Shown here piece after piece: positions 1 through 46,373 of a DNA stretch of 46,373 nucleotides (positions are counted from its first letter, which is position 1; every line of letters begins with the position of its first letter). The position numbers and the translations under genes are program-made. Source of the DNA: an uncultured Clostridia bacterium (GTDB lineage: Bacteria; Bacillota; Clostridia; Christensenellales; Aristaeellaceae); contig CAMHSI010000007.1 in assembly GCA_946187775.1 (NCBI GenBank), positions 1-46,373 of the forward strand, given 5' to 3'. The notes under the pieces are model-generated. The model was not told where the DNA came from. It ran no database searches and saw only the letters and a program-made list of their open reading frames with translations.

Positions 1-8
1 ACTTTGGA

Positions 9-44
9 GTCGTCCCTCCCCGCACGGGGAGGGTAGGTTGAAAT
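9..44 (+). CRISPR. Single type I-C-like CRISPR repeat at the window edge
   Basis: A 36-base unit starts with GTCG, contains a perfect 8-bp palindrome (CCCTCCCC, loop GCAC, GGGGAGGG) and ends in GGTTGAAAT. That layout matches type I-C repeats, which typically begin GTCG and end GGATTGAAAT/C. Bases 1-8 would be the end of a spacer. No second copy follows at repeat-plus-spacer distance, so in this orientation it would be the last, trailer-end repeat, and the TAGG in place of TGGA near its 3' end would fit decay of a terminal repeat. No cas gene lies in the window. Because only one copy is visible, an array is inferred rather than shown. Confidence 0.5.
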
Positions 45-201
45 CACAAGGCAGTAACGGGCCTGCCTGTGTTTCGTCAATAGGTTTTCCACAAAATCGG
101 AAAAACTTTTCCCTGCTTTCGGAGCGGGAATTCCGCTATTTCGGATCGTGGTATGGTCTAACACGGAAAGTGAAGTCGCGAAATGATGGACAGAGCATAT
201 C

Positions 202-1572
202 CTATTTTTGATAGAGATCTTCTCCGCTATAATAGCTATATCCATCTTCCTGCTTTTCAAATCCGTTTACGGCGATGAAACCCAGCCGGACAATATTCAG
301 GGATTCAATATCCCGGATCTGTTGAGCTTCCTTGTGGATTTCACTTGCGGACATAGGCTTTTTATAGTACTTCGCTTCATAGATCTGATACTGACGGCCG
401 AATTCCAGCGCAACATCGAATTCACCGTTCCGATGATGAACCGGATCGTCATAATAATATGTTCCGATGTTGGATATGCCGGGAAGCTGACCGGATTTTG
501 CCAGGCGGGAGAAAAAGCTTCGGCACAGCTCTTCAAAACGATGGGGGACGTATTCTGTCAGGAGGGTCGGGGCCACCTGCTGCTCAAAAAATGCTTTCGG
601 GCCAATCATCTGCAGCGCGCTTCTGCTGCGATAAATATACGTAAACCAGAAGCGGAGCAGATTGTCATTGATCTCATAGAATTTCTTTTTTGAATCATCC
701 GGCCTGTTGATCGGGAACAGCTGGCTGATCAGCTCCGCTGCCTGCAGGGATTTTAACTGCTTGGCCAGACTGCCGGTACTGTTTGCGTTCAGGGCCCGCT
801 CCAGTTCGGTGTATTTTTTCTTTCCGTTTCCCAGAACGGCCAGGATGCGTTCCGCGTTCACGGCATTTGTGTAATCTGTGAGCAGGATGTTTGATGCATA
901 GAGGGATACGGGGCTGCTTTCGTCCAGAACGGTGCGGATTATATTCTGTTCCAGGGATTCTTCTTCCCGCAGCTCCTGCAGGATAAACGGAGATCCGCCG
1001 AAAACGCTGTAGAAAGCGATCTTTTCATAGGGAGATTTGGACGGATAGAACAGTGAAGCATCCCTGTAATCCAGTTCCCGAAGATGGAGAATCAGCTGAA
1101 AGCGTCCGTAAAGGGCATTGCCTTTCTTCAGCAGGTCCTTCATGACACTGACCTGGGAACCGGAAAGAACCAGATGGATATTGCCAAGTTTCTGATCAAT
1201 CACAGTCTGGAAAACAGAATCCACGGCTTCCGCGTCAGAAAGGGAACTCAGATAGGGATATTCATCAATCACAACCACAAAGGATCGCGGCAGCGTATTG
1301 AGATAGGCAAATACGTCGCTGAAGCTTCGGAAGGAGGAAGAAAACGTCAGGATCTGCAGTTCATTCAGCACACGCGTGAATGCGTCAATGTTTTCCTGCA
1401 TTGTACCCTTGATGCATTCATAGTAAATAAAAGACTGATCCTGCCTGCCCAGGGCTTCTTTAATCAGACGGGTTTTCCCGACACGGCGTTTTCCGTAAAC
1501 GAGAGATGCCTGACCGCTTTTCTTCAGAGAATCGGACAGCTTTGACAGCTCTTCGGATCTGGCAATAAACAA
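202..1572 (-). CDS. AAA ATPase of the archaeal-ATPase/DUF234 type
   Basis: Predicted 456-residue cytoplasmic P-loop ATPase. It has a Walker A motif YGKRRVGKT near residues 26-34, a Walker B VVVIDEYPYL near 98-107, and a sensor-like LSGSQVSVM further on. A winged-helix-like middle follows. The C-terminal part contains GEFDVALEF and IYEAKYY, the D...ExK spacing of PD-(D/E)XK nuclease-like folds seen in DUF234 proteins. The start codon is TTG at 1572, supported by an AAAGGGGACG ribosome binding site just upstream and by the promoter at 1631-1659. The family's role is poorly known; members are often in accessory regions. It lies between the CRISPR-like repeat and a second ATPase of similar architecture. 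Function beyond ATPase is not claimed. Confidence 0.85.
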   Translation of the reverse strand: MFIARSEELSKLSDSLKKSGQASLVYGKRRVGKTRLIKEALGRQDQSFIYYECIKGTMQENIDAFTRVLNELQILTFSSSFRSFSDVFAYLNTLPRSFVVVIDEYPYLSSLSDAEAVDSVFQTVIDQKLGNIHLVLSGSQVSVMKDLLKKGNALYGRFQLILHLRELDYRDASLFYPSKSPYEKIAFYSVFGGSPFILQELREEESLEQNIIRTVLDESSPVSLYASNILLTDYTNAVNAERILAVLGNGKKKYTELERALNANSTGSLAKQLKSLQAAELISQLFPINRPDDSKKKFYEINDNLLRFWFTYIYRSRSALQMIGPKAFFEQQVAPTLLTEYVPHRFEELCRSFFSRLAKSGQLPGISNIGTYYYDDPVHHRNGEFDVALEFGRQYQIYEAKYYKKPMSASEIHKEAQQIRDIESLNIVRLGFIAVNGFEKQEDGYSYYSGEDLYQK

Positions 1573-1594
1573 CCCTGAAACGTCCCCTTTCTAT

Positions 1595-1627
1595 ACTGAA
1601 ATGAAATTCAGTGAAACTAAATTCAGT
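1595..1627 (-). promoter_or_regulatory. Operator-like repeats upstream of the DUF234-type ATPase
   Basis: ACTGAAATGAAATTCAGT (1595-1612) is an inverted repeat with ACTGAA/TTCAGT arms. AAATTCAGT occurs again at 1619-1627. The cluster sits just downstream of the predicted -10 box and before the ribosome binding site, where a repressor would block transcription. The binding protein is unknown; autoregulation is only a guess. Confidence 0.5.
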
Positions 1628-1630
1628 ATA

Positions 1631-1659
1631 ATAATAAACAACGAAGCTCTTTATGTCAA
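1631..1659 (-). promoter_or_regulatory. Sigma-A type promoter for the DUF234-type ATPase
   Basis: Reading the minus strand, TTGACA (1659-1654) is followed after 17 bases by TATTAT (1636-1631): a perfect -35 and a 5-of-6 -10 at ideal spacing, about 60 bases ahead of the TTG start. Confidence 0.75.
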
Positions 1660-1755
1660 GGCGCGGCTGACTGGGTTCAGTTTGGCCTGACGTCGATCAC
1701 GCAACGAAAAGCAGAACGCGGATCCGGCGGATCCCCATGGACAGCAGACATCTGA

Positions 1756-3540
1756 TCAAAGCGACCGCAGGTACTCCTCAACATTCACGTAATGGATTCC
1801 ATCGATATCCTTTGTCTCTCCGCGATAAATAACGTATCTCCCGGTGATTGTTCCGAATCGTGACGATGTTTCGGAGCATTTCTTCTCGTCCAGCAAATGG
1901 CGTGCCTGCCCGGGAGCTATCTCGCTGCTGTGCTTGATCTCATAGATTTCGCACGAGGCTGTCTGCGGATGGAACACTACCATATCAAATTCGCCCACGG
2001 CGAACTGAAGATGGAAGACCTGGGCGTCCCTGCAAGCTGTCTGTGTTTCCAGAAGCACAATATCTTCCATCATGCGCCCCCTGACCTCCGTGAGGATCCT
2101 CTCGGTAGCCCGGTTGCGTTCCTGCAGACCATAGGAGCGGAAGGAATCGTCCAGGATCAGTCGGCTGATCAGGGCTTCGGCCTGCGAATAACGCATGCCA
2201 GGCTGGGTGATGACGGTCCGACTGTCCCGTGTGTTGAAGTCTGTCATATGAACGATGGGAATATCAACCGTCAGGTCCAGAAGATCCAGATATTCTTTGA
2301 TCTCCTTCCGGTGTGCATCCGTGATGGCCACCGTCTGCTCGTCCTTGTTCCGGATCTCAAGCAGCTGCCGCAGCTGCTCCGTGATGGCTTCTGTATCCAC
2401 CTGGTCCAGGATGTCGCTGGGCGCGCTGCGATCGCGGCGAAGATTCGCGGCAGATACCCGCAGATCGTGGGAGCGGAAACGCCTTGTCAACACATCCAGG
2501 GTAAAGGCGTGGTTGAGATCCTCAATGATCCGGTTAATGACGCTGGTCAGCTCATCCTTTTCATACAGCTCATAAAGATTGCGGAAGTGACCGCCATGCT
2601 GGTAACATCGCAGGGAATGCTGGATGTTTCGGGCGATGGCGCTGTCCACGTACTCGTCGGTCGTTTTTTTAGAAGCAAAGGTTGGCGCATTGTATTGTGT
2701 TCCTCCGATGACCATCGTGCCGCCGTAGCGGATGTACTCGTCAATACCGCGGATGCCCAACACCCGGTCAAACTCCCGGTAAGGGATGAGGGTGGTATGC
2801 AGCAGAATGCAGCGGTCGTAGAGCTGCTGGTCTTCAGAGAACAAAAAGCCCAGGGAATCGGTGCCGGAGAGGACGATCTTCATACCGCTGGCCGCGAACA
2901 CGTCGGAAAAGAGCGCCGCGCCTTCAATGAAGTCCTCCATCAGCGTGACTTCATCGAGAAAGACATACCGGAAACCGCGCTTTTCCAGCTGGAGCAAATC
3001 ATGATTAAGCTGAGCGAGGCTGTTTGCGGCCGTAACCTGGATAAACGTTGTGCGGGAGAACATTTCATCATCCATCTCCGCGATGGCCTGCCGGATCATG
3101 GTGGTCTTTCCCGTTCGGCGAAGGCCGTAGAGGATAAAAACCTTGTCGGCACTCTGGCTATGCAGATAATCATGAAGACGGGCAAAGCATTCGCGCTTGC
3201 GGAAGGAAAGAACAGGACGAATGAAAGCCCGCAGATCTTCTCCAATCCGTGAGAAAGCGTTCAGGTGAAGCGGATCCGTTTCGGGATCAGATGCCGGAGA
3301 GGATTTCAGCATTGCCTGCAACCGCTTGCGCTCGTCAATGCCGGCTTGCAGGGATTCCAGCTCGTCCGCCTTGACGCGGCGTCCCCGCTGCCTGCCATCC
3401 TCCTGCCATTGCAGGTATGGGTATTTCTTTCCGTTGATGGTTTTGCAGGTGATATTGCCCACCGGCAAGGCAGCGATTCTTGCCTGAAGTTCAGCACGTT
3501 CTTCCTGGGTCACAGCTGCCACCTCCTGTCTGTATTCCAT
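1756..3540 (-). CDS. AAA_14/DUF4143-like ATPase with C-terminal nuclease-like domain
   Basis: Predicted 594-residue ATPase. The first ~75 residues hold a short beta-hairpin-like domain (ITCKTINGKKYPYLQW) of a kind also found in small clostridial proteins. The P-loop is LYGLRRTGKTTM (about residues 136-147), Walker B is YVFLDEVTLM and a sensor-like VLSGTDSLGF follows. The C-terminus has EFDMVVF and EIYEIKH, the D...ExK pattern of PD-(D/E)XK folds, as in DUF4143-type ATPases. The frame stays open upstream to 3996, but that part overlaps the neighbouring membrane-protein gene and looks non-coding. The ATG at 3540 gives a sensible N-terminus, although its ribosome binding site is weak (AAAGATAAAAG). 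Cellular role unknown. Confidence 0.8.
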   Translation of the reverse strand: MEYRQEVAAVTQEERAELQARIAALPVGNITCKTINGKKYPYLQWQEDGRQRGRRVKADELESLQAGIDERKRLQAMLKSSPASDPETDPLHLNAFSRIGEDLRAFIRPVLSFRKRECFARLHDYLHSQSADKVFILYGLRRTGKTTMIRQAIAEMDDEMFSRTTFIQVTAANSLAQLNHDLLQLEKRGFRYVFLDEVTLMEDFIEGAALFSDVFAASGMKIVLSGTDSLGFLFSEDQQLYDRCILLHTTLIPYREFDRVLGIRGIDEYIRYGGTMVIGGTQYNAPTFASKKTTDEYVDSAIARNIQHSLRCYQHGGHFRNLYELYEKDELTSVINRIIEDLNHAFTLDVLTRRFRSHDLRVSAANLRRDRSAPSDILDQVDTEAITEQLRQLLEIRNKDEQTVAITDAHRKEIKEYLDLLDLTVDIPIVHMTDFNTRDSRTVITQPGMRYSQAEALISRLILDDSFRSYGLQERNRATERILTEVRGRMMEDIVLLETQTACRDAQVFHLQFAVGEFDMVVFHPQTASCEIYEIKHSSEIAPGQARHLLDEKKCSETSSRFGTITGRYVIYRGETKDIDGIHYVNVEEYLRSL

Positions 3541-3547
3541 TTTAACT

Positions 3548-3588
3548 TTTATCTTTAACTTGTCAAGATAAACAAGATAAAGATAAAC
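3548..3588 (-). promoter_or_regulatory. AAGATAA repeats upstream of the AAA_14-like ATPase
   Basis: The AT-rich stretch just upstream of the ATG holds AAGATAAAC (3565-3573) and AAGATAAAG (3574-3582), plus an inverted TTTATCTTT (3548-3556) that pairs with the first. This looks like a repressor-binding region. It parallels, with an unrelated sequence, the repeat cluster upstream of the other ATPase. I could not assign a convincing -10/-35 pair. Confidence 0.4.
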
Positions 3589-3625
3589 ATTTCCAGGAAC
3601 GCGCATGGTTGGGATGCATGGCGGG

Positions 3626-3655
3626 TGAGTCAATGAGAACCGTCCCCGTGACTCA
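3626..3655. repeat. REP-like palindromic element with GAACCGTCCCC core
   Basis: Arms TGAGTCA (3626-3632) and TGACTCA (3649-3655) flank a core that includes GAACCGTCCCCG. The core resembles the GACCGTCCCTC core of the tandem elements at 31881-31943, while the arm sequences differ. Read on the minus strand it supplies the final codons (MSHGDGSH) and the stop of the O-antigen-ligase-like gene. Similar GGGACGGTTCT palindromes accompany RAYT (REP-associated tyrosine) transposases in other bacteria; that link is recalled, not tested here. Confidence 0.55.
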
Positions 3656-4916
3656 TTCCGAGAAGGACCCAGAAGAGGGGGGCGACGAGGCAGACGGAGA
3701 AGGAGAAGGCTGCCTGGAGGGCATAGGCCAGGACGCCGCCGCGCCAGGGGGAGTCGGAGGACAGGGCGCGGAAGAGCAGGAGGAGGAAGAAGAGCAGGCC
3801 GGGGATGCCGAAATGGATCACCAGGGCCAGGTATTCGCAGTGGGGGGAATCGAAATACTCGGAAATCCGCCAGGCGTCCGGATGGGCTTCGAACCAGGAG
3901 GAAAGGAAGCTGCGGAACCGGAGAGCGAAGGTATCCGCGCCGGTGCCGAAGAGCAGGCGGCCCTCCTGCCGGAGCATTTTCAGGCAGTAGTCCCACAGGC
4001 CCAGCCGTTGGCTGCCGAAGGTCGGGTCCGGGCGGCCCCGGAGGATCTCATGCAGCTCCTGCAGGGAGGAGGACCGGCAGGGGAGCAGCCAGACAAGGAA
4101 CAGCACCGCCGCAGCCAGGACCAGCAGCACCGGAAGCCGGGTCTTCTTCGGCAGGAAGGAGACCAGGAACAGGACCAGGAGGGCGGAGAAAACCAGCAGG
4201 CCGAAGCGGGCGTTGAAGGTGGACATGAGGAAGACGCAGGCCGAGAGCAGCAGGAGCAGCGGCAGGGCCCGGAGCAGCAGGCGGCAGGCGCTGCGGCGGC
4301 CCTCCCGGAGGGCGCCGGGGAGCTGCCGGAGGATCTTCTGCAGGGGAGCAAGGAACAGGCCGGAGAGGACCAGGAGATACCCGGTATCCATATCCACGTT
4401 GCCGATGGTTCCCTGGAAATCCGGGACGATGCGCAGGGAATACTCCCCGGGATACAGGCCGAAGGGGTTGAAGCCGGCGCGCTGCAGGAGGATCACCGCC
4501 AGGAAGGCGAGGAGGCCGGATCCGGCGGAAAAAAGCACCGGCAGGCGCCGGACCCGGGAGCAGGCGAAAAGGAAGAAAAGCAGCAGGTAGCACAGCTGGG
4601 TGGAAAGCCCTTCCATCCGGCCGGCGCCCCTCCACCAGGCCTCCGGCCCATAAGGCCCCAGGAGGCAGGAAAGCACCATCCAAAGAAGCAGGAGGAAGCC
4701 CGCCGCCAGGGAAAGGGGCCGGGGACGGGAGAGGGCGCCCCGGAAGGCATCGAAAAGGAAGCACAGCAGGGTGACCCCGGTGAGGATTACCATGCACAGC
4801 CATTTATCCTGGGTGATGGTGGAATAGGAGCCGAAATTCAGGAGGGGGAAAAGCCCCAACCACAGGCAGGCGGCGGCAGTCATGCCGGCGCCGTATTTTG
4901 TTTGTCCTGTTTGCAT
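3630..4916 (-). CDS. O-antigen ligase/polymerase-like membrane protein
   Basis: Predicted 428-residue integral membrane protein with about ten to eleven hydrophobic segments. The longest soluble loop sits before the last segments. Its FGSQRLGLWDYCLKML and FGTGADTF, followed by SPHCEYLALVIHFGIPGLL, match the loop and the H...G region of the Wzy/WaaL O-antigen ligase family. Members join or polymerise glycans on lipid carriers at the outer face of the membrane; in a Gram-positive the substrate could be a capsule or wall polysaccharide, or a glycoprotein. No glycosyltransferase genes are nearby. The last eight codons lie inside a REP-like palindrome, so the original C-terminus may have been altered. 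It is divergent from the ABC operon. Confidence 0.7.
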   Translation of the reverse strand: MQTGQTKYGAGMTAAACLWLGLFPLLNFGSYSTITQDKWLCMVILTGVTLLCFLFDAFRGALSRPRPLSLAAGFLLLLWMVLSCLLGPYGPEAWWRGAGRMEGLSTQLCYLLLFFLFACSRVRRLPVLFSAGSGLLAFLAVILLQRAGFNPFGLYPGEYSLRIVPDFQGTIGNVDMDTGYLLVLSGLFLAPLQKILRQLPGALREGRRSACRLLLRALPLLLLLSACVFLMSTFNARFGLLVFSALLVLFLVSFLPKKTRLPVLLVLAAAVLFLVWLLPCRSSSLQELHEILRGRPDPTFGSQRLGLWDYCLKMLRQEGRLLFGTGADTFALRFRSFLSSWFEAHPDAWRISEYFDSPHCEYLALVIHFGIPGLLFFLLLLFRALSSDSPWRGGVLAYALQAAFSFSVCLVAPLFWVLLGMSHGDGSH

Positions 4917-4933
4917 GGGCGGGCCTCCTTCCG

Positions 4934-4962
4934 TTGTGTTTCAAGGGGTAATGTGGTAAGAT
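4934..4962 (+). promoter_or_regulatory. Possible promoter of the sugar ABC operon
   Basis: TTGTGT (4934-4939), 17 bases, then TAAGAT (4957-4962) preceded by TGG, which would act as an extended -10. The -35 is weak. A small GCCGCC/GGCGGC hairpin lies at 5004-5020 in the leader. No operator was recognised. Confidence 0.35.
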
Positions 4963-5040
4963 TTCCCTGCAAGAGGTCCACTCAGTATACATCAGGCGCG
5001 GAAGCCGCCGCAAGGGCGGCCGGGAAAGGAAGAGGATGCC

Positions 5041-6126
5041 ATGAAGGTGGTTCTGGAGAATCTGACCAAGCGTTTTCCGTCCAGGAGCAAAAAAGGTCCG
5101 GACGTTACGGCTGTCGATCATTTCAATTTTGAGATTCCCGACGGGCAGCTGATCGGCCTGCTGGGCCCCAGCGGCTGCGGCAAGAGCACGACGCTGAACC
5201 TGATCAGCGGACTGGAGACCCCCACGGAGGGCCGGATCCTGTTTGGCGAGGAGGACGTGACGAACCTTCCGCCGGAGGAGCGGGGAGTGGGCCTGGTGTT
5301 CCAGAACTACGCCCTGTATCCGCACCTGACGGTGGAGGAGAACATCATCTTCCCGCTGCAGAACCTGAAGGGCGACAAAAAGATGACCAAGGAAGCCATG
5401 CACCAAAAGGCCGTGGAGACGGCGAAGCTGGTGCAGATTGACCAGCTCATGGAGCGCAAGCCCAAGGAGCTTTCCGGCGGACAGCAGCAGCGGGTGGCCA
5501 TTGCCCGGGCGCTGGTGAAGATTCCCCGGGTGCTGCTGCTGGACGAACCCCTGAGCAACCTGGACGCGCGGCTGCGGCTGCAGACCCGGGAGGAGCTGCG
5601 GCGGATCCAGCGGGAAACCGGCGTGACCACCATCTTCGTGACCCACGACCAGGAAGAGGCCATGAGCATCAGCGACCTGATCATCGTCATGAAGGACGGA
5701 CTGGTGCACCAGATCGGCAAGCCCCAGGACGTATATGACGAGCCGGTGAACCTCTTTGTGGCCCAGTTCCTGGGAACGCCCCAGATCAACGTCTTCGGGG
5801 GCGAAATCCGGGGCGGAAAGGTATATATCGGAAATGAAGCGGTGATGGACGCGGAAGGAAAGACGGACCGGAAGGTGTGGGTCGGCATCCGGCCGGAGGG
5901 ATTCATTCCGGATCCGGAAGGCCCCTTCACCTGCGACATGGACCGGGTGGAGGTGATGGGACGGGACGTGAGCGTCGTTTCCACCCATCCGGAGATGACC
6001 GGCCGGTGCGTCCGGTCCATCGTCAGCTCCGAAAACCGGTTTGAGCCGGGGCAGGAGACCGTGAAATTCAGGCTGAAGCCCAACAAGGTATTCCTGTTTG
6101 ACCGGGAGAGCGAGGAACGGGTATGA
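5041..6126 (+). CDS. Carbohydrate ABC transporter ATPase, MsmX/UgpC-like
   Basis: Predicted 361-residue ATPase that powers sugar or polyol import from the cytoplasmic face. It has Walker A GPSGCGKST (about residues 42-50), a Q-loop VFQNYALYPHLTVEEN, the signature LSGGQQQRVAIARAL, Walker B VLLLDEPLSNLDARLR and the switch histidine in VTHDQEEAM. The last ~120 residues form the OB-type regulatory domain usual in MalK/UgpC/MsmX proteins. Start ATG follows AAAGGAAGAGG. It is the first gene of a four-gene operon and its stop overlaps the next start (ATGA). Having a dedicated ATPase in the operon suggests self-sufficient transport rather than a shared MsmX. The substrate cannot be read from sequence. 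Confidence 0.9.
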   Translation: MKVVLENLTKRFPSRSKKGPDVTAVDHFNFEIPDGQLIGLLGPSGCGKSTTLNLISGLETPTEGRILFGEEDVTNLPPEERGVGLVFQNYALYPHLTVEENIIFPLQNLKGDKKMTKEAMHQKAVETAKLVQIDQLMERKPKELSGGQQQRVAIARALVKIPRVLLLDEPLSNLDARLRLQTREELRRIQRETGVTTIFVTHDQEEAMSISDLIIVMKDGLVHQIGKPQDVYDEPVNLFVAQFLGTPQINVFGGEIRGGKVYIGNEAVMDAEGKTDRKVWVGIRPEGFIPDPEGPFTCDMDRVEVMGRDVSVVSTHPEMTGRCVRSIVSSENRFEPGQETVKFRLKPNKVFLFDRESEERV

Positions 6127-7019
6127 AGAAGAAAAACAACCTGAAGGCCTGGCTGTACCTGCTGCCGGCGATCCTGTTCCTGGGGGTGTTCATGCTCTAC
6201 CCGCTGGTGGACGTATGCATCTACTCCCTGGAGGAGAATTTCCACTTCGTGAGCCAGAAATACAGCGGCGTGGGCCTGGAGAACTTCCGCCATGTGCTGA
6301 CGGATCCCTATTTCGCCGCCGCCCTGCGGAACACGCTGGTGCTGGTGGTGATTACGGTGCCGGTGAGCACGGGGCTGTCCCTGCTGATCGCCCTGGGACT
6401 GAGCAGCCTGCAGAAGGTGAAGAAGCTGTTCCAGACGATTTACTTCCTGCCCTATGTGACCAATACCCTGGCGGTGGGCCTGGTGTTCTGGCTGCTGTTC
6501 CGGAACACGGAATACACCGACGGCCTGATCAGCTCCCTGATCACCATGCTGGGCGGGGAGCCCATCAACTTCATTGAGGGCACCTACTGGCAGAAAATGC
6601 TGGTGACCTGCCTGTACACCATCTGGATCGTGATGCCCTTCAAGATCCTGATCCTGACCAGCGCCCTGGCCAGCGTGAACCAGGACTACTACAAGGCGGC
6701 CCGGGTGGACGGCGCCTCCAGCGCCCGGATTTTCCGGAAGATCACCCTGCCCATGATCAGCCCGACGGTATTCTACCTGATCATCACGGGCTTTATCGGG
6801 GCCTTCAAGGCCTACAGCGACGAGGTGGCCCTCTTTGGCACGAACCTGAACGTGGCGGGGATGAACACCATTGTGGGCTATGTATACGACATGCTCTACA
6901 GCGACAGCGGCGGATACCCGGGATACGCCGCGGCCGCGGCGCTGCTGCTGTTCGGCATCGTATTCACGATTACGTACGTGAACCTTCGTTTCAGCCGGAA
7001 CAAGGTTCAGTACATGTGA
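6123..7019 (+). CDS. Sugar ABC transporter permease, UgpA/MalF type
   Basis: Predicted 298-residue permease with six transmembrane segments. The EAA loop that contacts the ATPase reads YYKAARVDGASSARIF, followed by ITLPMISPTVFYL, typical of binding-protein-dependent sugar importers. The start overlaps the ATPase stop by four bases, so translation is probably coupled. It pairs with the next gene to form the membrane channel. Confidence 0.9.
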   Translation: MKKKNNLKAWLYLLPAILFLGVFMLYPLVDVCIYSLEENFHFVSQKYSGVGLENFRHVLTDPYFAAALRNTLVLVVITVPVSTGLSLLIALGLSSLQKVKKLFQTIYFLPYVTNTLAVGLVFWLLFRNTEYTDGLISSLITMLGGEPINFIEGTYWQKMLVTCLYTIWIVMPFKILILTSALASVNQDYYKAARVDGASSARIFRKITLPMISPTVFYLIITGFIGAFKAYSDEVALFGTNLNVAGMNTIVGYVYDMLYSDSGGYPGYAAAAALLLFGIVFTITYVNLRFSRNKVQYM

Positions 7020-7034
7020 CGGGAGGCGGGCCGG

Positions 7035-7877
7035 ATGAATGAGAGAAAAGGCAGCGCCCTGTCGCGGACGATGATCCTTGTATTCCTGGTGGTCTGGGCG
7101 CTGATCGTGCTGTTTCCCTTCTACTGGATGGTGCTGACCAGCTTCAAGGACACCGTGCGGTACATGGACGAGCGGGTTCCCGTGTTCTTCACCACGCAGC
7201 CGACGCTGGCCAACTACGGAAAGGCCTTCACGGAGGTACCCCTGGGCCGGTTCCTGCTGAACACGCTGATCTTCACCGTGGCCACCACGGCGCTGATGAT
7301 GGTTGTGATCGTGCCGGCGGCCTTCGCCTTCGCGCGGCTGGAGTTCAAGGGAAAAAACCTGCTGTTCGCCCTGTTCCTGAGCCTGATGATGATTCCCACG
7401 GAGCTGGTGATCATCACCAACTACGCCACCATTGTCCACTGGAACATGCGGAACACCTTCCTGGGGCTGATCCTGCCCTCGGTGACCAGCGTGTTCTATA
7501 TCTACCTGCTGAAGGAAAACTTTGAGGCCATTCCGGATGAGCTGTACAACGCGGCCCGGGTGGACGGGACCAGCGACCTGAAATACATGATGAAGGTGAT
7601 GGTGCCCATCAGCCAGCCCACCATCGTGACGATCATCATCCTGAAGGTGATCGAATGCTGGAACAGCTACATCTGGCCGCGGCAGATCACGGACAAGCAG
7701 AGCTTTTTCCTGGTTTCCCAGGGAATCCAGACCATCCGGGAAAGCGGCTACGGCCGGGAGGACATTCCGGCCATGATGGCGGCGGTGGTGGTGGTCAGCG
7801 TGCCGCTGATCGTGCTGTTCCTGGTTTTCCGGGACAAGATCATGGCCGGTGTCTCGAGAGGAGGCACCAAGGGATGA
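7035..7877 (+). CDS. Sugar ABC transporter permease, UgpE/MalG type
   Basis: Predicted 280-residue permease with six membrane segments. The EAA motif is ELYNAARVDGTSDLKYMM, followed by VMVPISQPTIVTI. It begins 15 bases after the first permease behind a GGGAGGCGGG site and overlaps the start of the binding-protein gene by four bases (ATGA). It is the partner half of the channel with the 6123-7019 product. Confidence 0.9.
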   Translation: MNERKGSALSRTMILVFLVVWALIVLFPFYWMVLTSFKDTVRYMDERVPVFFTTQPTLANYGKAFTEVPLGRFLLNTLIFTVATTALMMVVIVPAAFAFARLEFKGKNLLFALFLSLMMIPTELVIITNYATIVHWNMRNTFLGLILPSVTSVFYIYLLKENFEAIPDELYNAARVDGTSDLKYMMKVMVPISQPTIVTIIILKVIECWNSYIWPRQITDKQSFFLVSQGIQTIRESGYGREDIPAMMAAVVVVSVPLIVLFLVFRDKIMAGVSRGGTKG

Positions 7878-9541
7878 GAAACATGAGAGCAAGGAACGGG
7901 AAGATGGTGCTGCTGGCGGCGCTGGTGCTGCTGGCGGGGATGCTGCTCAGCGCCTGCCACGGAACCGTGGACAAGGACGCGGCAGGGAAAAGCGCCCTGA
8001 GCACCGTGCCGCTGTACCTGGACGAGACGAAGAAGATCGAGCTGAACTTCTGGGCGAAGAACGACTCCAACAAGGTGCAGACGGCGGTATACACGAAGGC
8101 CATTGAGGACTTTGAGAAGCTGTATCCCAACGTGAAGATCACCCTGAAGCTCTACCCGGACTACGGGCGGCTGTTCAACGATGTGATCACCAATATTTCC
8201 ACGGATACCACCCCCAACGTGTGCGTGACCTACCCGGACCACATCGCCACCTACCTGACGGGGGAGAACGTGGTGCTGCCGCTGGACGACTGGATGGCGG
8301 ATCCCCGCTTCGGCCTGGGAGGAAGCGATGTGAAGTTCGACGGCCCGGACCAGGGGGAGATCGTGCCCGAATTCCTGCAGGAATGCGTGCTGGACGGCAA
8401 GGTGTACGCCCTGCCGTACGTGCGGAGCACGGAGGCGCTGTACATCAACCGGGACCTGGTGGAGAAGCTGGGCTACACGGTGCCGGACGTGGCCACCTGG
8501 GACTTCATCTGGGAGGTCAGCGAGAAGGCCATGGAAAAGGACGCGGAGGGGAACTTCGCGGTCAACGGCCAGAAGGTGATGATCCCCTTCATCTACAAGA
8601 GCACGGACAACATGATGATCACCATGCTCAAACAGCTGGGGGCTCCCTATACCACGGAGCAGGGTGAGGTGCTCCTGTTCAACGACACCACCACCGGGTT
8701 GCTGAAGGAGATTTACACCCACGCCGCCAGCCGTGCCTTCTCCACCTTTGCCATCAGCAGCTATCCGGGCAACTTCCTTAACGCGGGGCAGTGCATTTTC
8801 GCCATTGACTCCACGGCCGGGGCCACCTGGATGGGCAGCAGCGCGCCGATGCAGGACATCCATTCCAACCAGCTGGTGCCCTTCACCATGGAGGTGCGGC
8901 CGGTTCCGCAGTTTGACCCGGAGCATACGCAGATGATCAGCCAGGGACCCAGCATCTGCGTGTTCAACAAGGCGAATTCCCAGGAGGTGCTGGCCAGCTG
9001 GCTGTTTACCCAGTACATGCTGACCAACGAGGTGCAGCTGGGCTACGCGGAGACGGAGGGCTACCTGCCGGTGACCACCAAGGCGCAGGATTCCCCGGAA
9101 TACCGGGATTACGTCAGCCGCAAGGGCGAGGACAACCAGGACCACTACTTCGCGAAGATCGAGGCCAGCGAGCTGCTGCGCAGCCACACGGCGGAAACCT
9201 TTGTGACGCCGGTGTTCAACGGCAGCGCCAGCGTCCGCTCCGCGGCGGGGCAGCTGATTGAGGAAGTGACCAAGGGCGCCCGGCGGAAGAAGGAAATGAA
9301 CGACGCCTTCATCCGGGAGACCTACGGGAACGTGCGCAGCCTCTTCCGCCTGGACCAGATCCAGGTGAAGGGAACAGAAGGGGAGACGGGCGGCGCGGAG
9401 GCGGCACAGGAGGAGAAGCAGGCCGGATGGAACGCCCTTCCCGCGGAGTCCCGGGCCCTGCTGATTGCCGTGCCCTGCGCATGGATCCTGATCGGCGCGG
9501 CGGCCCTGTTCCGGGCGAAAAAAACAAAGCAAAAGAATTGA
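7874..9541 (+). CDS. Extracellular sugar-binding lipoprotein with a C-terminal membrane segment
   Basis: Predicted 555-residue solute-binding protein of the ABC importer. The start at 7874 overlaps the permease stop, has GAGAGGAGG upstream, and gives a lipoprotein signal peptide with lipobox LLSAC (Cys28). The mature part has the family-1 layout (LNFWAKNDSN..., a type 1 sugar-binding fold) and is longer than the usual 420-450 residues. Unusually, it ends in a hydrophobic stretch (ALLIAVPCAWILIGAAALF) followed by KKTKQK, which looks like a membrane anchor with a cytoplasmic basic tail. Such proteins are normally held by the lipid alone, so this one may be anchored at both ends. Substrate unknown. 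Confidence 0.85.
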   Translation: MRNMRARNGKMVLLAALVLLAGMLLSACHGTVDKDAAGKSALSTVPLYLDETKKIELNFWAKNDSNKVQTAVYTKAIEDFEKLYPNVKITLKLYPDYGRLFNDVITNISTDTTPNVCVTYPDHIATYLTGENVVLPLDDWMADPRFGLGGSDVKFDGPDQGEIVPEFLQECVLDGKVYALPYVRSTEALYINRDLVEKLGYTVPDVATWDFIWEVSEKAMEKDAEGNFAVNGQKVMIPFIYKSTDNMMITMLKQLGAPYTTEQGEVLLFNDTTTGLLKEIYTHAASRAFSTFAISSYPGNFLNAGQCIFAIDSTAGATWMGSSAPMQDIHSNQLVPFTMEVRPVPQFDPEHTQMISQGPSICVFNKANSQEVLASWLFTQYMLTNEVQLGYAETEGYLPVTTKAQDSPEYRDYVSRKGEDNQDHYFAKIEASELLRSHTAETFVTPVFNGSASVRSAAGQLIEEVTKGARRKKEMNDAFIRETYGNVRSLFRLDQIQVKGTEGETGGAEAAQEEKQAGWNALPAESRALLIAVPCAWILIGAAALFRAKKTKQKN

Positions 9542-9566
9542 AAAACACAGGCGTTTGATGTATCAT
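9538..9566 (+). promoter_or_regulatory. Promoter of the coiled-coil protein gene
   Basis: TTGAAA (9538-9543), exactly 17 bases, TATCAT (9561-9566). The -35 overlaps the stop codon of the binding-protein gene, suggesting that the next gene has its own transcription. Confidence 0.6.
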
Positions 9567-9612
9567 TAGGGCAAATGCTGAGAACAGCAAAAGAAGGAAG
9601 GAGAACTGAATC

Positions 9613-11058
9613 ATGAAAAAGTACCTGACCCCGTGTCTTGCCGTGATCGCCGTTGTGGCTATCGTACTGTGCATTGTCTTTGCCGGACAGCGCGGCGTGA
9701 AGCAGACGGATGTGGATGCCCAGATTGCCAAGGCAGTGGAAGAAGCGAAAACCGCCGCCGCCGCTGAGAAGGACGAGGCCGTCAAGGCCGTGACCGACGC
9801 TGCCGACGCCGCCAAGGCCGAAGCGGACGCCAAGATTGCCGACCTGACCAAGCAGCTGGAAGAAGCGCCCAAGGCTGAAGACATCCAGGCGCAGGTGACC
9901 GCCGCCGCCGAGGCCGCCCAGACCGAAGTGCAGGCCAAGCTGGATGAAGCGGTTGCCGCCGCCCAGACCGAGCTGCAGGGCAAGATGGACGAAGCCGTGA
10001 AGGCTGCCAACGAAGCTGCTGAAAAGGAAAAGGCCGAGCTGACCAAGCAGCTGGAAGAAGCCCAGGCCGCCGTGGAAACCGTGAAGGCTGAAATGCAGAC
10101 CAAGCTGGACGAGGCAGCCAAGGGCGCGGACGAAGCCGCCAAGACCGCCCTGGAAACCGCCGAGAAGGAAAAGGCTGACCTCCAGGCCCAGCTGGAAGCT
10201 GCCGTGAAGGAAAAGGAAGAAGCCGTTGCCGCCGCCAAGGCTGAAGCGGAAGCCAAGATCGCCGAGCTGACCAAGCAGGCGGAAGAAGCTGCCGCCGCCG
10301 CGACGACTGCCGTGACCGAAGCGGTGGATACCGCCAAGGAAGCCGTTGCTGAACCCGCAGCCGAAGAGAAGACCGAAGAGAAGACCGAAGAGAAGACCGA
10401 AGAGCCCGCTGCGGCTGCTCCCGCCGTGATGACCTACGCCGAATACATCGCCGCGCCCCTGGATTCCGAAGTGTGCGTGCAGACCAACGTCCAGGCCACC
10501 CAGAGCTGGTGGGACGGCAAGATCACGGTGTACGCCGTGACGGCCGGCGAAGGCGGATACTTCATCTACAACATGGCCTGCTCCGAGGAAGACGCCGCGA
10601 AGCTGGTTCCCGGAACCACCATCCGCGTCAAGGGCTACAAGAGCGAGTGGTCCGGCGAAGTGGAAATCACCGACGCTACCTTCGAACTCGTTGATGACGG
10701 ATTTGCCTTCACCGCTGCCGCCCAGGACGTGACCGACCTGATCGGCAAGGAAGAGCTGATCAACCGCCAGAACGACTACGTGCTCTTCAAGGGCATGACC
10801 GTGGAAGCCTATGACGAGAGCGGCGCCGCCTTCGCTTACAAGGATGCGGAAGGCAAGACCGACGACCTGTACTTCAAGGCCTCCAAGGACGGCACCACCG
10901 TGAACTTCTGCGTGGAGTTCTACCTGACCGGCAAGGACACCGACGTGTACAAGGCTGTTGAAGGCCTGCAGGTCGGCGATGTGATCGACATCGAAGGATT
11001 CCTCTACTGGTACGAAGGCGCGAACCCCCACGTTGTGAAGGTTACCAAGGCTCAGTAA
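9613..11058 (+). CDS. Membrane-anchored Ala/Glu-rich coiled-coil protein with C-terminal OB-like domain
   Basis: Predicted 481 residues. Residues ~6-24 are a membrane anchor or uncleaved signal. From ~30 to ~260 the sequence is a long, charged, alanine-rich heptad region (repeats of the form AKAEADAKIADLTKQLEEA), probably a dimeric rod. It then has a tandem EEKT linker coded by 12-bp repeats (10363-10404). The last ~200 residues form a globular domain rich in beta strands (YAEYIAAPLDSEVCVQTNV, then VPGTTIRVKGYKSEW and LQVGDVIDIEGFLYWYEG), which reads like two OB-fold/YhcR-type units. I do not recognise a named family. A surface or envelope spacer role is inferred from the anchor-rod-domain design. 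Its codon use (GCC, AAG) suggests high expression. Confidence 0.75.
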   Translation: MKKYLTPCLAVIAVVAIVLCIVFAGQRGVKQTDVDAQIAKAVEEAKTAAAAEKDEAVKAVTDAADAAKAEADAKIADLTKQLEEAPKAEDIQAQVTAAAEAAQTEVQAKLDEAVAAAQTELQGKMDEAVKAANEAAEKEKAELTKQLEEAQAAVETVKAEMQTKLDEAAKGADEAAKTALETAEKEKADLQAQLEAAVKEKEEAVAAAKAEAEAKIAELTKQAEEAAAAATTAVTEAVDTAKEAVAEPAAEEKTEEKTEEKTEEPAAAAPAVMTYAEYIAAPLDSEVCVQTNVQATQSWWDGKITVYAVTAGEGGYFIYNMACSEEDAAKLVPGTTIRVKGYKSEWSGEVEITDATFELVDDGFAFTAAAQDVTDLIGKEELINRQNDYVLFKGMTVEAYDESGAAFAYKDAEGKTDDLYFKASKDGTTVNFCVEFYLTGKDTDVYKAVEGLQVGDVIDIEGFLYWYEGANPHVVKVTKAQ

Positions 11059-11077
11059 GATCCGGGATCGGATATTG

Positions 11078-11106
11078 GGAGCTGCCCCCATGGGGCAGCT
11101 CCTTTT
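11078..11106 (+). terminator. Rho-independent terminator after the coiled-coil gene
   Basis: An 11-bp perfect stem, GGAGCTGCCCC with GGGGCAGCTCC, a 3-base loop, and TTTT after it. Confidence 0.85.
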
Positions 11107-11191
11107 CTGCGGGTAAATTTCTGGAAAGCGGCAGGATTCCGGGGCCCGCAGGCAGAACATGGAAAACAGCACACCTGAAAGGAGACACCCC

Positions 11192-13582
11192 ATGAGCAAA
11201 ACCGAGAAAGTTCCCTGCGCCGAAAAAGGACCCATTACGGAGGAACTGCTGCAGCGTATGGACCAGTGGTTCCGGGCGGCCAACTACCTGTCCGCCGGAC
11301 AGCTGTACCTGCTGGAGAACCCGCTGCTGCGCAAACCCCTGACCATCAACATGGTCAAAAAGAAGATCGTCGGCCACTGGGGAACGGTCCCCGGGCAGAA
11401 CTTCGTTTTCGTGCACCTGAACCGGGCGATCAAGCGCTATGACCTGGACCTGATTTTCCTCTCCGGCCCCGGCCACGGCGGAAACTTCTACATCGCCAAC
11501 GACTACCTGGACGGAACCTATTCCGAGGTTTATCCGAATATCTCCGAGGATGAGGACGGCATGGCCAAGCTGTTCAAGCAGTTCTCCTTCCCGGGCGGCG
11601 TGCCTTCCCACTGCGCGCCGGAAACCCCCGGCTCCATCAATGAGGGCGGCGAGCTGGGATACGGCATCGCCCACGCCTTCGGCGCGGTGTTTGACAACCC
11701 GGATCTGATCGCGGCGGTGACCGTCGGCGACGGCGAGGCGGAGACCGGACCCCTGGCCACCTCCTGGCAGTCCAACAAATTCCTGAATCCCATCACGGAT
11801 GGTGCGGTGCTGCCGATCCTGCACCTGAACGGATACAAGATTGCCAATCCCACGGTGTTTGCCCGGATGAGCCACCAGGAGATCGTGGACTTCTTCCACG
11901 GCTGCGGATGGGAGCCCTACTTCGTGGAAGGGGACGACCCCATGACCATGCACCGGCTGATGGCGGAGACCATGGACAAGGTGGTGGAGCGGATCCTGGA
12001 GATCCGGAAGCACGCCCGGGAGGAGAATGATTCCACCCGCCCGGTGTGGCCGATGATCGTGCTGCGCACCCCCAAGGGCTGGACCGGCCCGAAGGAAGTG
12101 GACGGACAGCGGATCGAGGGGAACTTCCTGGCCCACCAGGTGCCGATTTCCATGGCGAAGCCGGAGGAGCACCTGAAGATCCTGGAGGATTGGCTGCGGT
12201 CCTACCGTCCGGAGGAGCTGTTTGACGAAAACGGCCGGATCCTGCCGGAAATCCGGGCCCTGGCCCCGGAAGGAAACGCCAGGATCGGCGCCAACCCCCA
12301 CGCCAACGGCGGACTGCTGCTGCGGGACCTGCGGCTGCCCGACTTCCGGGACTACGCCTTCGATACCCAGGGCCACGGCGAGCGGGACGGCCAGGACATG
12401 ATCGAGCTGGGCAAGTTTGTGCGGGATATTTTCACCCTGAACAAGGACGCCCGGAACTTCCGGATCTTCGGGCCGGACGAGACCAATTCCAACAGGCTCA
12501 ACGCGGTGTTTGAAGTGGAGAACCGGGACTGGAACGCGGAGCGGTATGACACGGACGACCACCTGGCGGCGGACGGCCGGGTGATGGACTCCATGCTGTC
12601 GGAGCATATGTGCGAGGGCTGGCTGGAGGGCTACCTGCTGACGGGACGCCACGGCTTCTTCGCCACCTATGAGGCCTTTGCCCGGATCATCGACTCCATG
12701 GCGGCGCAGCACGCCAAGTGGCTGAAGGTCTGCAACCAGCTGCCCTGGCGGGAAGAGCTGGCTTCCCTGAACCTGATCATGGCCTCCACGGTATGGCAGC
12801 AGGACCACAACGGGTTCACCCACCAGGATCCGGGCTTCATGGACCACATCGCCAACAAGAAGGCGGACGTGGTGCGGCTGTACCTGCCGCCGGACGCCAA
12901 CTGCCTGCTGTCCACCTTTGACCACTGCATCCGCTCCAGGAACTATGTGAACGTGATCGTGGCCTCCAAGCATCCGCGGCCCCAGTGGCTGAGCATGCCG
13001 GAGGCGGTCAAGCACTGCACCCAGGGCATCGGCATCTGGGACTGGGCGTCCAACGACCAGGGGCAGGAGCCGGACATCGTGTTTGCCTGCGCCGGGGAAA
13101 CGCCCACGCTGGAAGCCCTGGCGGCGGTATCCATCCTGAACAGCGAGCTGCCGGACGTGAAGATCCGCTTCATCAACGTGGTGGACCTGTTCAAGCTGCA
13201 GCCCTCCACGGAGCATCCCCACGGCCTGACGGACGCGGAATACGACATCCTCTTCACCCAGGACAAGCCGGTGGTCTTCGCCTTCCACGGCTATTCCTCC
13301 CTGGTGCACGAGCTGACCTACCGCCGGCACAACAACCGGCTGATGCACGTGCGGGGCTACAAGGAAGAGGGAACCATCACCACGCCCTTCGATGTGCGGG
13401 TGCAGAACAACGTGGACCGGTTCCACCTGGTGCAGGAAGCCATCAAGTACCTGCCGCAGCTGGGGAACCGGGGCGCCTACCTGTATCAGCGCATGAGCGA
13501 CAAGCTGGTGGAGCACAAGCAGTATATCCACCAGTACGGCGAGGACCTGCCGGAGGTTGCCGGCTGGAAATGGAAACGGTAA
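11192..13582 (+). CDS. xfp: Xylulose-5-phosphate/fructose-6-phosphate phosphoketolase
   Basis: Predicted 796 residues, the normal family length. The enzyme uses thiamine diphosphate to split xylulose 5-phosphate or fructose 6-phosphate with phosphate, giving acetyl phosphate plus glyceraldehyde 3-phosphate or erythrose 4-phosphate. Visible signatures include [18 protein letters not shown], the thiamine-binding GDGEAETGP (residues ~179-187) and the C-terminal [25 protein letters not shown] region. The ATG at 11192 is chosen over one 33 bases upstream because AAAGGAG ends 7 bases before it. It stands alone between a terminator and a hairpin cluster. Acetyl phosphate can yield ATP through acetate kinase, though no ackA is in the window. 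Confidence 0.95.
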
Positions 13583-13594
13583 AAGGAAAAAAGA

Positions 13595-13622
13595 GGGGGA
13601 CGGCCATGAAAAGCCGTCCCCC
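13595..13622. terminator. Hairpin after phosphoketolase
   Basis: A perfect 10-bp stem GGGGGACGGC/GCCGTCCCCC with an 8-base loop, 13 bases after the xfp stop. There is no T-run directly after it. Its GGGGACGG/CCGTCCCC arms resemble the core of the REP-like elements elsewhere in the window, so a repeat origin is possible. Confidence 0.5.
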
Positions 13623-13624
13623 GT

Positions 13625-13648
13625 TTCGCAAAGGAAGCCCTTTGCGAA
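13625..13648. repeat. Second hairpin between xfp and the tRNA genes
   Basis: A perfect 10-bp stem TTCGCAAAGG/CCTTTGCGAA with loop AAGC, three bases after the previous hairpin. Role unclear; it may be part of a composite terminator. Confidence 0.4.
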
Positions 13649-13653
13649 GGCAC

Positions 13654-13684
13654 AAAAAAACGAACCCTTGAAGGGTTCGCTTTT
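13654..13684. terminator. Bidirectional terminator between xfp and the tRNA-Met genes
   Basis: A 9-bp stem CGAACCCTT/AAGGGTTCG with one spacer base, flanked by seven A's on the left and CTTTT on the right. It can end both plus-strand xfp transcripts and the minus-strand tRNA transcript. Confidence 0.75.
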
Positions 13685-13687
13685 CAG

Positions 13688-13761
13688 TGGCTCAAATAGG
13701 ACTCGAACCTATGACACTCCGGGTATGAACCGAATGCTCTAGCCAACTGAGCTATTGAGCC
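13688..13761 (-). tRNA. tRNA-Met (CAT), elongator type
   Basis: A 74-base cloverleaf: acceptor GGCTCAA/TTGAGCC, D stem GCTC/GAGC, anticodon stem TTCGG/CCGGA around loop TTCATAC (anticodon CAT), T stem ATAGG/CCTAT with TTCGAGT loop, discriminator A. No CCA is encoded. A fully paired first base pair and a non-GGG anticodon stem indicate an elongator rather than initiator. A CAT tRNA could instead be the lysidine-modified Ile species, which I think less likely. Confidence 0.9.
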
Positions 13762-13767
13762 AAGCCG

Positions 13768-13840
13768 TTGCGGGGGAGGGACTTGAACCCCCGACCTCCG
13801 GGTTATGAGCCCGACGAGCTGCCAACTGCTCCACCCCGCG
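13768..13840 (-). tRNA. Initiator tRNA-fMet (CAT)
   Basis: A 73-base cloverleaf with acceptor CGCGGGG/CCCCGCA, leaving the C1-A72 mismatch typical of initiators. The anticodon stem TCGGG/CCCGG ends in three G-C pairs around CTCATAA. T stem GGGGG/CCCTC with TTCAAGT loop; discriminator A; CCA not encoded. It is transcribed first, ahead of the elongator tRNA-Met six bases away. Confidence 0.95.
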
Positions 13841-13871
13841 ACACTCTGCCGCTTCGCAAGCGGCAAAGCAT

Positions 13872-13900
13872 ATAATACAGGAGCGGGGCGGAAATGTCAA
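13872..13900 (-). promoter_or_regulatory. Promoter of the two tRNA-Met genes
   Basis: On the minus strand TTGACA (13900-13895), exactly 17 bases, TATTAT (13877-13872): near-consensus, about 32 bases before the initiator tRNA. A small GCCGCTT/AAGCGGC stem (13849-13865) lies at the expected start of the transcript. Confidence 0.8.
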
Positions 13901-13914
13901 GAAGATTTTTCTGC

Positions 13915-14403
13915 TTATTTTCGCAGGGATGCATCCTCCTGCCCGGGGGCCCGGGAGGCATGCCTGTGGGCAGGGCTGTGGATCATCCGGTCCAGGAGGG
14001 AACCAGCGCCCAGGCCCAGGGCGATCATGGCGATGAGGATCATGGCGCGGATGCCCATGGCGGCGCCGTCGGTGATGCGGCTCTGGCCGAAGAAGGCCAT
14101 CATCCGGTACAGCCCCAGGCCGGGAACCACCGGAACCACGGCGGACATGAGGAAGACGGTGCCGATGATCTTCATGCGGCGGGCGCAGAGCAGCCCGGCC
14201 AGGGAGCCGCAGAAGGAGCCCATGAAGACGGAGGACCATTCGGAGAACCCCAGCTGCAGGAAGCCCCAGTATACCACGTAGGACAGGGTGGCGATGAGGC
14301 TGGAAGCCAGGAGGGAACGCTTCGGCACATGCACCAGCATGGCGAAGCCCACGGCGCCGAAGAAGGTTCCTGCGACGGCCCGGATCAGTTCATCCCAGAT
14401 CAT
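13915..14403 (-). CDS. ThrE-type exporter small subunit (DUF3815/YjjB-like)
   Basis: Predicted 162-residue membrane protein with four or five hydrophobic segments, including FFGAVGFAMLVHVPKRSLL and the conserved SAVVPVVPGLGLYRMM. It matches the short partner of split threonine/serine exporters (YjjB/ThrE_2). The ATG at 14403 shares a base with the stop of the upstream partner (TGATG), so the two are translationally coupled. Family members export threonine, serine or, in some bacteria, succinate; substrate here is unknown. The basic, His-rich tail after the last segment is not conserved as far as I can tell. Confidence 0.8.
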   Translation of the reverse strand: MIWDELIRAVAGTFFGAVGFAMLVHVPKRSLLASSLIATLSYVVYWGFLQLGFSEWSSVFMGSFCGSLAGLLCARRMKIIGTVFLMSAVVPVVPGLGLYRMMAFFGQSRITDGAAMGIRAMILIAMIALGLGAGSLLDRMIHSPAHRHASRAPGQEDASLRK

Positions 14404-15167
14404 CAGATGCCACCTCCCGTCATCAGGCGGAAGAGCGCCATGGCCAGCAGGGCACCGCCGGCGATCAGGAAGGCGGTGAGGATGGCCTGGGCCCCGTGGG
14501 CCAGGCCGGAAACCATGTCCCCCCGCATGGTATCCTCCACGGCGTTGGTCATGGCCAGGCCGGGAACCAGGGGCATGACCGCCCCGGCGATGACCAGCTC
14601 CACCTGCAGGGAGGGAAGCGGGAGGGACAGGAGGTTCGGCAGCAGGGCCGTCAGCAGCCCGCCCAGGACGGAGGCGGCCAGCCCCCGGGACCGGAAACGG
14701 GCAATCAGGGTTTCCGCCGCCTGCACCAGGGCGGCCACCAGCCCGGAAACGAAGATGGACAGCCACATGGCGCCGAAGATGGCCGCGAAGCCGGCGGCGC
14801 ACAGGAAGGCGGCGGGAATGCACCAGGCGCCGCCGAAGGCCCCGGGAAGGGCGTCAATGCGCCGGAGCATCCGCAGGGCGTGATCGCAGTCCATTTTCCC
14901 GGAAAACACTTTGCGGGAAACGGTGTTGACCTCATCCACCCGGGTCAGGTTCCGGGAGAGGCGGCGGACCCGCTTGACGGCGGTGACAGGATTGCCGTCC
15001 TCCCCGCGGTAGCTGATAAACAGGCCGGAAGGCACGGCGAAGCATTCCACCTCCCGGAGGCCGAAGCCCTCGCCCATATGGGTGACGGTTTCCTCCGCCC
15101 GGTAGATTTCCCCGCCGTTTTCCATGATGATCTTCCCGGCCAGCTGCAGAACTTCCATATAATTCAT
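14403..15167 (-). CDS. ThrE-type exporter large subunit (DUF1212/YjjP-like)
   Basis: Predicted 254 residues. The N-terminal cytoplasmic domain carries AGKIIMENGGEIYRAEETV and SGLFISYRG, with VDEVNTVSRK further on, all typical of YjjP/DUF1212. Four or five membrane segments follow, ending in the conserved AGAVMPLVPGLAMTNAVEDTM. The ATG at 15167 (MNYMEVLQ) is preferred; an in-frame ATG at 15179 overlaps the likely ribosome binding site AAAGGATG. With the next gene it forms a two-component amino or organic acid exporter. Confidence 0.8.
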   Translation of the reverse strand: MNYMEVLQLAGKIIMENGGEIYRAEETVTHMGEGFGLREVECFAVPSGLFISYRGEDGNPVTAVKRVRRLSRNLTRVDEVNTVSRKVFSGKMDCDHALRMLRRIDALPGAFGGAWCIPAAFLCAAGFAAIFGAMWLSIFVSGLVAALVQAAETLIARFRSRGLAASVLGGLLTALLPNLLSLPLPSLQVELVIAGAVMPLVPGLAMTNAVEDTMRGDMVSGLAHGAQAILTAFLIAGGALLAMALFRLMTGGGI

Positions 15168-15206
15168 GCGCGATTTCATCCTTTGATTTGCATTGGCAAC
15201 AAAGGC

Positions 15207-15235
15207 ATTATAATCCACCGGCGGGGAAGTTTCAA
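15207..15235 (-). promoter_or_regulatory. Promoter of the ThrE-type exporter pair
   Basis: Minus-strand TTGAAA (15235-15230), 17 bases, perfect TATAAT (15212-15207), about 40 bases before the start. Confidence 0.75.
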
Positions 15236-15250
15236 TCCGGGGAAAACCGC

Positions 15251-15280
15251 TCGACAGGAAAGCGCCGGGTGTGATACAAT
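15251..15280 (+). promoter_or_regulatory. Promoter of the DUF362 gene
   Basis: TCGACA (15251-15256), 18 bases, TACAAT (15275-15280): five of six matches in each box. It is divergent from and close to the exporter promoter, so the two could share control. Confidence 0.6.
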
Positions 15281-15326
15281 ACGCAAAAGCACACGGATCA
15301 AGACAAAAGCAGAGGAGAACAAACGG

Positions 15327-16451
15327 ATGGAAAAAGCGAAAGTGGTATTCACGGATTTCCGGACGAAGCTGGACGTGAGCCAGGGAACGAAGCTGCAGAA
15401 CCTGTGCCGGAAGGCCGGCATGGACAAAATCGACTTTGAGGGAAAGTTCGTGGCCCTGAAGGTGCACTTCGGCGAGCTGGGGAACTTTGCCTATATCCGG
15501 CCCAACTACATCAAGGCGGTGGCGGACCTGGTCAAGAGCCTGGGCGGGAAGCCCTTCCTGACGGACTGCAACACGCTGTATGTCGGATCCCGGAAGAACG
15601 CGGTGGACCACCTGCTGAACGCGGATATCAACGGATTCAACTACATGACCACCGGATGCCACAACATCATCGCCGACGGGCTGAAGGGCACGGACGAGGT
15701 GACGGTGCCGGTGCCCAACGGCGAATACTGCAAGGAAGCGCATATCGGCCGGGCCCTGTACGACGCGGACGTGATCATCGTGATCAGCCATGTGAAGGGG
15801 CATGAGGTCGCCGGCTTCGGCGGCGCCATCAAGAACCTGGGCATGGGCGGCGGCAGCCGGGCCGGAAAGATGCAGCAGCACAACGACGGCAAGCCCATGG
15901 TGGACCCGGACCTGTGCCGGAACTGCAAGCGGTGCGGGAAGGAATGCGGAAGCGACGCCATCTCCTATGAAACGGGGAAGGCCGTGATCCATGAGGACCT
16001 CTGCAAGGGCTGCGGCAGGTGCATCGGCGCCTGCGCCTTTGACGCCATCTACACCGCCTTTGACACGGTTTCCGAAATGCTGGGACGGAAAATGGCAGAA
16101 TACGCGGCGGCCATCGCCCAGGGAAAACCGGTGTTCTACGTCAGCCTGATCATGGACGTTTCGCCGGACTGCGACTGCCACGGGGAGAACGACGCCCCCA
16201 TCCTGCCGGATATCGGCATGCTGGCTTCCTTCGACCCGGTGGCCCTGGACCAGGCCAGCGCGGACCTGTGCATGGCGGCGAAGCCCCTGCCGGGAACGCA
16301 GCTGACGGAGCACCTGGAAGAGGCGGAGAAACACCACCACCAGCACGATCCCTTCAAGACCGTGCATCCCACCACCAGCTGGCCGGAGTGCCTCGAGCAC
16401 GCCGAGAAGATCGGCCTGGGAACAAGGGAATATGAACTGATCCGGATGTAA
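15327..16451 (+). CDS. DUF362 protein with two [4Fe-4S] clusters
   Basis: Predicted 374 residues. Residues 1-185 and the C-terminal part form the DUF362 domain (KVHFGELGNFAYIRP, VISHVKGHEVAGFGGAIKNLGMGGG). Between them is a two-cluster ferredoxin module, CRNCKRCGKECG and CKGCGRCIGACAFDAI. Proteins of this design are common in clostridia as presumed electron carriers, but no reaction is established. The ATG at 15327 follows AGAGGAGAAC. A His-rich patch (EKHHHQHDPF) near the end could bind metal; that is inference. Confidence 0.85.
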   Translation: MEKAKVVFTDFRTKLDVSQGTKLQNLCRKAGMDKIDFEGKFVALKVHFGELGNFAYIRPNYIKAVADLVKSLGGKPFLTDCNTLYVGSRKNAVDHLLNADINGFNYMTTGCHNIIADGLKGTDEVTVPVPNGEYCKEAHIGRALYDADVIIVISHVKGHEVAGFGGAIKNLGMGGGSRAGKMQQHNDGKPMVDPDLCRNCKRCGKECGSDAISYETGKAVIHEDLCKGCGRCIGACAFDAIYTAFDTVSEMLGRKMAEYAAAIAQGKPVFYVSLIMDVSPDCDCHGENDAPILPDIGMLASFDPVALDQASADLCMAAKPLPGTQLTEHLEEAEKHHHQHDPFKTVHPTTSWPECLEHAEKIGLGTREYELIRM

Positions 16452-16477
16452 AAAGCGCATCCGGAGCCGGGCGCTTT
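16452..16477 (+). terminator. Weak terminator after the DUF362 gene
   Basis: A 7-bp stem AAAGCGC/GCGCTTT with a 12-base loop starting at the stop codon; no long T-run follows. Confidence 0.35.
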
Positions 16478-16481
16478 CCGA

Positions 16482-16510
16482 TTGACGCGGGAAGCGCTTT
16501 TCCTTATAAT
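16482..16510 (+). promoter_or_regulatory. Promoter of the dCMP deaminase gene
   Basis: TTGACG (16482-16487), 17 bases, perfect TATAAT (16505-16510), 38 bases ahead of the start codon. It may also drive the downstream DUF6062 and DRTGG genes. Confidence 0.8.
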
Positions 16511-16548
16511 AAACAGGAGAGAGAAAAAGCAGAAGAGGGGACACGACT

Positions 16549-17019
16549 ATGGATAAATGGGATGACCGTTTTATGCAAATGGCTTTCACCATCGCCGGAT
16601 GGTCCAGCTGTTTCCGGACCGGGCGGAGCATCGGCTGCGTCATCGTGAAGGATAAGCGCATCATGACCACCGGGTACAACGGCGCGCCGGCGGGCATCCG
16701 GACCTGCCGGGAAAAGGGAGAGTGCCTGCGGGACAAGCTGGGGATCGCCAGCGGCACCCGGATGGAGGCCTGCTACGCGGTGCACGCGGAGCAGAACGCC
16801 ATCGTGCAGGCGGCGAAGCTGGGCGTTTCCATTGACGGGGCGACCCTGTACTGCACGCACCAGCCCTGCTCCATGTGCGCGAAGATGATCATCAACAGCG
16901 GAATCAAGCGGGTGGTCTACCAGGTGGGCTATCCGGACGAATTCACCCTGGAGCTGTTTGACGAGGCGAAGGTGAAGCTGGAGCGGTACACGGCGCCGGC
17001 GGCCGGGAGGACAGATTGA
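16549..17019 (+). CDS. dCMP/deoxycytidylate deaminase (ComEB-like)
   Basis: Predicted 156-residue zinc enzyme that deaminates dCMP to dUMP for thymidylate synthesis. The zinc site is visible as HAEQNA (His79, catalytic Glu81) and PCSMCAK (Cys107, Cys110). An additional Cys-rich insert, TCREKGECL near residues 52-60, is usual for the two-zinc dCMP deaminases. Length is normal. RBS AGAGGGG precedes the ATG. The stop overlaps the next gene's TTG start, suggesting coupled translation. Confidence 0.9.
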   Translation: MDKWDDRFMQMAFTIAGWSSCFRTGRSIGCVIVKDKRIMTTGYNGAPAGIRTCREKGECLRDKLGIASGTRMEACYAVHAEQNAIVQAAKLGVSIDGATLYCTHQPCSMCAKMIINSGIKRVVYQVGYPDEFTLELFDEAKVKLERYTAPAAGRTD

Positions 17020-17795
17020 GATACCATATTGATACGATCCCCGTATGGGACGCCGCGAAGCTGGACGGGGAGTGCCTGCTGTGCGCCCTGGAGCGGAAGA
17101 CGGAGCTGGGGGAGGCGGAGCGCTACCTCGGCGCCTCCGTTATGGAACCGGACACCCGGGTGCAGGTGAACACCAAGGGCTTCTGCCGGCATCACCATGC
17201 CATGCTCTACGGCATGAGCAACCGGCTGGGGCACGCCCTGATGCTGGAAAGCCACATGATTGAGACCCGGGAGCGGACGGAGAAGATCTTCAGGAAGCTG
17301 GACGGCGCGGCGGAGACCCTCAAGGGCATCGGCCTGGCGGGAAGGCTGGGCGGAAAGGCCAGGGGTGCGGAGGCCGCCGTGCGGGAAGGCGCCGCGGAGC
17401 TGGCGAAGATCACGGACAGCTGCCTCATGTGCGAAACCATTGAGGAGAACATGAGGCGGTACCTGCATACCTTCCTCCACCTGTACCAGAACGACAGCGA
17501 TTTCCGGAGCCGGTTTGCCTCCGGAAAGGGACTCTGCCTGCCCCACACGGGGCGGCTGCTGGAGGCCGCGGCGGAGGAGCTGGCCCCGAAGGAGCTGGGA
17601 GAGCTGGTGTCCGTGCTGACCCGGACGGAGAAGGCAAACCTGGACCGGATCCAGGAGGAGATCTCCTGGTTCATCAAAAAGTTCGACTACCGCTACGAGA
17701 AGGAATCCTGGGGAAACAGCAAGGACGCGGTGGAGCGGACGGTGAACAAGGTCCGGGGATGGTGCGTCGGGAAGGAACCGAACCCGGAGGAATAA
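17016..17795 (+). CDS. DUF6062 cysteine-rich protein
   Basis: Predicted 259 residues, cytoplasmic. It contains paired motifs suited to metal binding: CLLC near residue 22, CRHHHAMLYG near 58, CLMC near 138 and CLPHTGRLLE near 175. The two halves look like a duplicated CxxC...C(R/L)xH unit. This matches DUF6062, whose function is unknown. Translation starts at TTG, four bases inside the deaminase stop, with GGGAGG upstream; no later in-frame start keeps the first conserved residues. Confidence 0.75.
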   Translation: MRYHIDTIPVWDAAKLDGECLLCALERKTELGEAERYLGASVMEPDTRVQVNTKGFCRHHHAMLYGMSNRLGHALMLESHMIETRERTEKIFRKLDGAAETLKGIGLAGRLGGKARGAEAAVREGAAELAKITDSCLMCETIEENMRRYLHTFLHLYQNDSDFRSRFASGKGLCLPHTGRLLEAAAEELAPKELGELVSVLTRTEKANLDRIQEEISWFIKKFDYRYEKESWGNSKDAVERTVNKVRGWCVGKEPNPEE

Positions 17796-17846
17796 AATGC
17801 TGTGTCGGGACCTTACTTATTTGATTTTCAGACGAGGAGTGATCGT

Positions 17847-18218
17847 ATGACCATTCGGGAGGTTGTGAAGATCCTGGACGGAAAAGTGCTGGTGGGAGAG
17901 GAACGGCTGGATTCCCAGGTCAACACGGCCTGCGGTTCGGACCTGATGAGCGACGTGCTGGCCTTTGTGAAGGAAAAGGCGGTGCTGATCACGGGGCTGA
18001 TCAATCCCCACGTGGTGCGGACCAGCGAAATGCTGGACATTACCTGCATCGTGTTCTCCCGGGGAAAGATTCCCGGGGAGGAGATCCTGGAGATGGCGGA
18101 GGAAACGGGAATCACCGTGATTTCCACCCCGCTGACCACCTATACTGCCTGCGGGGAACTGTACCTGCACGGGCTGCCGGGTACGAAACCGAAGAAGCCC
18201 GTAACGGAAGGAGCGTAA
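17847..18218 (+). CDS. DRTGG-domain protein, first copy
   Basis: Predicted 123-residue single-domain protein of the DRTGG family (MTIREVVKILDGKVL at the start, ITVISTPLTTYTACGELY at the end), with the beta-alpha pattern of the ligand-binding DRTGG fold. The ATG at 17847 has GAGGAG upstream. DRTGG domains occur beside CBS domains and phosphotransacetylases, and as stand-alone genes beside clostridial hydrogenases. A small-molecule sensing role is inferred. Only three bases separate it from the ATPase that follows. Confidence 0.75.
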   Translation: MTIREVVKILDGKVLVGEERLDSQVNTACGSDLMSDVLAFVKEKAVLITGLINPHVVRTSEMLDITCIVFSRGKIPGEEILEMAEETGITVISTPLTTYTACGELYLHGLPGTKPKKPVTEGA

Positions 18219-18221
18219 GGG

Positions 18222-18650
18222 ATGGCTGTGATTCTGGAAAGGAGCTTTCCGGTGGAAGCGGGGGCCTTTACCACCGCCGGGGAAGCTTCCACGACCATCA
18301 AACGGACGCTGAAGCAGCTGGGGGTGGACGCGGAGGTGCTGCGGCACGTTTCCGTGGCCTGCTACGAGGTGGAGCTGAACCTGGTGATTCACTCCCTGGG
18401 CGGGACCCTGACGCTGCTGGTGGATCCGGAGAAGGTTACACTGATTTCCAAAGACGTGGGTCCCGGGATTCCGGACATCGCCAAGGCGATGACGGAAGGA
18501 TTTTCCACGGCCAGCGACGAGGCGCGGACCCTGGGGTTCGGCGCGGGCATGGGACTGCCCAACATGAAACGCAACGCCACGGAATTTGACATCCAGAGCA
18601 CCGTGGGGGTCGGAACGACGATCACCATGACCTTCGCCCTGGGAAAATGA
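18222..18650 (+). CDS. Anti-sigma-factor-type HATPase (RsbW/SpoIIAB-like)
   Basis: Predicted 142-residue stand-alone GHKL ATPase. N-box region CYEVELNLVIHS, G1 box KDVGPGIPD and G2 box GFGAGMGLPNMK are present, with VGVGTTITMTF at the end. It has no histidine phosphoacceptor domain, so it resembles serine kinases/anti-sigma factors of the RsbW class. In this position, between DRTGG and an H-cluster-domain protein, it could relay a redox signal by protein phosphorylation or sequestration. That role is inferred; no sigma factor or antagonist gene is nearby. Confidence 0.75.
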   Translation: MAVILERSFPVEAGAFTTAGEASTTIKRTLKQLGVDAEVLRHVSVACYEVELNLVIHSLGGTLTLLVDPEKVTLISKDVGPGIPDIAKAMTEGFSTASDEARTLGFGAGMGLPNMKRNATEFDIQSTVGVGTTITMTFALGK

Positions 18651-18673
18651 GCGGCGTACAGAGGTAAGGGGTT

Positions 18674-19969
18674 ATGAACGATAAACGGTTCCATTCAGTC
18701 CGCCTGGAGGGGGACAAGTGCAGGGGCTGCACCAACTGCCTGAAGCGCTGTCCCACGGAGGCAATCCGGGTCCGGGGCGGACGGGCACATATCATTGATG
18801 AGCGCTGCATCGACTGCGGGGAATGCATCCGGGTGTGCGGATACCACGCGAAGGTGGCGGTGACGGACCCGCTGAGCTCCATCTCCGGATACAAGTATAA
18901 AATCGCCCTGCCGGCGCCCAGCCTCTACGGCCAGTTCAACAACCTGAAGAGCATTTCCCAGGTGCTGGGCGGGCTGAAGCGGATGGGCTTCGACGATGTG
19001 TTTGAGGTGGCCCGGGGAGCGGACGTGGTGAGCAAGGCCATCCGGGAGCGGCTGAAGGATCCCAAGCTTCCCCGGCCGGTGATTTCCTCCGCCTGCCCGG
19101 CCATCGTGCGGCTGATCCAGGTGCGGTTCCCGGACCTGATCGACCACATTGTGGACGTGCGGCAGCCCATGGAGGTGGCGGCCATGATCGCCCGGACGGA
19201 GTTCGCCCGGAAGAACGGGGTGGATCCCTCGGAGATCGGCTGCTTCTTCATTACCCCCTGCCCGGCCAAGGTGACGGCCATCCGCAATCCCATCGGCCAC
19301 GAGAAGAGCGCCGTCAACGGCGCCATCTCCGTGCTGGAGATCTACGGGCTCCTGTCCAGCCAGCTGAAGACTACCCCGGTGGACCTGACGCTGGAGGACG
19401 CCTCCGACCTGGGAGTGGGCTGGGCCCGCAGCGGCGGGGAATGCAACGCCGTGAGCCCGGATGACTCCATGGCGGTGGACGGCATTGAGAACTGCATCCG
19501 GGTGCTGGAGGAAATCGAGGACAACCGGCTGAAGGGGCTGGAGTTCTTCGAGGGCGCCGCCTGCACCGGCGGCTGCGTGGGCGGTCCCCTGAACTTTGAG
19601 AACAACTATGTGGCCCGGTCGGAGATCCGGAAGCTGTCCAGCCGGGACGAGAACCCGCAGCTGAACGTGGACAGCGGGATGATGAACGAATGCGACCTGT
19701 ACATGAGCGGACGCATCCTGCCCAACTCCGCCATGAAGCTGGATGACGACCTGATGGAAGCCATGCGGAAGATGGAGCGGATCGAGAAGCTGTATGACGA
19801 GCTGCCGGGATTCGACTGCGGCAGCTGCGGCAGCCCCACCTGCAGGACCTTTGCGGAGGACGTGGTCCAGGGCGCGGCAACCCGGCTGGACTGCATCCAC
19901 CTGATGAAGGACCAGCTGCGGGTGATGGCGGAGCAGATGGTGGACCTGGCGAAAACCACGAGAGAATAG
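18674..19969 (+). CDS. [FeFe]-hydrogenase-domain protein with altered L1 motif, likely sensory
   Basis: Predicted 431 residues. It has two [4Fe-4S] motifs (Cys16/19/22/26 and Cys45/48/51/55), then a hydrogenase large-subunit domain, then a further [4Fe-4S] module with Cys382, 385, 390 and 407 (DCGSCGSPTCRTFAEDV). H-cluster loops are recognisable but altered: L1 is SSACPA (Cys141) instead of TSCCPxW, L2 is TPCPAK (Cys196), and L3 is AACTGGCVGG (Cys297, Cys301). The four cysteines that would hold the [4Fe-4S] subcluster remain, but the proton-relay cysteine of L1 is Ala. There is no PAS domain. By family knowledge this resembles non-catalytic or sensory group C/D proteins. It probably reports redox or H2 state to the neighbouring ATPase. 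Confidence 0.8.
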   Translation: MNDKRFHSVRLEGDKCRGCTNCLKRCPTEAIRVRGGRAHIIDERCIDCGECIRVCGYHAKVAVTDPLSSISGYKYKIALPAPSLYGQFNNLKSISQVLGGLKRMGFDDVFEVARGADVVSKAIRERLKDPKLPRPVISSACPAIVRLIQVRFPDLIDHIVDVRQPMEVAAMIARTEFARKNGVDPSEIGCFFITPCPAKVTAIRNPIGHEKSAVNGAISVLEIYGLLSSQLKTTPVDLTLEDASDLGVGWARSGGECNAVSPDDSMAVDGIENCIRVLEEIEDNRLKGLEFFEGAACTGGCVGGPLNFENNYVARSEIRKLSSRDENPQLNVDSGMMNECDLYMSGRILPNSAMKLDDDLMEAMRKMERIEKLYDELPGFDCGSCGSPTCRTFAEDVVQGAATRLDCIHLMKDQLRVMAEQMVDLAKTTRE

Positions 19970-19986
19970 AAACGGGAGGAACGGAC

Positions 19987-20328
19987 ATGACGGTACGGGA
20001 CGTGATGGAACTGATTGAGGCGGCGGATATCACGCCGGAAACGGATAAAAGCCGGGAGGTTTCCTGCGGATACACCTGCGACCTGCTGAGCTGGGTGATG
20101 GCCCACGGCGCGGAGGGAATGGCCTGGGTGACGGTGCAGACCCACATGAACGTCATCGCGGTGGCCAGCCTGATGGAAATGAGCGCCGTGATCATCCCCG
20201 AGGGGATCGAGATGGAGGAGCCCTCGGTGGAGAAGGCGAAGGAAGAGGGCATCACCGTGCTGCAGAGCCCGCTGACGGCGTATGAGATCTGCGCCAGGCT
20301 TGCGGCAAAGGGACTGAAGGGAAAATAA
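19987..20328 (+). CDS. DRTGG-domain protein, second copy
   Basis: Predicted 113 residues with MTVRDVMELIEAADI at the start and ITVLQSPLTAYEICARL at the end. It is clearly a diverged relative of the 17847-18218 product: both share the pattern ITV(I/L)(S/Q)(T/S)PLT(T/A)Y near the C-terminus. The pair flanks the HATPase and H-cluster-domain genes, which suggests two ligand-sensing subunits for one complex. RBS GGGAGG precedes the ATG. Confidence 0.75.
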   Translation: MTVRDVMELIEAADITPETDKSREVSCGYTCDLLSWVMAHGAEGMAWVTVQTHMNVIAVASLMEMSAVIIPEGIEMEEPSVEKAKEEGITVLQSPLTAYEICARLAAKGLKGK

Positions 20329-20364
20329 GAAGGCGGAAAACCGAAGGAAGGAGGCTGAGGCGGC

Positions 20365-21069
20365 ATGTTTGTGGACCTGCATATGCATTCCTGCCTGAGC
20401 CCCTGTGCGGATGACGACATGACGCCGGCGAACATCTGCGGCATGGCGCACATCAAAGGCCTGCAGGCCATCGCCGTGACAGACCACAATACAGCCCGTA
20501 ACCTGCCTTACGTGAAGGAGGCGGCGGATTACTACGGGCTGATTTTACTGCCCGGAATGGAGATCACCACGAAGGAGGAGGTACACCTGCTGGGGTACTT
20601 CCGGGACGTGGAGACGGCGGTGGAAGTGGGGGAGATCTTTACGGGGCACCTGCCGAAGATGAAGAACAAGCCCGACTATTTCGGGAACCAGTACGTCATG
20701 AATACGGATGACGAGGTGGTGGACATCGAGGAGCGGATGCTCATCGGCGCCACGGACCTGGACCTTTCGGAGTGCACACAGATCATCCGGGACCACGGGG
20801 GCGCGGCGGTGCCGGCCCACATCAACCGGGGCCACGGGCTGCTGGTGAACCTGGGCCTGTTTCCGGAGGAGCCGTATTTCCCGGTGTGCGAGGTGCGGCC
20901 GGAGATCCCGGTGAACGACAAGCTGGTGGGAAACCGGCTGCGGCTGCGGTCCTCCGACGCCCACCACCTGGGGGATATCCTGGAGGCGGTGTTCGACCTG
21001 GAGACGGATCGGTTTTCCCTGGGGGGACTCTTCGACACGTTAGCCGGAACTAACCTTAAATCTTTGTAA
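20365..21069 (+). CDS. PHP-domain metal-dependent phosphoesterase
   Basis: Predicted 234 residues. Metal ligands typical of PHP domains are visible: DLHMHSCLSPC at the N-terminus, VTDHNTARN, PGMEITT, VPAHINRGHG and SSDAHH near the end. The family hydrolyses phosphoesters, including nucleotides and histidinol phosphate. The short length and context suggest a stand-alone phosphoesterase rather than a histidinol phosphatase. It is the last gene before the hydrogenase promoter and has RBS GGAAGGAGG. Confidence 0.8.
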   Translation: MFVDLHMHSCLSPCADDDMTPANICGMAHIKGLQAIAVTDHNTARNLPYVKEAADYYGLILLPGMEITTKEEVHLLGYFRDVETAVEVGEIFTGHLPKMKNKPDYFGNQYVMNTDDEVVDIEERMLIGATDLDLSECTQIIRDHGGAAVPAHINRGHGLLVNLGLFPEEPYFPVCEVRPEIPVNDKLVGNRLRLRSSDAHHLGDILEAVFDLETDRFSLGGLFDTLAGTNLKSL

Positions 21070-21085
21070 AACAAGGGAAAAACAC

Positions 21086-21114
21086 TTTTCAGAGAAGAAA
21101 AAATATGGTATCCT
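21086..21114 (+). promoter_or_regulatory. Promoter of the hydrogenase operon
   Basis: TTTTCA (21086-21091), 17 bases, TATCCT (21109-21114) preceded by TGG, an extended -10. The start codon is 70 bases downstream, leaving a leader with a hairpin. Confidence 0.45.
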
Positions 21115-21133
21115 TATAAATCGTGAAAAGGGA

Positions 21134-21152
21134 CTTTTGCCGCGTGCAAAAG
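21134..21152 (+). promoter_or_regulatory. Leader hairpin of the hydrogenase operon
   Basis: A 7-bp stem CTTTTGC/GCAAAAG with loop CGCGT lies between the promoter and the AAGGAGG ribosome binding site. It has no T-run, so it is more likely a stability or regulatory element than a terminator. Confidence 0.4.
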
Positions 21153-21183
21153 GTTCGAAATACATAAGGAGGTCAAGGACGGT

Positions 21184-21654
21184 ATGCCTGACAACAAGGA
21201 AAAATACGCAAAGCTGCAGGAGGTTATCGAGAAGCGCAAAGGCGAGCGCGGCGCGGTGATGCCCTGCCTGCAGGAAGCCATGAACATCTTCGGCTATGTG
21301 CCGCAGGACGTTCAGGAGATGATCGCGGACGGACTGGGCGTGACCCTTTCCGAAGTGTACGGCGTCTCCACCTTCTACTCCCAGTTCTCCCTCAAGCCCA
21401 AGGGAGAGCACGTGATCGGCGTGTGCCTGGGCACTGCCTGCTACGTCAAGGGCAGCCAGAAGATTATTGACAGGCTTTCCGAAGAGCTGAAGATCCAGCC
21501 CGGCGACACCACGGAAGACGGGAAGTTCACCCTGAACGCCACCCGCTGCCTGGGCGCCTGCGGCCTGGCCCCCGTTATGATGATCGGCGAGGAAGTCTAC
21601 GGCCGGCTGACTCCGGATCAGGTACCCGGAATCCTGGACAAGTACCGTGCGTGA
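21184..21654 (+). CDS. hydC: Hydrogenase subunit HydC (NuoE-like)
   Basis: Predicted 156-residue [2Fe-2S] subunit of a trimeric NADH/ferredoxin-dependent [FeFe] hydrogenase. Cluster ligands are Cys81 and Cys86 (VCLGTACYVKG) and Cys122 and Cys126 (RCLGACGLAPV), the NuoE/24-kDa pattern. Family knowledge places it as the electron-transfer partner of HydB. It is the first gene of the operon, has a strong AAGGAGG site, and overlaps the GTG start of the next gene by eight bases. Confidence 0.92.
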   Translation: MPDNKEKYAKLQEVIEKRKGERGAVMPCLQEAMNIFGYVPQDVQEMIADGLGVTLSEVYGVSTFYSQFSLKPKGEHVIGVCLGTACYVKGSQKIIDRLSEELKIQPGDTTEDGKFTLNATRCLGACGLAPVMMIGEEVYGRLTPDQVPGILDKYRA

Positions 21655-22204
21655 CCTGAGCCTGCACCTGCTGGACCTGGCGCAGAACAGCATCACCGCC
21701 GGCGCAAAGCTGGTGACGGTGCGGCTGACGCTGGAGGAAAACGGCATGCTGACGATGCAGCTGGAGGATGACGGGAAAGGGATGAGCCCGGAACTGCTCC
21801 AGCGCGTGACCAGCCCCTTCGCCACCACCCGGACCACCCGCAAGGTTGGCCTGGGTATTCCCATGATGAAGGAGAACGCCGAGAAGGCGGGAGGAACCTT
21901 CACCCTGGAGAGCGAGGAAGGGAAGGGCACGGTGCTTACCGCGTCCATGGACACGAAGAACATCGACTGCCTGCCCCCGGGGGACCTGAGCGGGACGATG
22001 CTGAGCCTGATGCTGACGAATCCCCTTTCCCCGGATTTCCGGATCGAGAGCAAAAGCCCCAAGGGGGAGAGCGTTTTCGACACCCGGGAGGTCCGGGCGG
22101 CCCTGGGCAGCGACATCCCATTCAATGAGCCTTCCGTAGCCGCCTGGCTGAAGGAAGCGCTGGACGAGGAAATGAATACAATCTTTGGAGGTGTTTGGAT
22201 ATGA
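21647..22204 (+). CDS. HATPase-domain protein inside the hydrogenase operon
   Basis: Predicted 185 residues. A GHKL ATP-binding domain spans about residues 1-110: LHLLDLAQNSITAGA (N box), LEDDGKGMSPE (G1), TTRKVGLGIPMMKENAE (G2) and GKGTVLTASM. The remaining ~75 residues are a small domain I do not recognise. No dimerisation/phosphoacceptor helix is present. Start is GTG at 21647, inside the end of hydC. A homologous gene order occurs in other clostridial hydrogenase operons, as I recall, but its role is unresolved; it may phosphorylate or modulate a hydrogenase partner. Confidence 0.75.
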   Translation: MRDLSLHLLDLAQNSITAGAKLVTVRLTLEENGMLTMQLEDDGKGMSPELLQRVTSPFATTRTTRKVGLGIPMMKENAEKAGGTFTLESEEGKGTVLTASMDTKNIDCLPPGDLSGTMLSLMLTNPLSPDFRIESKSPKGESVFDTREVRAALGSDIPFNEPSVAAWLKEALDEEMNTIFGGVWI

Positions 22205-22569
22205 AATCTTTGGCAGACCTGGAAGCCATCCGCGCAAGAACGCTGGAAAACATCAACATGCGGAAGGATGAGAACGCGGCCCGCGTTGTCATCGGCATGG
22301 CCACCTGCGGCATCGCTGCCGGCGCCCGCCCCGTGATGCTTGCTTTTATGGATGAAATCAAGAAGCGGAACCTGCAGCACGTGACCGTGAGCCAGACCGG
22401 ATGCATCGGCATGTGCCGCTACGAGCCCATGCTGGACGTGATCCTGCCCGGGAAGGAAAAGGTAACCTACATCCACGTGAAGCCTGAAATGGTACCGCGC
22501 ATTGTTACCGAGCACATTGTGAACGGACGTCCGGTGGAAGAATACACCATCGGCGCCGCGAAAGACTGA
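22201..22569 (+). CDS. Thioredoxin-like [2Fe-2S] ferredoxin
   Basis: Predicted 122 residues. ATCGIAAGARPVM (Cys36) and TGCIGMCRYEP (Cys68, Cys72) fit a thioredoxin-fold [2Fe-2S] protein. The usual fourth ligand position after Cys36 is not a cysteine, which I believe is common in this small family. The ATG at 22201 is used because GGAGG lies about 12 bases before it. It lies between the HATPase gene and hydB and probably docks near HydB or HydC. Whether it carries a stable cluster is uncertain. Confidence 0.8.
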   Translation: MKSLADLEAIRARTLENINMRKDENAARVVIGMATCGIAAGARPVMLAFMDEIKKRNLQHVTVSQTGCIGMCRYEPMLDVILPGKEKVTYIHVKPEMVPRIVTEHIVNGRPVEEYTIGAAKD

Positions 22570-22588
22570 TTAGAGGAGGAAAACCCAG

Positions 22589-24385
22589 ATGGAGCTTTAT
22601 CGTTCTCATGTACTGGTCTGCGGCGGCACCGGCTGTACATCATCCGGATCCGCGAAGCTGATTGAGCGCTTCGAGAATCAGCTGGCGGAAAAGGGCCTTG
22701 ACAAGGAAGTCAAGGTAGTCCGCACGGGCTGCTTCGGCCTTTGCGAAGCGGGCCCCGTTGTGATCGTTTACCCCGAAGGAACCTTCTACAGCCGCGTCAA
22801 GGTTGAAGACGTGGACGAGATCGTTTCCGAGCACCTGCTGAAGGGCCGCCGGGTGCAGCGGCTGGTGTACGTGGACCACAAGACCCACGAGTCCAGCGTG
22901 CAGAAGAGCCTTTCCGAGATCGGCTTCTACAAGAAGCAGCATCGCGTTGCCCTGCGGAACTGCGGCGTGATCGATCCCGAGAATATCGACGAGTACATCG
23001 CCTTCGACGGCTACAAGGCCCTGGCGAAGGCCCTGACGGAAATGACCCCGGAGCAGGTTATCCAGGAAGTGCTGGATTCCGGCCTGCGGGGCCGCGGCGG
23101 CGCGGGATTCCCCACCGGCAAGAAGTGGCAGTTTGCCAGGGCCAGCCAGGCGGAGCATAAATACTTCGTCTGCAACGCCGACGAGGGCGACCCCGGCGCG
23201 TTCATGGACCGCTCCCTGCTGGAAGGCGATCCCCACGCGATCCTGGAAGCCATGGCCATCGGCGGATACGCCATCGGGGCGGACGAAGGCTGGATCTACG
23301 TCCGTGCCGAGTACCCCATCGCCGTGAAGCGGCTGGAGCGGGCCATTGAGCAGGCACATGAGTACGGCCTGCTGGGCAAGAACATCTTCGGCACCGACTT
23401 CAGCTTCGACATCCATATCCGCCTGGGCGCCGGCGCCTTCGTGTGCGGCGAGGAAACCGCCCTGATGGCCTCCATCGAAGGCAAGCGCGGCGAGCCCCGG
23501 CCGAAGCCCCCGTTCCCGGCGGTGAAGGGCCTGTTCGAGAGCCCCACCAACATCAATAACGTGGAAACCCTGGGCAACATCGCCCAGATCATCCTGAAGG
23601 GTTCCGCCTGGTTCCGCTCCATCGGTACCGAGCGCAGCCCCGGTACGAAGGTCTTCGCCCTGGGCGGCAAGATCAACAACACCGGCCTGGTGGAAGTCCC
23701 CATGGGCATTCCGCTGCGGACCATCATCGAGGACATCGGCGGCGGCTGCCCCAACGGCAAGAAGTTCAAGGCCGTGCAGACCGGCGGTCCTTCCGGCGGA
23801 TGCATCCCGGCCAGCCTGCTGGACACCCCCGTGGAATATGACACCCTGACCGCCATCGGCGCCATGATGGGTTCCGGCGGTATGATCGTCATGGACGAAG
23901 ACAACTGTATGGTGGACATCGCCCGCTTCTTCCTGGACTTCACCGTGGACGAGAGCTGCGGCAAGTGCACCCCCTGCCGGATCGGTACCCGCCGGATGCT
24001 GGAGATCCTCGAGCGGATCACCCAGGGCAAGGGCGAGGAAGGCGACATCGAGAAGCTGCAGGAGCTGGCCGAGAGCATCAAGAGCAGCGCCCTGTGCGGC
24101 CTGGGCCAGACGGCTCCGAACCCCGTGCTTTCCACCATCAAGTACTTCCGGGATGAGTATGAAGCCCACATCCGGGAGAAGCGGTGCCCGGCGCATCACT
24201 GCCAGGCCCTGCTGAACTATGAGATCACCGATGCCTGCCGCGGCTGCACCGCCTGCGCCCGGAAGTGCCCCGTCAATGCCATCACCGGCACTGTGAAGGA
24301 GCGCCACGTGATCGATCAGTCCAAGTGCATCAAGTGCGGATCTTGCATGGCAACCTGTAAGTTCGGCGCTATCGTGAAGAAGTAA
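22589..24385 (+). CDS. hydB: Hydrogenase subunit HydB (NuoF-like, NAD- and FMN-binding)
   Basis: Predicted 598-residue flavoprotein subunit. Domains in order: a thioredoxin-like [2Fe-2S] unit (Cys11, 16, 48, 52); the NuoF FMN/NAD core with GRGGAGFPTG (168-177) and CNADEGDPGAFMDR; a SLBB region; a [4Fe-4S] site ESCGKCTPC (Cys457, 460, 463) with a later ALCGLGQ cysteine; and a C-terminal double ferredoxin (CRGCTACARKCP, CIKCGSCMATCKF). This is the HydB layout of bifurcating hydrogenases, where the flavin takes electrons from NADH while ferredoxin supplies the rest. AGAGGAGGAAAA precedes the ATG. Confidence 0.95.
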   Translation: MELYRSHVLVCGGTGCTSSGSAKLIERFENQLAEKGLDKEVKVVRTGCFGLCEAGPVVIVYPEGTFYSRVKVEDVDEIVSEHLLKGRRVQRLVYVDHKTHESSVQKSLSEIGFYKKQHRVALRNCGVIDPENIDEYIAFDGYKALAKALTEMTPEQVIQEVLDSGLRGRGGAGFPTGKKWQFARASQAEHKYFVCNADEGDPGAFMDRSLLEGDPHAILEAMAIGGYAIGADEGWIYVRAEYPIAVKRLERAIEQAHEYGLLGKNIFGTDFSFDIHIRLGAGAFVCGEETALMASIEGKRGEPRPKPPFPAVKGLFESPTNINNVETLGNIAQIILKGSAWFRSIGTERSPGTKVFALGGKINNTGLVEVPMGIPLRTIIEDIGGGCPNGKKFKAVQTGGPSGGCIPASLLDTPVEYDTLTAIGAMMGSGGMIVMDEDNCMVDIARFFLDFTVDESCGKCTPCRIGTRRMLEILERITQGKGEEGDIEKLQELAESIKSSALCGLGQTAPNPVLSTIKYFRDEYEAHIREKRCPAHHCQALLNYEITDACRGCTACARKCPVNAITGTVKERHVIDQSKCIKCGSCMATCKFGAIVKK

Positions 24386-24408
24386 TCGTGCGAGGAGGAA
24401 CAACACAA

Positions 24409-26157
24409 ATGGAAAATCTCGTTAAGCTTACGATTGACGGCGTCAGTGTTGAAGTCCCCGCCGGCACGACGGTTCTCGAAGCCGCAAAGAAGGCTGGCAT
24501 CAACATCCCCACGCTGTGCTACCTGAAGGATATCAACCAGATCGGCGCCTGCCGCATGTGTATCGTGGACACCGGTGCCCGCGCTTTCGGCGCGGCCTGC
24601 GTGCTGCCCGTGGCCAACGGCATGAACGTCAAGACCAATACCCCCAAGCTCCGGGAAGCCCGCCGGGTGAACCTGGAACTGCTGCTGAGCAACCATGACA
24701 AGCGGTGCCTGGACTGCGCCCGCAACCAGAAGTGCGAACTGCAGCAGATGTGTATCGACCTGGGCGTCGAGGACGTGGACCGCTTCAAGGGCAAGATGAA
24801 CGAATATGACATCGACGACCTGAGCCCCTCCATCGTCCGGAACAACAACAAGTGCATCCTGTGCCGCCGCTGCGTGGCCGCCTGCAACAACACGCAGGCC
24901 GTCGGCGTCATCGGCCCCATGGGACGCGGCTTCAAGACCCAGATCCGCAGCGCCTGGGACCAGCCCCTGAACGACGTGGCCTGCATCAACTGCGGCCAGT
25001 GTATCGCGGCTTGCCCCACCGGCGCCCTGTATGAGAAGGATTCCACCAAGGCGGTCTGGGACCTGCTGGCGGACGAGACCAAGCATGTGGTCGTGCAGCC
25101 CGCTCCCGCGGTCCGCGCCGCCCTGGGCGAAGAGTTCGGCATGCCCATGGGCACCTCCGTTACCGGAAAGCTGGCCGCCGCGCTGCGCCGCCTGGGCTTC
25201 GAAAAGGTGTTCGACACCGACTGGGGCGCCGACCTGACCATCATGGAGGAAGGCACCGAGTTCATCGGCCGGCTGAAGAACAACGGCACGCTGCCCATGA
25301 TCACCAGCTGTTCTCCCGGATGGATCAAGTTCTGCGAAACCTACTATCCGGACTTCATCGACAACCTGTCCAGCTGCAAGTCTCCCCACGAGATGGAAGG
25401 CGCCATGATCAAGAGCTACTGGGCGGAGAAGGAAGGCATCGATCCCAAGGATATCCGCGTGGTGTCCGTGATGCCCTGCACCGCCAAGAAGTTTGAAGCG
25501 AAGCGTCCCGAGCTGGGCCATGACGGCATGCAGGATGTGGACGAGGTTATCACCACCCGCGAGCTGGCCCGCATGATCAAGGAAGCCGGTATCGACTTCG
25601 TGAACCTGCCGGACGAGGACTTCGATCCCGTCCTGGGCGAGAGCACCGGCGCGGCCGTTATCTTCGGCGTCACCGGCGGCGTGATGGAAGCGGCCCTGCG
25701 TACCGTGTACGAAAAGGTGACCGGCGAGACCCTGGAGAATGTTGATTTCACCGCGGTCCGCGGCATCGAGGGCGTCAAGGAAGCCACCGTCAAGGTGGGC
25801 GACCTGGATGTGAACGTGGCGGTTGCCCACGGAACGGCCAACGCCGCGAAGCTGCTGGACAGCATCCGCAGCGGCGAGAAGACCTACCACTTCATCGAGG
25901 TCATGGGATGCCCCGGCGGCTGCGTTACCGGCGGCGGACAGCCCATCGTTTCCGCACAGAAGCGGATGGAATGCGATCCCAAGCAGCTGCGCGCCGCGGC
26001 CCTCTACAACGAGGACGCCAACAAGCCGGAGCGCAAGAGCCACGAGAACCCCTCCATCATGGCCGTGTACAGGGATTTCCTGGGAGAGCCCAACAGCCAC
26101 CTGGCCCACGAGCTCCTGCACACCCACTACACCAAGCGGCCGAAGTACACCAAGTAA
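24409..26157 (+). CDS. hydA: [FeFe] hydrogenase catalytic subunit HydA
   Basis: Predicted 582 residues. N-terminal [2Fe-2S] domain (Cys37, 48, 51, 64), His-Cys3 cluster site (His96, Cys100, 103, 109), double [4Fe-4S] ferredoxin (Cys149-159 and Cys192-202), then the H-cluster domain and a C-terminal small-subunit region (NPSIMAVYRDFLGEP). Catalytic loops: L1 ITSCSPGW (Cys301), L2 MPCTAKKFE (Cys357), L3 EVMGCPGGCVTGGGQP (Cys501, 505). L1 has Ser302 where the textbook motif TSCCPxW has a second Cys; I recall this form in other clostridial trimeric enzymes. It makes H2 from NADH plus reduced ferredoxin with HydB and HydC. ATG at 24409 follows GAGGAGG. Maturation genes hydEFG are not in the window. 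Confidence 0.95.
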   Translation: MENLVKLTIDGVSVEVPAGTTVLEAAKKAGINIPTLCYLKDINQIGACRMCIVDTGARAFGAACVLPVANGMNVKTNTPKLREARRVNLELLLSNHDKRCLDCARNQKCELQQMCIDLGVEDVDRFKGKMNEYDIDDLSPSIVRNNNKCILCRRCVAACNNTQAVGVIGPMGRGFKTQIRSAWDQPLNDVACINCGQCIAACPTGALYEKDSTKAVWDLLADETKHVVVQPAPAVRAALGEEFGMPMGTSVTGKLAAALRRLGFEKVFDTDWGADLTIMEEGTEFIGRLKNNGTLPMITSCSPGWIKFCETYYPDFIDNLSSCKSPHEMEGAMIKSYWAEKEGIDPKDIRVVSVMPCTAKKFEAKRPELGHDGMQDVDEVITTRELARMIKEAGIDFVNLPDEDFDPVLGESTGAAVIFGVTGGVMEAALRTVYEKVTGETLENVDFTAVRGIEGVKEATVKVGDLDVNVAVAHGTANAAKLLDSIRSGEKTYHFIEVMGCPGGCVTGGGQPIVSAQKRMECDPKQLRAAALYNEDANKPERKSHENPSIMAVYRDFLGEPNSHLAHELLHTHYTKRPKYTK

Positions 26158-26170
26158 TATCGGAAACCTG

Positions 26171-26204
26171 TCCGCCGGGCATCCGTGCCCGGCGGATTTT
26201 TTTT
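26171..26204 (+). terminator. Terminator of the hydrogenase operon
   Basis: A perfect 10-bp stem TCCGCCGGGC/GCCCGGCGGA with loop ATCCGT followed by eight T's, 13 bases after the hydA stop. Confidence 0.9.
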
Positions 26205-26276
26205 GCCAAAAGGGCCGGGACGGGGAGAAAAACCGGGTGGGATGTGGTAAAATGAGAAAAAAACCGGAGGGAAACC

Positions 26277-27077
26277 ATGATTCAGGAAGTCAGGATCAGC
26301 ACGGTGGAGGATCTGATGCCGCTGTTGAGCGAGCAGGAATACCGGCCCGAGCTGGGACGGAACCGGAGCAGCTACCTGTACCGGGGAATGCCGGACGCGT
26401 CCTTCCGGATGCAGACCAGCCTGGCCCGGTGCTGCAAGGGGCTGCAGCGAACTCTGGAGCCCGCGATCCTGAACAACTTTGCCAAGTACGCCGTCCGGGA
26501 GGATCCCACGGTGACCCACAGCGTCTGGTTCCGGATGATCACCGGGCAGCACAACGGCCTGCCCACCCGGCTCCTGGACTGGAGCCATTCTGCCCTGGTG
26601 GCGCTGCACTTCGCCATGACGGAGAACCAGCTCGAAAAAATGGACGCCCGGGACTGCGTGGTGTGGCGGATCGACATGAACGAGCAGATGAGCCACCTGC
26701 CGGAGAAGTACCGGCTGGCGGTGGGCCGGGAGCAGACCAGCCTCTTCTCCGTGGAGATGCTGGGCAAGCTGGCCCCGACCCTGGAGCGGTATGATGAGGA
26801 CATGGGGGATCATTCCATGGTCATCGTAGAGCCGCCCAGCACCAACAACCGGATCATCATGCAGTATTCCTTCTTCTCCGTGGTTCCCATGGGGATTACG
26901 GACCTGGAGAAATTCCTGGATAACTACACGGACCATACGGTCAAGTACATCATCGACCGGAAGCTGCGCTGGCGGGTGCGGGACATGCTGGATTCCCTGA
27001 ACATCAGCGAGCGGCTGTTTTTCCCGGGGCTCGACGGGCTGAGCAAATGGATCGCCCGGCACTATTATGTCAAATAA
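26277..27077 (+). CDS. FRG-domain protein
   Basis: Predicted 266 residues. The FRG domain is marked by YLYRGMPDASF near residues 33-43 and GQHNGLPTRLLDWSHSALVA (about 87-106), the F/Y-RG-Q and LLDWT-like motifs of the family. FRG proteins are often found in accessory or defence-associated loci, but their biochemistry is little known. The ATG follows GGAGGGAAACC. It is followed 19 bases later by the CotH gene. Role unknown; no toxin or antitoxin partner is evident. Confidence 0.8.
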   Translation: MIQEVRISTVEDLMPLLSEQEYRPELGRNRSSYLYRGMPDASFRMQTSLARCCKGLQRTLEPAILNNFAKYAVREDPTVTHSVWFRMITGQHNGLPTRLLDWSHSALVALHFAMTENQLEKMDARDCVVWRIDMNEQMSHLPEKYRLAVGREQTSLFSVEMLGKLAPTLERYDEDMGDHSMVIVEPPSTNNRIIMQYSFFSVVPMGITDLEKFLDNYTDHTVKYIIDRKLRWRVRDMLDSLNISERLFFPGLDGLSKWIARHYYVK

Positions 27078-27096
27078 GCAGAAAGGGGGAGGGCGG

Positions 27097-29082
27097 ATGA
27101 GACAGTTCCTGAAGCGGGCAATACTGCCGATGCTCCTGCTTTTGCTGCTTCCCCTGGTTTCCGCCGGGGCGGACGTGTACATCAATGAGGTCATGGCCAG
27201 CAACGGCTTCTACGAAAACGGGGAGGCCTACGACTGGATTGAGCTGTACAACGACGGGAAAAAGACCGTGGACCTGGGCGGATGGTACCTGAGCGACAGC
27301 AAGAAAAACCCGCTGAAGTGGAGCTTCCCCGAAGGAGCGAAGATCAAGGCCGGCGGGTACGTGACGGTCTTCTGCACCGGGGAGGAGGACCATACCCCCG
27401 GAAAAGGGGACACCTTCTATACCGGCTATTCCATCTCTGCCTCCGGGGAGACCTTGATCCTCTCCGACGCGGAGGGGACGGAAAAACAGCGGGTGAAGCT
27501 GCCGGAGCAGTACGGATGCGTCAGCTGGGGAAGGCCCCTTAATGGCGGTGACTTTGGTTTCTTCGAGAACCCCACCCGGGGAAAGAAGAACGACGCCGAG
27601 GCGTATCCCGCCCGGACGGCGGCCCCGGTGCTGACCGTGGAGGGCGGCTTTTACACCGGCAGCGTCACGGTGGGGGCCACAGGCCCGGAAGGGGCGGTGC
27701 TCCGCTACACCACCGACGGTGAAACGCCCACGGCGAAAAGCAGGCAGTTTCCCGCGGAAGGGCTGACGGTCACCAAGACCACGCCCCTGCGGGTCCGGGC
27801 CTTCCGGGAGGGGGAGGTTCCCTCCGCCGCGGAGAGCGCCACCTATTTCATCGATGACAACCCGCAGACGGCCATCGTCTCCCTGATTTCCGACGACAAA
27901 TACCTTTTCAACAGGAAAACCGGCATGCTGGTGAAGGGCACGGGTTCCATCCCCAACTACAGCAAGGGATTCGAGTACCCGGTGCACATCGAGTACTTCA
28001 ACGCCGAGGGCAGCCGGGAGATCAGCCAGACGGGCACCATGACCTGCTCCGGCCACAGCGCCCGGGTCAACGCCCAGAAGAGCATCGCCCTCTACGCCCG
28101 CAAGTCCTGGGGAGCGGACCGGTTCCGCTTCAATCCTTTTCCCACCCGGGATTACACGGAATACAAGAGCCTGCTGCTGCGGGCGGCCAACAGCGACACC
28201 TACGCCACCCGGCTGCGGGACGTGGTGGCCAGCTCCCTGGCGGAGGGGCAGGGGATCCTGTACCAGGACCACGTGGTGATCCAGGTGTACATCAACGGAA
28301 GATACTGGGGGCACTACAACCTCCGGGAGAAGATCAACAAGTACTTCGTGGCGGCCTATGAGGGCGTGACGGAGGAGGCGGACATCGACCGGATCGACAT
28401 CCTGGCCCGGACGGGGCGGGATGAGTTCCTCCAGAACGGGGACAACACGGACTGGCTGGCCCTGTGCGATTTCTGCAAGAAGAACAGCCTCAGCGACCCG
28501 GAGAACCTGAAGCGGGTGGAGGAGGAGCTGGACATCGACAACATGTTTACCCACGCGGCGTACGAGATCATCCTGGGGAACGTGGACTTCACCAACGTCC
28601 GGCTGTACCGGGTGCCCGGGGGAAAATGGAAGTACCTGCTCTTCGACGTGGAGGCCTGCTGGCGGGGACTGGACAAGACGCCCATTGAGTATTACATCAA
28701 ACCGGTGAACGCGAAGATCAACGGATTCCGCCATGAGCCCCTGAACGCCCTGCTGGCGCTGCCGGAATACAAGGCGAAGTTCCTGAACCGGGTCAGCGAG
28801 CTGCTGGCCACGGTATTCCGCTGGGACAACGTGGAAGCCCACTTCGACCGGGTGATCGCGCAGCTGGAGCCCATCCTGCCGCGGCATATCAGCCGGTGGA
28901 AGAACATGAAGATAGAAAACTGGCGCAAGAATATCAGCGCCACGAAGTATTACGCCCGGGTGCGCCCGAAGGAGATTCCCAAGCTGCTGAAGAAGGCTAT
29001 GAAGCTGACGGACGCGGAGGTGGAGGAGTACTTCGGGGAGACCCTGCGGCTGCTGGAGGAAACCAACAAGCCGGAGGAGTAA
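27097..29082 (+). CDS. Secreted CotH-family protein kinase with lamin-tail domain
   Basis: Predicted 661 residues with a signal peptide (basic MRQFLKR, then a leucine-rich core, cleavage near VSAGA). Next comes a lamin-tail domain (YINEVMASNG, WIELYNDG, DLGGWYLSD; residues ~27-150), then a chitobiase-type beta-sandwich (LRYTTDGETPT, ~175-255). Last is a CotH kinase domain (~270-600; YINGRYWGHYNLREKIN, LYRVPGGKWKYLLFDVEACW). CotH in Bacillus phosphorylates spore-coat proteins; secreted versions in anaerobes are less understood. The ATG at 27097 is supported by GAAAGGGGGA, over an in-frame ATG 30 bases earlier that overlaps the previous gene. Confidence 0.85.
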   Translation: MRQFLKRAILPMLLLLLLPLVSAGADVYINEVMASNGFYENGEAYDWIELYNDGKKTVDLGGWYLSDSKKNPLKWSFPEGAKIKAGGYVTVFCTGEEDHTPGKGDTFYTGYSISASGETLILSDAEGTEKQRVKLPEQYGCVSWGRPLNGGDFGFFENPTRGKKNDAEAYPARTAAPVLTVEGGFYTGSVTVGATGPEGAVLRYTTDGETPTAKSRQFPAEGLTVTKTTPLRVRAFREGEVPSAAESATYFIDDNPQTAIVSLISDDKYLFNRKTGMLVKGTGSIPNYSKGFEYPVHIEYFNAEGSREISQTGTMTCSGHSARVNAQKSIALYARKSWGADRFRFNPFPTRDYTEYKSLLLRAANSDTYATRLRDVVASSLAEGQGILYQDHVVIQVYINGRYWGHYNLREKINKYFVAAYEGVTEEADIDRIDILARTGRDEFLQNGDNTDWLALCDFCKKNSLSDPENLKRVEEELDIDNMFTHAAYEIILGNVDFTNVRLYRVPGGKWKYLLFDVEACWRGLDKTPIEYYIKPVNAKINGFRHEPLNALLALPEYKAKFLNRVSELLATVFRWDNVEAHFDRVIAQLEPILPRHISRWKNMKIENWRKNISATKYYARVRPKEIPKLLKKAMKLTDAEVEEYFGETLRLLEETNKPEE

Positions 29083-29102
29083 ACGGGATCGCGGGAGGAA
29101 AA

Positions 29103-29762
29103 ATGCTGAAGGTACCCTGTCTGGTGCTGGACCATGACGACACGACGGTGAACTCCACGGCCACGGTGCATTACCCGGCCTTTGTGGAATACATGGAGAA
29201 AAACCGTCCGGAGGGCATGCTGACCCTGGAGGAATATTTCCGGTACAATTTCGATCCCGGGGTCATCGGGATGTTCCGGGAGATCTGCGGCCTGACGGAA
29301 GGGCAGATGCAGGAGGAGGAGGTTTTCTGGGCGCAGTACGTGGCGAACCACGTGCCCAAAGCCTACCCGGGAATCCGGGAGATCCTGGAGGAGCAGAAAA
29401 GAAGGGGCGGGAAGATCTGCGTGGTGAGCCACTCCTTCGGCCGCTACATCCTGCGGGATTACCGGGAAAACGGGCTGCCGGAGCCGGACCTGGTTTTCGG
29501 CTGGGAATCCCCCCCGGAGAAGCGGAAGCCCTCTCCCTGGTCCCTGGAGGAAATCATGAAAACCTTCGGCTTCCGGCGGGAGGAGCTGCTGGTGGTGGAT
29601 GACCTGAAGCCCGGATACGACATGGCCAGGGCCGCCGGCGTACCCTTTGCCGCGGCGGGATGGGCCAACGACATAGAGCAGATTGAGACCTTTATGCGGC
29701 GGAACTGCGGCGTTTACCTGAAAACCGTGGAGGAGCTGCGGAGATTCCTTTTTGACGAATGA
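29103..29762 (+). CDS. HAD-superfamily phosphatase
   Basis: Predicted 219 residues. HAD motif I is LDHDDTTV (nucleophile Asp10, Asp12), motif II VVSHS, the Lys region EKRKPSPW and motif IV LLVVDDLKPGYDMA. A helical cap lies between motifs I and II, as in phosphoglycolate phosphatase-like or beta-phosphoglucomutase-like enzymes. The substrate is not predictable. RBS GGGAGG precedes the ATG, and the stop overlaps an ATG of the next reading frame. Confidence 0.85.
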   Translation: MLKVPCLVLDHDDTTVNSTATVHYPAFVEYMEKNRPEGMLTLEEYFRYNFDPGVIGMFREICGLTEGQMQEEEVFWAQYVANHVPKAYPGIREILEEQKRRGGKICVVSHSFGRYILRDYRENGLPEPDLVFGWESPPEKRKPSPWSLEEIMKTFGFRREELLVVDDLKPGYDMARAAGVPFAAAGWANDIEQIETFMRRNCGVYLKTVEELRRFLFDE

Positions 29763-29779
29763 CGGAGGAGGCGAAAAAG

Positions 29780-30838
29780 ATGCAGGGACGGATCGGAAAA
29801 TATCATGTTCGGGTGCGCGGGCGGACCGTAGCGGACGGCGGAATGCTGTGGCTTTGCTCTTCCCTGAGCGAGGCGGGCTTCCGGGTCACCGGGGCGAAGA
29901 AGCTGGAAGTGGTGCTCCGGGCGGACGACACGCCCCTGCGGCCGGACTGCGGCCATCGGCTGCCCCGGTATGACGTGCTGGTGGACGGGGAGCGGGTTAC
30001 CGGCGGACGGATGGAGCAGCAGGAGACCACCGTCACGGTATTCGAATCCGGACAGCCCTGGGGGGCGGAGGTCCGGATCCGGAAGCTGAGCGAATGCACC
30101 CAGAGCCTCATGGCCATCCGGGAGATCCGGACGGACGGAAAGGTTGTGCCCCTGGAGGACGCGGGCATGAAGGTGGAATTCATCGGGGATTCCATCACCT
30201 GCGGATATGGCGTGGAAGGGAAGAGCGAGGCGGAGGAATTCACCACCGCCACGGAGGACGCCTCCCTGTCCTATGCGGGACTTGTAACAGAATGGATGGG
30301 GCTGGATTCCATGCTGACGTCCTTCAGCGGATTCGGCCTCGTATCCGGATATACCGATGACCCGGAGAAACGGAACACGGACGCCCTGGTCCAGCCCTGG
30401 TACGACCGGGCGGGAAGGAATGAGTTCACCCTGCCCTCCGGCCACCGGGCGGAGGAGATCCTCTGGGACTTCAGCCAGTGGCAGCCGGAGAAGATCCTCA
30501 TCAACCTGGGCACCAACGACCTGAGCTGGGTCTCCGGCAAGGAGCCCCGGAAGGACATGTACCGGAAACAGTACAAGGAATTCCTCTACGAGGTGCGGAG
30601 CCACAACCCCGGGGCCATGCTGCTGTGCGTGCTGGGAATCATGGGAACGGACCTGAACGAAACCATGGTTCACGCGGTGAACGAATACCGGGCGGAAAGC
30701 GGCGACACCCGAATCCATTCCATGACCCTGCAGGAGCAGGACGGGAAGGCCAACGGCTACGGCGCCAACTTCCACCCCGCTGCAAAGACCCAGCGGCAGC
30801 TGGCGGTGAAGATCCAGGCATTCCTGCAGAATACCTGA
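29780..30838 (+). CDS. SGNH esterase, carbohydrate esterase family 2-like
   Basis: Predicted 352 residues. The N-terminal ~125 residues form a beta-sandwich (jelly-roll), followed by an SGNH hydrolase with GDSITCGYGVE (Ser138), INLGTNDLS and the C-terminal NFHP (catalytic His). This two-domain order and the GDSITCGYG motif are those of CE2 acetyl-xylan/6-O-deacetylases. There is no signal peptide, so it would act on imported acetylated sugars or oligosaccharides. The ATG at 29780 has GGAGGAG nine bases before it; an earlier in-frame ATG at 29759 overlaps the HAD gene stop. Confidence 0.82.
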   Translation: MQGRIGKYHVRVRGRTVADGGMLWLCSSLSEAGFRVTGAKKLEVVLRADDTPLRPDCGHRLPRYDVLVDGERVTGGRMEQQETTVTVFESGQPWGAEVRIRKLSECTQSLMAIREIRTDGKVVPLEDAGMKVEFIGDSITCGYGVEGKSEAEEFTTATEDASLSYAGLVTEWMGLDSMLTSFSGFGLVSGYTDDPEKRNTDALVQPWYDRAGRNEFTLPSGHRAEEILWDFSQWQPEKILINLGTNDLSWVSGKEPRKDMYRKQYKEFLYEVRSHNPGAMLLCVLGIMGTDLNETMVHAVNEYRAESGDTRIHSMTLQEQDGKANGYGANFHPAAKTQRQLAVKIQAFLQNT

Positions 30839-30866
30839 CCCAGGTGAACCGATTATGCAATGAAAA

Positions 30867-30905
30867 AAACTGCCTGCGGCATTCATTCCGTCAGGCAGTT
30901 TCTTT
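30867..30905. terminator. Bidirectional terminator between the CE2-like esterase and miaA
   Basis: A 10-bp stem AAACTGCCTG/CAGGCAGTTT with a 15-base loop, A-run on the left and TTTCTTT on the right. It serves the convergent esterase and miaA genes. Confidence 0.75.
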
Positions 30906-30912
30906 CATCCGG

Positions 30913-31815
30913 TTACTGCGGCGATGGAGAATCCTCCAGGAAATCCCGGATCAGTCCGGAGGCCTCCTCCAGCGGATCCCCGGCCATATCCAGCCAGTGG
31001 ATCCGCTGATCCCGCCGGAACCAGGTCATCTGGCGTTTGGCGAACCTTTTGATGGCGTTCCCAAGCTCCTCCACCATCTGGTCATAGCCCATCTTCCCGG
31101 TCAGGTACCAGGTCAGGTATTTATATTCCAGGCCCAGCTTCACGAGGAATTCCTCCGGAATGCCCCCGTCCAGCAGGGCCTTTACTTCATCCGTCATGCC
31201 CTGGGCCAGCCGCCTTTCCAGCCGCTCGTCGATGCGCTGCTTCAGGATCTCCCGGGGCCAGGTGACCCCCAGCTTCAAAAGGGTATACCGGGGGGATTTC
31301 CCTGCGGGCCGGTAATCATCCGCCTCGATGCGCTCCAGGGCCCGCATGACCCGGTGGCGGTTCCGGGGATCGATGTCCGTGTCCGGAAGCTTTTCCTTCA
31401 GCATCTCATACAGGGCAGGGGTCTCAAAGGTCTCCAGGTGTGCCCGGAGCCCGTGATCCGGCGCCCGGTCGCTGAGCTCATACCCGTCGGCCACCGCGTC
31501 CACATACAGCCCGGTGCCGCCCACCAGGAAGGGCACCTTCCCCCGGGCGAGGATCCCGTCGATGGCCCCGTAGGCCAGGCGCTGGAAATCCGCCATGGAG
31601 AAGAACTCCCCGGGCTTCACAACGTCCAGCAGGTGATGGGGGACGCCCCGGGTTTCCTCCGGGGTAATCTTGCCGGAGCCCAGGTCCATCCCTTCATATA
31701 CCTGGCGGGAATCCGCGGAGACGATCTCCCCGCCGAAGCGTTCCGCCAGGGCAACCCCCAGGGAGCTCTTCCCGGAGGCATTGGTTCCCTCGATGACAAT
31801 GAGTTTCGGCAGCAT
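30913..31815 (-). CDS. miaA: tRNA dimethylallyltransferase
   Basis: Predicted 300 residues. The enzyme transfers a dimethylallyl group to A37 of tRNAs that read UNN codons. P-loop GTNASGKS (residues 10-17; usual form GPTASGKS/T), ADSRQVYEGMD with catalytic Asp, VGGTGLYVDAV, the RNA-contacting RHRVMRALE, and a final KRFAKRQMTWFRRD are all present. Start ATG has GAGGGGG upstream. It is transcribed toward the plus-strand esterase and diverges from the HU gene. Confidence 0.93.
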   Translation of the reverse strand: MLPKLIVIEGTNASGKSSLGVALAERFGGEIVSADSRQVYEGMDLGSGKITPEETRGVPHHLLDVVKPGEFFSMADFQRLAYGAIDGILARGKVPFLVGGTGLYVDAVADGYELSDRAPDHGLRAHLETFETPALYEMLKEKLPDTDIDPRNRHRVMRALERIEADDYRPAGKSPRYTLLKLGVTWPREILKQRIDERLERRLAQGMTDEVKALLDGGIPEEFLVKLGLEYKYLTWYLTGKMGYDQMVEELGNAIKRFAKRQMTWFRRDQRIHWLDMAGDPLEEASGLIRDFLEDSPSPQ

Positions 31816-31841
31816 GCTGTTTCCCCCTCTTCACGCTCCCT

Positions 31842-31870
31842 ATGATACCACAGGGGCAAAGGCCCTGCAA
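31842..31870 (-). promoter_or_regulatory. Promoter of miaA
   Basis: Minus-strand TTGCAG (31870-31865), 17 bases, TATCAT (31847-31842) preceded by TGG, an extended -10, 27 bases before the ATG. Confidence 0.5.
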
Positions 31871-31880
31871 ACGGTTCTGC

Positions 31881-31943
31881 GGAACGAAAAAGACCGTCCC
31901 TCCGTTCCGGTCCGCGGAACGAAAAAGACCGTCCCTCCGTTCC
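31881..31943. repeat. Tandem REP-like elements with GACCGTCCCTC core
   Basis: Two identical 28-base units (31881-31908 and 31916-31943, period 35) begin GGAACG and end CGTTCC, with core AAAAAGACCGTCCCTC. The arms of adjoining copies can also pair with each other. The core matches the element at 3626-3655 apart from two changes, but the arms are different. No coding role is seen. Located between miaA and the HU gene. Confidence 0.65.
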
Positions 31944-32042
31944 AGGGAAGCAAAAAGCAAGACAGGGCAGGCAAGAAGTGAAGATGCGGCCGGGAAAAAC
32001 CGGAAAAAGGCCGCCTGAGGTCCCTGAAAACGGAAAAAATGC

Positions 32043-32070
32043 TTGACAGAAAAGGCTTTTGGTATATACT
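32043..32070 (+). promoter_or_regulatory. Promoter of the HU gene
   Basis: Perfect TTGACA (32043-32048), 16 bases, TATACT (32065-32070), followed 36 bases later by the start codon behind AAGGAGGG. Confidence 0.75.
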
Positions 32071-32105
32071 TGAGGAGCATTATTTCTACCAAGGAGGGTT
32101 TTCTC

Positions 32106-32393
32106 ATGAATAAGGGAGAACTGATCGCTGCTCTGGCCGCGAAGACCGAATCCACGAAGAAAGAATCCGAAGCTGCTCTGAACGGTATTCTCGAAGTGAT
32201 CGCTGAGAGCATGGCTAAGGGTGAAAAAGTCCAGCTGATTGGCTTCGGCACCTTCGAAGCGAAGAGCCGTCCTGCCCGCGTTGCCCGCAACCCCCGCACC
32301 GGCGCTTCCGTGAAGATCGCCGCCTGCAAGGCCCCCACTTTCAAAGCCGGCAAGGCCCTGAAGGACGCTGTGAACACCAAGAAGAAAAAGTAA
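32106..32393 (+). CDS. HU-family DNA-binding protein
   Basis: Predicted 95-residue histone-like nucleoid protein. The sequence matches HU along its full length: MNKGELIAALAAKTE at the start, GFGTFEAKSRPARVARNPRT at the beta-arm base, and FKAGKALKDAVN near the end, plus a basic KKKK tail. It would dimerise, bend DNA and compact the nucleoid. It is transcribed alone, with its own strong promoter and terminator, and the biased codon use fits high expression. Confidence 0.95.
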   Translation: MNKGELIAALAAKTESTKKESEAALNGILEVIAESMAKGEKVQLIGFGTFEAKSRPARVARNPRTGASVKIAACKAPTFKAGKALKDAVNTKKKK

Positions 32394-32408
32394 TTTCATT
32401 TTGTTCAC

Positions 32409-32441
32409 AAAAAGCCGCAGGTTTCGCACCTGCGGTTTTTT
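32409..32441 (+). terminator. Terminator of the HU gene
   Basis: An 8-bp stem CCGCAGGT/ACCTGCGG with TTCGC loop region, flanked by an A-run on the left and six T's on the right. Confidence 0.9.
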
Positions 32442-32510
32442 GCTGCCCTCCGGAGGGGAGAGAGCATTCAGATAGATGTCTTTTTTGGCAATACTTTTCT
32501 GCTGGAACGG

Positions 32511-32539
32511 TTGCAAACACCGGAGGATTGTGCTATCAT
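32511..32539 (+). promoter_or_regulatory. Promoter of the transglutaminase-like gene
   Basis: TTGCAA (32511-32516), 17 bases, TATCAT (32534-32539) with TGC ahead of it as an extended -10. It probably also reads into the pilus-like operon. Confidence 0.6.
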
Positions 32540-32578
32540 AACTGTAACTGACAATGGAAATAACAGGAGGGAAATGAC

Positions 32579-33406
32579 ATGTTCGCTGGGACAACCCGGA
32601 AACGCAGACTCAGCATGCTTCTTGTGTTGCTGCTGGCCATCTGCGTGGCGGTCATCTCTTCTGCGGAAATATTGATGCCGCAAGCTACCGGAAAGAAGGT
32701 CCAGAAGGACGGTAATCTGGCTGTGGACAGCAGCAACGCCGCAGACGGTTATGTCATGGTTCGCGCGAAGAAGGGCAACAAGCGGCTGAAAGTGGTTATT
32801 TCCGTGGGCGGAAGCTCCCTGAAGTATGACCTGAACAACGAAGGCGAGTACGAAGTATTCCCCCTGCAGTTCGGCAAAGTAAACTACACGGTTACCCTGT
32901 ACCAGAATGTCAGCGGCAAGAAATACAAGGAAAAGGGCAAAGTAACCGTTTCCCCCAAGGGCATGGAGGACGAGCTCCGCTGCTTCCTCTATCCGAACCA
33001 GTATGTGAACTACACCGCGGATACGCCCTGTGTTCTCCTGGCGGAGGAAATGTGCAAGGACATGACGGACCAGGCCGAGAAGTTCAAGGCCATCTGCAAA
33101 TATGTGGTTTCCAATTACTCCTACGACTTTATCAAGAGCGTGACGGTACAAGCCGGTGTTCTTCCGGACATCAACTACTGCTGGGACAAGAAGATGGGCA
33201 TCTGCCAGGACCTTTCCGCGCTGACCTGCGCCATGCTGCGCAGCCAGGGCGTGCCGGCAAGGCTCGTTATCGGTACCCTGGGTTCCGGAACGCCCCACGC
33301 CTGGGTTATGGCCGTTGTGAACGGGGAGGACAAGTTTTTCGATCCCACGGCTGAGCTGAACGCCACCAACAAGACCGACAGCTACACCACCGAGCGGTGG
33401 TATTGA
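32579..33406 (+). CDS. Secreted transglutaminase-like protein
   Basis: Predicted 275 residues. A basic N-terminus and a hydrophobic core (residues ~11-29) form a signal peptide or anchor. Residues ~45-130 look like a beta-sandwich. The C-terminal half is a transglutaminase-like cysteine protease fold with a complete triad: Cys209 (GICQDLSALTCAML), His240 (PHAWVMAVV) and Asp255 (FFDPT). Such domains cut or crosslink proteins or peptides, often at the cell wall. It has AGGAGGG before the ATG. The adjacent pilus-like genes suggest a surface role, which is inference. Confidence 0.85.
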   Translation: MFAGTTRKRRLSMLLVLLLAICVAVISSAEILMPQATGKKVQKDGNLAVDSSNAADGYVMVRAKKGNKRLKVVISVGGSSLKYDLNNEGEYEVFPLQFGKVNYTVTLYQNVSGKKYKEKGKVTVSPKGMEDELRCFLYPNQYVNYTADTPCVLLAEEMCKDMTDQAEKFKAICKYVVSNYSYDFIKSVTVQAGVLPDINYCWDKKMGICQDLSALTCAMLRSQGVPARLVIGTLGSGTPHAWVMAVVNGEDKFFDPTAELNATNKTDSYTTERWY

Positions 33407-33435
33407 TCCCCGGAGCAGGAATTAGCATATCAAAA

Positions 33436-33457
33436 GCGGCGCGGAGCTGAGCGCCGC
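33436..33457 (+). repeat. GC-rich hairpin before the pilus-like operon
   Basis: A 7-bp perfect stem GCGGCGC/GCGCCGC with an 8-base loop, between the transglutaminase stop and the platform-protein start. With no T-run it may be an mRNA processing or stability element. Confidence 0.4.
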
Positions 33458-33475
33458 GGTATGGAGGGAAGACGA

Positions 33476-34546
33476 ATGGCAATCATCGGAGGGAAGAAAA
33501 AGAAAAGAATCATGTCCTCTGAAGAGCTGAGCAGCTTCTGCGATCAGATCGCGCTGATGCTGAGCTCCGGCATGACCCTGCGGGACGGCATCGAGATGCT
33601 CGCCGAGGACGAGATGAAGGAGAAGAGCCAGAAGGTTCATCCCTACACCAACCTGTACAAGGTCGTCGACGAGACCGGCTCCCTCTACGTGGCCATGAAG
33701 GAAAACGAGGAGGACTGGCCTTCCTACATGATCGAAATGGTGGATATCGGTGAGCAGACCGGCCGCCTGGAAGACATCATGCACAGCCTTTCCACCTACT
33801 ACCAGCGGGAGGGCCGGATCCGGTCCGCCGCCGTCAGCGCCATCACTTATCCGCTGGTGTTGGGCGTCATGCTGGTGGTTATCATCGGCATCCTGCTGTG
33901 GCGGGTGCTGCCCGTGTTCCGCCGGGTGCTGGAGTCCCTGGGTGTGGGCGCTTCCGGCAGCGGTTCCGTCCTGATGTCCATCGGTACCTGGGCCGGCTGG
34001 GCCGTGCTGGTGTTCATCGGCCTCGTGGTGGTCTGCGCCATCGTGGTCATGATCCTGCTGAAGACCAAGGCCCGGGGCAAGACCCTGAAATTCCTGAAGA
34101 ACCTGTTCCCGCCGGTGCGCAAGCTGACGGAAAAGCTGTCCGCTTCCCGCGTGGCCGGTATCCTGGGACTGATGATGTCCAGCGGCTTCCCCATGGAGAA
34201 CGCCCTGGAGATGGCTCCCGCCGCCCTGTCGGACGAGGAGTCCGTGGAGAAGGTCCGGTTCATCCGGGAGGAAATGAAGAAGGACGAAACCTTCACCGAC
34301 GCGGTTTCCAAGAGCGGCCTGTTTGCGGATTTCCATAACCGCATGCTGAAGGTCGGCGCCGCCTCCGGTCATGAACCCCAGGTCATGGACAAGATCGCCG
34401 AGATCTACGAGGAGCAGGTGGAAGACGGACTGGATCACCTGATCTCCATCGTGGAGCCCACCCTGGTGGCCCTGCTGAGCATTGTTATCGGCGCCATCCT
34501 GCTGAGCGTCATGCTGCCCATGGCCGGTGTGCTGAGCTCGATGTAA
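33476..34546 (+). CDS. Type II secretion/type IV pilus platform protein (GspF/PilC family)
   Basis: Predicted 356 residues. Two GspF-type helical domains are seen (FCDQIALMLSSGMTLRDGIEML at the start, and KLSASRVAGILGLMMSSGFP in the second half). Each is followed by membrane segments, with the typical ending ISIVEPTLVALLSIVIGAIL. The protein sits in the inner membrane and couples the motor ATPase to pilin assembly. The ATG at 33476 has GGAGGGA upstream and is preferred over a start 15 bases earlier. It is the first gene of a six-gene operon. Confidence 0.88.
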   Translation: MAIIGGKKKKRIMSSEELSSFCDQIALMLSSGMTLRDGIEMLAEDEMKEKSQKVHPYTNLYKVVDETGSLYVAMKENEEDWPSYMIEMVDIGEQTGRLEDIMHSLSTYYQREGRIRSAAVSAITYPLVLGVMLVVIIGILLWRVLPVFRRVLESLGVGASGSGSVLMSIGTWAGWAVLVFIGLVVVCAIVVMILLKTKARGKTLKFLKNLFPPVRKLTEKLSASRVAGILGLMMSSGFPMENALEMAPAALSDEESVEKVRFIREEMKKDETFTDAVSKSGLFADFHNRMLKVGAASGHEPQVMDKIAEIYEEQVEDGLDHLISIVEPTLVALLSIVIGAILLSVMLPMAGVLSSM

Positions 34547-34588
34547 TCCACGCAAGATTAGCGAAATCAAAGGAAAGGAGCGAAGGGA

Positions 34589-34900
34589 ATGAGTATCAAT
34601 AAAAGAGATGTAGCGGCGATTCTCATTTTCATCGCTTTGATTGCTGCCTTCGTACTCCTCGTCAACAACATCACCGGCAAGGGAGACGGCCGGGAGCTGG
34701 AGATTGTCCGGGACGCCGTCAAAAACGCGGCCCTGACCTGCTACGCCGTGGAAGGCATGTATCCGGACGACCTGACCTACCTGCGGCAGCATTACAATCT
34801 CTCCTTCAACGAGGATAAATACATGGTATACTACCGACCTTTCGCGTCCAATATTATGCCGTCGATCAAGGTCGTTGAAAGGGGGAATATGGACCTGTGA
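34589..34900 (+). CDS. Small membrane protein of the pilus-like operon
   Basis: Predicted 103 residues: short basic N-terminus, one membrane helix (residues ~8-26), then a soluble domain with VKNAALTCYAVEGMYPDDLTYLRQ and PSIKVVERG. The CYAVEG-YP pattern resembles pilin-like subunits, but there is no classical prepilin cleavage motif. RBS AAAGGAG precedes the ATG. It probably belongs to the pilus-like assembly; a specific role is not known. Confidence 0.7.
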   Translation: MSINKRDVAAILIFIALIAAFVLLVNNITGKGDGRELEIVRDAVKNAALTCYAVEGMYPDDLTYLRQHYNLSFNEDKYMVYYRPFASNIMPSIKVVERGNMDL

Positions 34901-35397
34901 GCAGAAAGTCCATCGGGAATTCCCCCAAAACCATCCAGAATGTATTCGTCCTGTTGCTGCTGTCTGTCTTCGCCTGCCTGAGCACCTTCCTGGTGACCAT
35001 CGGGGCCCAGCTCTACCGCGGTACCGTGGACAGCGCGGAGCGGAACAACACCACCCGGATTATGACCGCCGTGGTCCGCAGCGCCGTATGGGCAGAGGAC
35101 GGCGGAAATGTCTATGTCGAGAAAATGGAGCCCTGGGGATTCACCGCCCTGACGGTTCAGGAGCAGATCGACGGGGAAACCAACTACAAGCGCATATTCG
35201 CCTATGAAGGCAGCCTGCTGGAGGCCTACACGGACGATGAAACCGGGTTCGACCCGAAATACGGCGAGCCCCTTTGCGACCTGAAGGAATTTGAGCCGGA
35301 ACTGAACGGAAAAGTGCTGACGGTGCGCCTGAAGGCTTCAGACGACACGGAAAGCACCATCCGGATGTCCCTGCGGGCGGGAGGTGCCGGACAATGA
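34897..35397 (+). CDS. DUF4860-like membrane-anchored protein
   Basis: Predicted 166 residues, start GTG overlapping the previous stop. One membrane segment (FVLLLLSVFACLSTFLVTIG) is followed by an extracellular domain (AERNNTTRIMTAVVRSAVWA). I assign it to DUF4860 by pattern memory. The overlap with both neighbours and the anchor-plus-domain design suggest a minor pilin or assembly factor. Confidence 0.65.
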   Translation: MSRKSIGNSPKTIQNVFVLLLLSVFACLSTFLVTIGAQLYRGTVDSAERNNTTRIMTAVVRSAVWAEDGGNVYVEKMEPWGFTALTVQEQIDGETNYKRIFAYEGSLLEAYTDDETGFDPKYGEPLCDLKEFEPELNGKVLTVRLKASDDTESTIRMSLRAGGAGQ

Positions 35398-35795
35398 GAG
35401 AAGGACACCGCGCCAATGCCCTGCTGGTGGAACTGCTGCTGGTTATCTTCTTCTTTATGCTGGCAGCCACCATCCTGGTGCAGCTTTTTGCCGACGCGAA
35501 GCACAAGACCATACAGGCCAAGGCCACTAATGTTGCCATCATGGAAGCCGAGAATATTGCCGACGACCTCTACGGATCTGACGATCCGGAAGGGACGCTT
35601 GCCACCCTCGGATTCACCTCTGCGGACGGCGTGTGGACCCTGGAAAAAGATGAATATGTCCTGACGGTGACGCAGAAGACGGAGGAGACCGAGGCGGGAA
35701 TGCTCCGGATCTTCACCATCGACGGAAAAGGAGACGGGAAGGATCTCTTCTCCCTGCCTTCCACCCGGTATCTGCCGAAGGAGGTGAGCCCGTGA
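35394..35795 (+). CDS. Prepilin-like minor pilin
   Basis: Predicted 133 residues. The N-terminus has a short basic leader then ALLVELLLVIFFFMLAATIL, with glutamate at the +5-like position inside the hydrophobic segment, as in type IV prepilins (usually G/A-FTLIE). Here the residue before the presumed cut is Asn, so cleavage is uncertain. A helical stalk and a small beta-rich domain follow. It overlaps both neighbours by four bases (ATGA, GTGA). Confidence 0.7.
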   Translation: MREGHRANALLVELLLVIFFFMLAATILVQLFADAKHKTIQAKATNVAIMEAENIADDLYGSDDPEGTLATLGFTSADGVWTLEKDEYVLTVTQKTEETEAGMLRIFTIDGKGDGKDLFSLPSTRYLPKEVSP

Positions 35796-36229
35796 ACAAA
35801 CGCAAAGTAGCGCTCGGACCGGGCGCCGCCTCTTTGATCCTCATCGTTGTGGTGCTTTCCCTGGCCATGCTGGCCATGCTGGCCCAGATCGGCTCCCGGA
35901 ACGACTACAGCCTTTCCTCCCGCAGCGCGGAGATGATTACCCGGGTGTACGAGCTCCATGAGCTCTCCGAACGCCGCCTGGCGGAGCTGGATGCCATCCT
36001 GGTCCGCTGCGCGGAGAACGCGGAAGGGGAAGAATACCTGAAAAAGGTAGAGGAAAGCCTGCCGGAGGGCATGACCATGGACGGAAACATCGTCAGCTGG
36101 TCGGAGCCCCTGGATAACCGCAACATGAACATTGAAGTGCAGCTGAACGAACCCGGCGAAATGCCCCGGGTCGAATGGAAGAATTACAAGCTGCAGGTAG
36201 AAGAACCGGAGGAAGATTGGGAATGGTAG
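35792..36229 (+). CDS. Pilin-like membrane protein
   Basis: Predicted 145 residues starting at GTG. A basic start is followed by a membrane segment (ASLILIVVVLSLAMLAMLAQ) and a charged helical region (ELHELSERRLAELDAIL), then a small C-terminal domain ending in an acidic tail. It lacks the glutamate of classical prepilins. It overlaps the preceding gene and the PilT-like gene (ATGGTAG), so all are likely made together. Confidence 0.65.
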   Translation: MNKRKVALGPGAASLILIVVVLSLAMLAMLAQIGSRNDYSLSSRSAEMITRVYELHELSERRLAELDAILVRCAENAEGEEYLKKVEESLPEGMTMDGNIVSWSEPLDNRNMNIEVQLNEPGEMPRVEWKNYKLQVEEPEEDWEW

Positions 36230-37290
36230 AAACACTTGACGAGATCCTGCGGAAAGCCCTTGAATACAAAGGATCCGACGTATTTGTCGTTCCCGGCTCC
36301 CAGATCATGACCAAGGCCAACGGGAAGATGATTGCCATCACCCAGGAACGGGCCCTGCCCAATGACATCGCCATCCTGGTGGACCGCGCCTACGAGCTGG
36401 CCGGACGGACCCGGGAGACCCTGCAGGTGGAAGGCGATGACGACTTCTCCTTCGCCGTGAGGGATCTTTCCCGTTTCCGCTGCAACACCTACAGGCAGCG
36501 TGGCTCCCTGGCCATGACCTGCCGTGTGGTTGCCTTCGGCATTCCGGATCCGGAAGAACGGCATATCCCGGATGTGGTTATGCGCCTGGCGGATCTCCGC
36601 AGCGGCATGATCCTCGTCACCGGCCCCGCCGGCAACGGTAAATCCACCACCCTGGCCTGCCTCGTCGACAAGATCAACCGGACCCGCAGCGGTCATATCA
36701 TCACCATTGAAGACCCCATTGAATACCTGCATCCCCATAAACAGTGCCTGGTCAGCCAGCGTGAGGTTCCCGGGGATGCATCCACCTTTGCCCGTGCCCT
36801 GCGCGCAGCCCTGCGCCAGGCTCCGGACGTCATCATGCTGGGTGAAATGCGTGATATCGAGACCATTTCCACCGCCATCACCGCGGCGGAAACCGGCCAC
36901 CTGCTCCTTTCCTCCCTGCATACCCTGGGCGCCGCCAAGACCATCGACCGTGTGATCGACGCCTTCCCGGCCAACCAGCAGAACCAGATCCGCGCCCAGC
37001 TGTCCATGGTGCTTCGCGCCGTGGTCTCCCAGCGACTGATCCTCACCAAGGAAGGCAAACTCCACCCGGTCTTCGAGGTCATGTGCGTCAATCCCGCCAT
37101 CCAGAACCTGATCCGTGAGGGCAAAACCCACCAGATCGACAACGCCATTTTCGGCGGCGGCGCGGACATGCTCTCCATGGACACGGAACTGGCCCGGCTC
37201 CTGCGCGACGGCAAGATCGACAAGGAACAAGCCTCCCTCCTGGCCATCCACCCGGAAACTGTGGAACGTCAGGCCCGCTTCATGCGGTAA
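36223..37290 (+). CDS. PilT-family type IV pilus ATPase
   Basis: Predicted 355 residues. Walker A GPAGNGKST (134-142), Asp box TIEDPIEYLH, Walker B VIMLGEMRD (203-211) and His box LLLSSLHTLGAAKTIDRVI are intact. NPAIQNLIREGKTHQI matches the AIRNLIRE motif specific to PilT retraction motors rather than PilB/GspE. No zinc tetracysteine is present, again unlike PilB. It is the only motor gene in the operon, so either it drives both steps or a PilB lies elsewhere. The ATG at 36223 overlaps the previous stop. Confidence 0.88.
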   Translation: MVETLDEILRKALEYKGSDVFVVPGSQIMTKANGKMIAITQERALPNDIAILVDRAYELAGRTRETLQVEGDDDFSFAVRDLSRFRCNTYRQRGSLAMTCRVVAFGIPDPEERHIPDVVMRLADLRSGMILVTGPAGNGKSTTLACLVDKINRTRSGHIITIEDPIEYLHPHKQCLVSQREVPGDASTFARALRAALRQAPDVIMLGEMRDIETISTAITAAETGHLLLSSLHTLGAAKTIDRVIDAFPANQQNQIRAQLSMVLRAVVSQRLILTKEGKLHPVFEVMCVNPAIQNLIREGKTHQIDNAIFGGGADMLSMDTELARLLRDGKIDKEQASLLAIHPETVERQARFMR

Positions 37291-37307
37291 AACCAAAGAT
37301 AACCAAG

Positions 37308-37338
37308 GTGCGGCGGTCAGCAGATCGCCGCACATTTT
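37308..37338 (+). terminator. Terminator of the pilus-like operon
   Basis: An 8-bp stem GTGCGGCG/CGCCGCAC with a 10-base loop followed by ATTTTG. Confidence 0.65.
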
Positions 37339-37357
37339 GTAACAGGGGGAAAACACC

Positions 37358-38347
37358 ATGGAAAGAAAGCTGGCAGTCATCGTTCCGAACCTGACGGAAG
37401 GCCATAAAGACCAAATCAAAGCTGCCGCAGAGCGGAACGGCTGCGAACTTTGTTTTCTCCAAACCCCGGAGGAAGACAGCGCCTACACATACAACTGCGA
37501 AATCGTCTTCGGCCATTGGCCGGAGATCGCAAAAACCAGCAAAACACTGCGGTGGATTGCCACTCCATACGCCGGAGTGGACCAGTTTCTTCCCCCTCAC
37601 ACCACAGAATTCGCCAATCCGGAGGCCCTCCTGACCAATTCTTCCGGCGCCTACGGCGTTACCATTGCCGAGCATACGGTCATGGTTCTTCTTTCCATCC
37701 TGCGCCGGGATCCGGAATACCGGAAGGTCATCGCCAATAAGGAATGGAAAAGGGGATTATCCATCCGCTCCATATACGGCAGCCGGATCACCCTCCTTGG
37801 AACCGGAGACATCGGACAGGAGACCGCAAAGCGACTGAGGGCATTTGAACCGAAGTCGATTATCGGCGTCAACCGCAGCGGAAACAACCCGGGCAATCTT
37901 TTCGACAGCATCAAAACAGCAGGTACCCATGGGGACGGGGACGGAGACTGGGAATCCATTCTCCCGGAAACGGATATCCTGCTCATCTCCCTTCCCGGGA
38001 CAAAGGAAGCCTTCCATATGCTGGGGAAGGAACAGCTGGCAAAACTCCCGGACGGCGCTATCGTGATCAACGTAGGCCGCGGTTCCGTCATCGACCAGCA
38101 GGCGCTCACCGAAGAGCTGCAGCGCGGACGCCTCAGCGCCGGCCTGGACGTCTTTGAGCAGGAGCCGCTCCCGCAGGAAGATCCCCTTTGGGCAGCGTCC
38201 AACGCCTTCCTGACCCCGCATACCGCCGGAAACATGACCCTGACCCACACTGTGGACCGGATCGTGGAAATCTTCACGGAAAACCTGGATCATTACATCA
38301 AAGGGGAGCCCCTCAGCCATCTGGTGGACCGGAGAAAGGGTTACTGA
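37358..38347 (+). CDS. NAD-dependent D-2-hydroxyacid dehydrogenase family protein
   Basis: Predicted 329 residues. The NAD-binding motif is LLGTGDIGQETAKRL (G148-x-G150). Catalytic residues are Arg241 in INVGRGSVID, Glu269 in DVFEQEPLP and His288 in TPHTAGN, matching the phosphoglycerate/glycerate/hydroxyisocaproate dehydrogenase superfamily. The N-terminal catalytic domain (GAYGVTIAEHTVMVLL) is typical. Length is normal for a single-substrate enzyme without ACT domain. The substrate is not predictable; glyoxylate/hydroxypyruvate-type reduction is common. RBS AGGGGGAAAA precedes the ATG. Confidence 0.85.
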   Translation: MERKLAVIVPNLTEGHKDQIKAAAERNGCELCFLQTPEEDSAYTYNCEIVFGHWPEIAKTSKTLRWIATPYAGVDQFLPPHTTEFANPEALLTNSSGAYGVTIAEHTVMVLLSILRRDPEYRKVIANKEWKRGLSIRSIYGSRITLLGTGDIGQETAKRLRAFEPKSIIGVNRSGNNPGNLFDSIKTAGTHGDGDGDWESILPETDILLISLPGTKEAFHMLGKEQLAKLPDGAIVINVGRGSVIDQQALTEELQRGRLSAGLDVFEQEPLPQEDPLWAASNAFLTPHTAGNMTLTHTVDRIVEIFTENLDHYIKGEPLSHLVDRRKGY

Positions 38348-38528
38348 AGCAAAAGATACATGGATTTTCAGAAACACGAACAAACAAATAATTTTTGTTA
38401 CATCGTTCGGAAATACCATATCAAACAAATAATTGGAAACAAATAGCAGCAACAAGGCACAAACGCAAGGAATATCAATGTTTCAGGCAATTCAGCATAA
38501 AAAGAATCCTTAAAAAGATGCACAAACT

Positions 38529-38544
38529 GGTAAATTGATTTACC
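38529..38544. promoter_or_regulatory. Palindromic operator candidate
   Basis: GGTAAATTGATTTACC is an inverted repeat with 7-bp arms GGTAAAT/ATTTACC. It ends two bases before the predicted -35 box of the surface locus, a position suited to an activator or repressor. The regulator is unknown. Confidence 0.5.
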
Positions 38545-38546
38545 TA

Positions 38547-38575
38547 TTGAATACAACTCGCAAAAATGGTATATT
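38547..38575 (+). promoter_or_regulatory. Promoter of the surface-protein locus
   Basis: TTGAAT (38547-38552), 17 bases, TATATT (38570-38575) preceded by TGG as an extended -10. The leader to the start codon is about 125 bases. Confidence 0.6.
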
Positions 38576-38703
38576 ATGTGTGGTTTAGTCTACCTGTTTG
38601 GAGACAGGCGGACACGTGCTCAAACCCATACATGTAATTCTTATGTAACTAATAAACCAAATGTTACAGAACAAATCCAGCAAGGGCAAAGGGGTAAGGT
38701 AAA

Positions 38704-40464
38704 ATGGCAAAACGGTTCAGGAACATTTTCTCCATCATGTGCGCGCTGGCACTGCTGCTGACCTGCACAGTCTCACCGGGATTCGCGGAAGACGGGGATC
38801 CGCAGCAGCCGGTGACCGTAACCGAGCAGACAAATCCGCCGGAGGGGACGGAAGCGGAACCCGAAACGGATCCGGAAGCCGTCCCGGAGGATCAACTGCC
38901 GGGTGAAACGGTGGACACGGAGAAAACGGACGAAACAGAAGCCGACAGCACTGAAAATTCAGTAGCTGTGCTTTCTGTTGCAGAAATTGCTTCTGAAAGC
39001 ATGACGATTGAGGAAGCGCTCCACACTGAACCGCTCCCTGAACAGCAGAAAGAGGGGACAACGGAGCAGAACAATACAGAAACTCCGGCGGACAATCCGA
39101 TCCCCAATCAAAAACAGACCGAAGTCTCCAATCCGCCCGCCCAAAATACAGAGGAAAGCGGCAAGGAAGAAGTAAAAGAAGAGACTAAGGAAGACACCAA
39201 TACAAATCCCCCGCAGTCCGCTCCGGAACCTGAAAAGGAAGCTGCCCCCGAACCCCAGGCTGAACCGGAACAGAACCCTGAACCCGAAAACAACCAGGAA
39301 CTCACACAGGACCCTGAACCTGATACAACCCCCGAAGAAGAGTCCAAGCCTGAAGCAGAACCTGTTACACCTCCCGAAGAAGAGTCCAAGCCTGAAACAG
39401 AACCAGTTACACCCCCCGAAGAAGAGTCCAAGCCTGAAGCAGAACCCGTTACACCCCCAGAAGAAGAACCCAACCCCGAAACAGAACCTGTTACAACCCC
39501 CGAAACAGAACCCAAGCCTGAAGCAGGAACGGATATAACTCCTGAAGGAGCCCCCAAACCCGAAGAAGAATCCGACGCTACCCCCGAGGAAGAGCCCAAC
39601 CCTGAAGCAGAACCCGAAACAAACCCTGAAGAAGAACCAACCCCCGAAGAAGAGGCCCAGCCTGAGGGAGAAACTGAACCCGAAGAGGAAATCGAGATCC
39701 TGAACCCCAACGGAAAAGACTCCCTGAATGGTATCCTGACAAAAGCGGCTCCCGCCTCCTTCAAGGCAGCCGTGGATTACAACAGCACCGTGGTCTTCAC
39801 CCTGACCGTTCAGACCGAAGACAGTGTGAAGGTACAGATCAACGAAACGGACGTAAAACTGGAAAAGACAGAAAACCCGGATGAAACCTCAACGGACATC
39901 CTTTACACCTTTGAGAAACAGCTGCTGCTGAACCAGGAATACGTCGTCACCCTGACCACAGAAAACGAAGGGTATATACCCTATGCCATAAAGATCCGGG
40001 AAAAGCTCCCGGAAGAGGATAACAACGAAGAAGATCCGGAAGAATCTGAAGATTCAGAAGAATCTGAAGAATTGGAAGAAAAAACGGTGGAAGAAACGTC
40101 TGAAACCGTTGAAAATACTGAAGAAAACGGCACTGAAGAGTCAAAAACAGACTCCGGTTCAGAAAACGAAAACACCCCGCAAAATGAAGAAAATGCCCCT
40201 GGTTTTCCGGAAGACTTCCAGCTTCATTTTGAAGCATACTGCGACGATGGCGAACTCAACTTCGGTGATGTGATGCACATCGTGGTTACCGCCACCGGGG
40301 ATGAAGGAATTGACTACGAGCTCATCTGGCAGTGGAGCGAGGACAACGAGAACTGGAACACCGTGGAAGGTGAAAACGGAAAACAGCTTGACATTCTTGT
40401 TACAGAAGAAAATTACCTCTACTACTGGCGCATCAAAGCCAGGCTGGCAGAGCCGCAGGAATGA
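38704..40464 (+). CDS. Secreted Pro/Glu-repeat protein
   Basis: Predicted 586 residues. The signal peptide is a basic MAKRF followed by IMCALALLLTCTVSPGFA, cut near Ala29. Residues ~30-340 are low-complexity, dominated by Pro, Glu and Thr, with tandem 14-residue units of the type EEESKPEAEPVTPP. A small beta-rich domain follows (residues ~345-430, VDYNSTVVFTLTVQTED). Next is a second acidic Ser/Glu tract, then a C-terminal Ig-like domain (ELIWQWSEDNENWNTVEGEN). No LPxTG motif or membrane anchor ends the protein, so it is probably released or held non-covalently. Very high negative charge suggests a cell-surface spacer or metal/cation binding. The giant gene follows 56 bases later. Confidence 0.8.
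   Translation: MAKRFRNIFSIMCALALLLTCTVSPGFAEDGDPQQPVTVTEQTNPPEGTEAEPETDPEAVPEDQLPGETVDTEKTDETEADSTENSVAVLSVAEIASESMTIEEALHTEPLPEQQKEGTTEQNNTETPADNPIPNQKQTEVSNPPAQNTEESGKEEVKEETKEDTNTNPPQSAPEPEKEAAPEPQAEPEQNPEPENNQELTQDPEPDTTPEEESKPEAEPVTPPEEESKPETEPVTPPEEESKPEAEPVTPPEEEPNPETEPVTTPETEPKPEAGTDITPEGAPKPEEESDATPEEEPNPEAEPETNPEEEPTPEEEAQPEGETEPEEEIEILNPNGKDSLNGILTKAAPASFKAAVDYNSTVVFTLTVQTEDSVKVQINETDVKLEKTENPDETSTDILYTFEKQLLLNQEYVVTLTTENEGYIPYAIKIREKLPEEDNNEEDPEESEDSEESEELEEKTVEETSETVENTEENGTEESKTDSGSENENTPQNEENAPGFPEDFQLHFEAYCDDGELNFGDVMHIVVTATGDEGIDYELIWQWSEDNENWNTVEGENGKQLDILVTEENYLYYWRIKARLAEPQE
39334..39501 (+). repeat. Tandem 42-bp repeats coding EEESKPE(A/T)EPVTPP
   Basis: Four 42-base units start at 39334, 39376, 39418 and 39460; the fourth has diverged. 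Weaker copies continue to about 39690. The units stay in frame, so copy-number change would lengthen or shorten the protein without breaking it. Confidence 0.85.
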
Positions 40465-40520
40465 GACCTGAAGGATCAAAACCTGACCAACGCAAATCCG
40501 AACCTTAGGACAAAGGGGTT

Positions 40521-43500
40521 ATGAAGATGAAGTACACACTGAGAAAAACAATCGCATTCCTGATGGCATTCCTGATGGCCTTCCAGATGGTCCCCGCTGT
40601 TTCCCTGGCGGGTGGAACTGAAACCGATCTCGGTCAGGTAACGAGAGGTGCTACAGACGGATCCAACCAAAGGAAGGTTAATGTCACCTATGGTTCAGAT
40701 ATAACCGATGAAGCCCTGACTACTATGTATTTTCTAGTTGTCAAAGACTATGCAGTCAGGTTCTATGGACAGTTAAGCAAGCCAGGCGGCATTGTGAGTT
40801 TTTATTCCACCGCAAGTACTTCTAGCGAACCTATTATAAATATCAGTTCTGAGGCAGAGCTTTGGATTGCTGACTGTAATAAAACAGGTTTTTCGGATTC
40901 AAACTATTGGTACACTGGGGACAATTTCAATGGAAAGTTTCAAATTAGAGACGAAGATTCGAGCGGAATACTGAACGGCCTGAGCTTTGAATATAAAACA
41001 GATACAGAATCAAGTACGATCAATGTCAATGTAAAAAAAGCGCCCCCACGAACTGTTGAAATTGTATATTACGGTATTGATGGTACCACAACTGAAACAC
41101 CAGCCTTAGGGGACGGTCAGTACTATATTCTTGCGGATCGGTACTCAAATAAACTAGCTTACGCAAAGCTCACGGTGAATACTGAAGGAAAGGGCGTTGC
41201 CGGGCCGTTTATTAATGAACAAGGGAAGGAATTTACAGAGTGGCCGGCAGATGGTGTAAGCCTGATAATTGTAAAATATAATGGAACTGGTGAGCCCACT
41301 CAATTAAGTCAATTAACTAGCAATATGACCCAGCCAAGTAATAACATCCTTGGCAAATATCTTTATAATCTTGGTACGACACCAGATAGTAACAACGTAT
41401 ATAAAGGCACTGCTGTCAGACAGTCAGAGTACGAAGTGGAGATCAAAACATCCGATGGCAGCAATGCTGCTGGCATCGGTGCAGGGTATTCTATTTATGC
41501 AGGCGTCGATGCGGTAAATAATAATCACCAACAAAAGCGCTATTATAACAGCGCTGCGGTGAATATCGATGGAAAATCATCTCAGTCTATTCCTTTCACA
41601 TCATTTAATCATAATAATGGAAATCCAGATTCACGCCCTTATACAAGTGGAGATCAGGTTGTTGTAAAATTGGTCAAAGATCTTTATGTAGAAAATAACG
41701 ATGGTGCCAGTGTTCCAAAGGGAGAAATTGGGTCCGGAACGATAATCAACGACGGGGATATCATAGGAAACTATGTTGTGAGCATGTCGTCTACAGAACC
41801 AAACAAAACTGTTATTACACTGACAAAGGCGAAGGAATATAAATATAACCTGTCCAAATCGGGAAATGAAGCTGTTACATTCGACAGTGATTATTCAGGT
41901 TACTGGTATATGCTTTCCACTCTGACAAAACAAAATGGTGATAAGTATTACTATATCGATAAGCTTACGGAAGGCAGCAGTAATACGATCAATAAGATTC
42001 AGGACAAAGAGATTTCAACTTTCTATAATTATGACCAGTATCAAAATGTGCTGATCAGTGATCCGACTAAGGATCGGTATAATTCTAGCAGTTATACAAA
42101 TACTACCGTATATCAAACTACTGATACTATTGATAACATGCTGATATGTTCCTCAGTGGAACTGGAATCCTACAAGGAGGCAATTGAGGGTAAAAAAGAC
42201 GGTGCGAAGGTTTCACAGTACGGACATGACAATTTGATCAATAAGTACATACTCTCCAGCACGACATCAGATGGAGTGGGTTCGATTGTTCTTACTCCTG
42301 TTCCGGATTTCAAACTGCAGACTGTATTTAAAAATTCAAATGGGACAGATAATTATTCAGGCACGGTACCCTCCGACTACAAGCTGCTGATCAAAATGGT
42401 GGAGAATGGAACGTATTATTATGCATTGGTGGATGTCAGCAGTACGAATCCTTCTTCCGCCTCAGAACCGATCGTTTTCCATAGTTATATTCCCGCGAAG
42501 GATGGTAATCCCAGTAAAATCGGTGATGATCTACACTACTATTCCGGAGAGGAAACGCTGACGACCCAGGTTGTTACAGGAGCTTCTACTATCGTTGAGG
42601 CAATTGAAAAAGGAATTCCGGATGGAGTTGTTGCGTACAACGAAAATATCGTTGGAGCTGAACAGCAGAAAAAAGACCTGACTAAAGATCTGTTCTCCAC
42701 ATCCTCTGAAGTATCAAAAGTCGAGAACGACAATATTCTGACCACAACATTTACACAGCGAAAAAATGATGGCGTGGATCATGAGATTGAAGTCAGCTTC
42801 TATTCGGAACATGTTGTATATCCGGCTTCGGATGATAAATTAACCAGCAATGCCGGTCTGGACACTGCAACGGGTGCATATTATTTTGTGATACGCCTGT
42901 ATAACGGTGGGAAGCTGGTAGCATATAAGGTAAAAGAGGCGGAGAATGTTTCAACTGCCAATACCAACGGAACTACCCCCGGTCGCTTCACTACCACAAT
43001 TTGGAAGAATGAAACCTTCACGATCGTGGATGATGAAGGGAAGGACATCCCCAACAGCAGCAATGTAAAATATGATCCGGAAGTTTACACCAGCAAAATC
43101 AGGTTCTATAAGACAAATACCAGTGATGGAAAGCCAGTTTCCTTAGATAAAATAACCCTTGCTACGGTGGGCGATTATGGAACGGATGTTATCCCCGGGT
43201 ATGACTTCCTGTTCAATAAAGACTGGACAAGCGATACAAATCTGAAGAAGGAAGATAAGACTCAGACCAAACTTGGGTTGTATCATGCCCATCCTAAGAA
43301 GTATCAGATTCAGATAGTTGTCGAGGATGGCACGGAACTTGACGCTAATGATGGTGTGCTCGTTTCTGCTGAAGCAAAACATGCTTCAACAAATGCCGAC
43401 AAGTACTCTTTAAAGAGCATTCTTGAAAATGCTGAAAAGTCTACGACTGAAGATGGCAAAACTGTTTATACAATAGTTATCGAAGACCAGTCACAGATAA

Positions 43501-46373
43501 ATCAGGATACAAATAAATTCCTCCAGAACTGGGACACTCTGGGTCTGGACGGAAATGAGATTACCGGTAACGAGACGTTCACTCTGCAGGTATCCCAGGG
43601 GAAGACGAAAAAAGCCGATGGAACGGAAGTTGACAAGATTCTTGGCAATGGTATGCCGGTCCAATTGAAGAATGGCAAAACGGTTGACGGGAAAAAGGTT
43701 AATTATCAGATCACCTATGATACAGACACTGTTGATGAGGATGGAATCTTCCTCGATAAAAACGTTAAAACGGAAGGCAATGTAACAACAATAACTCATT
43801 TCGTGCATATTAAACCCATCGTTTACGATGAAGCCATCGATCCGTACGATGTTCTCGGAGAAGGCGCAGAGTACGGTGTTGTGGCAGACACGTATGAACG
43901 TCATGATCACTCAGAAACGAATTTTGCGGTCAGAAAGTATATTGAAGATACATCCGCTGGTATTGACCTGGCAGCAAACACGGCAGAAGACACAGAAGTC
44001 GTAGGAATGCCTTTCTATGTAGGAGAATATAATAAAATTCGTTTTACGAGCAATACTACAGTTAATCCTGATATATTTACGCCGGTAAATGGAAAATCAG
44101 ATACATATGTCCATGCTAAGAACAATAGTGATGAGTCTGTGGATCATATTCACCAGGACGGAGTTGGATATGATGTAACAGTAATCCCGACATCTGAGTC
44201 CGATGTCGACAGATACGTAACAAAGCTGATAAATAAGCTGAGCAGTTCCTCTGAAGCTTACAGCAAAAAGTCTATGATTTCCCCTGTTGGAAGCGAGGTA
44301 GATACAACAGATTTCCCGGATGGCATCACGATTTACGTGGATGCGGCAGGCCTGAACTGGAACGATGTTGTAAAAATCAAAAAGCTGGAAAACCAGTCCA
44401 TTGTTTTCAACATCCCGGGTGATAATATCAATATAAAAGGCTCAGGAAATACTGTTTACACGATTTACAGCAAGAATGATGACGGCACTCTTAGCGAAAA
44501 GGCTGCACTGAAGTCAAATACAGACGGTAATGGGGGAAAGAAAGAATTTAACGAGCTCCTTGAAAACTATGTTCTAAACCATATTGTCTATAATGCCTAT
44601 GAGGCAACCAGACTGACTTTTACAGATGGTCCTGCGGGTTTATTCCTTGCGCCAAAGGCAAACGTGGAGGAGATCAATGGTTCCGGTACCGGCTGGGTGG
44701 CAACAGGGAAAACCTTTAAACAGACTGGTGCTGAATGGCATTTCTTCCGTACGCAAAGACATTACTCGCGTAAAGCGACTGAAGCCGGGTTCAAAGCCAG
44801 CAAGTTCATGAAGGATGGGACTGCTGATTTGACTAAGCCGAATGAGACGCAGAAGTTCTCATTTACCATGCAGCATCTGAAATGGGAAAATGGAAAATGG
44901 GAAGAGCCGATTACAAAAGAAAATGATGGCTCTGTGATCAACTTTGGTTCGATCCAATATGATTTGATCGATGAGGGTGTCCATTACTATAAAATCACGG
45001 AGAGTCAGGAAGCATCCGGAGATTATACTCCTGACAACAGAACATATTATGTAAAGGTTACTGTTGGAGTCAAAAAAGTAACCGGACCAAGAACGCCGGA
45101 TTCACCCGACAGAATAACCTCAAGTGATACGCTTAACGGATATGAAATGGCAGAACCCGTATACGAGTATTATGTATTGGATCCTGCTACTCCAACAGCA
45201 ACAGAAGAAGCTCTGATAAATAAAATCAATCAGGATGAAATCCACGTTAAGAGAGAAATTACCTATGACAATAATGATCAAAAAGCAGTAGAACCTTACA
45301 ATAAAACGGAAACTGTTTATGACAGATACGGAATTGACGTCAGCCTGTTAGATGTGGCAACGGATATTACCACGGATGAGCCTGCAACTTCTGCAACCAA
45401 CAGCCTTGATGCGGTTGTGTTCATCAACAGGAAAGTTGAGGAAGGAACAGGCAGCCTGGGAATCAAGAAGATTGTGCAGGTGAACGGGATAGAAGTCACG
45501 AGTACCAGCACGGATGAAGCGAAGGGACTGGTAAACGGAACCTATACCTTTACGGTGCATGGTCCTGGAACCGGGACTGACGCGACAGATAAGACTGTTG
45601 AGATTACGTTTGCGGGCGGAGCAGCGACAAGTGCAAAGATCGGGAATGAAGCTGCTACGATTGCAGACGACGGTACGGTAACGGTTGGCGGACTGACAGC
45701 CGGAAGTTATACAATTACAGAAACGGCGCCGACGGGCGGAATGAGTCTGACAGGCGCGACAGTAACAACAGGTACCGGCAACAGTGTAAATAGTGAGACC
45801 AAAGTTGTGACGGTGAATGTGGTAGCCGGGGAGAACACGAATATACCGACGGGCACATTCACGAACAACAGGGAGAACTACCAGCTGACAGTGACAAAGA
45901 CGCTGGAAGGGGATACCAAACCGGCCAGCGGGGATTATGAGATCACCATCACATCCGACAAGGAAATGAATATCAATCCTGCCGCAGATGTGACAGGGCA
46001 TAAGAGCGGAACGAGGCCTGTGCTGAGCACGGATAAGAAGACGCTGAGCTTCACCGTAACAGCGACCGACACGAGCGGCGGAAGCGTCACGATAAAGAAG
46101 CTGAACGGCGGGACGTACACAGTTACTGAAACAGCGGGCAGCTATACAACGACGTACGCGAAGAAGGTCGGGGAAGGCGCCCAGAGTGAATTCAGCGCAA
46201 CGAACAACAACGCTGTGACGCTGAGCAGTACAGACAAGAGCGCAACGGTAACGGTACGGAACACCTACGCAGATTATGGCAGCCTGGGAATCAAGAAGAT
46301 TGTGCAGGTGAACGGGACAGAAGTCACGAGTACCAGCACGGATGAAGCGAAGGGACTGGTAAACGGAACCTAT
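40521..46373 (+). CDS. Giant secreted surface protein with pilin-type and Cna-B-like repeats (3' end missing)
   Basis: An open frame of 1951 codons that runs off the window. The ATG at 40521 has AAAGGGG upstream and codes a signal peptide (MKMKYTLRKTIAFLMAFLMA, cut near SLAGG). Residues ~40-1430 hold several diverged ~150-200-residue beta-rich modules with recurring phrases such as YYFVIRLYNGGKLVAYK and YYYALVDV. Around 1437-1515 is a Spy0128/FctA-type pilin isopeptide domain (FSFTMQHLKWENGKW, VHYYKITESQE). From 1644 Cna-B-like domains begin (GSLGIKKIVQVNG, VTVGGLTAGSYTITET, LTVTKTLEGDTKPASGDYEI, LNGGTYTVTETAGSY). At 1920 the first unit restarts. Composition is clearly AT-richer than upstream genes. 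An LPxTG anchor would be past the edge. Confidence 0.85.
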   Translation, partial: MKMKYTLRKTIAFLMAFLMAFQMVPAVSLAGGTETDLGQVTRGATDGSNQRKVNVTYGSDITDEALTTMYFLVVKDYAVRFYGQLSKPGGIVSFYSTASTSSEPIINISSEAELWIADCNKTGFSDSNYWYTGDNFNGKFQIRDEDSSGILNGLSFEYKTDTESSTINVNVKKAPPRTVEIVYYGIDGTTTETPALGDGQYYILADRYSNKLAYAKLTVNTEGKGVAGPFINEQGKEFTEWPADGVSLIIVKYNGTGEPTQLSQLTSNMTQPSNNILGKYLYNLGTTPDSNNVYKGTAVRQSEYEVEIKTSDGSNAAGIGAGYSIYAGVDAVNNNHQQKRYYNSAAVNIDGKSSQSIPFTSFNHNNGNPDSRPYTSGDQVVVKLVKDLYVENNDGASVPKGEIGSGTIINDGDIIGNYVVSMSSTEPNKTVITLTKAKEYKYNLSKSGNEAVTFDSDYSGYWYMLSTLTKQNGDKYYYIDKLTEGSSNTINKIQDKEISTFYNYDQYQNVLISDPTKDRYNSSSYTNTTVYQTTDTIDNMLICSSVELESYKEAIEGKKDGAKVSQYGHDNLINKYILSSTTSDGVGSIVLTPVPDFKLQTVFKNSNGTDNYSGTVPSDYKLLIKMVENGTYYYALVDVSSTNPSSASEPIVFHSYIPAKDGNPSKIGDDLHYYSGEETLTTQVVTGASTIVEAIEKGIPDGVVAYNENIVGAEQQKKDLTKDLFSTSSEVSKVENDNILTTTFTQRKNDGVDHEIEVSFYSEHVVYPASDDKLTSNAGLDTATGAYYFVIRLYNGGKLVAYKVKEAENVSTANTNGTTPGRFTTTIWKNETFTIVDDEGKDIPNSSNVKYDPEVYTSKIRFYKTNTSDGKPVSLDKITLATVGDYGTDVIPGYDFLFNKDWTSDTNLKKEDKTQTKLGLYHAHPKKYQIQIVVEDGTELDANDGVLVSAEAKHASTNADKYSLKSILENAEKSTTEDGKTVYTIVIEDQSQINQDTNKFLQNWDTLGLDGNEITGNETFTLQVSQGKTKKADGTEVDKILGNGMPVQLKNGKTVDGKKVNYQITYDTDTVDEDGIFLDKNVKTEGNVTTITHFVHIKPIVYDEAIDPYDVLGEGAEYGVVADTYERHDHSETNFAVRKYIEDTSAGIDLAANTAEDTEVVGMPFYVGEYNKIRFTSNTTVNPDIFTPVNGKSDTYVHAKNNSDESVDHIHQDGVGYDVTVIPTSESDVDRYVTKLINKLSSSSEAYSKKSMISPVGSEVDTTDFPDGITIYVDAAGLNWNDVVKIKKLENQSIVFNIPGDNINIKGSGNTVYTIYSKNDDGTLSEKAALKSNTDGNGGKKEFNELLENYVLNHIVYNAYEATRLTFTDGPAGLFLAPKANVEEINGSGTGWVATGKTFKQTGAEWHFFRTQRHYSRKATEAGFKASKFMKDGTADLTKPNETQKFSFTMQHLKWENGKWEEPITKENDGSVINFGSIQYDLIDEGVHYYKITESQEASGDYTPDNRTYYVKVTVGVKKVTGPRTPDSPDRITSSDTLNGYEMAEPVYEYYVLDPATPTATEEALINKINQDEIHVKREITYDNNDQKAVEPYNKTETVYDRYGIDVSLLDVATDITTDEPATSATNSLDAVVFINRKVEEGTGSLGIKKIVQVNGIEVTSTSTDEAKGLVNGTYTFTVHGPGTGTDATDKTVEITFAGGAATSAKIGNEAATIADDGTVTVGGLTAGSYTITETAPTGGMSLTGATVTTGTGNSVNSETKVVTVNVVAGENTNIPTGTFTNNRENYQLTVTKTLEGDTKPASGDYEITITSDKEMNINPAADVTGHKSGTRPVLSTDKKTLSFTVTATDTSGGSVTIKKLNGGTYTVTETAGSYTTTYAKKVGEGAQSEFSATNNNAVTLSSTDKSATVTVRNTYADYGSLGIKKIVQVNGTEVTSTSTDEAKGLVNGTY
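45450..46373 (+). repeat. 828-bp repeat period in the giant surface gene
   Basis: The 96 bases at 45450-45545 recur at 46278-46373 with one difference (T at 45490, C at 46318; Ile to Thr). The distance is 828 bases, exactly 276 codons, covering two Cna-B-like domains. The window stops while the second copy is still matching, so how many units follow is unknown. Confidence 0.85.

Follow-up and report, generated by a model that had tools for sequence, protein, structure and literature searches.

A five-gene set encoding, in order, a DRTGG-domain protein (DRTGG1), a small ATPase (HATP1), a group D hydrogenase (HydS), a second DRTGG protein (DRTGG2) and a PHP-family phosphoesterase (PHP) recurs across the phylum and, in the stretch of DNA analysed here (46,373 nucleotides from an uncultured Clostridia bacterium, hereafter the window), directly precedes a bifurcating hydrogenase operon. 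We read it, with a probability of roughly 0.47, as an H2/redox signalling module in the style of a partner switch, in which HydS would signal to HATP1, HATP1 would act on the DRTGG and PHP proteins, and a second ATPase, HATP2, would link the switch to ferredoxin- and NAD(H)-dependent enzymes.

A putative sensory [FeFe]-hydrogenase of group D (M2e) has been described from Thermoanaerobacter mathranii as TamHydS (Land 2020, PMC8163306), and its literature covers H2 affinity, a reported H2-induced structural change and a C-terminal cluster that is not reduced by H2. Land 2020 already proposed that this hydrogenase type senses H2 upstream of HydABC, and the linkage of HydS to a HATPase and HydABC is in print (PMC8163306). 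The same work found group D enzymes without a PAS domain and posed as an open question ‘how signal transduction is achieved’; the available part of its text makes no mention of DRTGG and PHP genes, of fusions or of a CBS variant (Land 2020, PMC8163306). New here are the exact gene order, the co-occurrence of HydS and HATP1, the natural fusions, the CBS-HATP1 proteins and the recurring Rex, Rnf and formate dehydrogenase neighbours. The natural fusion of HATP1 to HydS, together with their tight co-occurrence, points to HATP1 as the partner in group D hydrogenase signalling, and the single-chain fusions are reagents for testing a HydS-HATP1 relay.

Results

All open reading frames lie where the initial annotation had placed them, and the Pfam families agree with its gene set of a module next to hydCBA with a second HATPase: across 17847-26157 the order is DRTGG1, HATP1, HydS, DRTGG2, PHP, hydC, HATP2, hydD, hydB, hydA (Table 1). 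The spacing is as tight as described, with 3, 23, 17 and 36 bases between successive genes from DRTGG1 to PHP and −8, −10, 19 and 2 from hydC to hydA; 114 bases separate the two halves. Upstream, the dCMP-deaminase-like gene is local to some relatives and the DUF6062 gene is a local neighbour outside the conserved module; the former is possibly the first gene of the transcript. On the + strand, no terminator-like site was found between the promoter-like site and the terminal stem, and a weaker one (16469-16499) overlaps the promoter-like site. A single 12-gene transcript is suggested at most, since the totals for the region are near shuffle expectation (3 promoter-like sites versus 1.8 in shuffles, 8 terminator-like versus 8.5). 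It is the conservation of order and the co-occurrence across genomes that place the grouping beyond chance.

Table 1 Features of the module and its surroundings in the window
Feature	Position	Strand	Evidence
Promoter-like site TTGACG-17-TATAAT	16482..16510	+	11/12 matches; before dCMP-deaminase gene
dCMP-deaminase-like gene	16549..17019	+	Named from sequence reading alone, without family search; related ORF in 10/179 loci including the window
DUF6062 protein	17016..17795	+	PF19538 8.5e-82; related ORF in 12/179 loci including the window
DRTGG1, single-domain protein	17847..18218	+	PF07085 1.8e-11
HATP1, SpoIIAB/RsbW-type ATPase	18222..18650	+	Pfam HATPase_c 5.5e-09
HydS, group D (M2e) [FeFe]-hydrogenase	18674..19969	+	Pfam Fe_hyd_lg_C 7.3e-36, FeS PF04060, ferredoxin domain
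DRTGG2, DRTGG1 paralogue	19987..20328	+	Pfam DRTGG 0.0017, below cut-off; family profile
PHP-family metallo-phosphoesterase	20365..21069	+	Pfam PHP 9.6e-07
HydC, NuoE-type [2Fe-2S]	21184..21654	+	PF01257 7.5e-54
HATP2 (HydE of A. woodii)	21647..22204	+	Pfam HATPase_c 1.1e-16; ATPase domain and C-terminal part
HydD, thioredoxin-like [2Fe-2S] protein	22195..22569	+	Below-cut-off matches only: NF041612 3.4e-09, PF01257 0.0015
HydB, NuoF-type flavoprotein	22589..24385	+	Family profile matches
HydA, group A6 [FeFe]-hydrogenase, NADH-dependent type	24388..26157	+	NF040763, 918 bits versus cut-off 765
Terminator-like stem + T7	26170..26197	+	After hydA

The phylum-wide sample comprised 299 genomes, in 120 of which HydS, full or partial, scored 187 bits or more; another seven, whose HydS matches all scored 160 bits or less, were left out of this count. 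From 99 of the 120 HydS genomes 100 neighbourhoods were taken, and removal of two with broken or partial HydS (L128, L129) and 12 with short flanks left 86 usable. A set of 80 named loci, chosen as best-scoring and hence biased, gave 55 after 25 with short flanks were dropped. The combined 179 loci are the 181 minus L128 and L129, and counts over them are not independent because three sample loci are duplicates. The DRTGG-HATP1-HydS-DRTGG-PHP order was exact in 71 of the 86 usable sample loci and 48 of the 55 usable named loci, two of the latter (L169, L199) being scored as not exact solely through the sorting of overlapping frames. The partial recurrence in other clostridia that the initial annotation had described is thus confirmed and extended: the linkage is conserved, the genes co-occur and neighbours are fused in nature.

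Across the 299 genomes, HydS and HATP1 occurred together in 119, HydS alone in one, HATP1 alone in seven and neither in 172 (Jaccard 0.94), against a Jaccard of 0.51 for HydS and A6 HydA, which was missing above cut-off from 11 of the 120 HydS genomes as read from E-values. Fisher p-values over these genomes take no account of kinship. In G166, the one genome with HydS and no HATP1, HydS is present twice: one gene lies at the edge of a contig, and the other is not accompanied by ATPase genes. Of the 117 loci with flanks of 7 kb or more on both sides, 22 had none of HydA, HydB and HydC on the stretch. We therefore rejected the idea that the module is just an accessory of HydABC: the occurrence of HydS follows that of HATP1 much more closely than that of A6 HydA, and these wide-flank loci carry none of the three genes. 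The proposed tie to the bifurcating hydrogenase operon accordingly holds in the window and fails as a general rule, since other neighbours recur, with Rex in 25, RnfC in 18 and formate dehydrogenase in 14 of the 179 loci. Direct Rex control of the window operon was ruled out, as no Rex site with up to three mismatches was found in the window. PHP is absent from 8 of the 120 HydS genomes and DRTGG1 from some loci, which leaves the proposed set of kinase, substrate and phosphatase incomplete in these cases; one family includes four genomes in which the HATP1-HydS pair lies apart from DRTGG1-DRTGG2-PHP-HATP2.

By its H-cluster, accessory-cluster and proton-path sequence features, HydS is a group D (M2e) [FeFe]-hydrogenase. 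The altered catalytic loops reported for the 18674-19969 protein are present (L1 SSACP, with Ala-140 at the group A proton-transfer cysteine position; L2 TPC versus MPC in group A), and the H-cluster cysteines C141, C196, C297 and C301 are intact in all 41 aligned sequences. Also invariant in the alignment are the C-terminal Cx2Cx4Cx16C site (C382, C385, C390, C407) and the eight cysteines of two N-terminal [4Fe-4S] sites, and on the strength of these invariant ligands we rejected a degenerate or dead enzyme. HydS shares with TamHydS the Cx2Cx4Cx16C site, the lost proton-path cysteine (position 140, Ala in TamHydS at C299: A 22, S 17, N 1, T 1 in 41 rows), the change of M353 to Ser/Thr (position 194: T 24, S 15, A 2 in 41 rows) and the alternative proton-path glutamate pair E252/E289 (E256 in 40/41, E293 in 41/41, by an inferred numbering offset); position 269, which the same inferred offset equates with TamHydS D265, is Asp in 34/41 rows. 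The two loci are also alike in having hydS upstream of a trimeric HydABC with a HATPase neighbour. No PAS domain was found by Pfam in the window HydS. By analogy with TamHydS, HydS is a putative H2 sensor.

The two ATPases are not equivalent, and HATP1 belongs with HydS. The initial annotation took both as anti-sigma-type; this stands for HATP1, and HATP2 instead looks like histidine-kinase and MutL ATPase domains, its predicted model matching them at modest TM. For the predicted model of HATP1, Foldseek ranks 1-7 are SpoIIAB and then RsbW (TMq 0.78 to 0.60), its SpoIIAB-type N-box (E49, N53) is found in 173 of 174 rows with a gap in the remaining one, and the G1 and G2 boxes are conserved. 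HATP1 scores 46.8 bits against the curated spoIIAB equivalog, whose cut-off is 135, and so is not SpoIIAB itself. From model and sequence, HATP1 is of the anti-sigma serine-kinase structural class (SpoIIAB/RsbW) and probably a serine kinase or switch protein.

Classical two-component signalling, in which HATP1 or HATP2 would serve as the ATPase domain of a histidine kinase whose gene lies elsewhere, is quite improbable. One family has an OmpR regulator and a HisKA kinase beside HATP1-HydS, some loci carry CheW or a hydrogenase-MCP protein, and the HATP2 model points the same way; the N-box of HATP1, however, is of SpoIIAB type, no phosphoacceptor domain was found in HATP2, and, at E up to 0.01, Pfam assigned neither a HisKA nor a receiver domain to any of the ten window proteins, as the initial annotation had expected in arguing against such a system.

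HATP2 occupies the position of HydE of Acetobacterium woodii, between HydC and HydD. That protein, Awo_c27000, is listed as ‘Sensory transduction histidine kinase HydE’ in a table in PMC10472528, the available part of which gives no function for it. HATP2 also occurs in modules without HydA, HydB or HydC on the fetched stretch (8 of 180 loci).

Of the two DRTGG domains of the initial annotation, the first passes the Pfam gathering cut-off (44.2 bits versus 25.2); the second falls below it (18.6 bits) and is supported by a profile built from the first, which gave 182 DRTGG matches in 97 of 101 loci; a fused DRTGG2 homologue in L048 reaches 30.0 bits with Pfam DRTGG. DRTGG1 carries the motif D47-x-x-S50-D51 (numbered from the GTG at 17802), with S50 in 161/161 and D47 in 160/161 sequences. 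DRTGG2 has invariant D32-x-x-S35, T49 and N55, with S35 in 164/164. The metal-binding motif set of PHP is complete by sequence: H6, H8, D40, H41, E66 and H74 are present in 154/154 sequences, H152 in 152/154 and D198 and H200 in 148/154, the remainder being gaps; C14 is also invariant.

Neighbouring genes are fused in several combinations: DRTGG1-HATP1 in 7 of 100 sample loci and in L175, HydS-DRTGG2 in 2 and PHP-HATP2 in 6 of the 100, HATP2-HydD in one locus (L060), and HATP1-HydS in all 14 genomes of one family, spanning five genera. The last was a single case at first (L121), and its presence in 14/14 family genomes excludes an assembly error.

A variant beyond the initial annotation has CBS domains on HATP1 instead of, or alongside, HydS. 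CBS-HATP1 without group D HydS was found at seven loci in five genomes, HydS having been searched genome-wide in all five, and CBS-HATP1 together with HydS in L062, L116 and L233, which rules out CBS as a strict replacement. HATP1 occurs without HydS or CBS in G009 and G036 and without HydS in G159. CBS and DRTGG domains also come together in CBS-PPase; the CBS-HATP1 module differs in having no pyrophosphatase domain and in carrying the CBS pair on the ATPase.

A further observation beyond the initial annotation is a second HydS copy in one family (L092, L104, L250, L251, L252), followed by DRTGG-HydD-HydC-HydB-HydA; no HATP1, HATP2 or PHP gene was found beside it. Such a copy would either borrow the ATPase of the first or function without one.

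An action on the enzymes themselves would fit these second copies, which raise its probability slightly, although overall we consider it unlikely. HydS, the DRTGG proteins, HATP1 and HATP2 would then form a complex with a regulatory or assembly (chaperone-like) role. By docking on HydABC, Rnf or formate dehydrogenase it would control the flow of electrons or the insertion of clusters, and wherever ATPases are present its conformational cycle would be powered by ATP hydrolysis. The place of HATP2 between HydC and HydD and its fusion to HydD speak for it, as do DRTGG1, CBS-HATP1 and HydD immediately before the rnf genes in L215 and L231 (RnfC by Pfam for L215), the partly MutL-like HATP2 model, the lack of any Pfam DNA-binding domain among the ten window proteins, and HydS-DRTGG directly before HydD-HydC-HydB-HydA in the five second-copy loci. 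The recurring Rex genes suggest instead a transcriptional setting, HATP1 is by its predicted model closest to anti-sigma kinases and not to chaperones, and the wide-flank loci without a hydABC gene leave that enzyme off the stretch.

The second copies would also fit a purely metabolic reading, which we hold to be improbable, in which HydS would be a working low-rate enzyme, PHP would dephosphorylate nucleotides, the DRTGG proteins would bind adenylates and co-location would reflect a shared redox regulon only. In its favour, TamHydS works in both catalytic directions (PMC8163306); against it, group D enzymes are slow and do without the proton path of group A. The PHP and DRTGG families do include metabolic members, but kinase-type ATPase fusions and CBS replacement are hard to explain without signalling.

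Discussion

In the SpoIIAB-SpoIIAA-SpoIIE and RsbW/RsbT partner switches, the ATPase works with STAS partners, a PP2C phosphoesterase and a sigma factor. The module resembles them in the fold and catalytic-type residues of HATP1 and in encoding a kinase-type ATPase with small partners and a phosphoesterase; it differs in having DRTGG for STAS and PHP for PP2C, no sigma factor, and hydrogenase or CBS domains as input. A Pfam search of the ten window proteins found no STAS antagonist, PP2C phosphatase or sigma factor. By this analogy, partner switching is a works-like claim only, with DRTGG and PHP in place of STAS and PP2C.

On the partner-switch reading, H2 would bind the H-cluster of HydS and cause a conformational change, as the intact site and the H2 effect reported for TamHydS suggest. 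HydS would pass the signal to HATP1 by direct contact, to which the natural HATP1-HydS fusions and the co-occurrence point. HATP1, probably a serine kinase, might then act on the DRTGG proteins, whose invariant D-x-x-S could speculatively be a phosphorylation or docking site, and PHP might, as speculatively, reset this step. HATP2 could be an output or a second input that ties the switch to the adjacent-encoded ferredoxin/NAD(H) enzymes, namely HydABC in the window and Rnf, NuoEF-linked formate dehydrogenase and the Rex regulator in other genomes; the neighbourhood and the one HATP2-HydD fusion suggest this link. In genomes whose HATP1 bears a CBS pair, in place of HydS or in addition to it, the input to the switch would be H2, adenylates or both. 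We infer the contacts, phosphorylation, targets and output of the module, as well as the serine kinase activity, the substrate role of DRTGG and the specificity of PHP; gene order and fusions are associations that carry no direction of signalling.

Several observations count against this partner-switch reading: the second HydS copies without an ATPase, which lower it slightly, the lack of a STAS partner, the incomplete sets, the HATP1 genes of G009, G036 and G159, the absent Rex site in the window and the 11 of 120 HydS genomes without an over-cut-off A6 HydA. The interpretation in the initial annotation is partly supported. If the reading is true, H2 control in many gut, rumen and digester clostridia would run via a sporulation-type ATPase switch.

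A broader claim, which we regard as doubtful and which the second copies likewise lower slightly, is a new signalling class whose sensors are interchangeable: HydS (H2), CBS (adenylates) or both would feed a DRTGG-GHKL(SpoIIAB-type)-PHP switch, which would set HydABC, Rnf and NAD-linked formate dehydrogenase in a large share of the phylum, and DRTGG would be a previously unknown kind of kinase substrate replacing STAS. Its reach would be that of HydS with HATP1, 119 of 299 sampled genomes.

Like HydS, group C sensory hydrogenases (with PAS) and hydrogenase-MCP proteins use an H-cluster domain as sensor. In the examples of this type among our loci (L048:13403-15712 and L036:6953-8866) the transmitter is in the same chain, whereas group D HydS is mostly a separate protein beside a SpoIIAB-type ATPase. 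In T. wiegelii (L166), family profiles place HATP1 and a DRTGG gene on either side of hydS, and the first DRTGG protein of that locus has the DRTGG domain alone in Pfam; by analogy, the gene labelled AraC beside hydS in T. mathranii probably encodes a DRTGG protein.

Results

Across 299 genomes spread over the phylum, the group D hydrogenase HydS is found in 120, the stand-alone ATPase HATP1 in 126 and PHP in 116. HydS and HATP1 occur together in 119 genomes, with HydS only in 1 (G166), HATP1 only in 7 and neither in 172, whereas the corresponding counts for HydS and A6 HydA over the cut-off are 109, 11, 95 and 84; HydS is therefore tied far more tightly to HATP1 than to A6 HydA. For PHP they are 112, 8, 4 and 175. 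Gene order could be judged in 86 of 100 retrieved sample neighbourhoods, and 71 of these have exactly DRTGG-HATP1-HydS-DRTGG-PHP on one strand; the others lack the first DRTGG in the counted span (5/86) or PHP (3/86), or hold HATP1-HydS alone (4/86), HydS-DRTGG (2/86) or HATP1-HydS-DRTGG (1/86). Among 80 named loci the exact order is present in 48 of the 55 judged. The second ATPase, HATP2, occurs in 8 loci whose examined stretch carries none of HydA, B and C, and lies directly 3′ of PHP in several; it thus reads as a sixth member of the module.

All reading frames claimed in the initial annotation were recovered in place by an ORF check of the window. By Pfam and NCBIfam they encode, in order, DRTGG, HATPase (HATP1), [FeFe]-hydrogenase with ferredoxin and C-terminal Fe-S domains (HydS), a weak DRTGG and PHP, then NuoE-type HydC, HATPase (HATP2), a thioredoxin-like [2Fe-2S] protein (HydD, match below the cut-off), NuoF-type HydB and group A6 HydA. 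Neighbouring genes overlap or are 2–36 bases apart, except for 114 bases upstream of hydC. A single transcript is suggested by a promoter-like site 5′ of position 16549 together with a terminator-like stem 3′ of hydA, although such sites are in total no more numerous than in shuffles. The source assembly is 64% complete (1.89 Mb), and the closest named HydS sequences come from ruminant-gut Clostridia MAGs (80–87% identity), followed by Candidatus Limiplasma pullicola (69%).

Features of the window and of three comparison loci (L numbers)
Sequence	Position	Feature
Window	15327-16451	Protein with DUF362 and ferredoxin domains, 5′ of the operon
Window	17847-26157	Module and hydrogenase genes, + strand
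Window	18222-18650	HATP1
Window	18674-19969	HydS
Window	21647-22204	HATP2
Window	26277-27077	FRG-domain protein (PF08867), directly behind the terminator-like stem
Window	27067-29082	Lamin-tail domain + CotH kinase protein
Window	38000-46373	GC falls from ~0.6 to 0.43
Window	38704-40464	ORF, 586 aa; no match in a Pfam search at 0.001
L036	6953-8866	Fusion of an [FeFe]-hydrogenase domain (PF02906) with a methyl-accepting chemotaxis signalling domain (PF00015)
L048	13403-15712	Group C type sensor, complete in a single chain (hydrogenase, FeS, PAS, HisKA, HATPase)
L086	3930-4481	RseC/MucC-like membrane protein gene

Land 2020 (PMC8163306) describes the M2e (group D) type as having two N-terminal [4Fe-4S] motifs and a C-terminal Cx2Cx4Cx16C, with the proton-transfer Cys lost, M353 changed to Ser/Thr and no PAS domain; two later papers (PMC13104023, PMC10407848) add E252, E289, D265 and conserved Asp residues beside C-terminal cluster ligands for TamHydS of Thermoanaerobacter mathranii. 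In our HydS alignment (n = 41) the four H-cluster and four C-terminal Cys are invariant, E256 is kept in 40/41, E293 in 41/41, the equivalent of D265 in 34/41, D381 in 41/41 and D406 in 37/41, and position 140 holds Ala in 22 sequences, Ser in 17 and another residue in 2. Because these group D residues and cluster cysteines are kept, HydS should bind an H-cluster. The core linkage of HydS, ATPase and hydrogenase genes is not new: according to Verbeke 2013 (PMC3608648), the A1 genes of every Thermoanaerobacter strain have a group D-like hydrogenase and a histidine kinase upstream. As hydS of T. wiegelii (L166) is flanked by HATP1 and a DRTGG gene, and DRTGG is the sole Pfam domain of the first DRTGG protein there, we infer that the AraC label in the published hydS neighbourhood denotes a DRTGG protein.

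Structure models indicate that the two ATPases differ in kind. HATP1 (pLDDT 95.6) is predicted to be SpoIIAB/RsbW-like: in structure it matches SpoIIAB best (TMq 0.78), with RsbW next, and by sequence SpoIIAB is its only match in the PDB. The aligned sequences conserve Glu49 and Asn53 of the N-box as well as the two glycine boxes. HATP2 (pLDDT 89.4), in contrast, resembles MutL and histidine-kinase ATPase domains (TMq 0.35–0.52 among the 50 matches listed) and by eye has Asp10 at the N-box Glu position; it also has a C-terminal part beyond the ATPase domain. It matches the position of HydE in a published Acetobacterium woodii table.

Gene fusions jointly link each adjacent pair of the six members except DRTGG2-PHP. 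DRTGG1-HATP1 form a single reading frame in seven sample loci and in Tepidanaerobacter (Pfam-supported in L037 and L175, the latter from Tepidanaerobacter), HATP1-HydS in 14/14 examined genomes of one family spanning five genera (Pfam-supported in L121 and L237), HydS-DRTGG2 in L048 and L061, and PHP-HATP2 in six loci, all from one family; L060 alone fuses HATP2 with HydD. Family f82 has four genomes in which HATP1-HydS is separate and DRTGG1-DRTGG2-PHP-HATP2 lies at another place, so HATP1 and HydS travel together as a unit.

The putative sensor of the module is exchangeable between HydS and CBS domains on HATP1. CBS pairs commonly bind adenylates. HATP1 with two N-terminal CBS domains occurs in G090, G150, G305 and, at two loci each, G117 and G339, and whole-assembly searches of these five genomes (G090 being 85% complete) found no group D HydS; their best HydS matches were none or at most 154 bits, whereas almost every full-length copy of group D scores at least 343. 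Three translated CBS-HATP1 forms keep the N-box Glu/Asn and glycine boxes by eye. CBS-HATP1 precedes HydS in three loci, with two CBS stretches in each of L116 and L233 and a single one in L062. HATP1 and DRTGG without group D HydS are also present in G009, G036 and G159, and no CBS was found on HATP1 of G009 and G036, the two tested. The order in L215 and L231 is DRTGG1, CBS-HATP1, a HydD-like [2Fe-2S] gene and rnf-like genes (RnfC by Pfam in L215), with no hydrogenase in the DRTGG1/CBS-HATP1/HydD module.

HydS can also occupy a hydABC operon without an adjoining ATPase gene, since at five loci of family f26 (L092, L104, L250, L251 and L252) a second HydS copy is followed by DRTGG-HydD-HydC-HydB-HydA, and no HATP1, HATP2 or PHP was found there. 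Another copy in these genomes, seen for G018 and G191 (L083, L253), lies in the usual module with HATP1. Either the second HydS relies on the first copy's ATPase or it acts directly on the enzyme, and these copies count a little against a HydS-HATP1 switch.

Discussion

In the titles and abstracts searched, and in passages from a minority of these papers, no description was found of a group D hydrogenase together with DRTGG or PHP. Hence, we take the combination with DRTGG/PHP as a new variant, in which a switch ATPase of the anti-sigma type would be coupled to a sensory hydrogenase. In such a switch, H2 would alter HydS; for TamHydS, PMC13104023 cites an H2-induced secondary-structure change and reports a C-terminal cluster that is not H2-reduced. 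HydS would then contact HATP1 and shift its nucleotide state, and HATP1, by analogy with SpoIIAB/RsbW, might bind or phosphorylate small partners. The DRTGG proteins, in which the Ser of D-x-x-S is invariant (DRTGG1 161/161, DRTGG2 164/164), are the candidates; AF_1212, the sole outside DRTGG aligned, has Gln there and Ser one place on. PHP could remove the mark and reset the switch. As output, genes would be controlled or HydABC/Rnf gated directly, with HATP2 as the probable link. Observed in this picture are the genes and their order, co-occurrence, the fusions, the exchange of sensors, the retained catalytic-type residues and the predicted fold class, from which contacts, direction, phosphorylation and output are deduced.

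The neighbours point to a setting in ferredoxin/NAD(H) balance and H2 sensing. Among 179 pooled, non-independent loci, a same-strand rex gene occurs in 25, from adjoining DRTGG1 to ~9 kb away, RnfC in 18 and formate dehydrogenase in 14 (examples checked by Pfam), and in f82 HATP1-HydS adjoins an OmpR regulator and histidine kinase, with CheW or a hydrogenase-MCP protein at some loci. No Rex site was found in a scan of the whole window. An RseC/MucC-like gene lies just 3′ of HATP2 in 10/179 loci (for example L086) and precedes rex in several. The hydrogenase-MCP gene of L036 is directly 3′ of HATP1-HydS; L057 has a related ORF after HATP1-HydS and a CheW gene before HATP1. Hydrogen chemotaxis is possible for such arrangements. 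The group C sensor of L048 lies upstream of the group D module, both sensor types thus being close in one genome.

Within the window, the FRG domain encoded behind hydA is of a type frequent in phage-defence settings, and the low-GC part is possibly acquired DNA.
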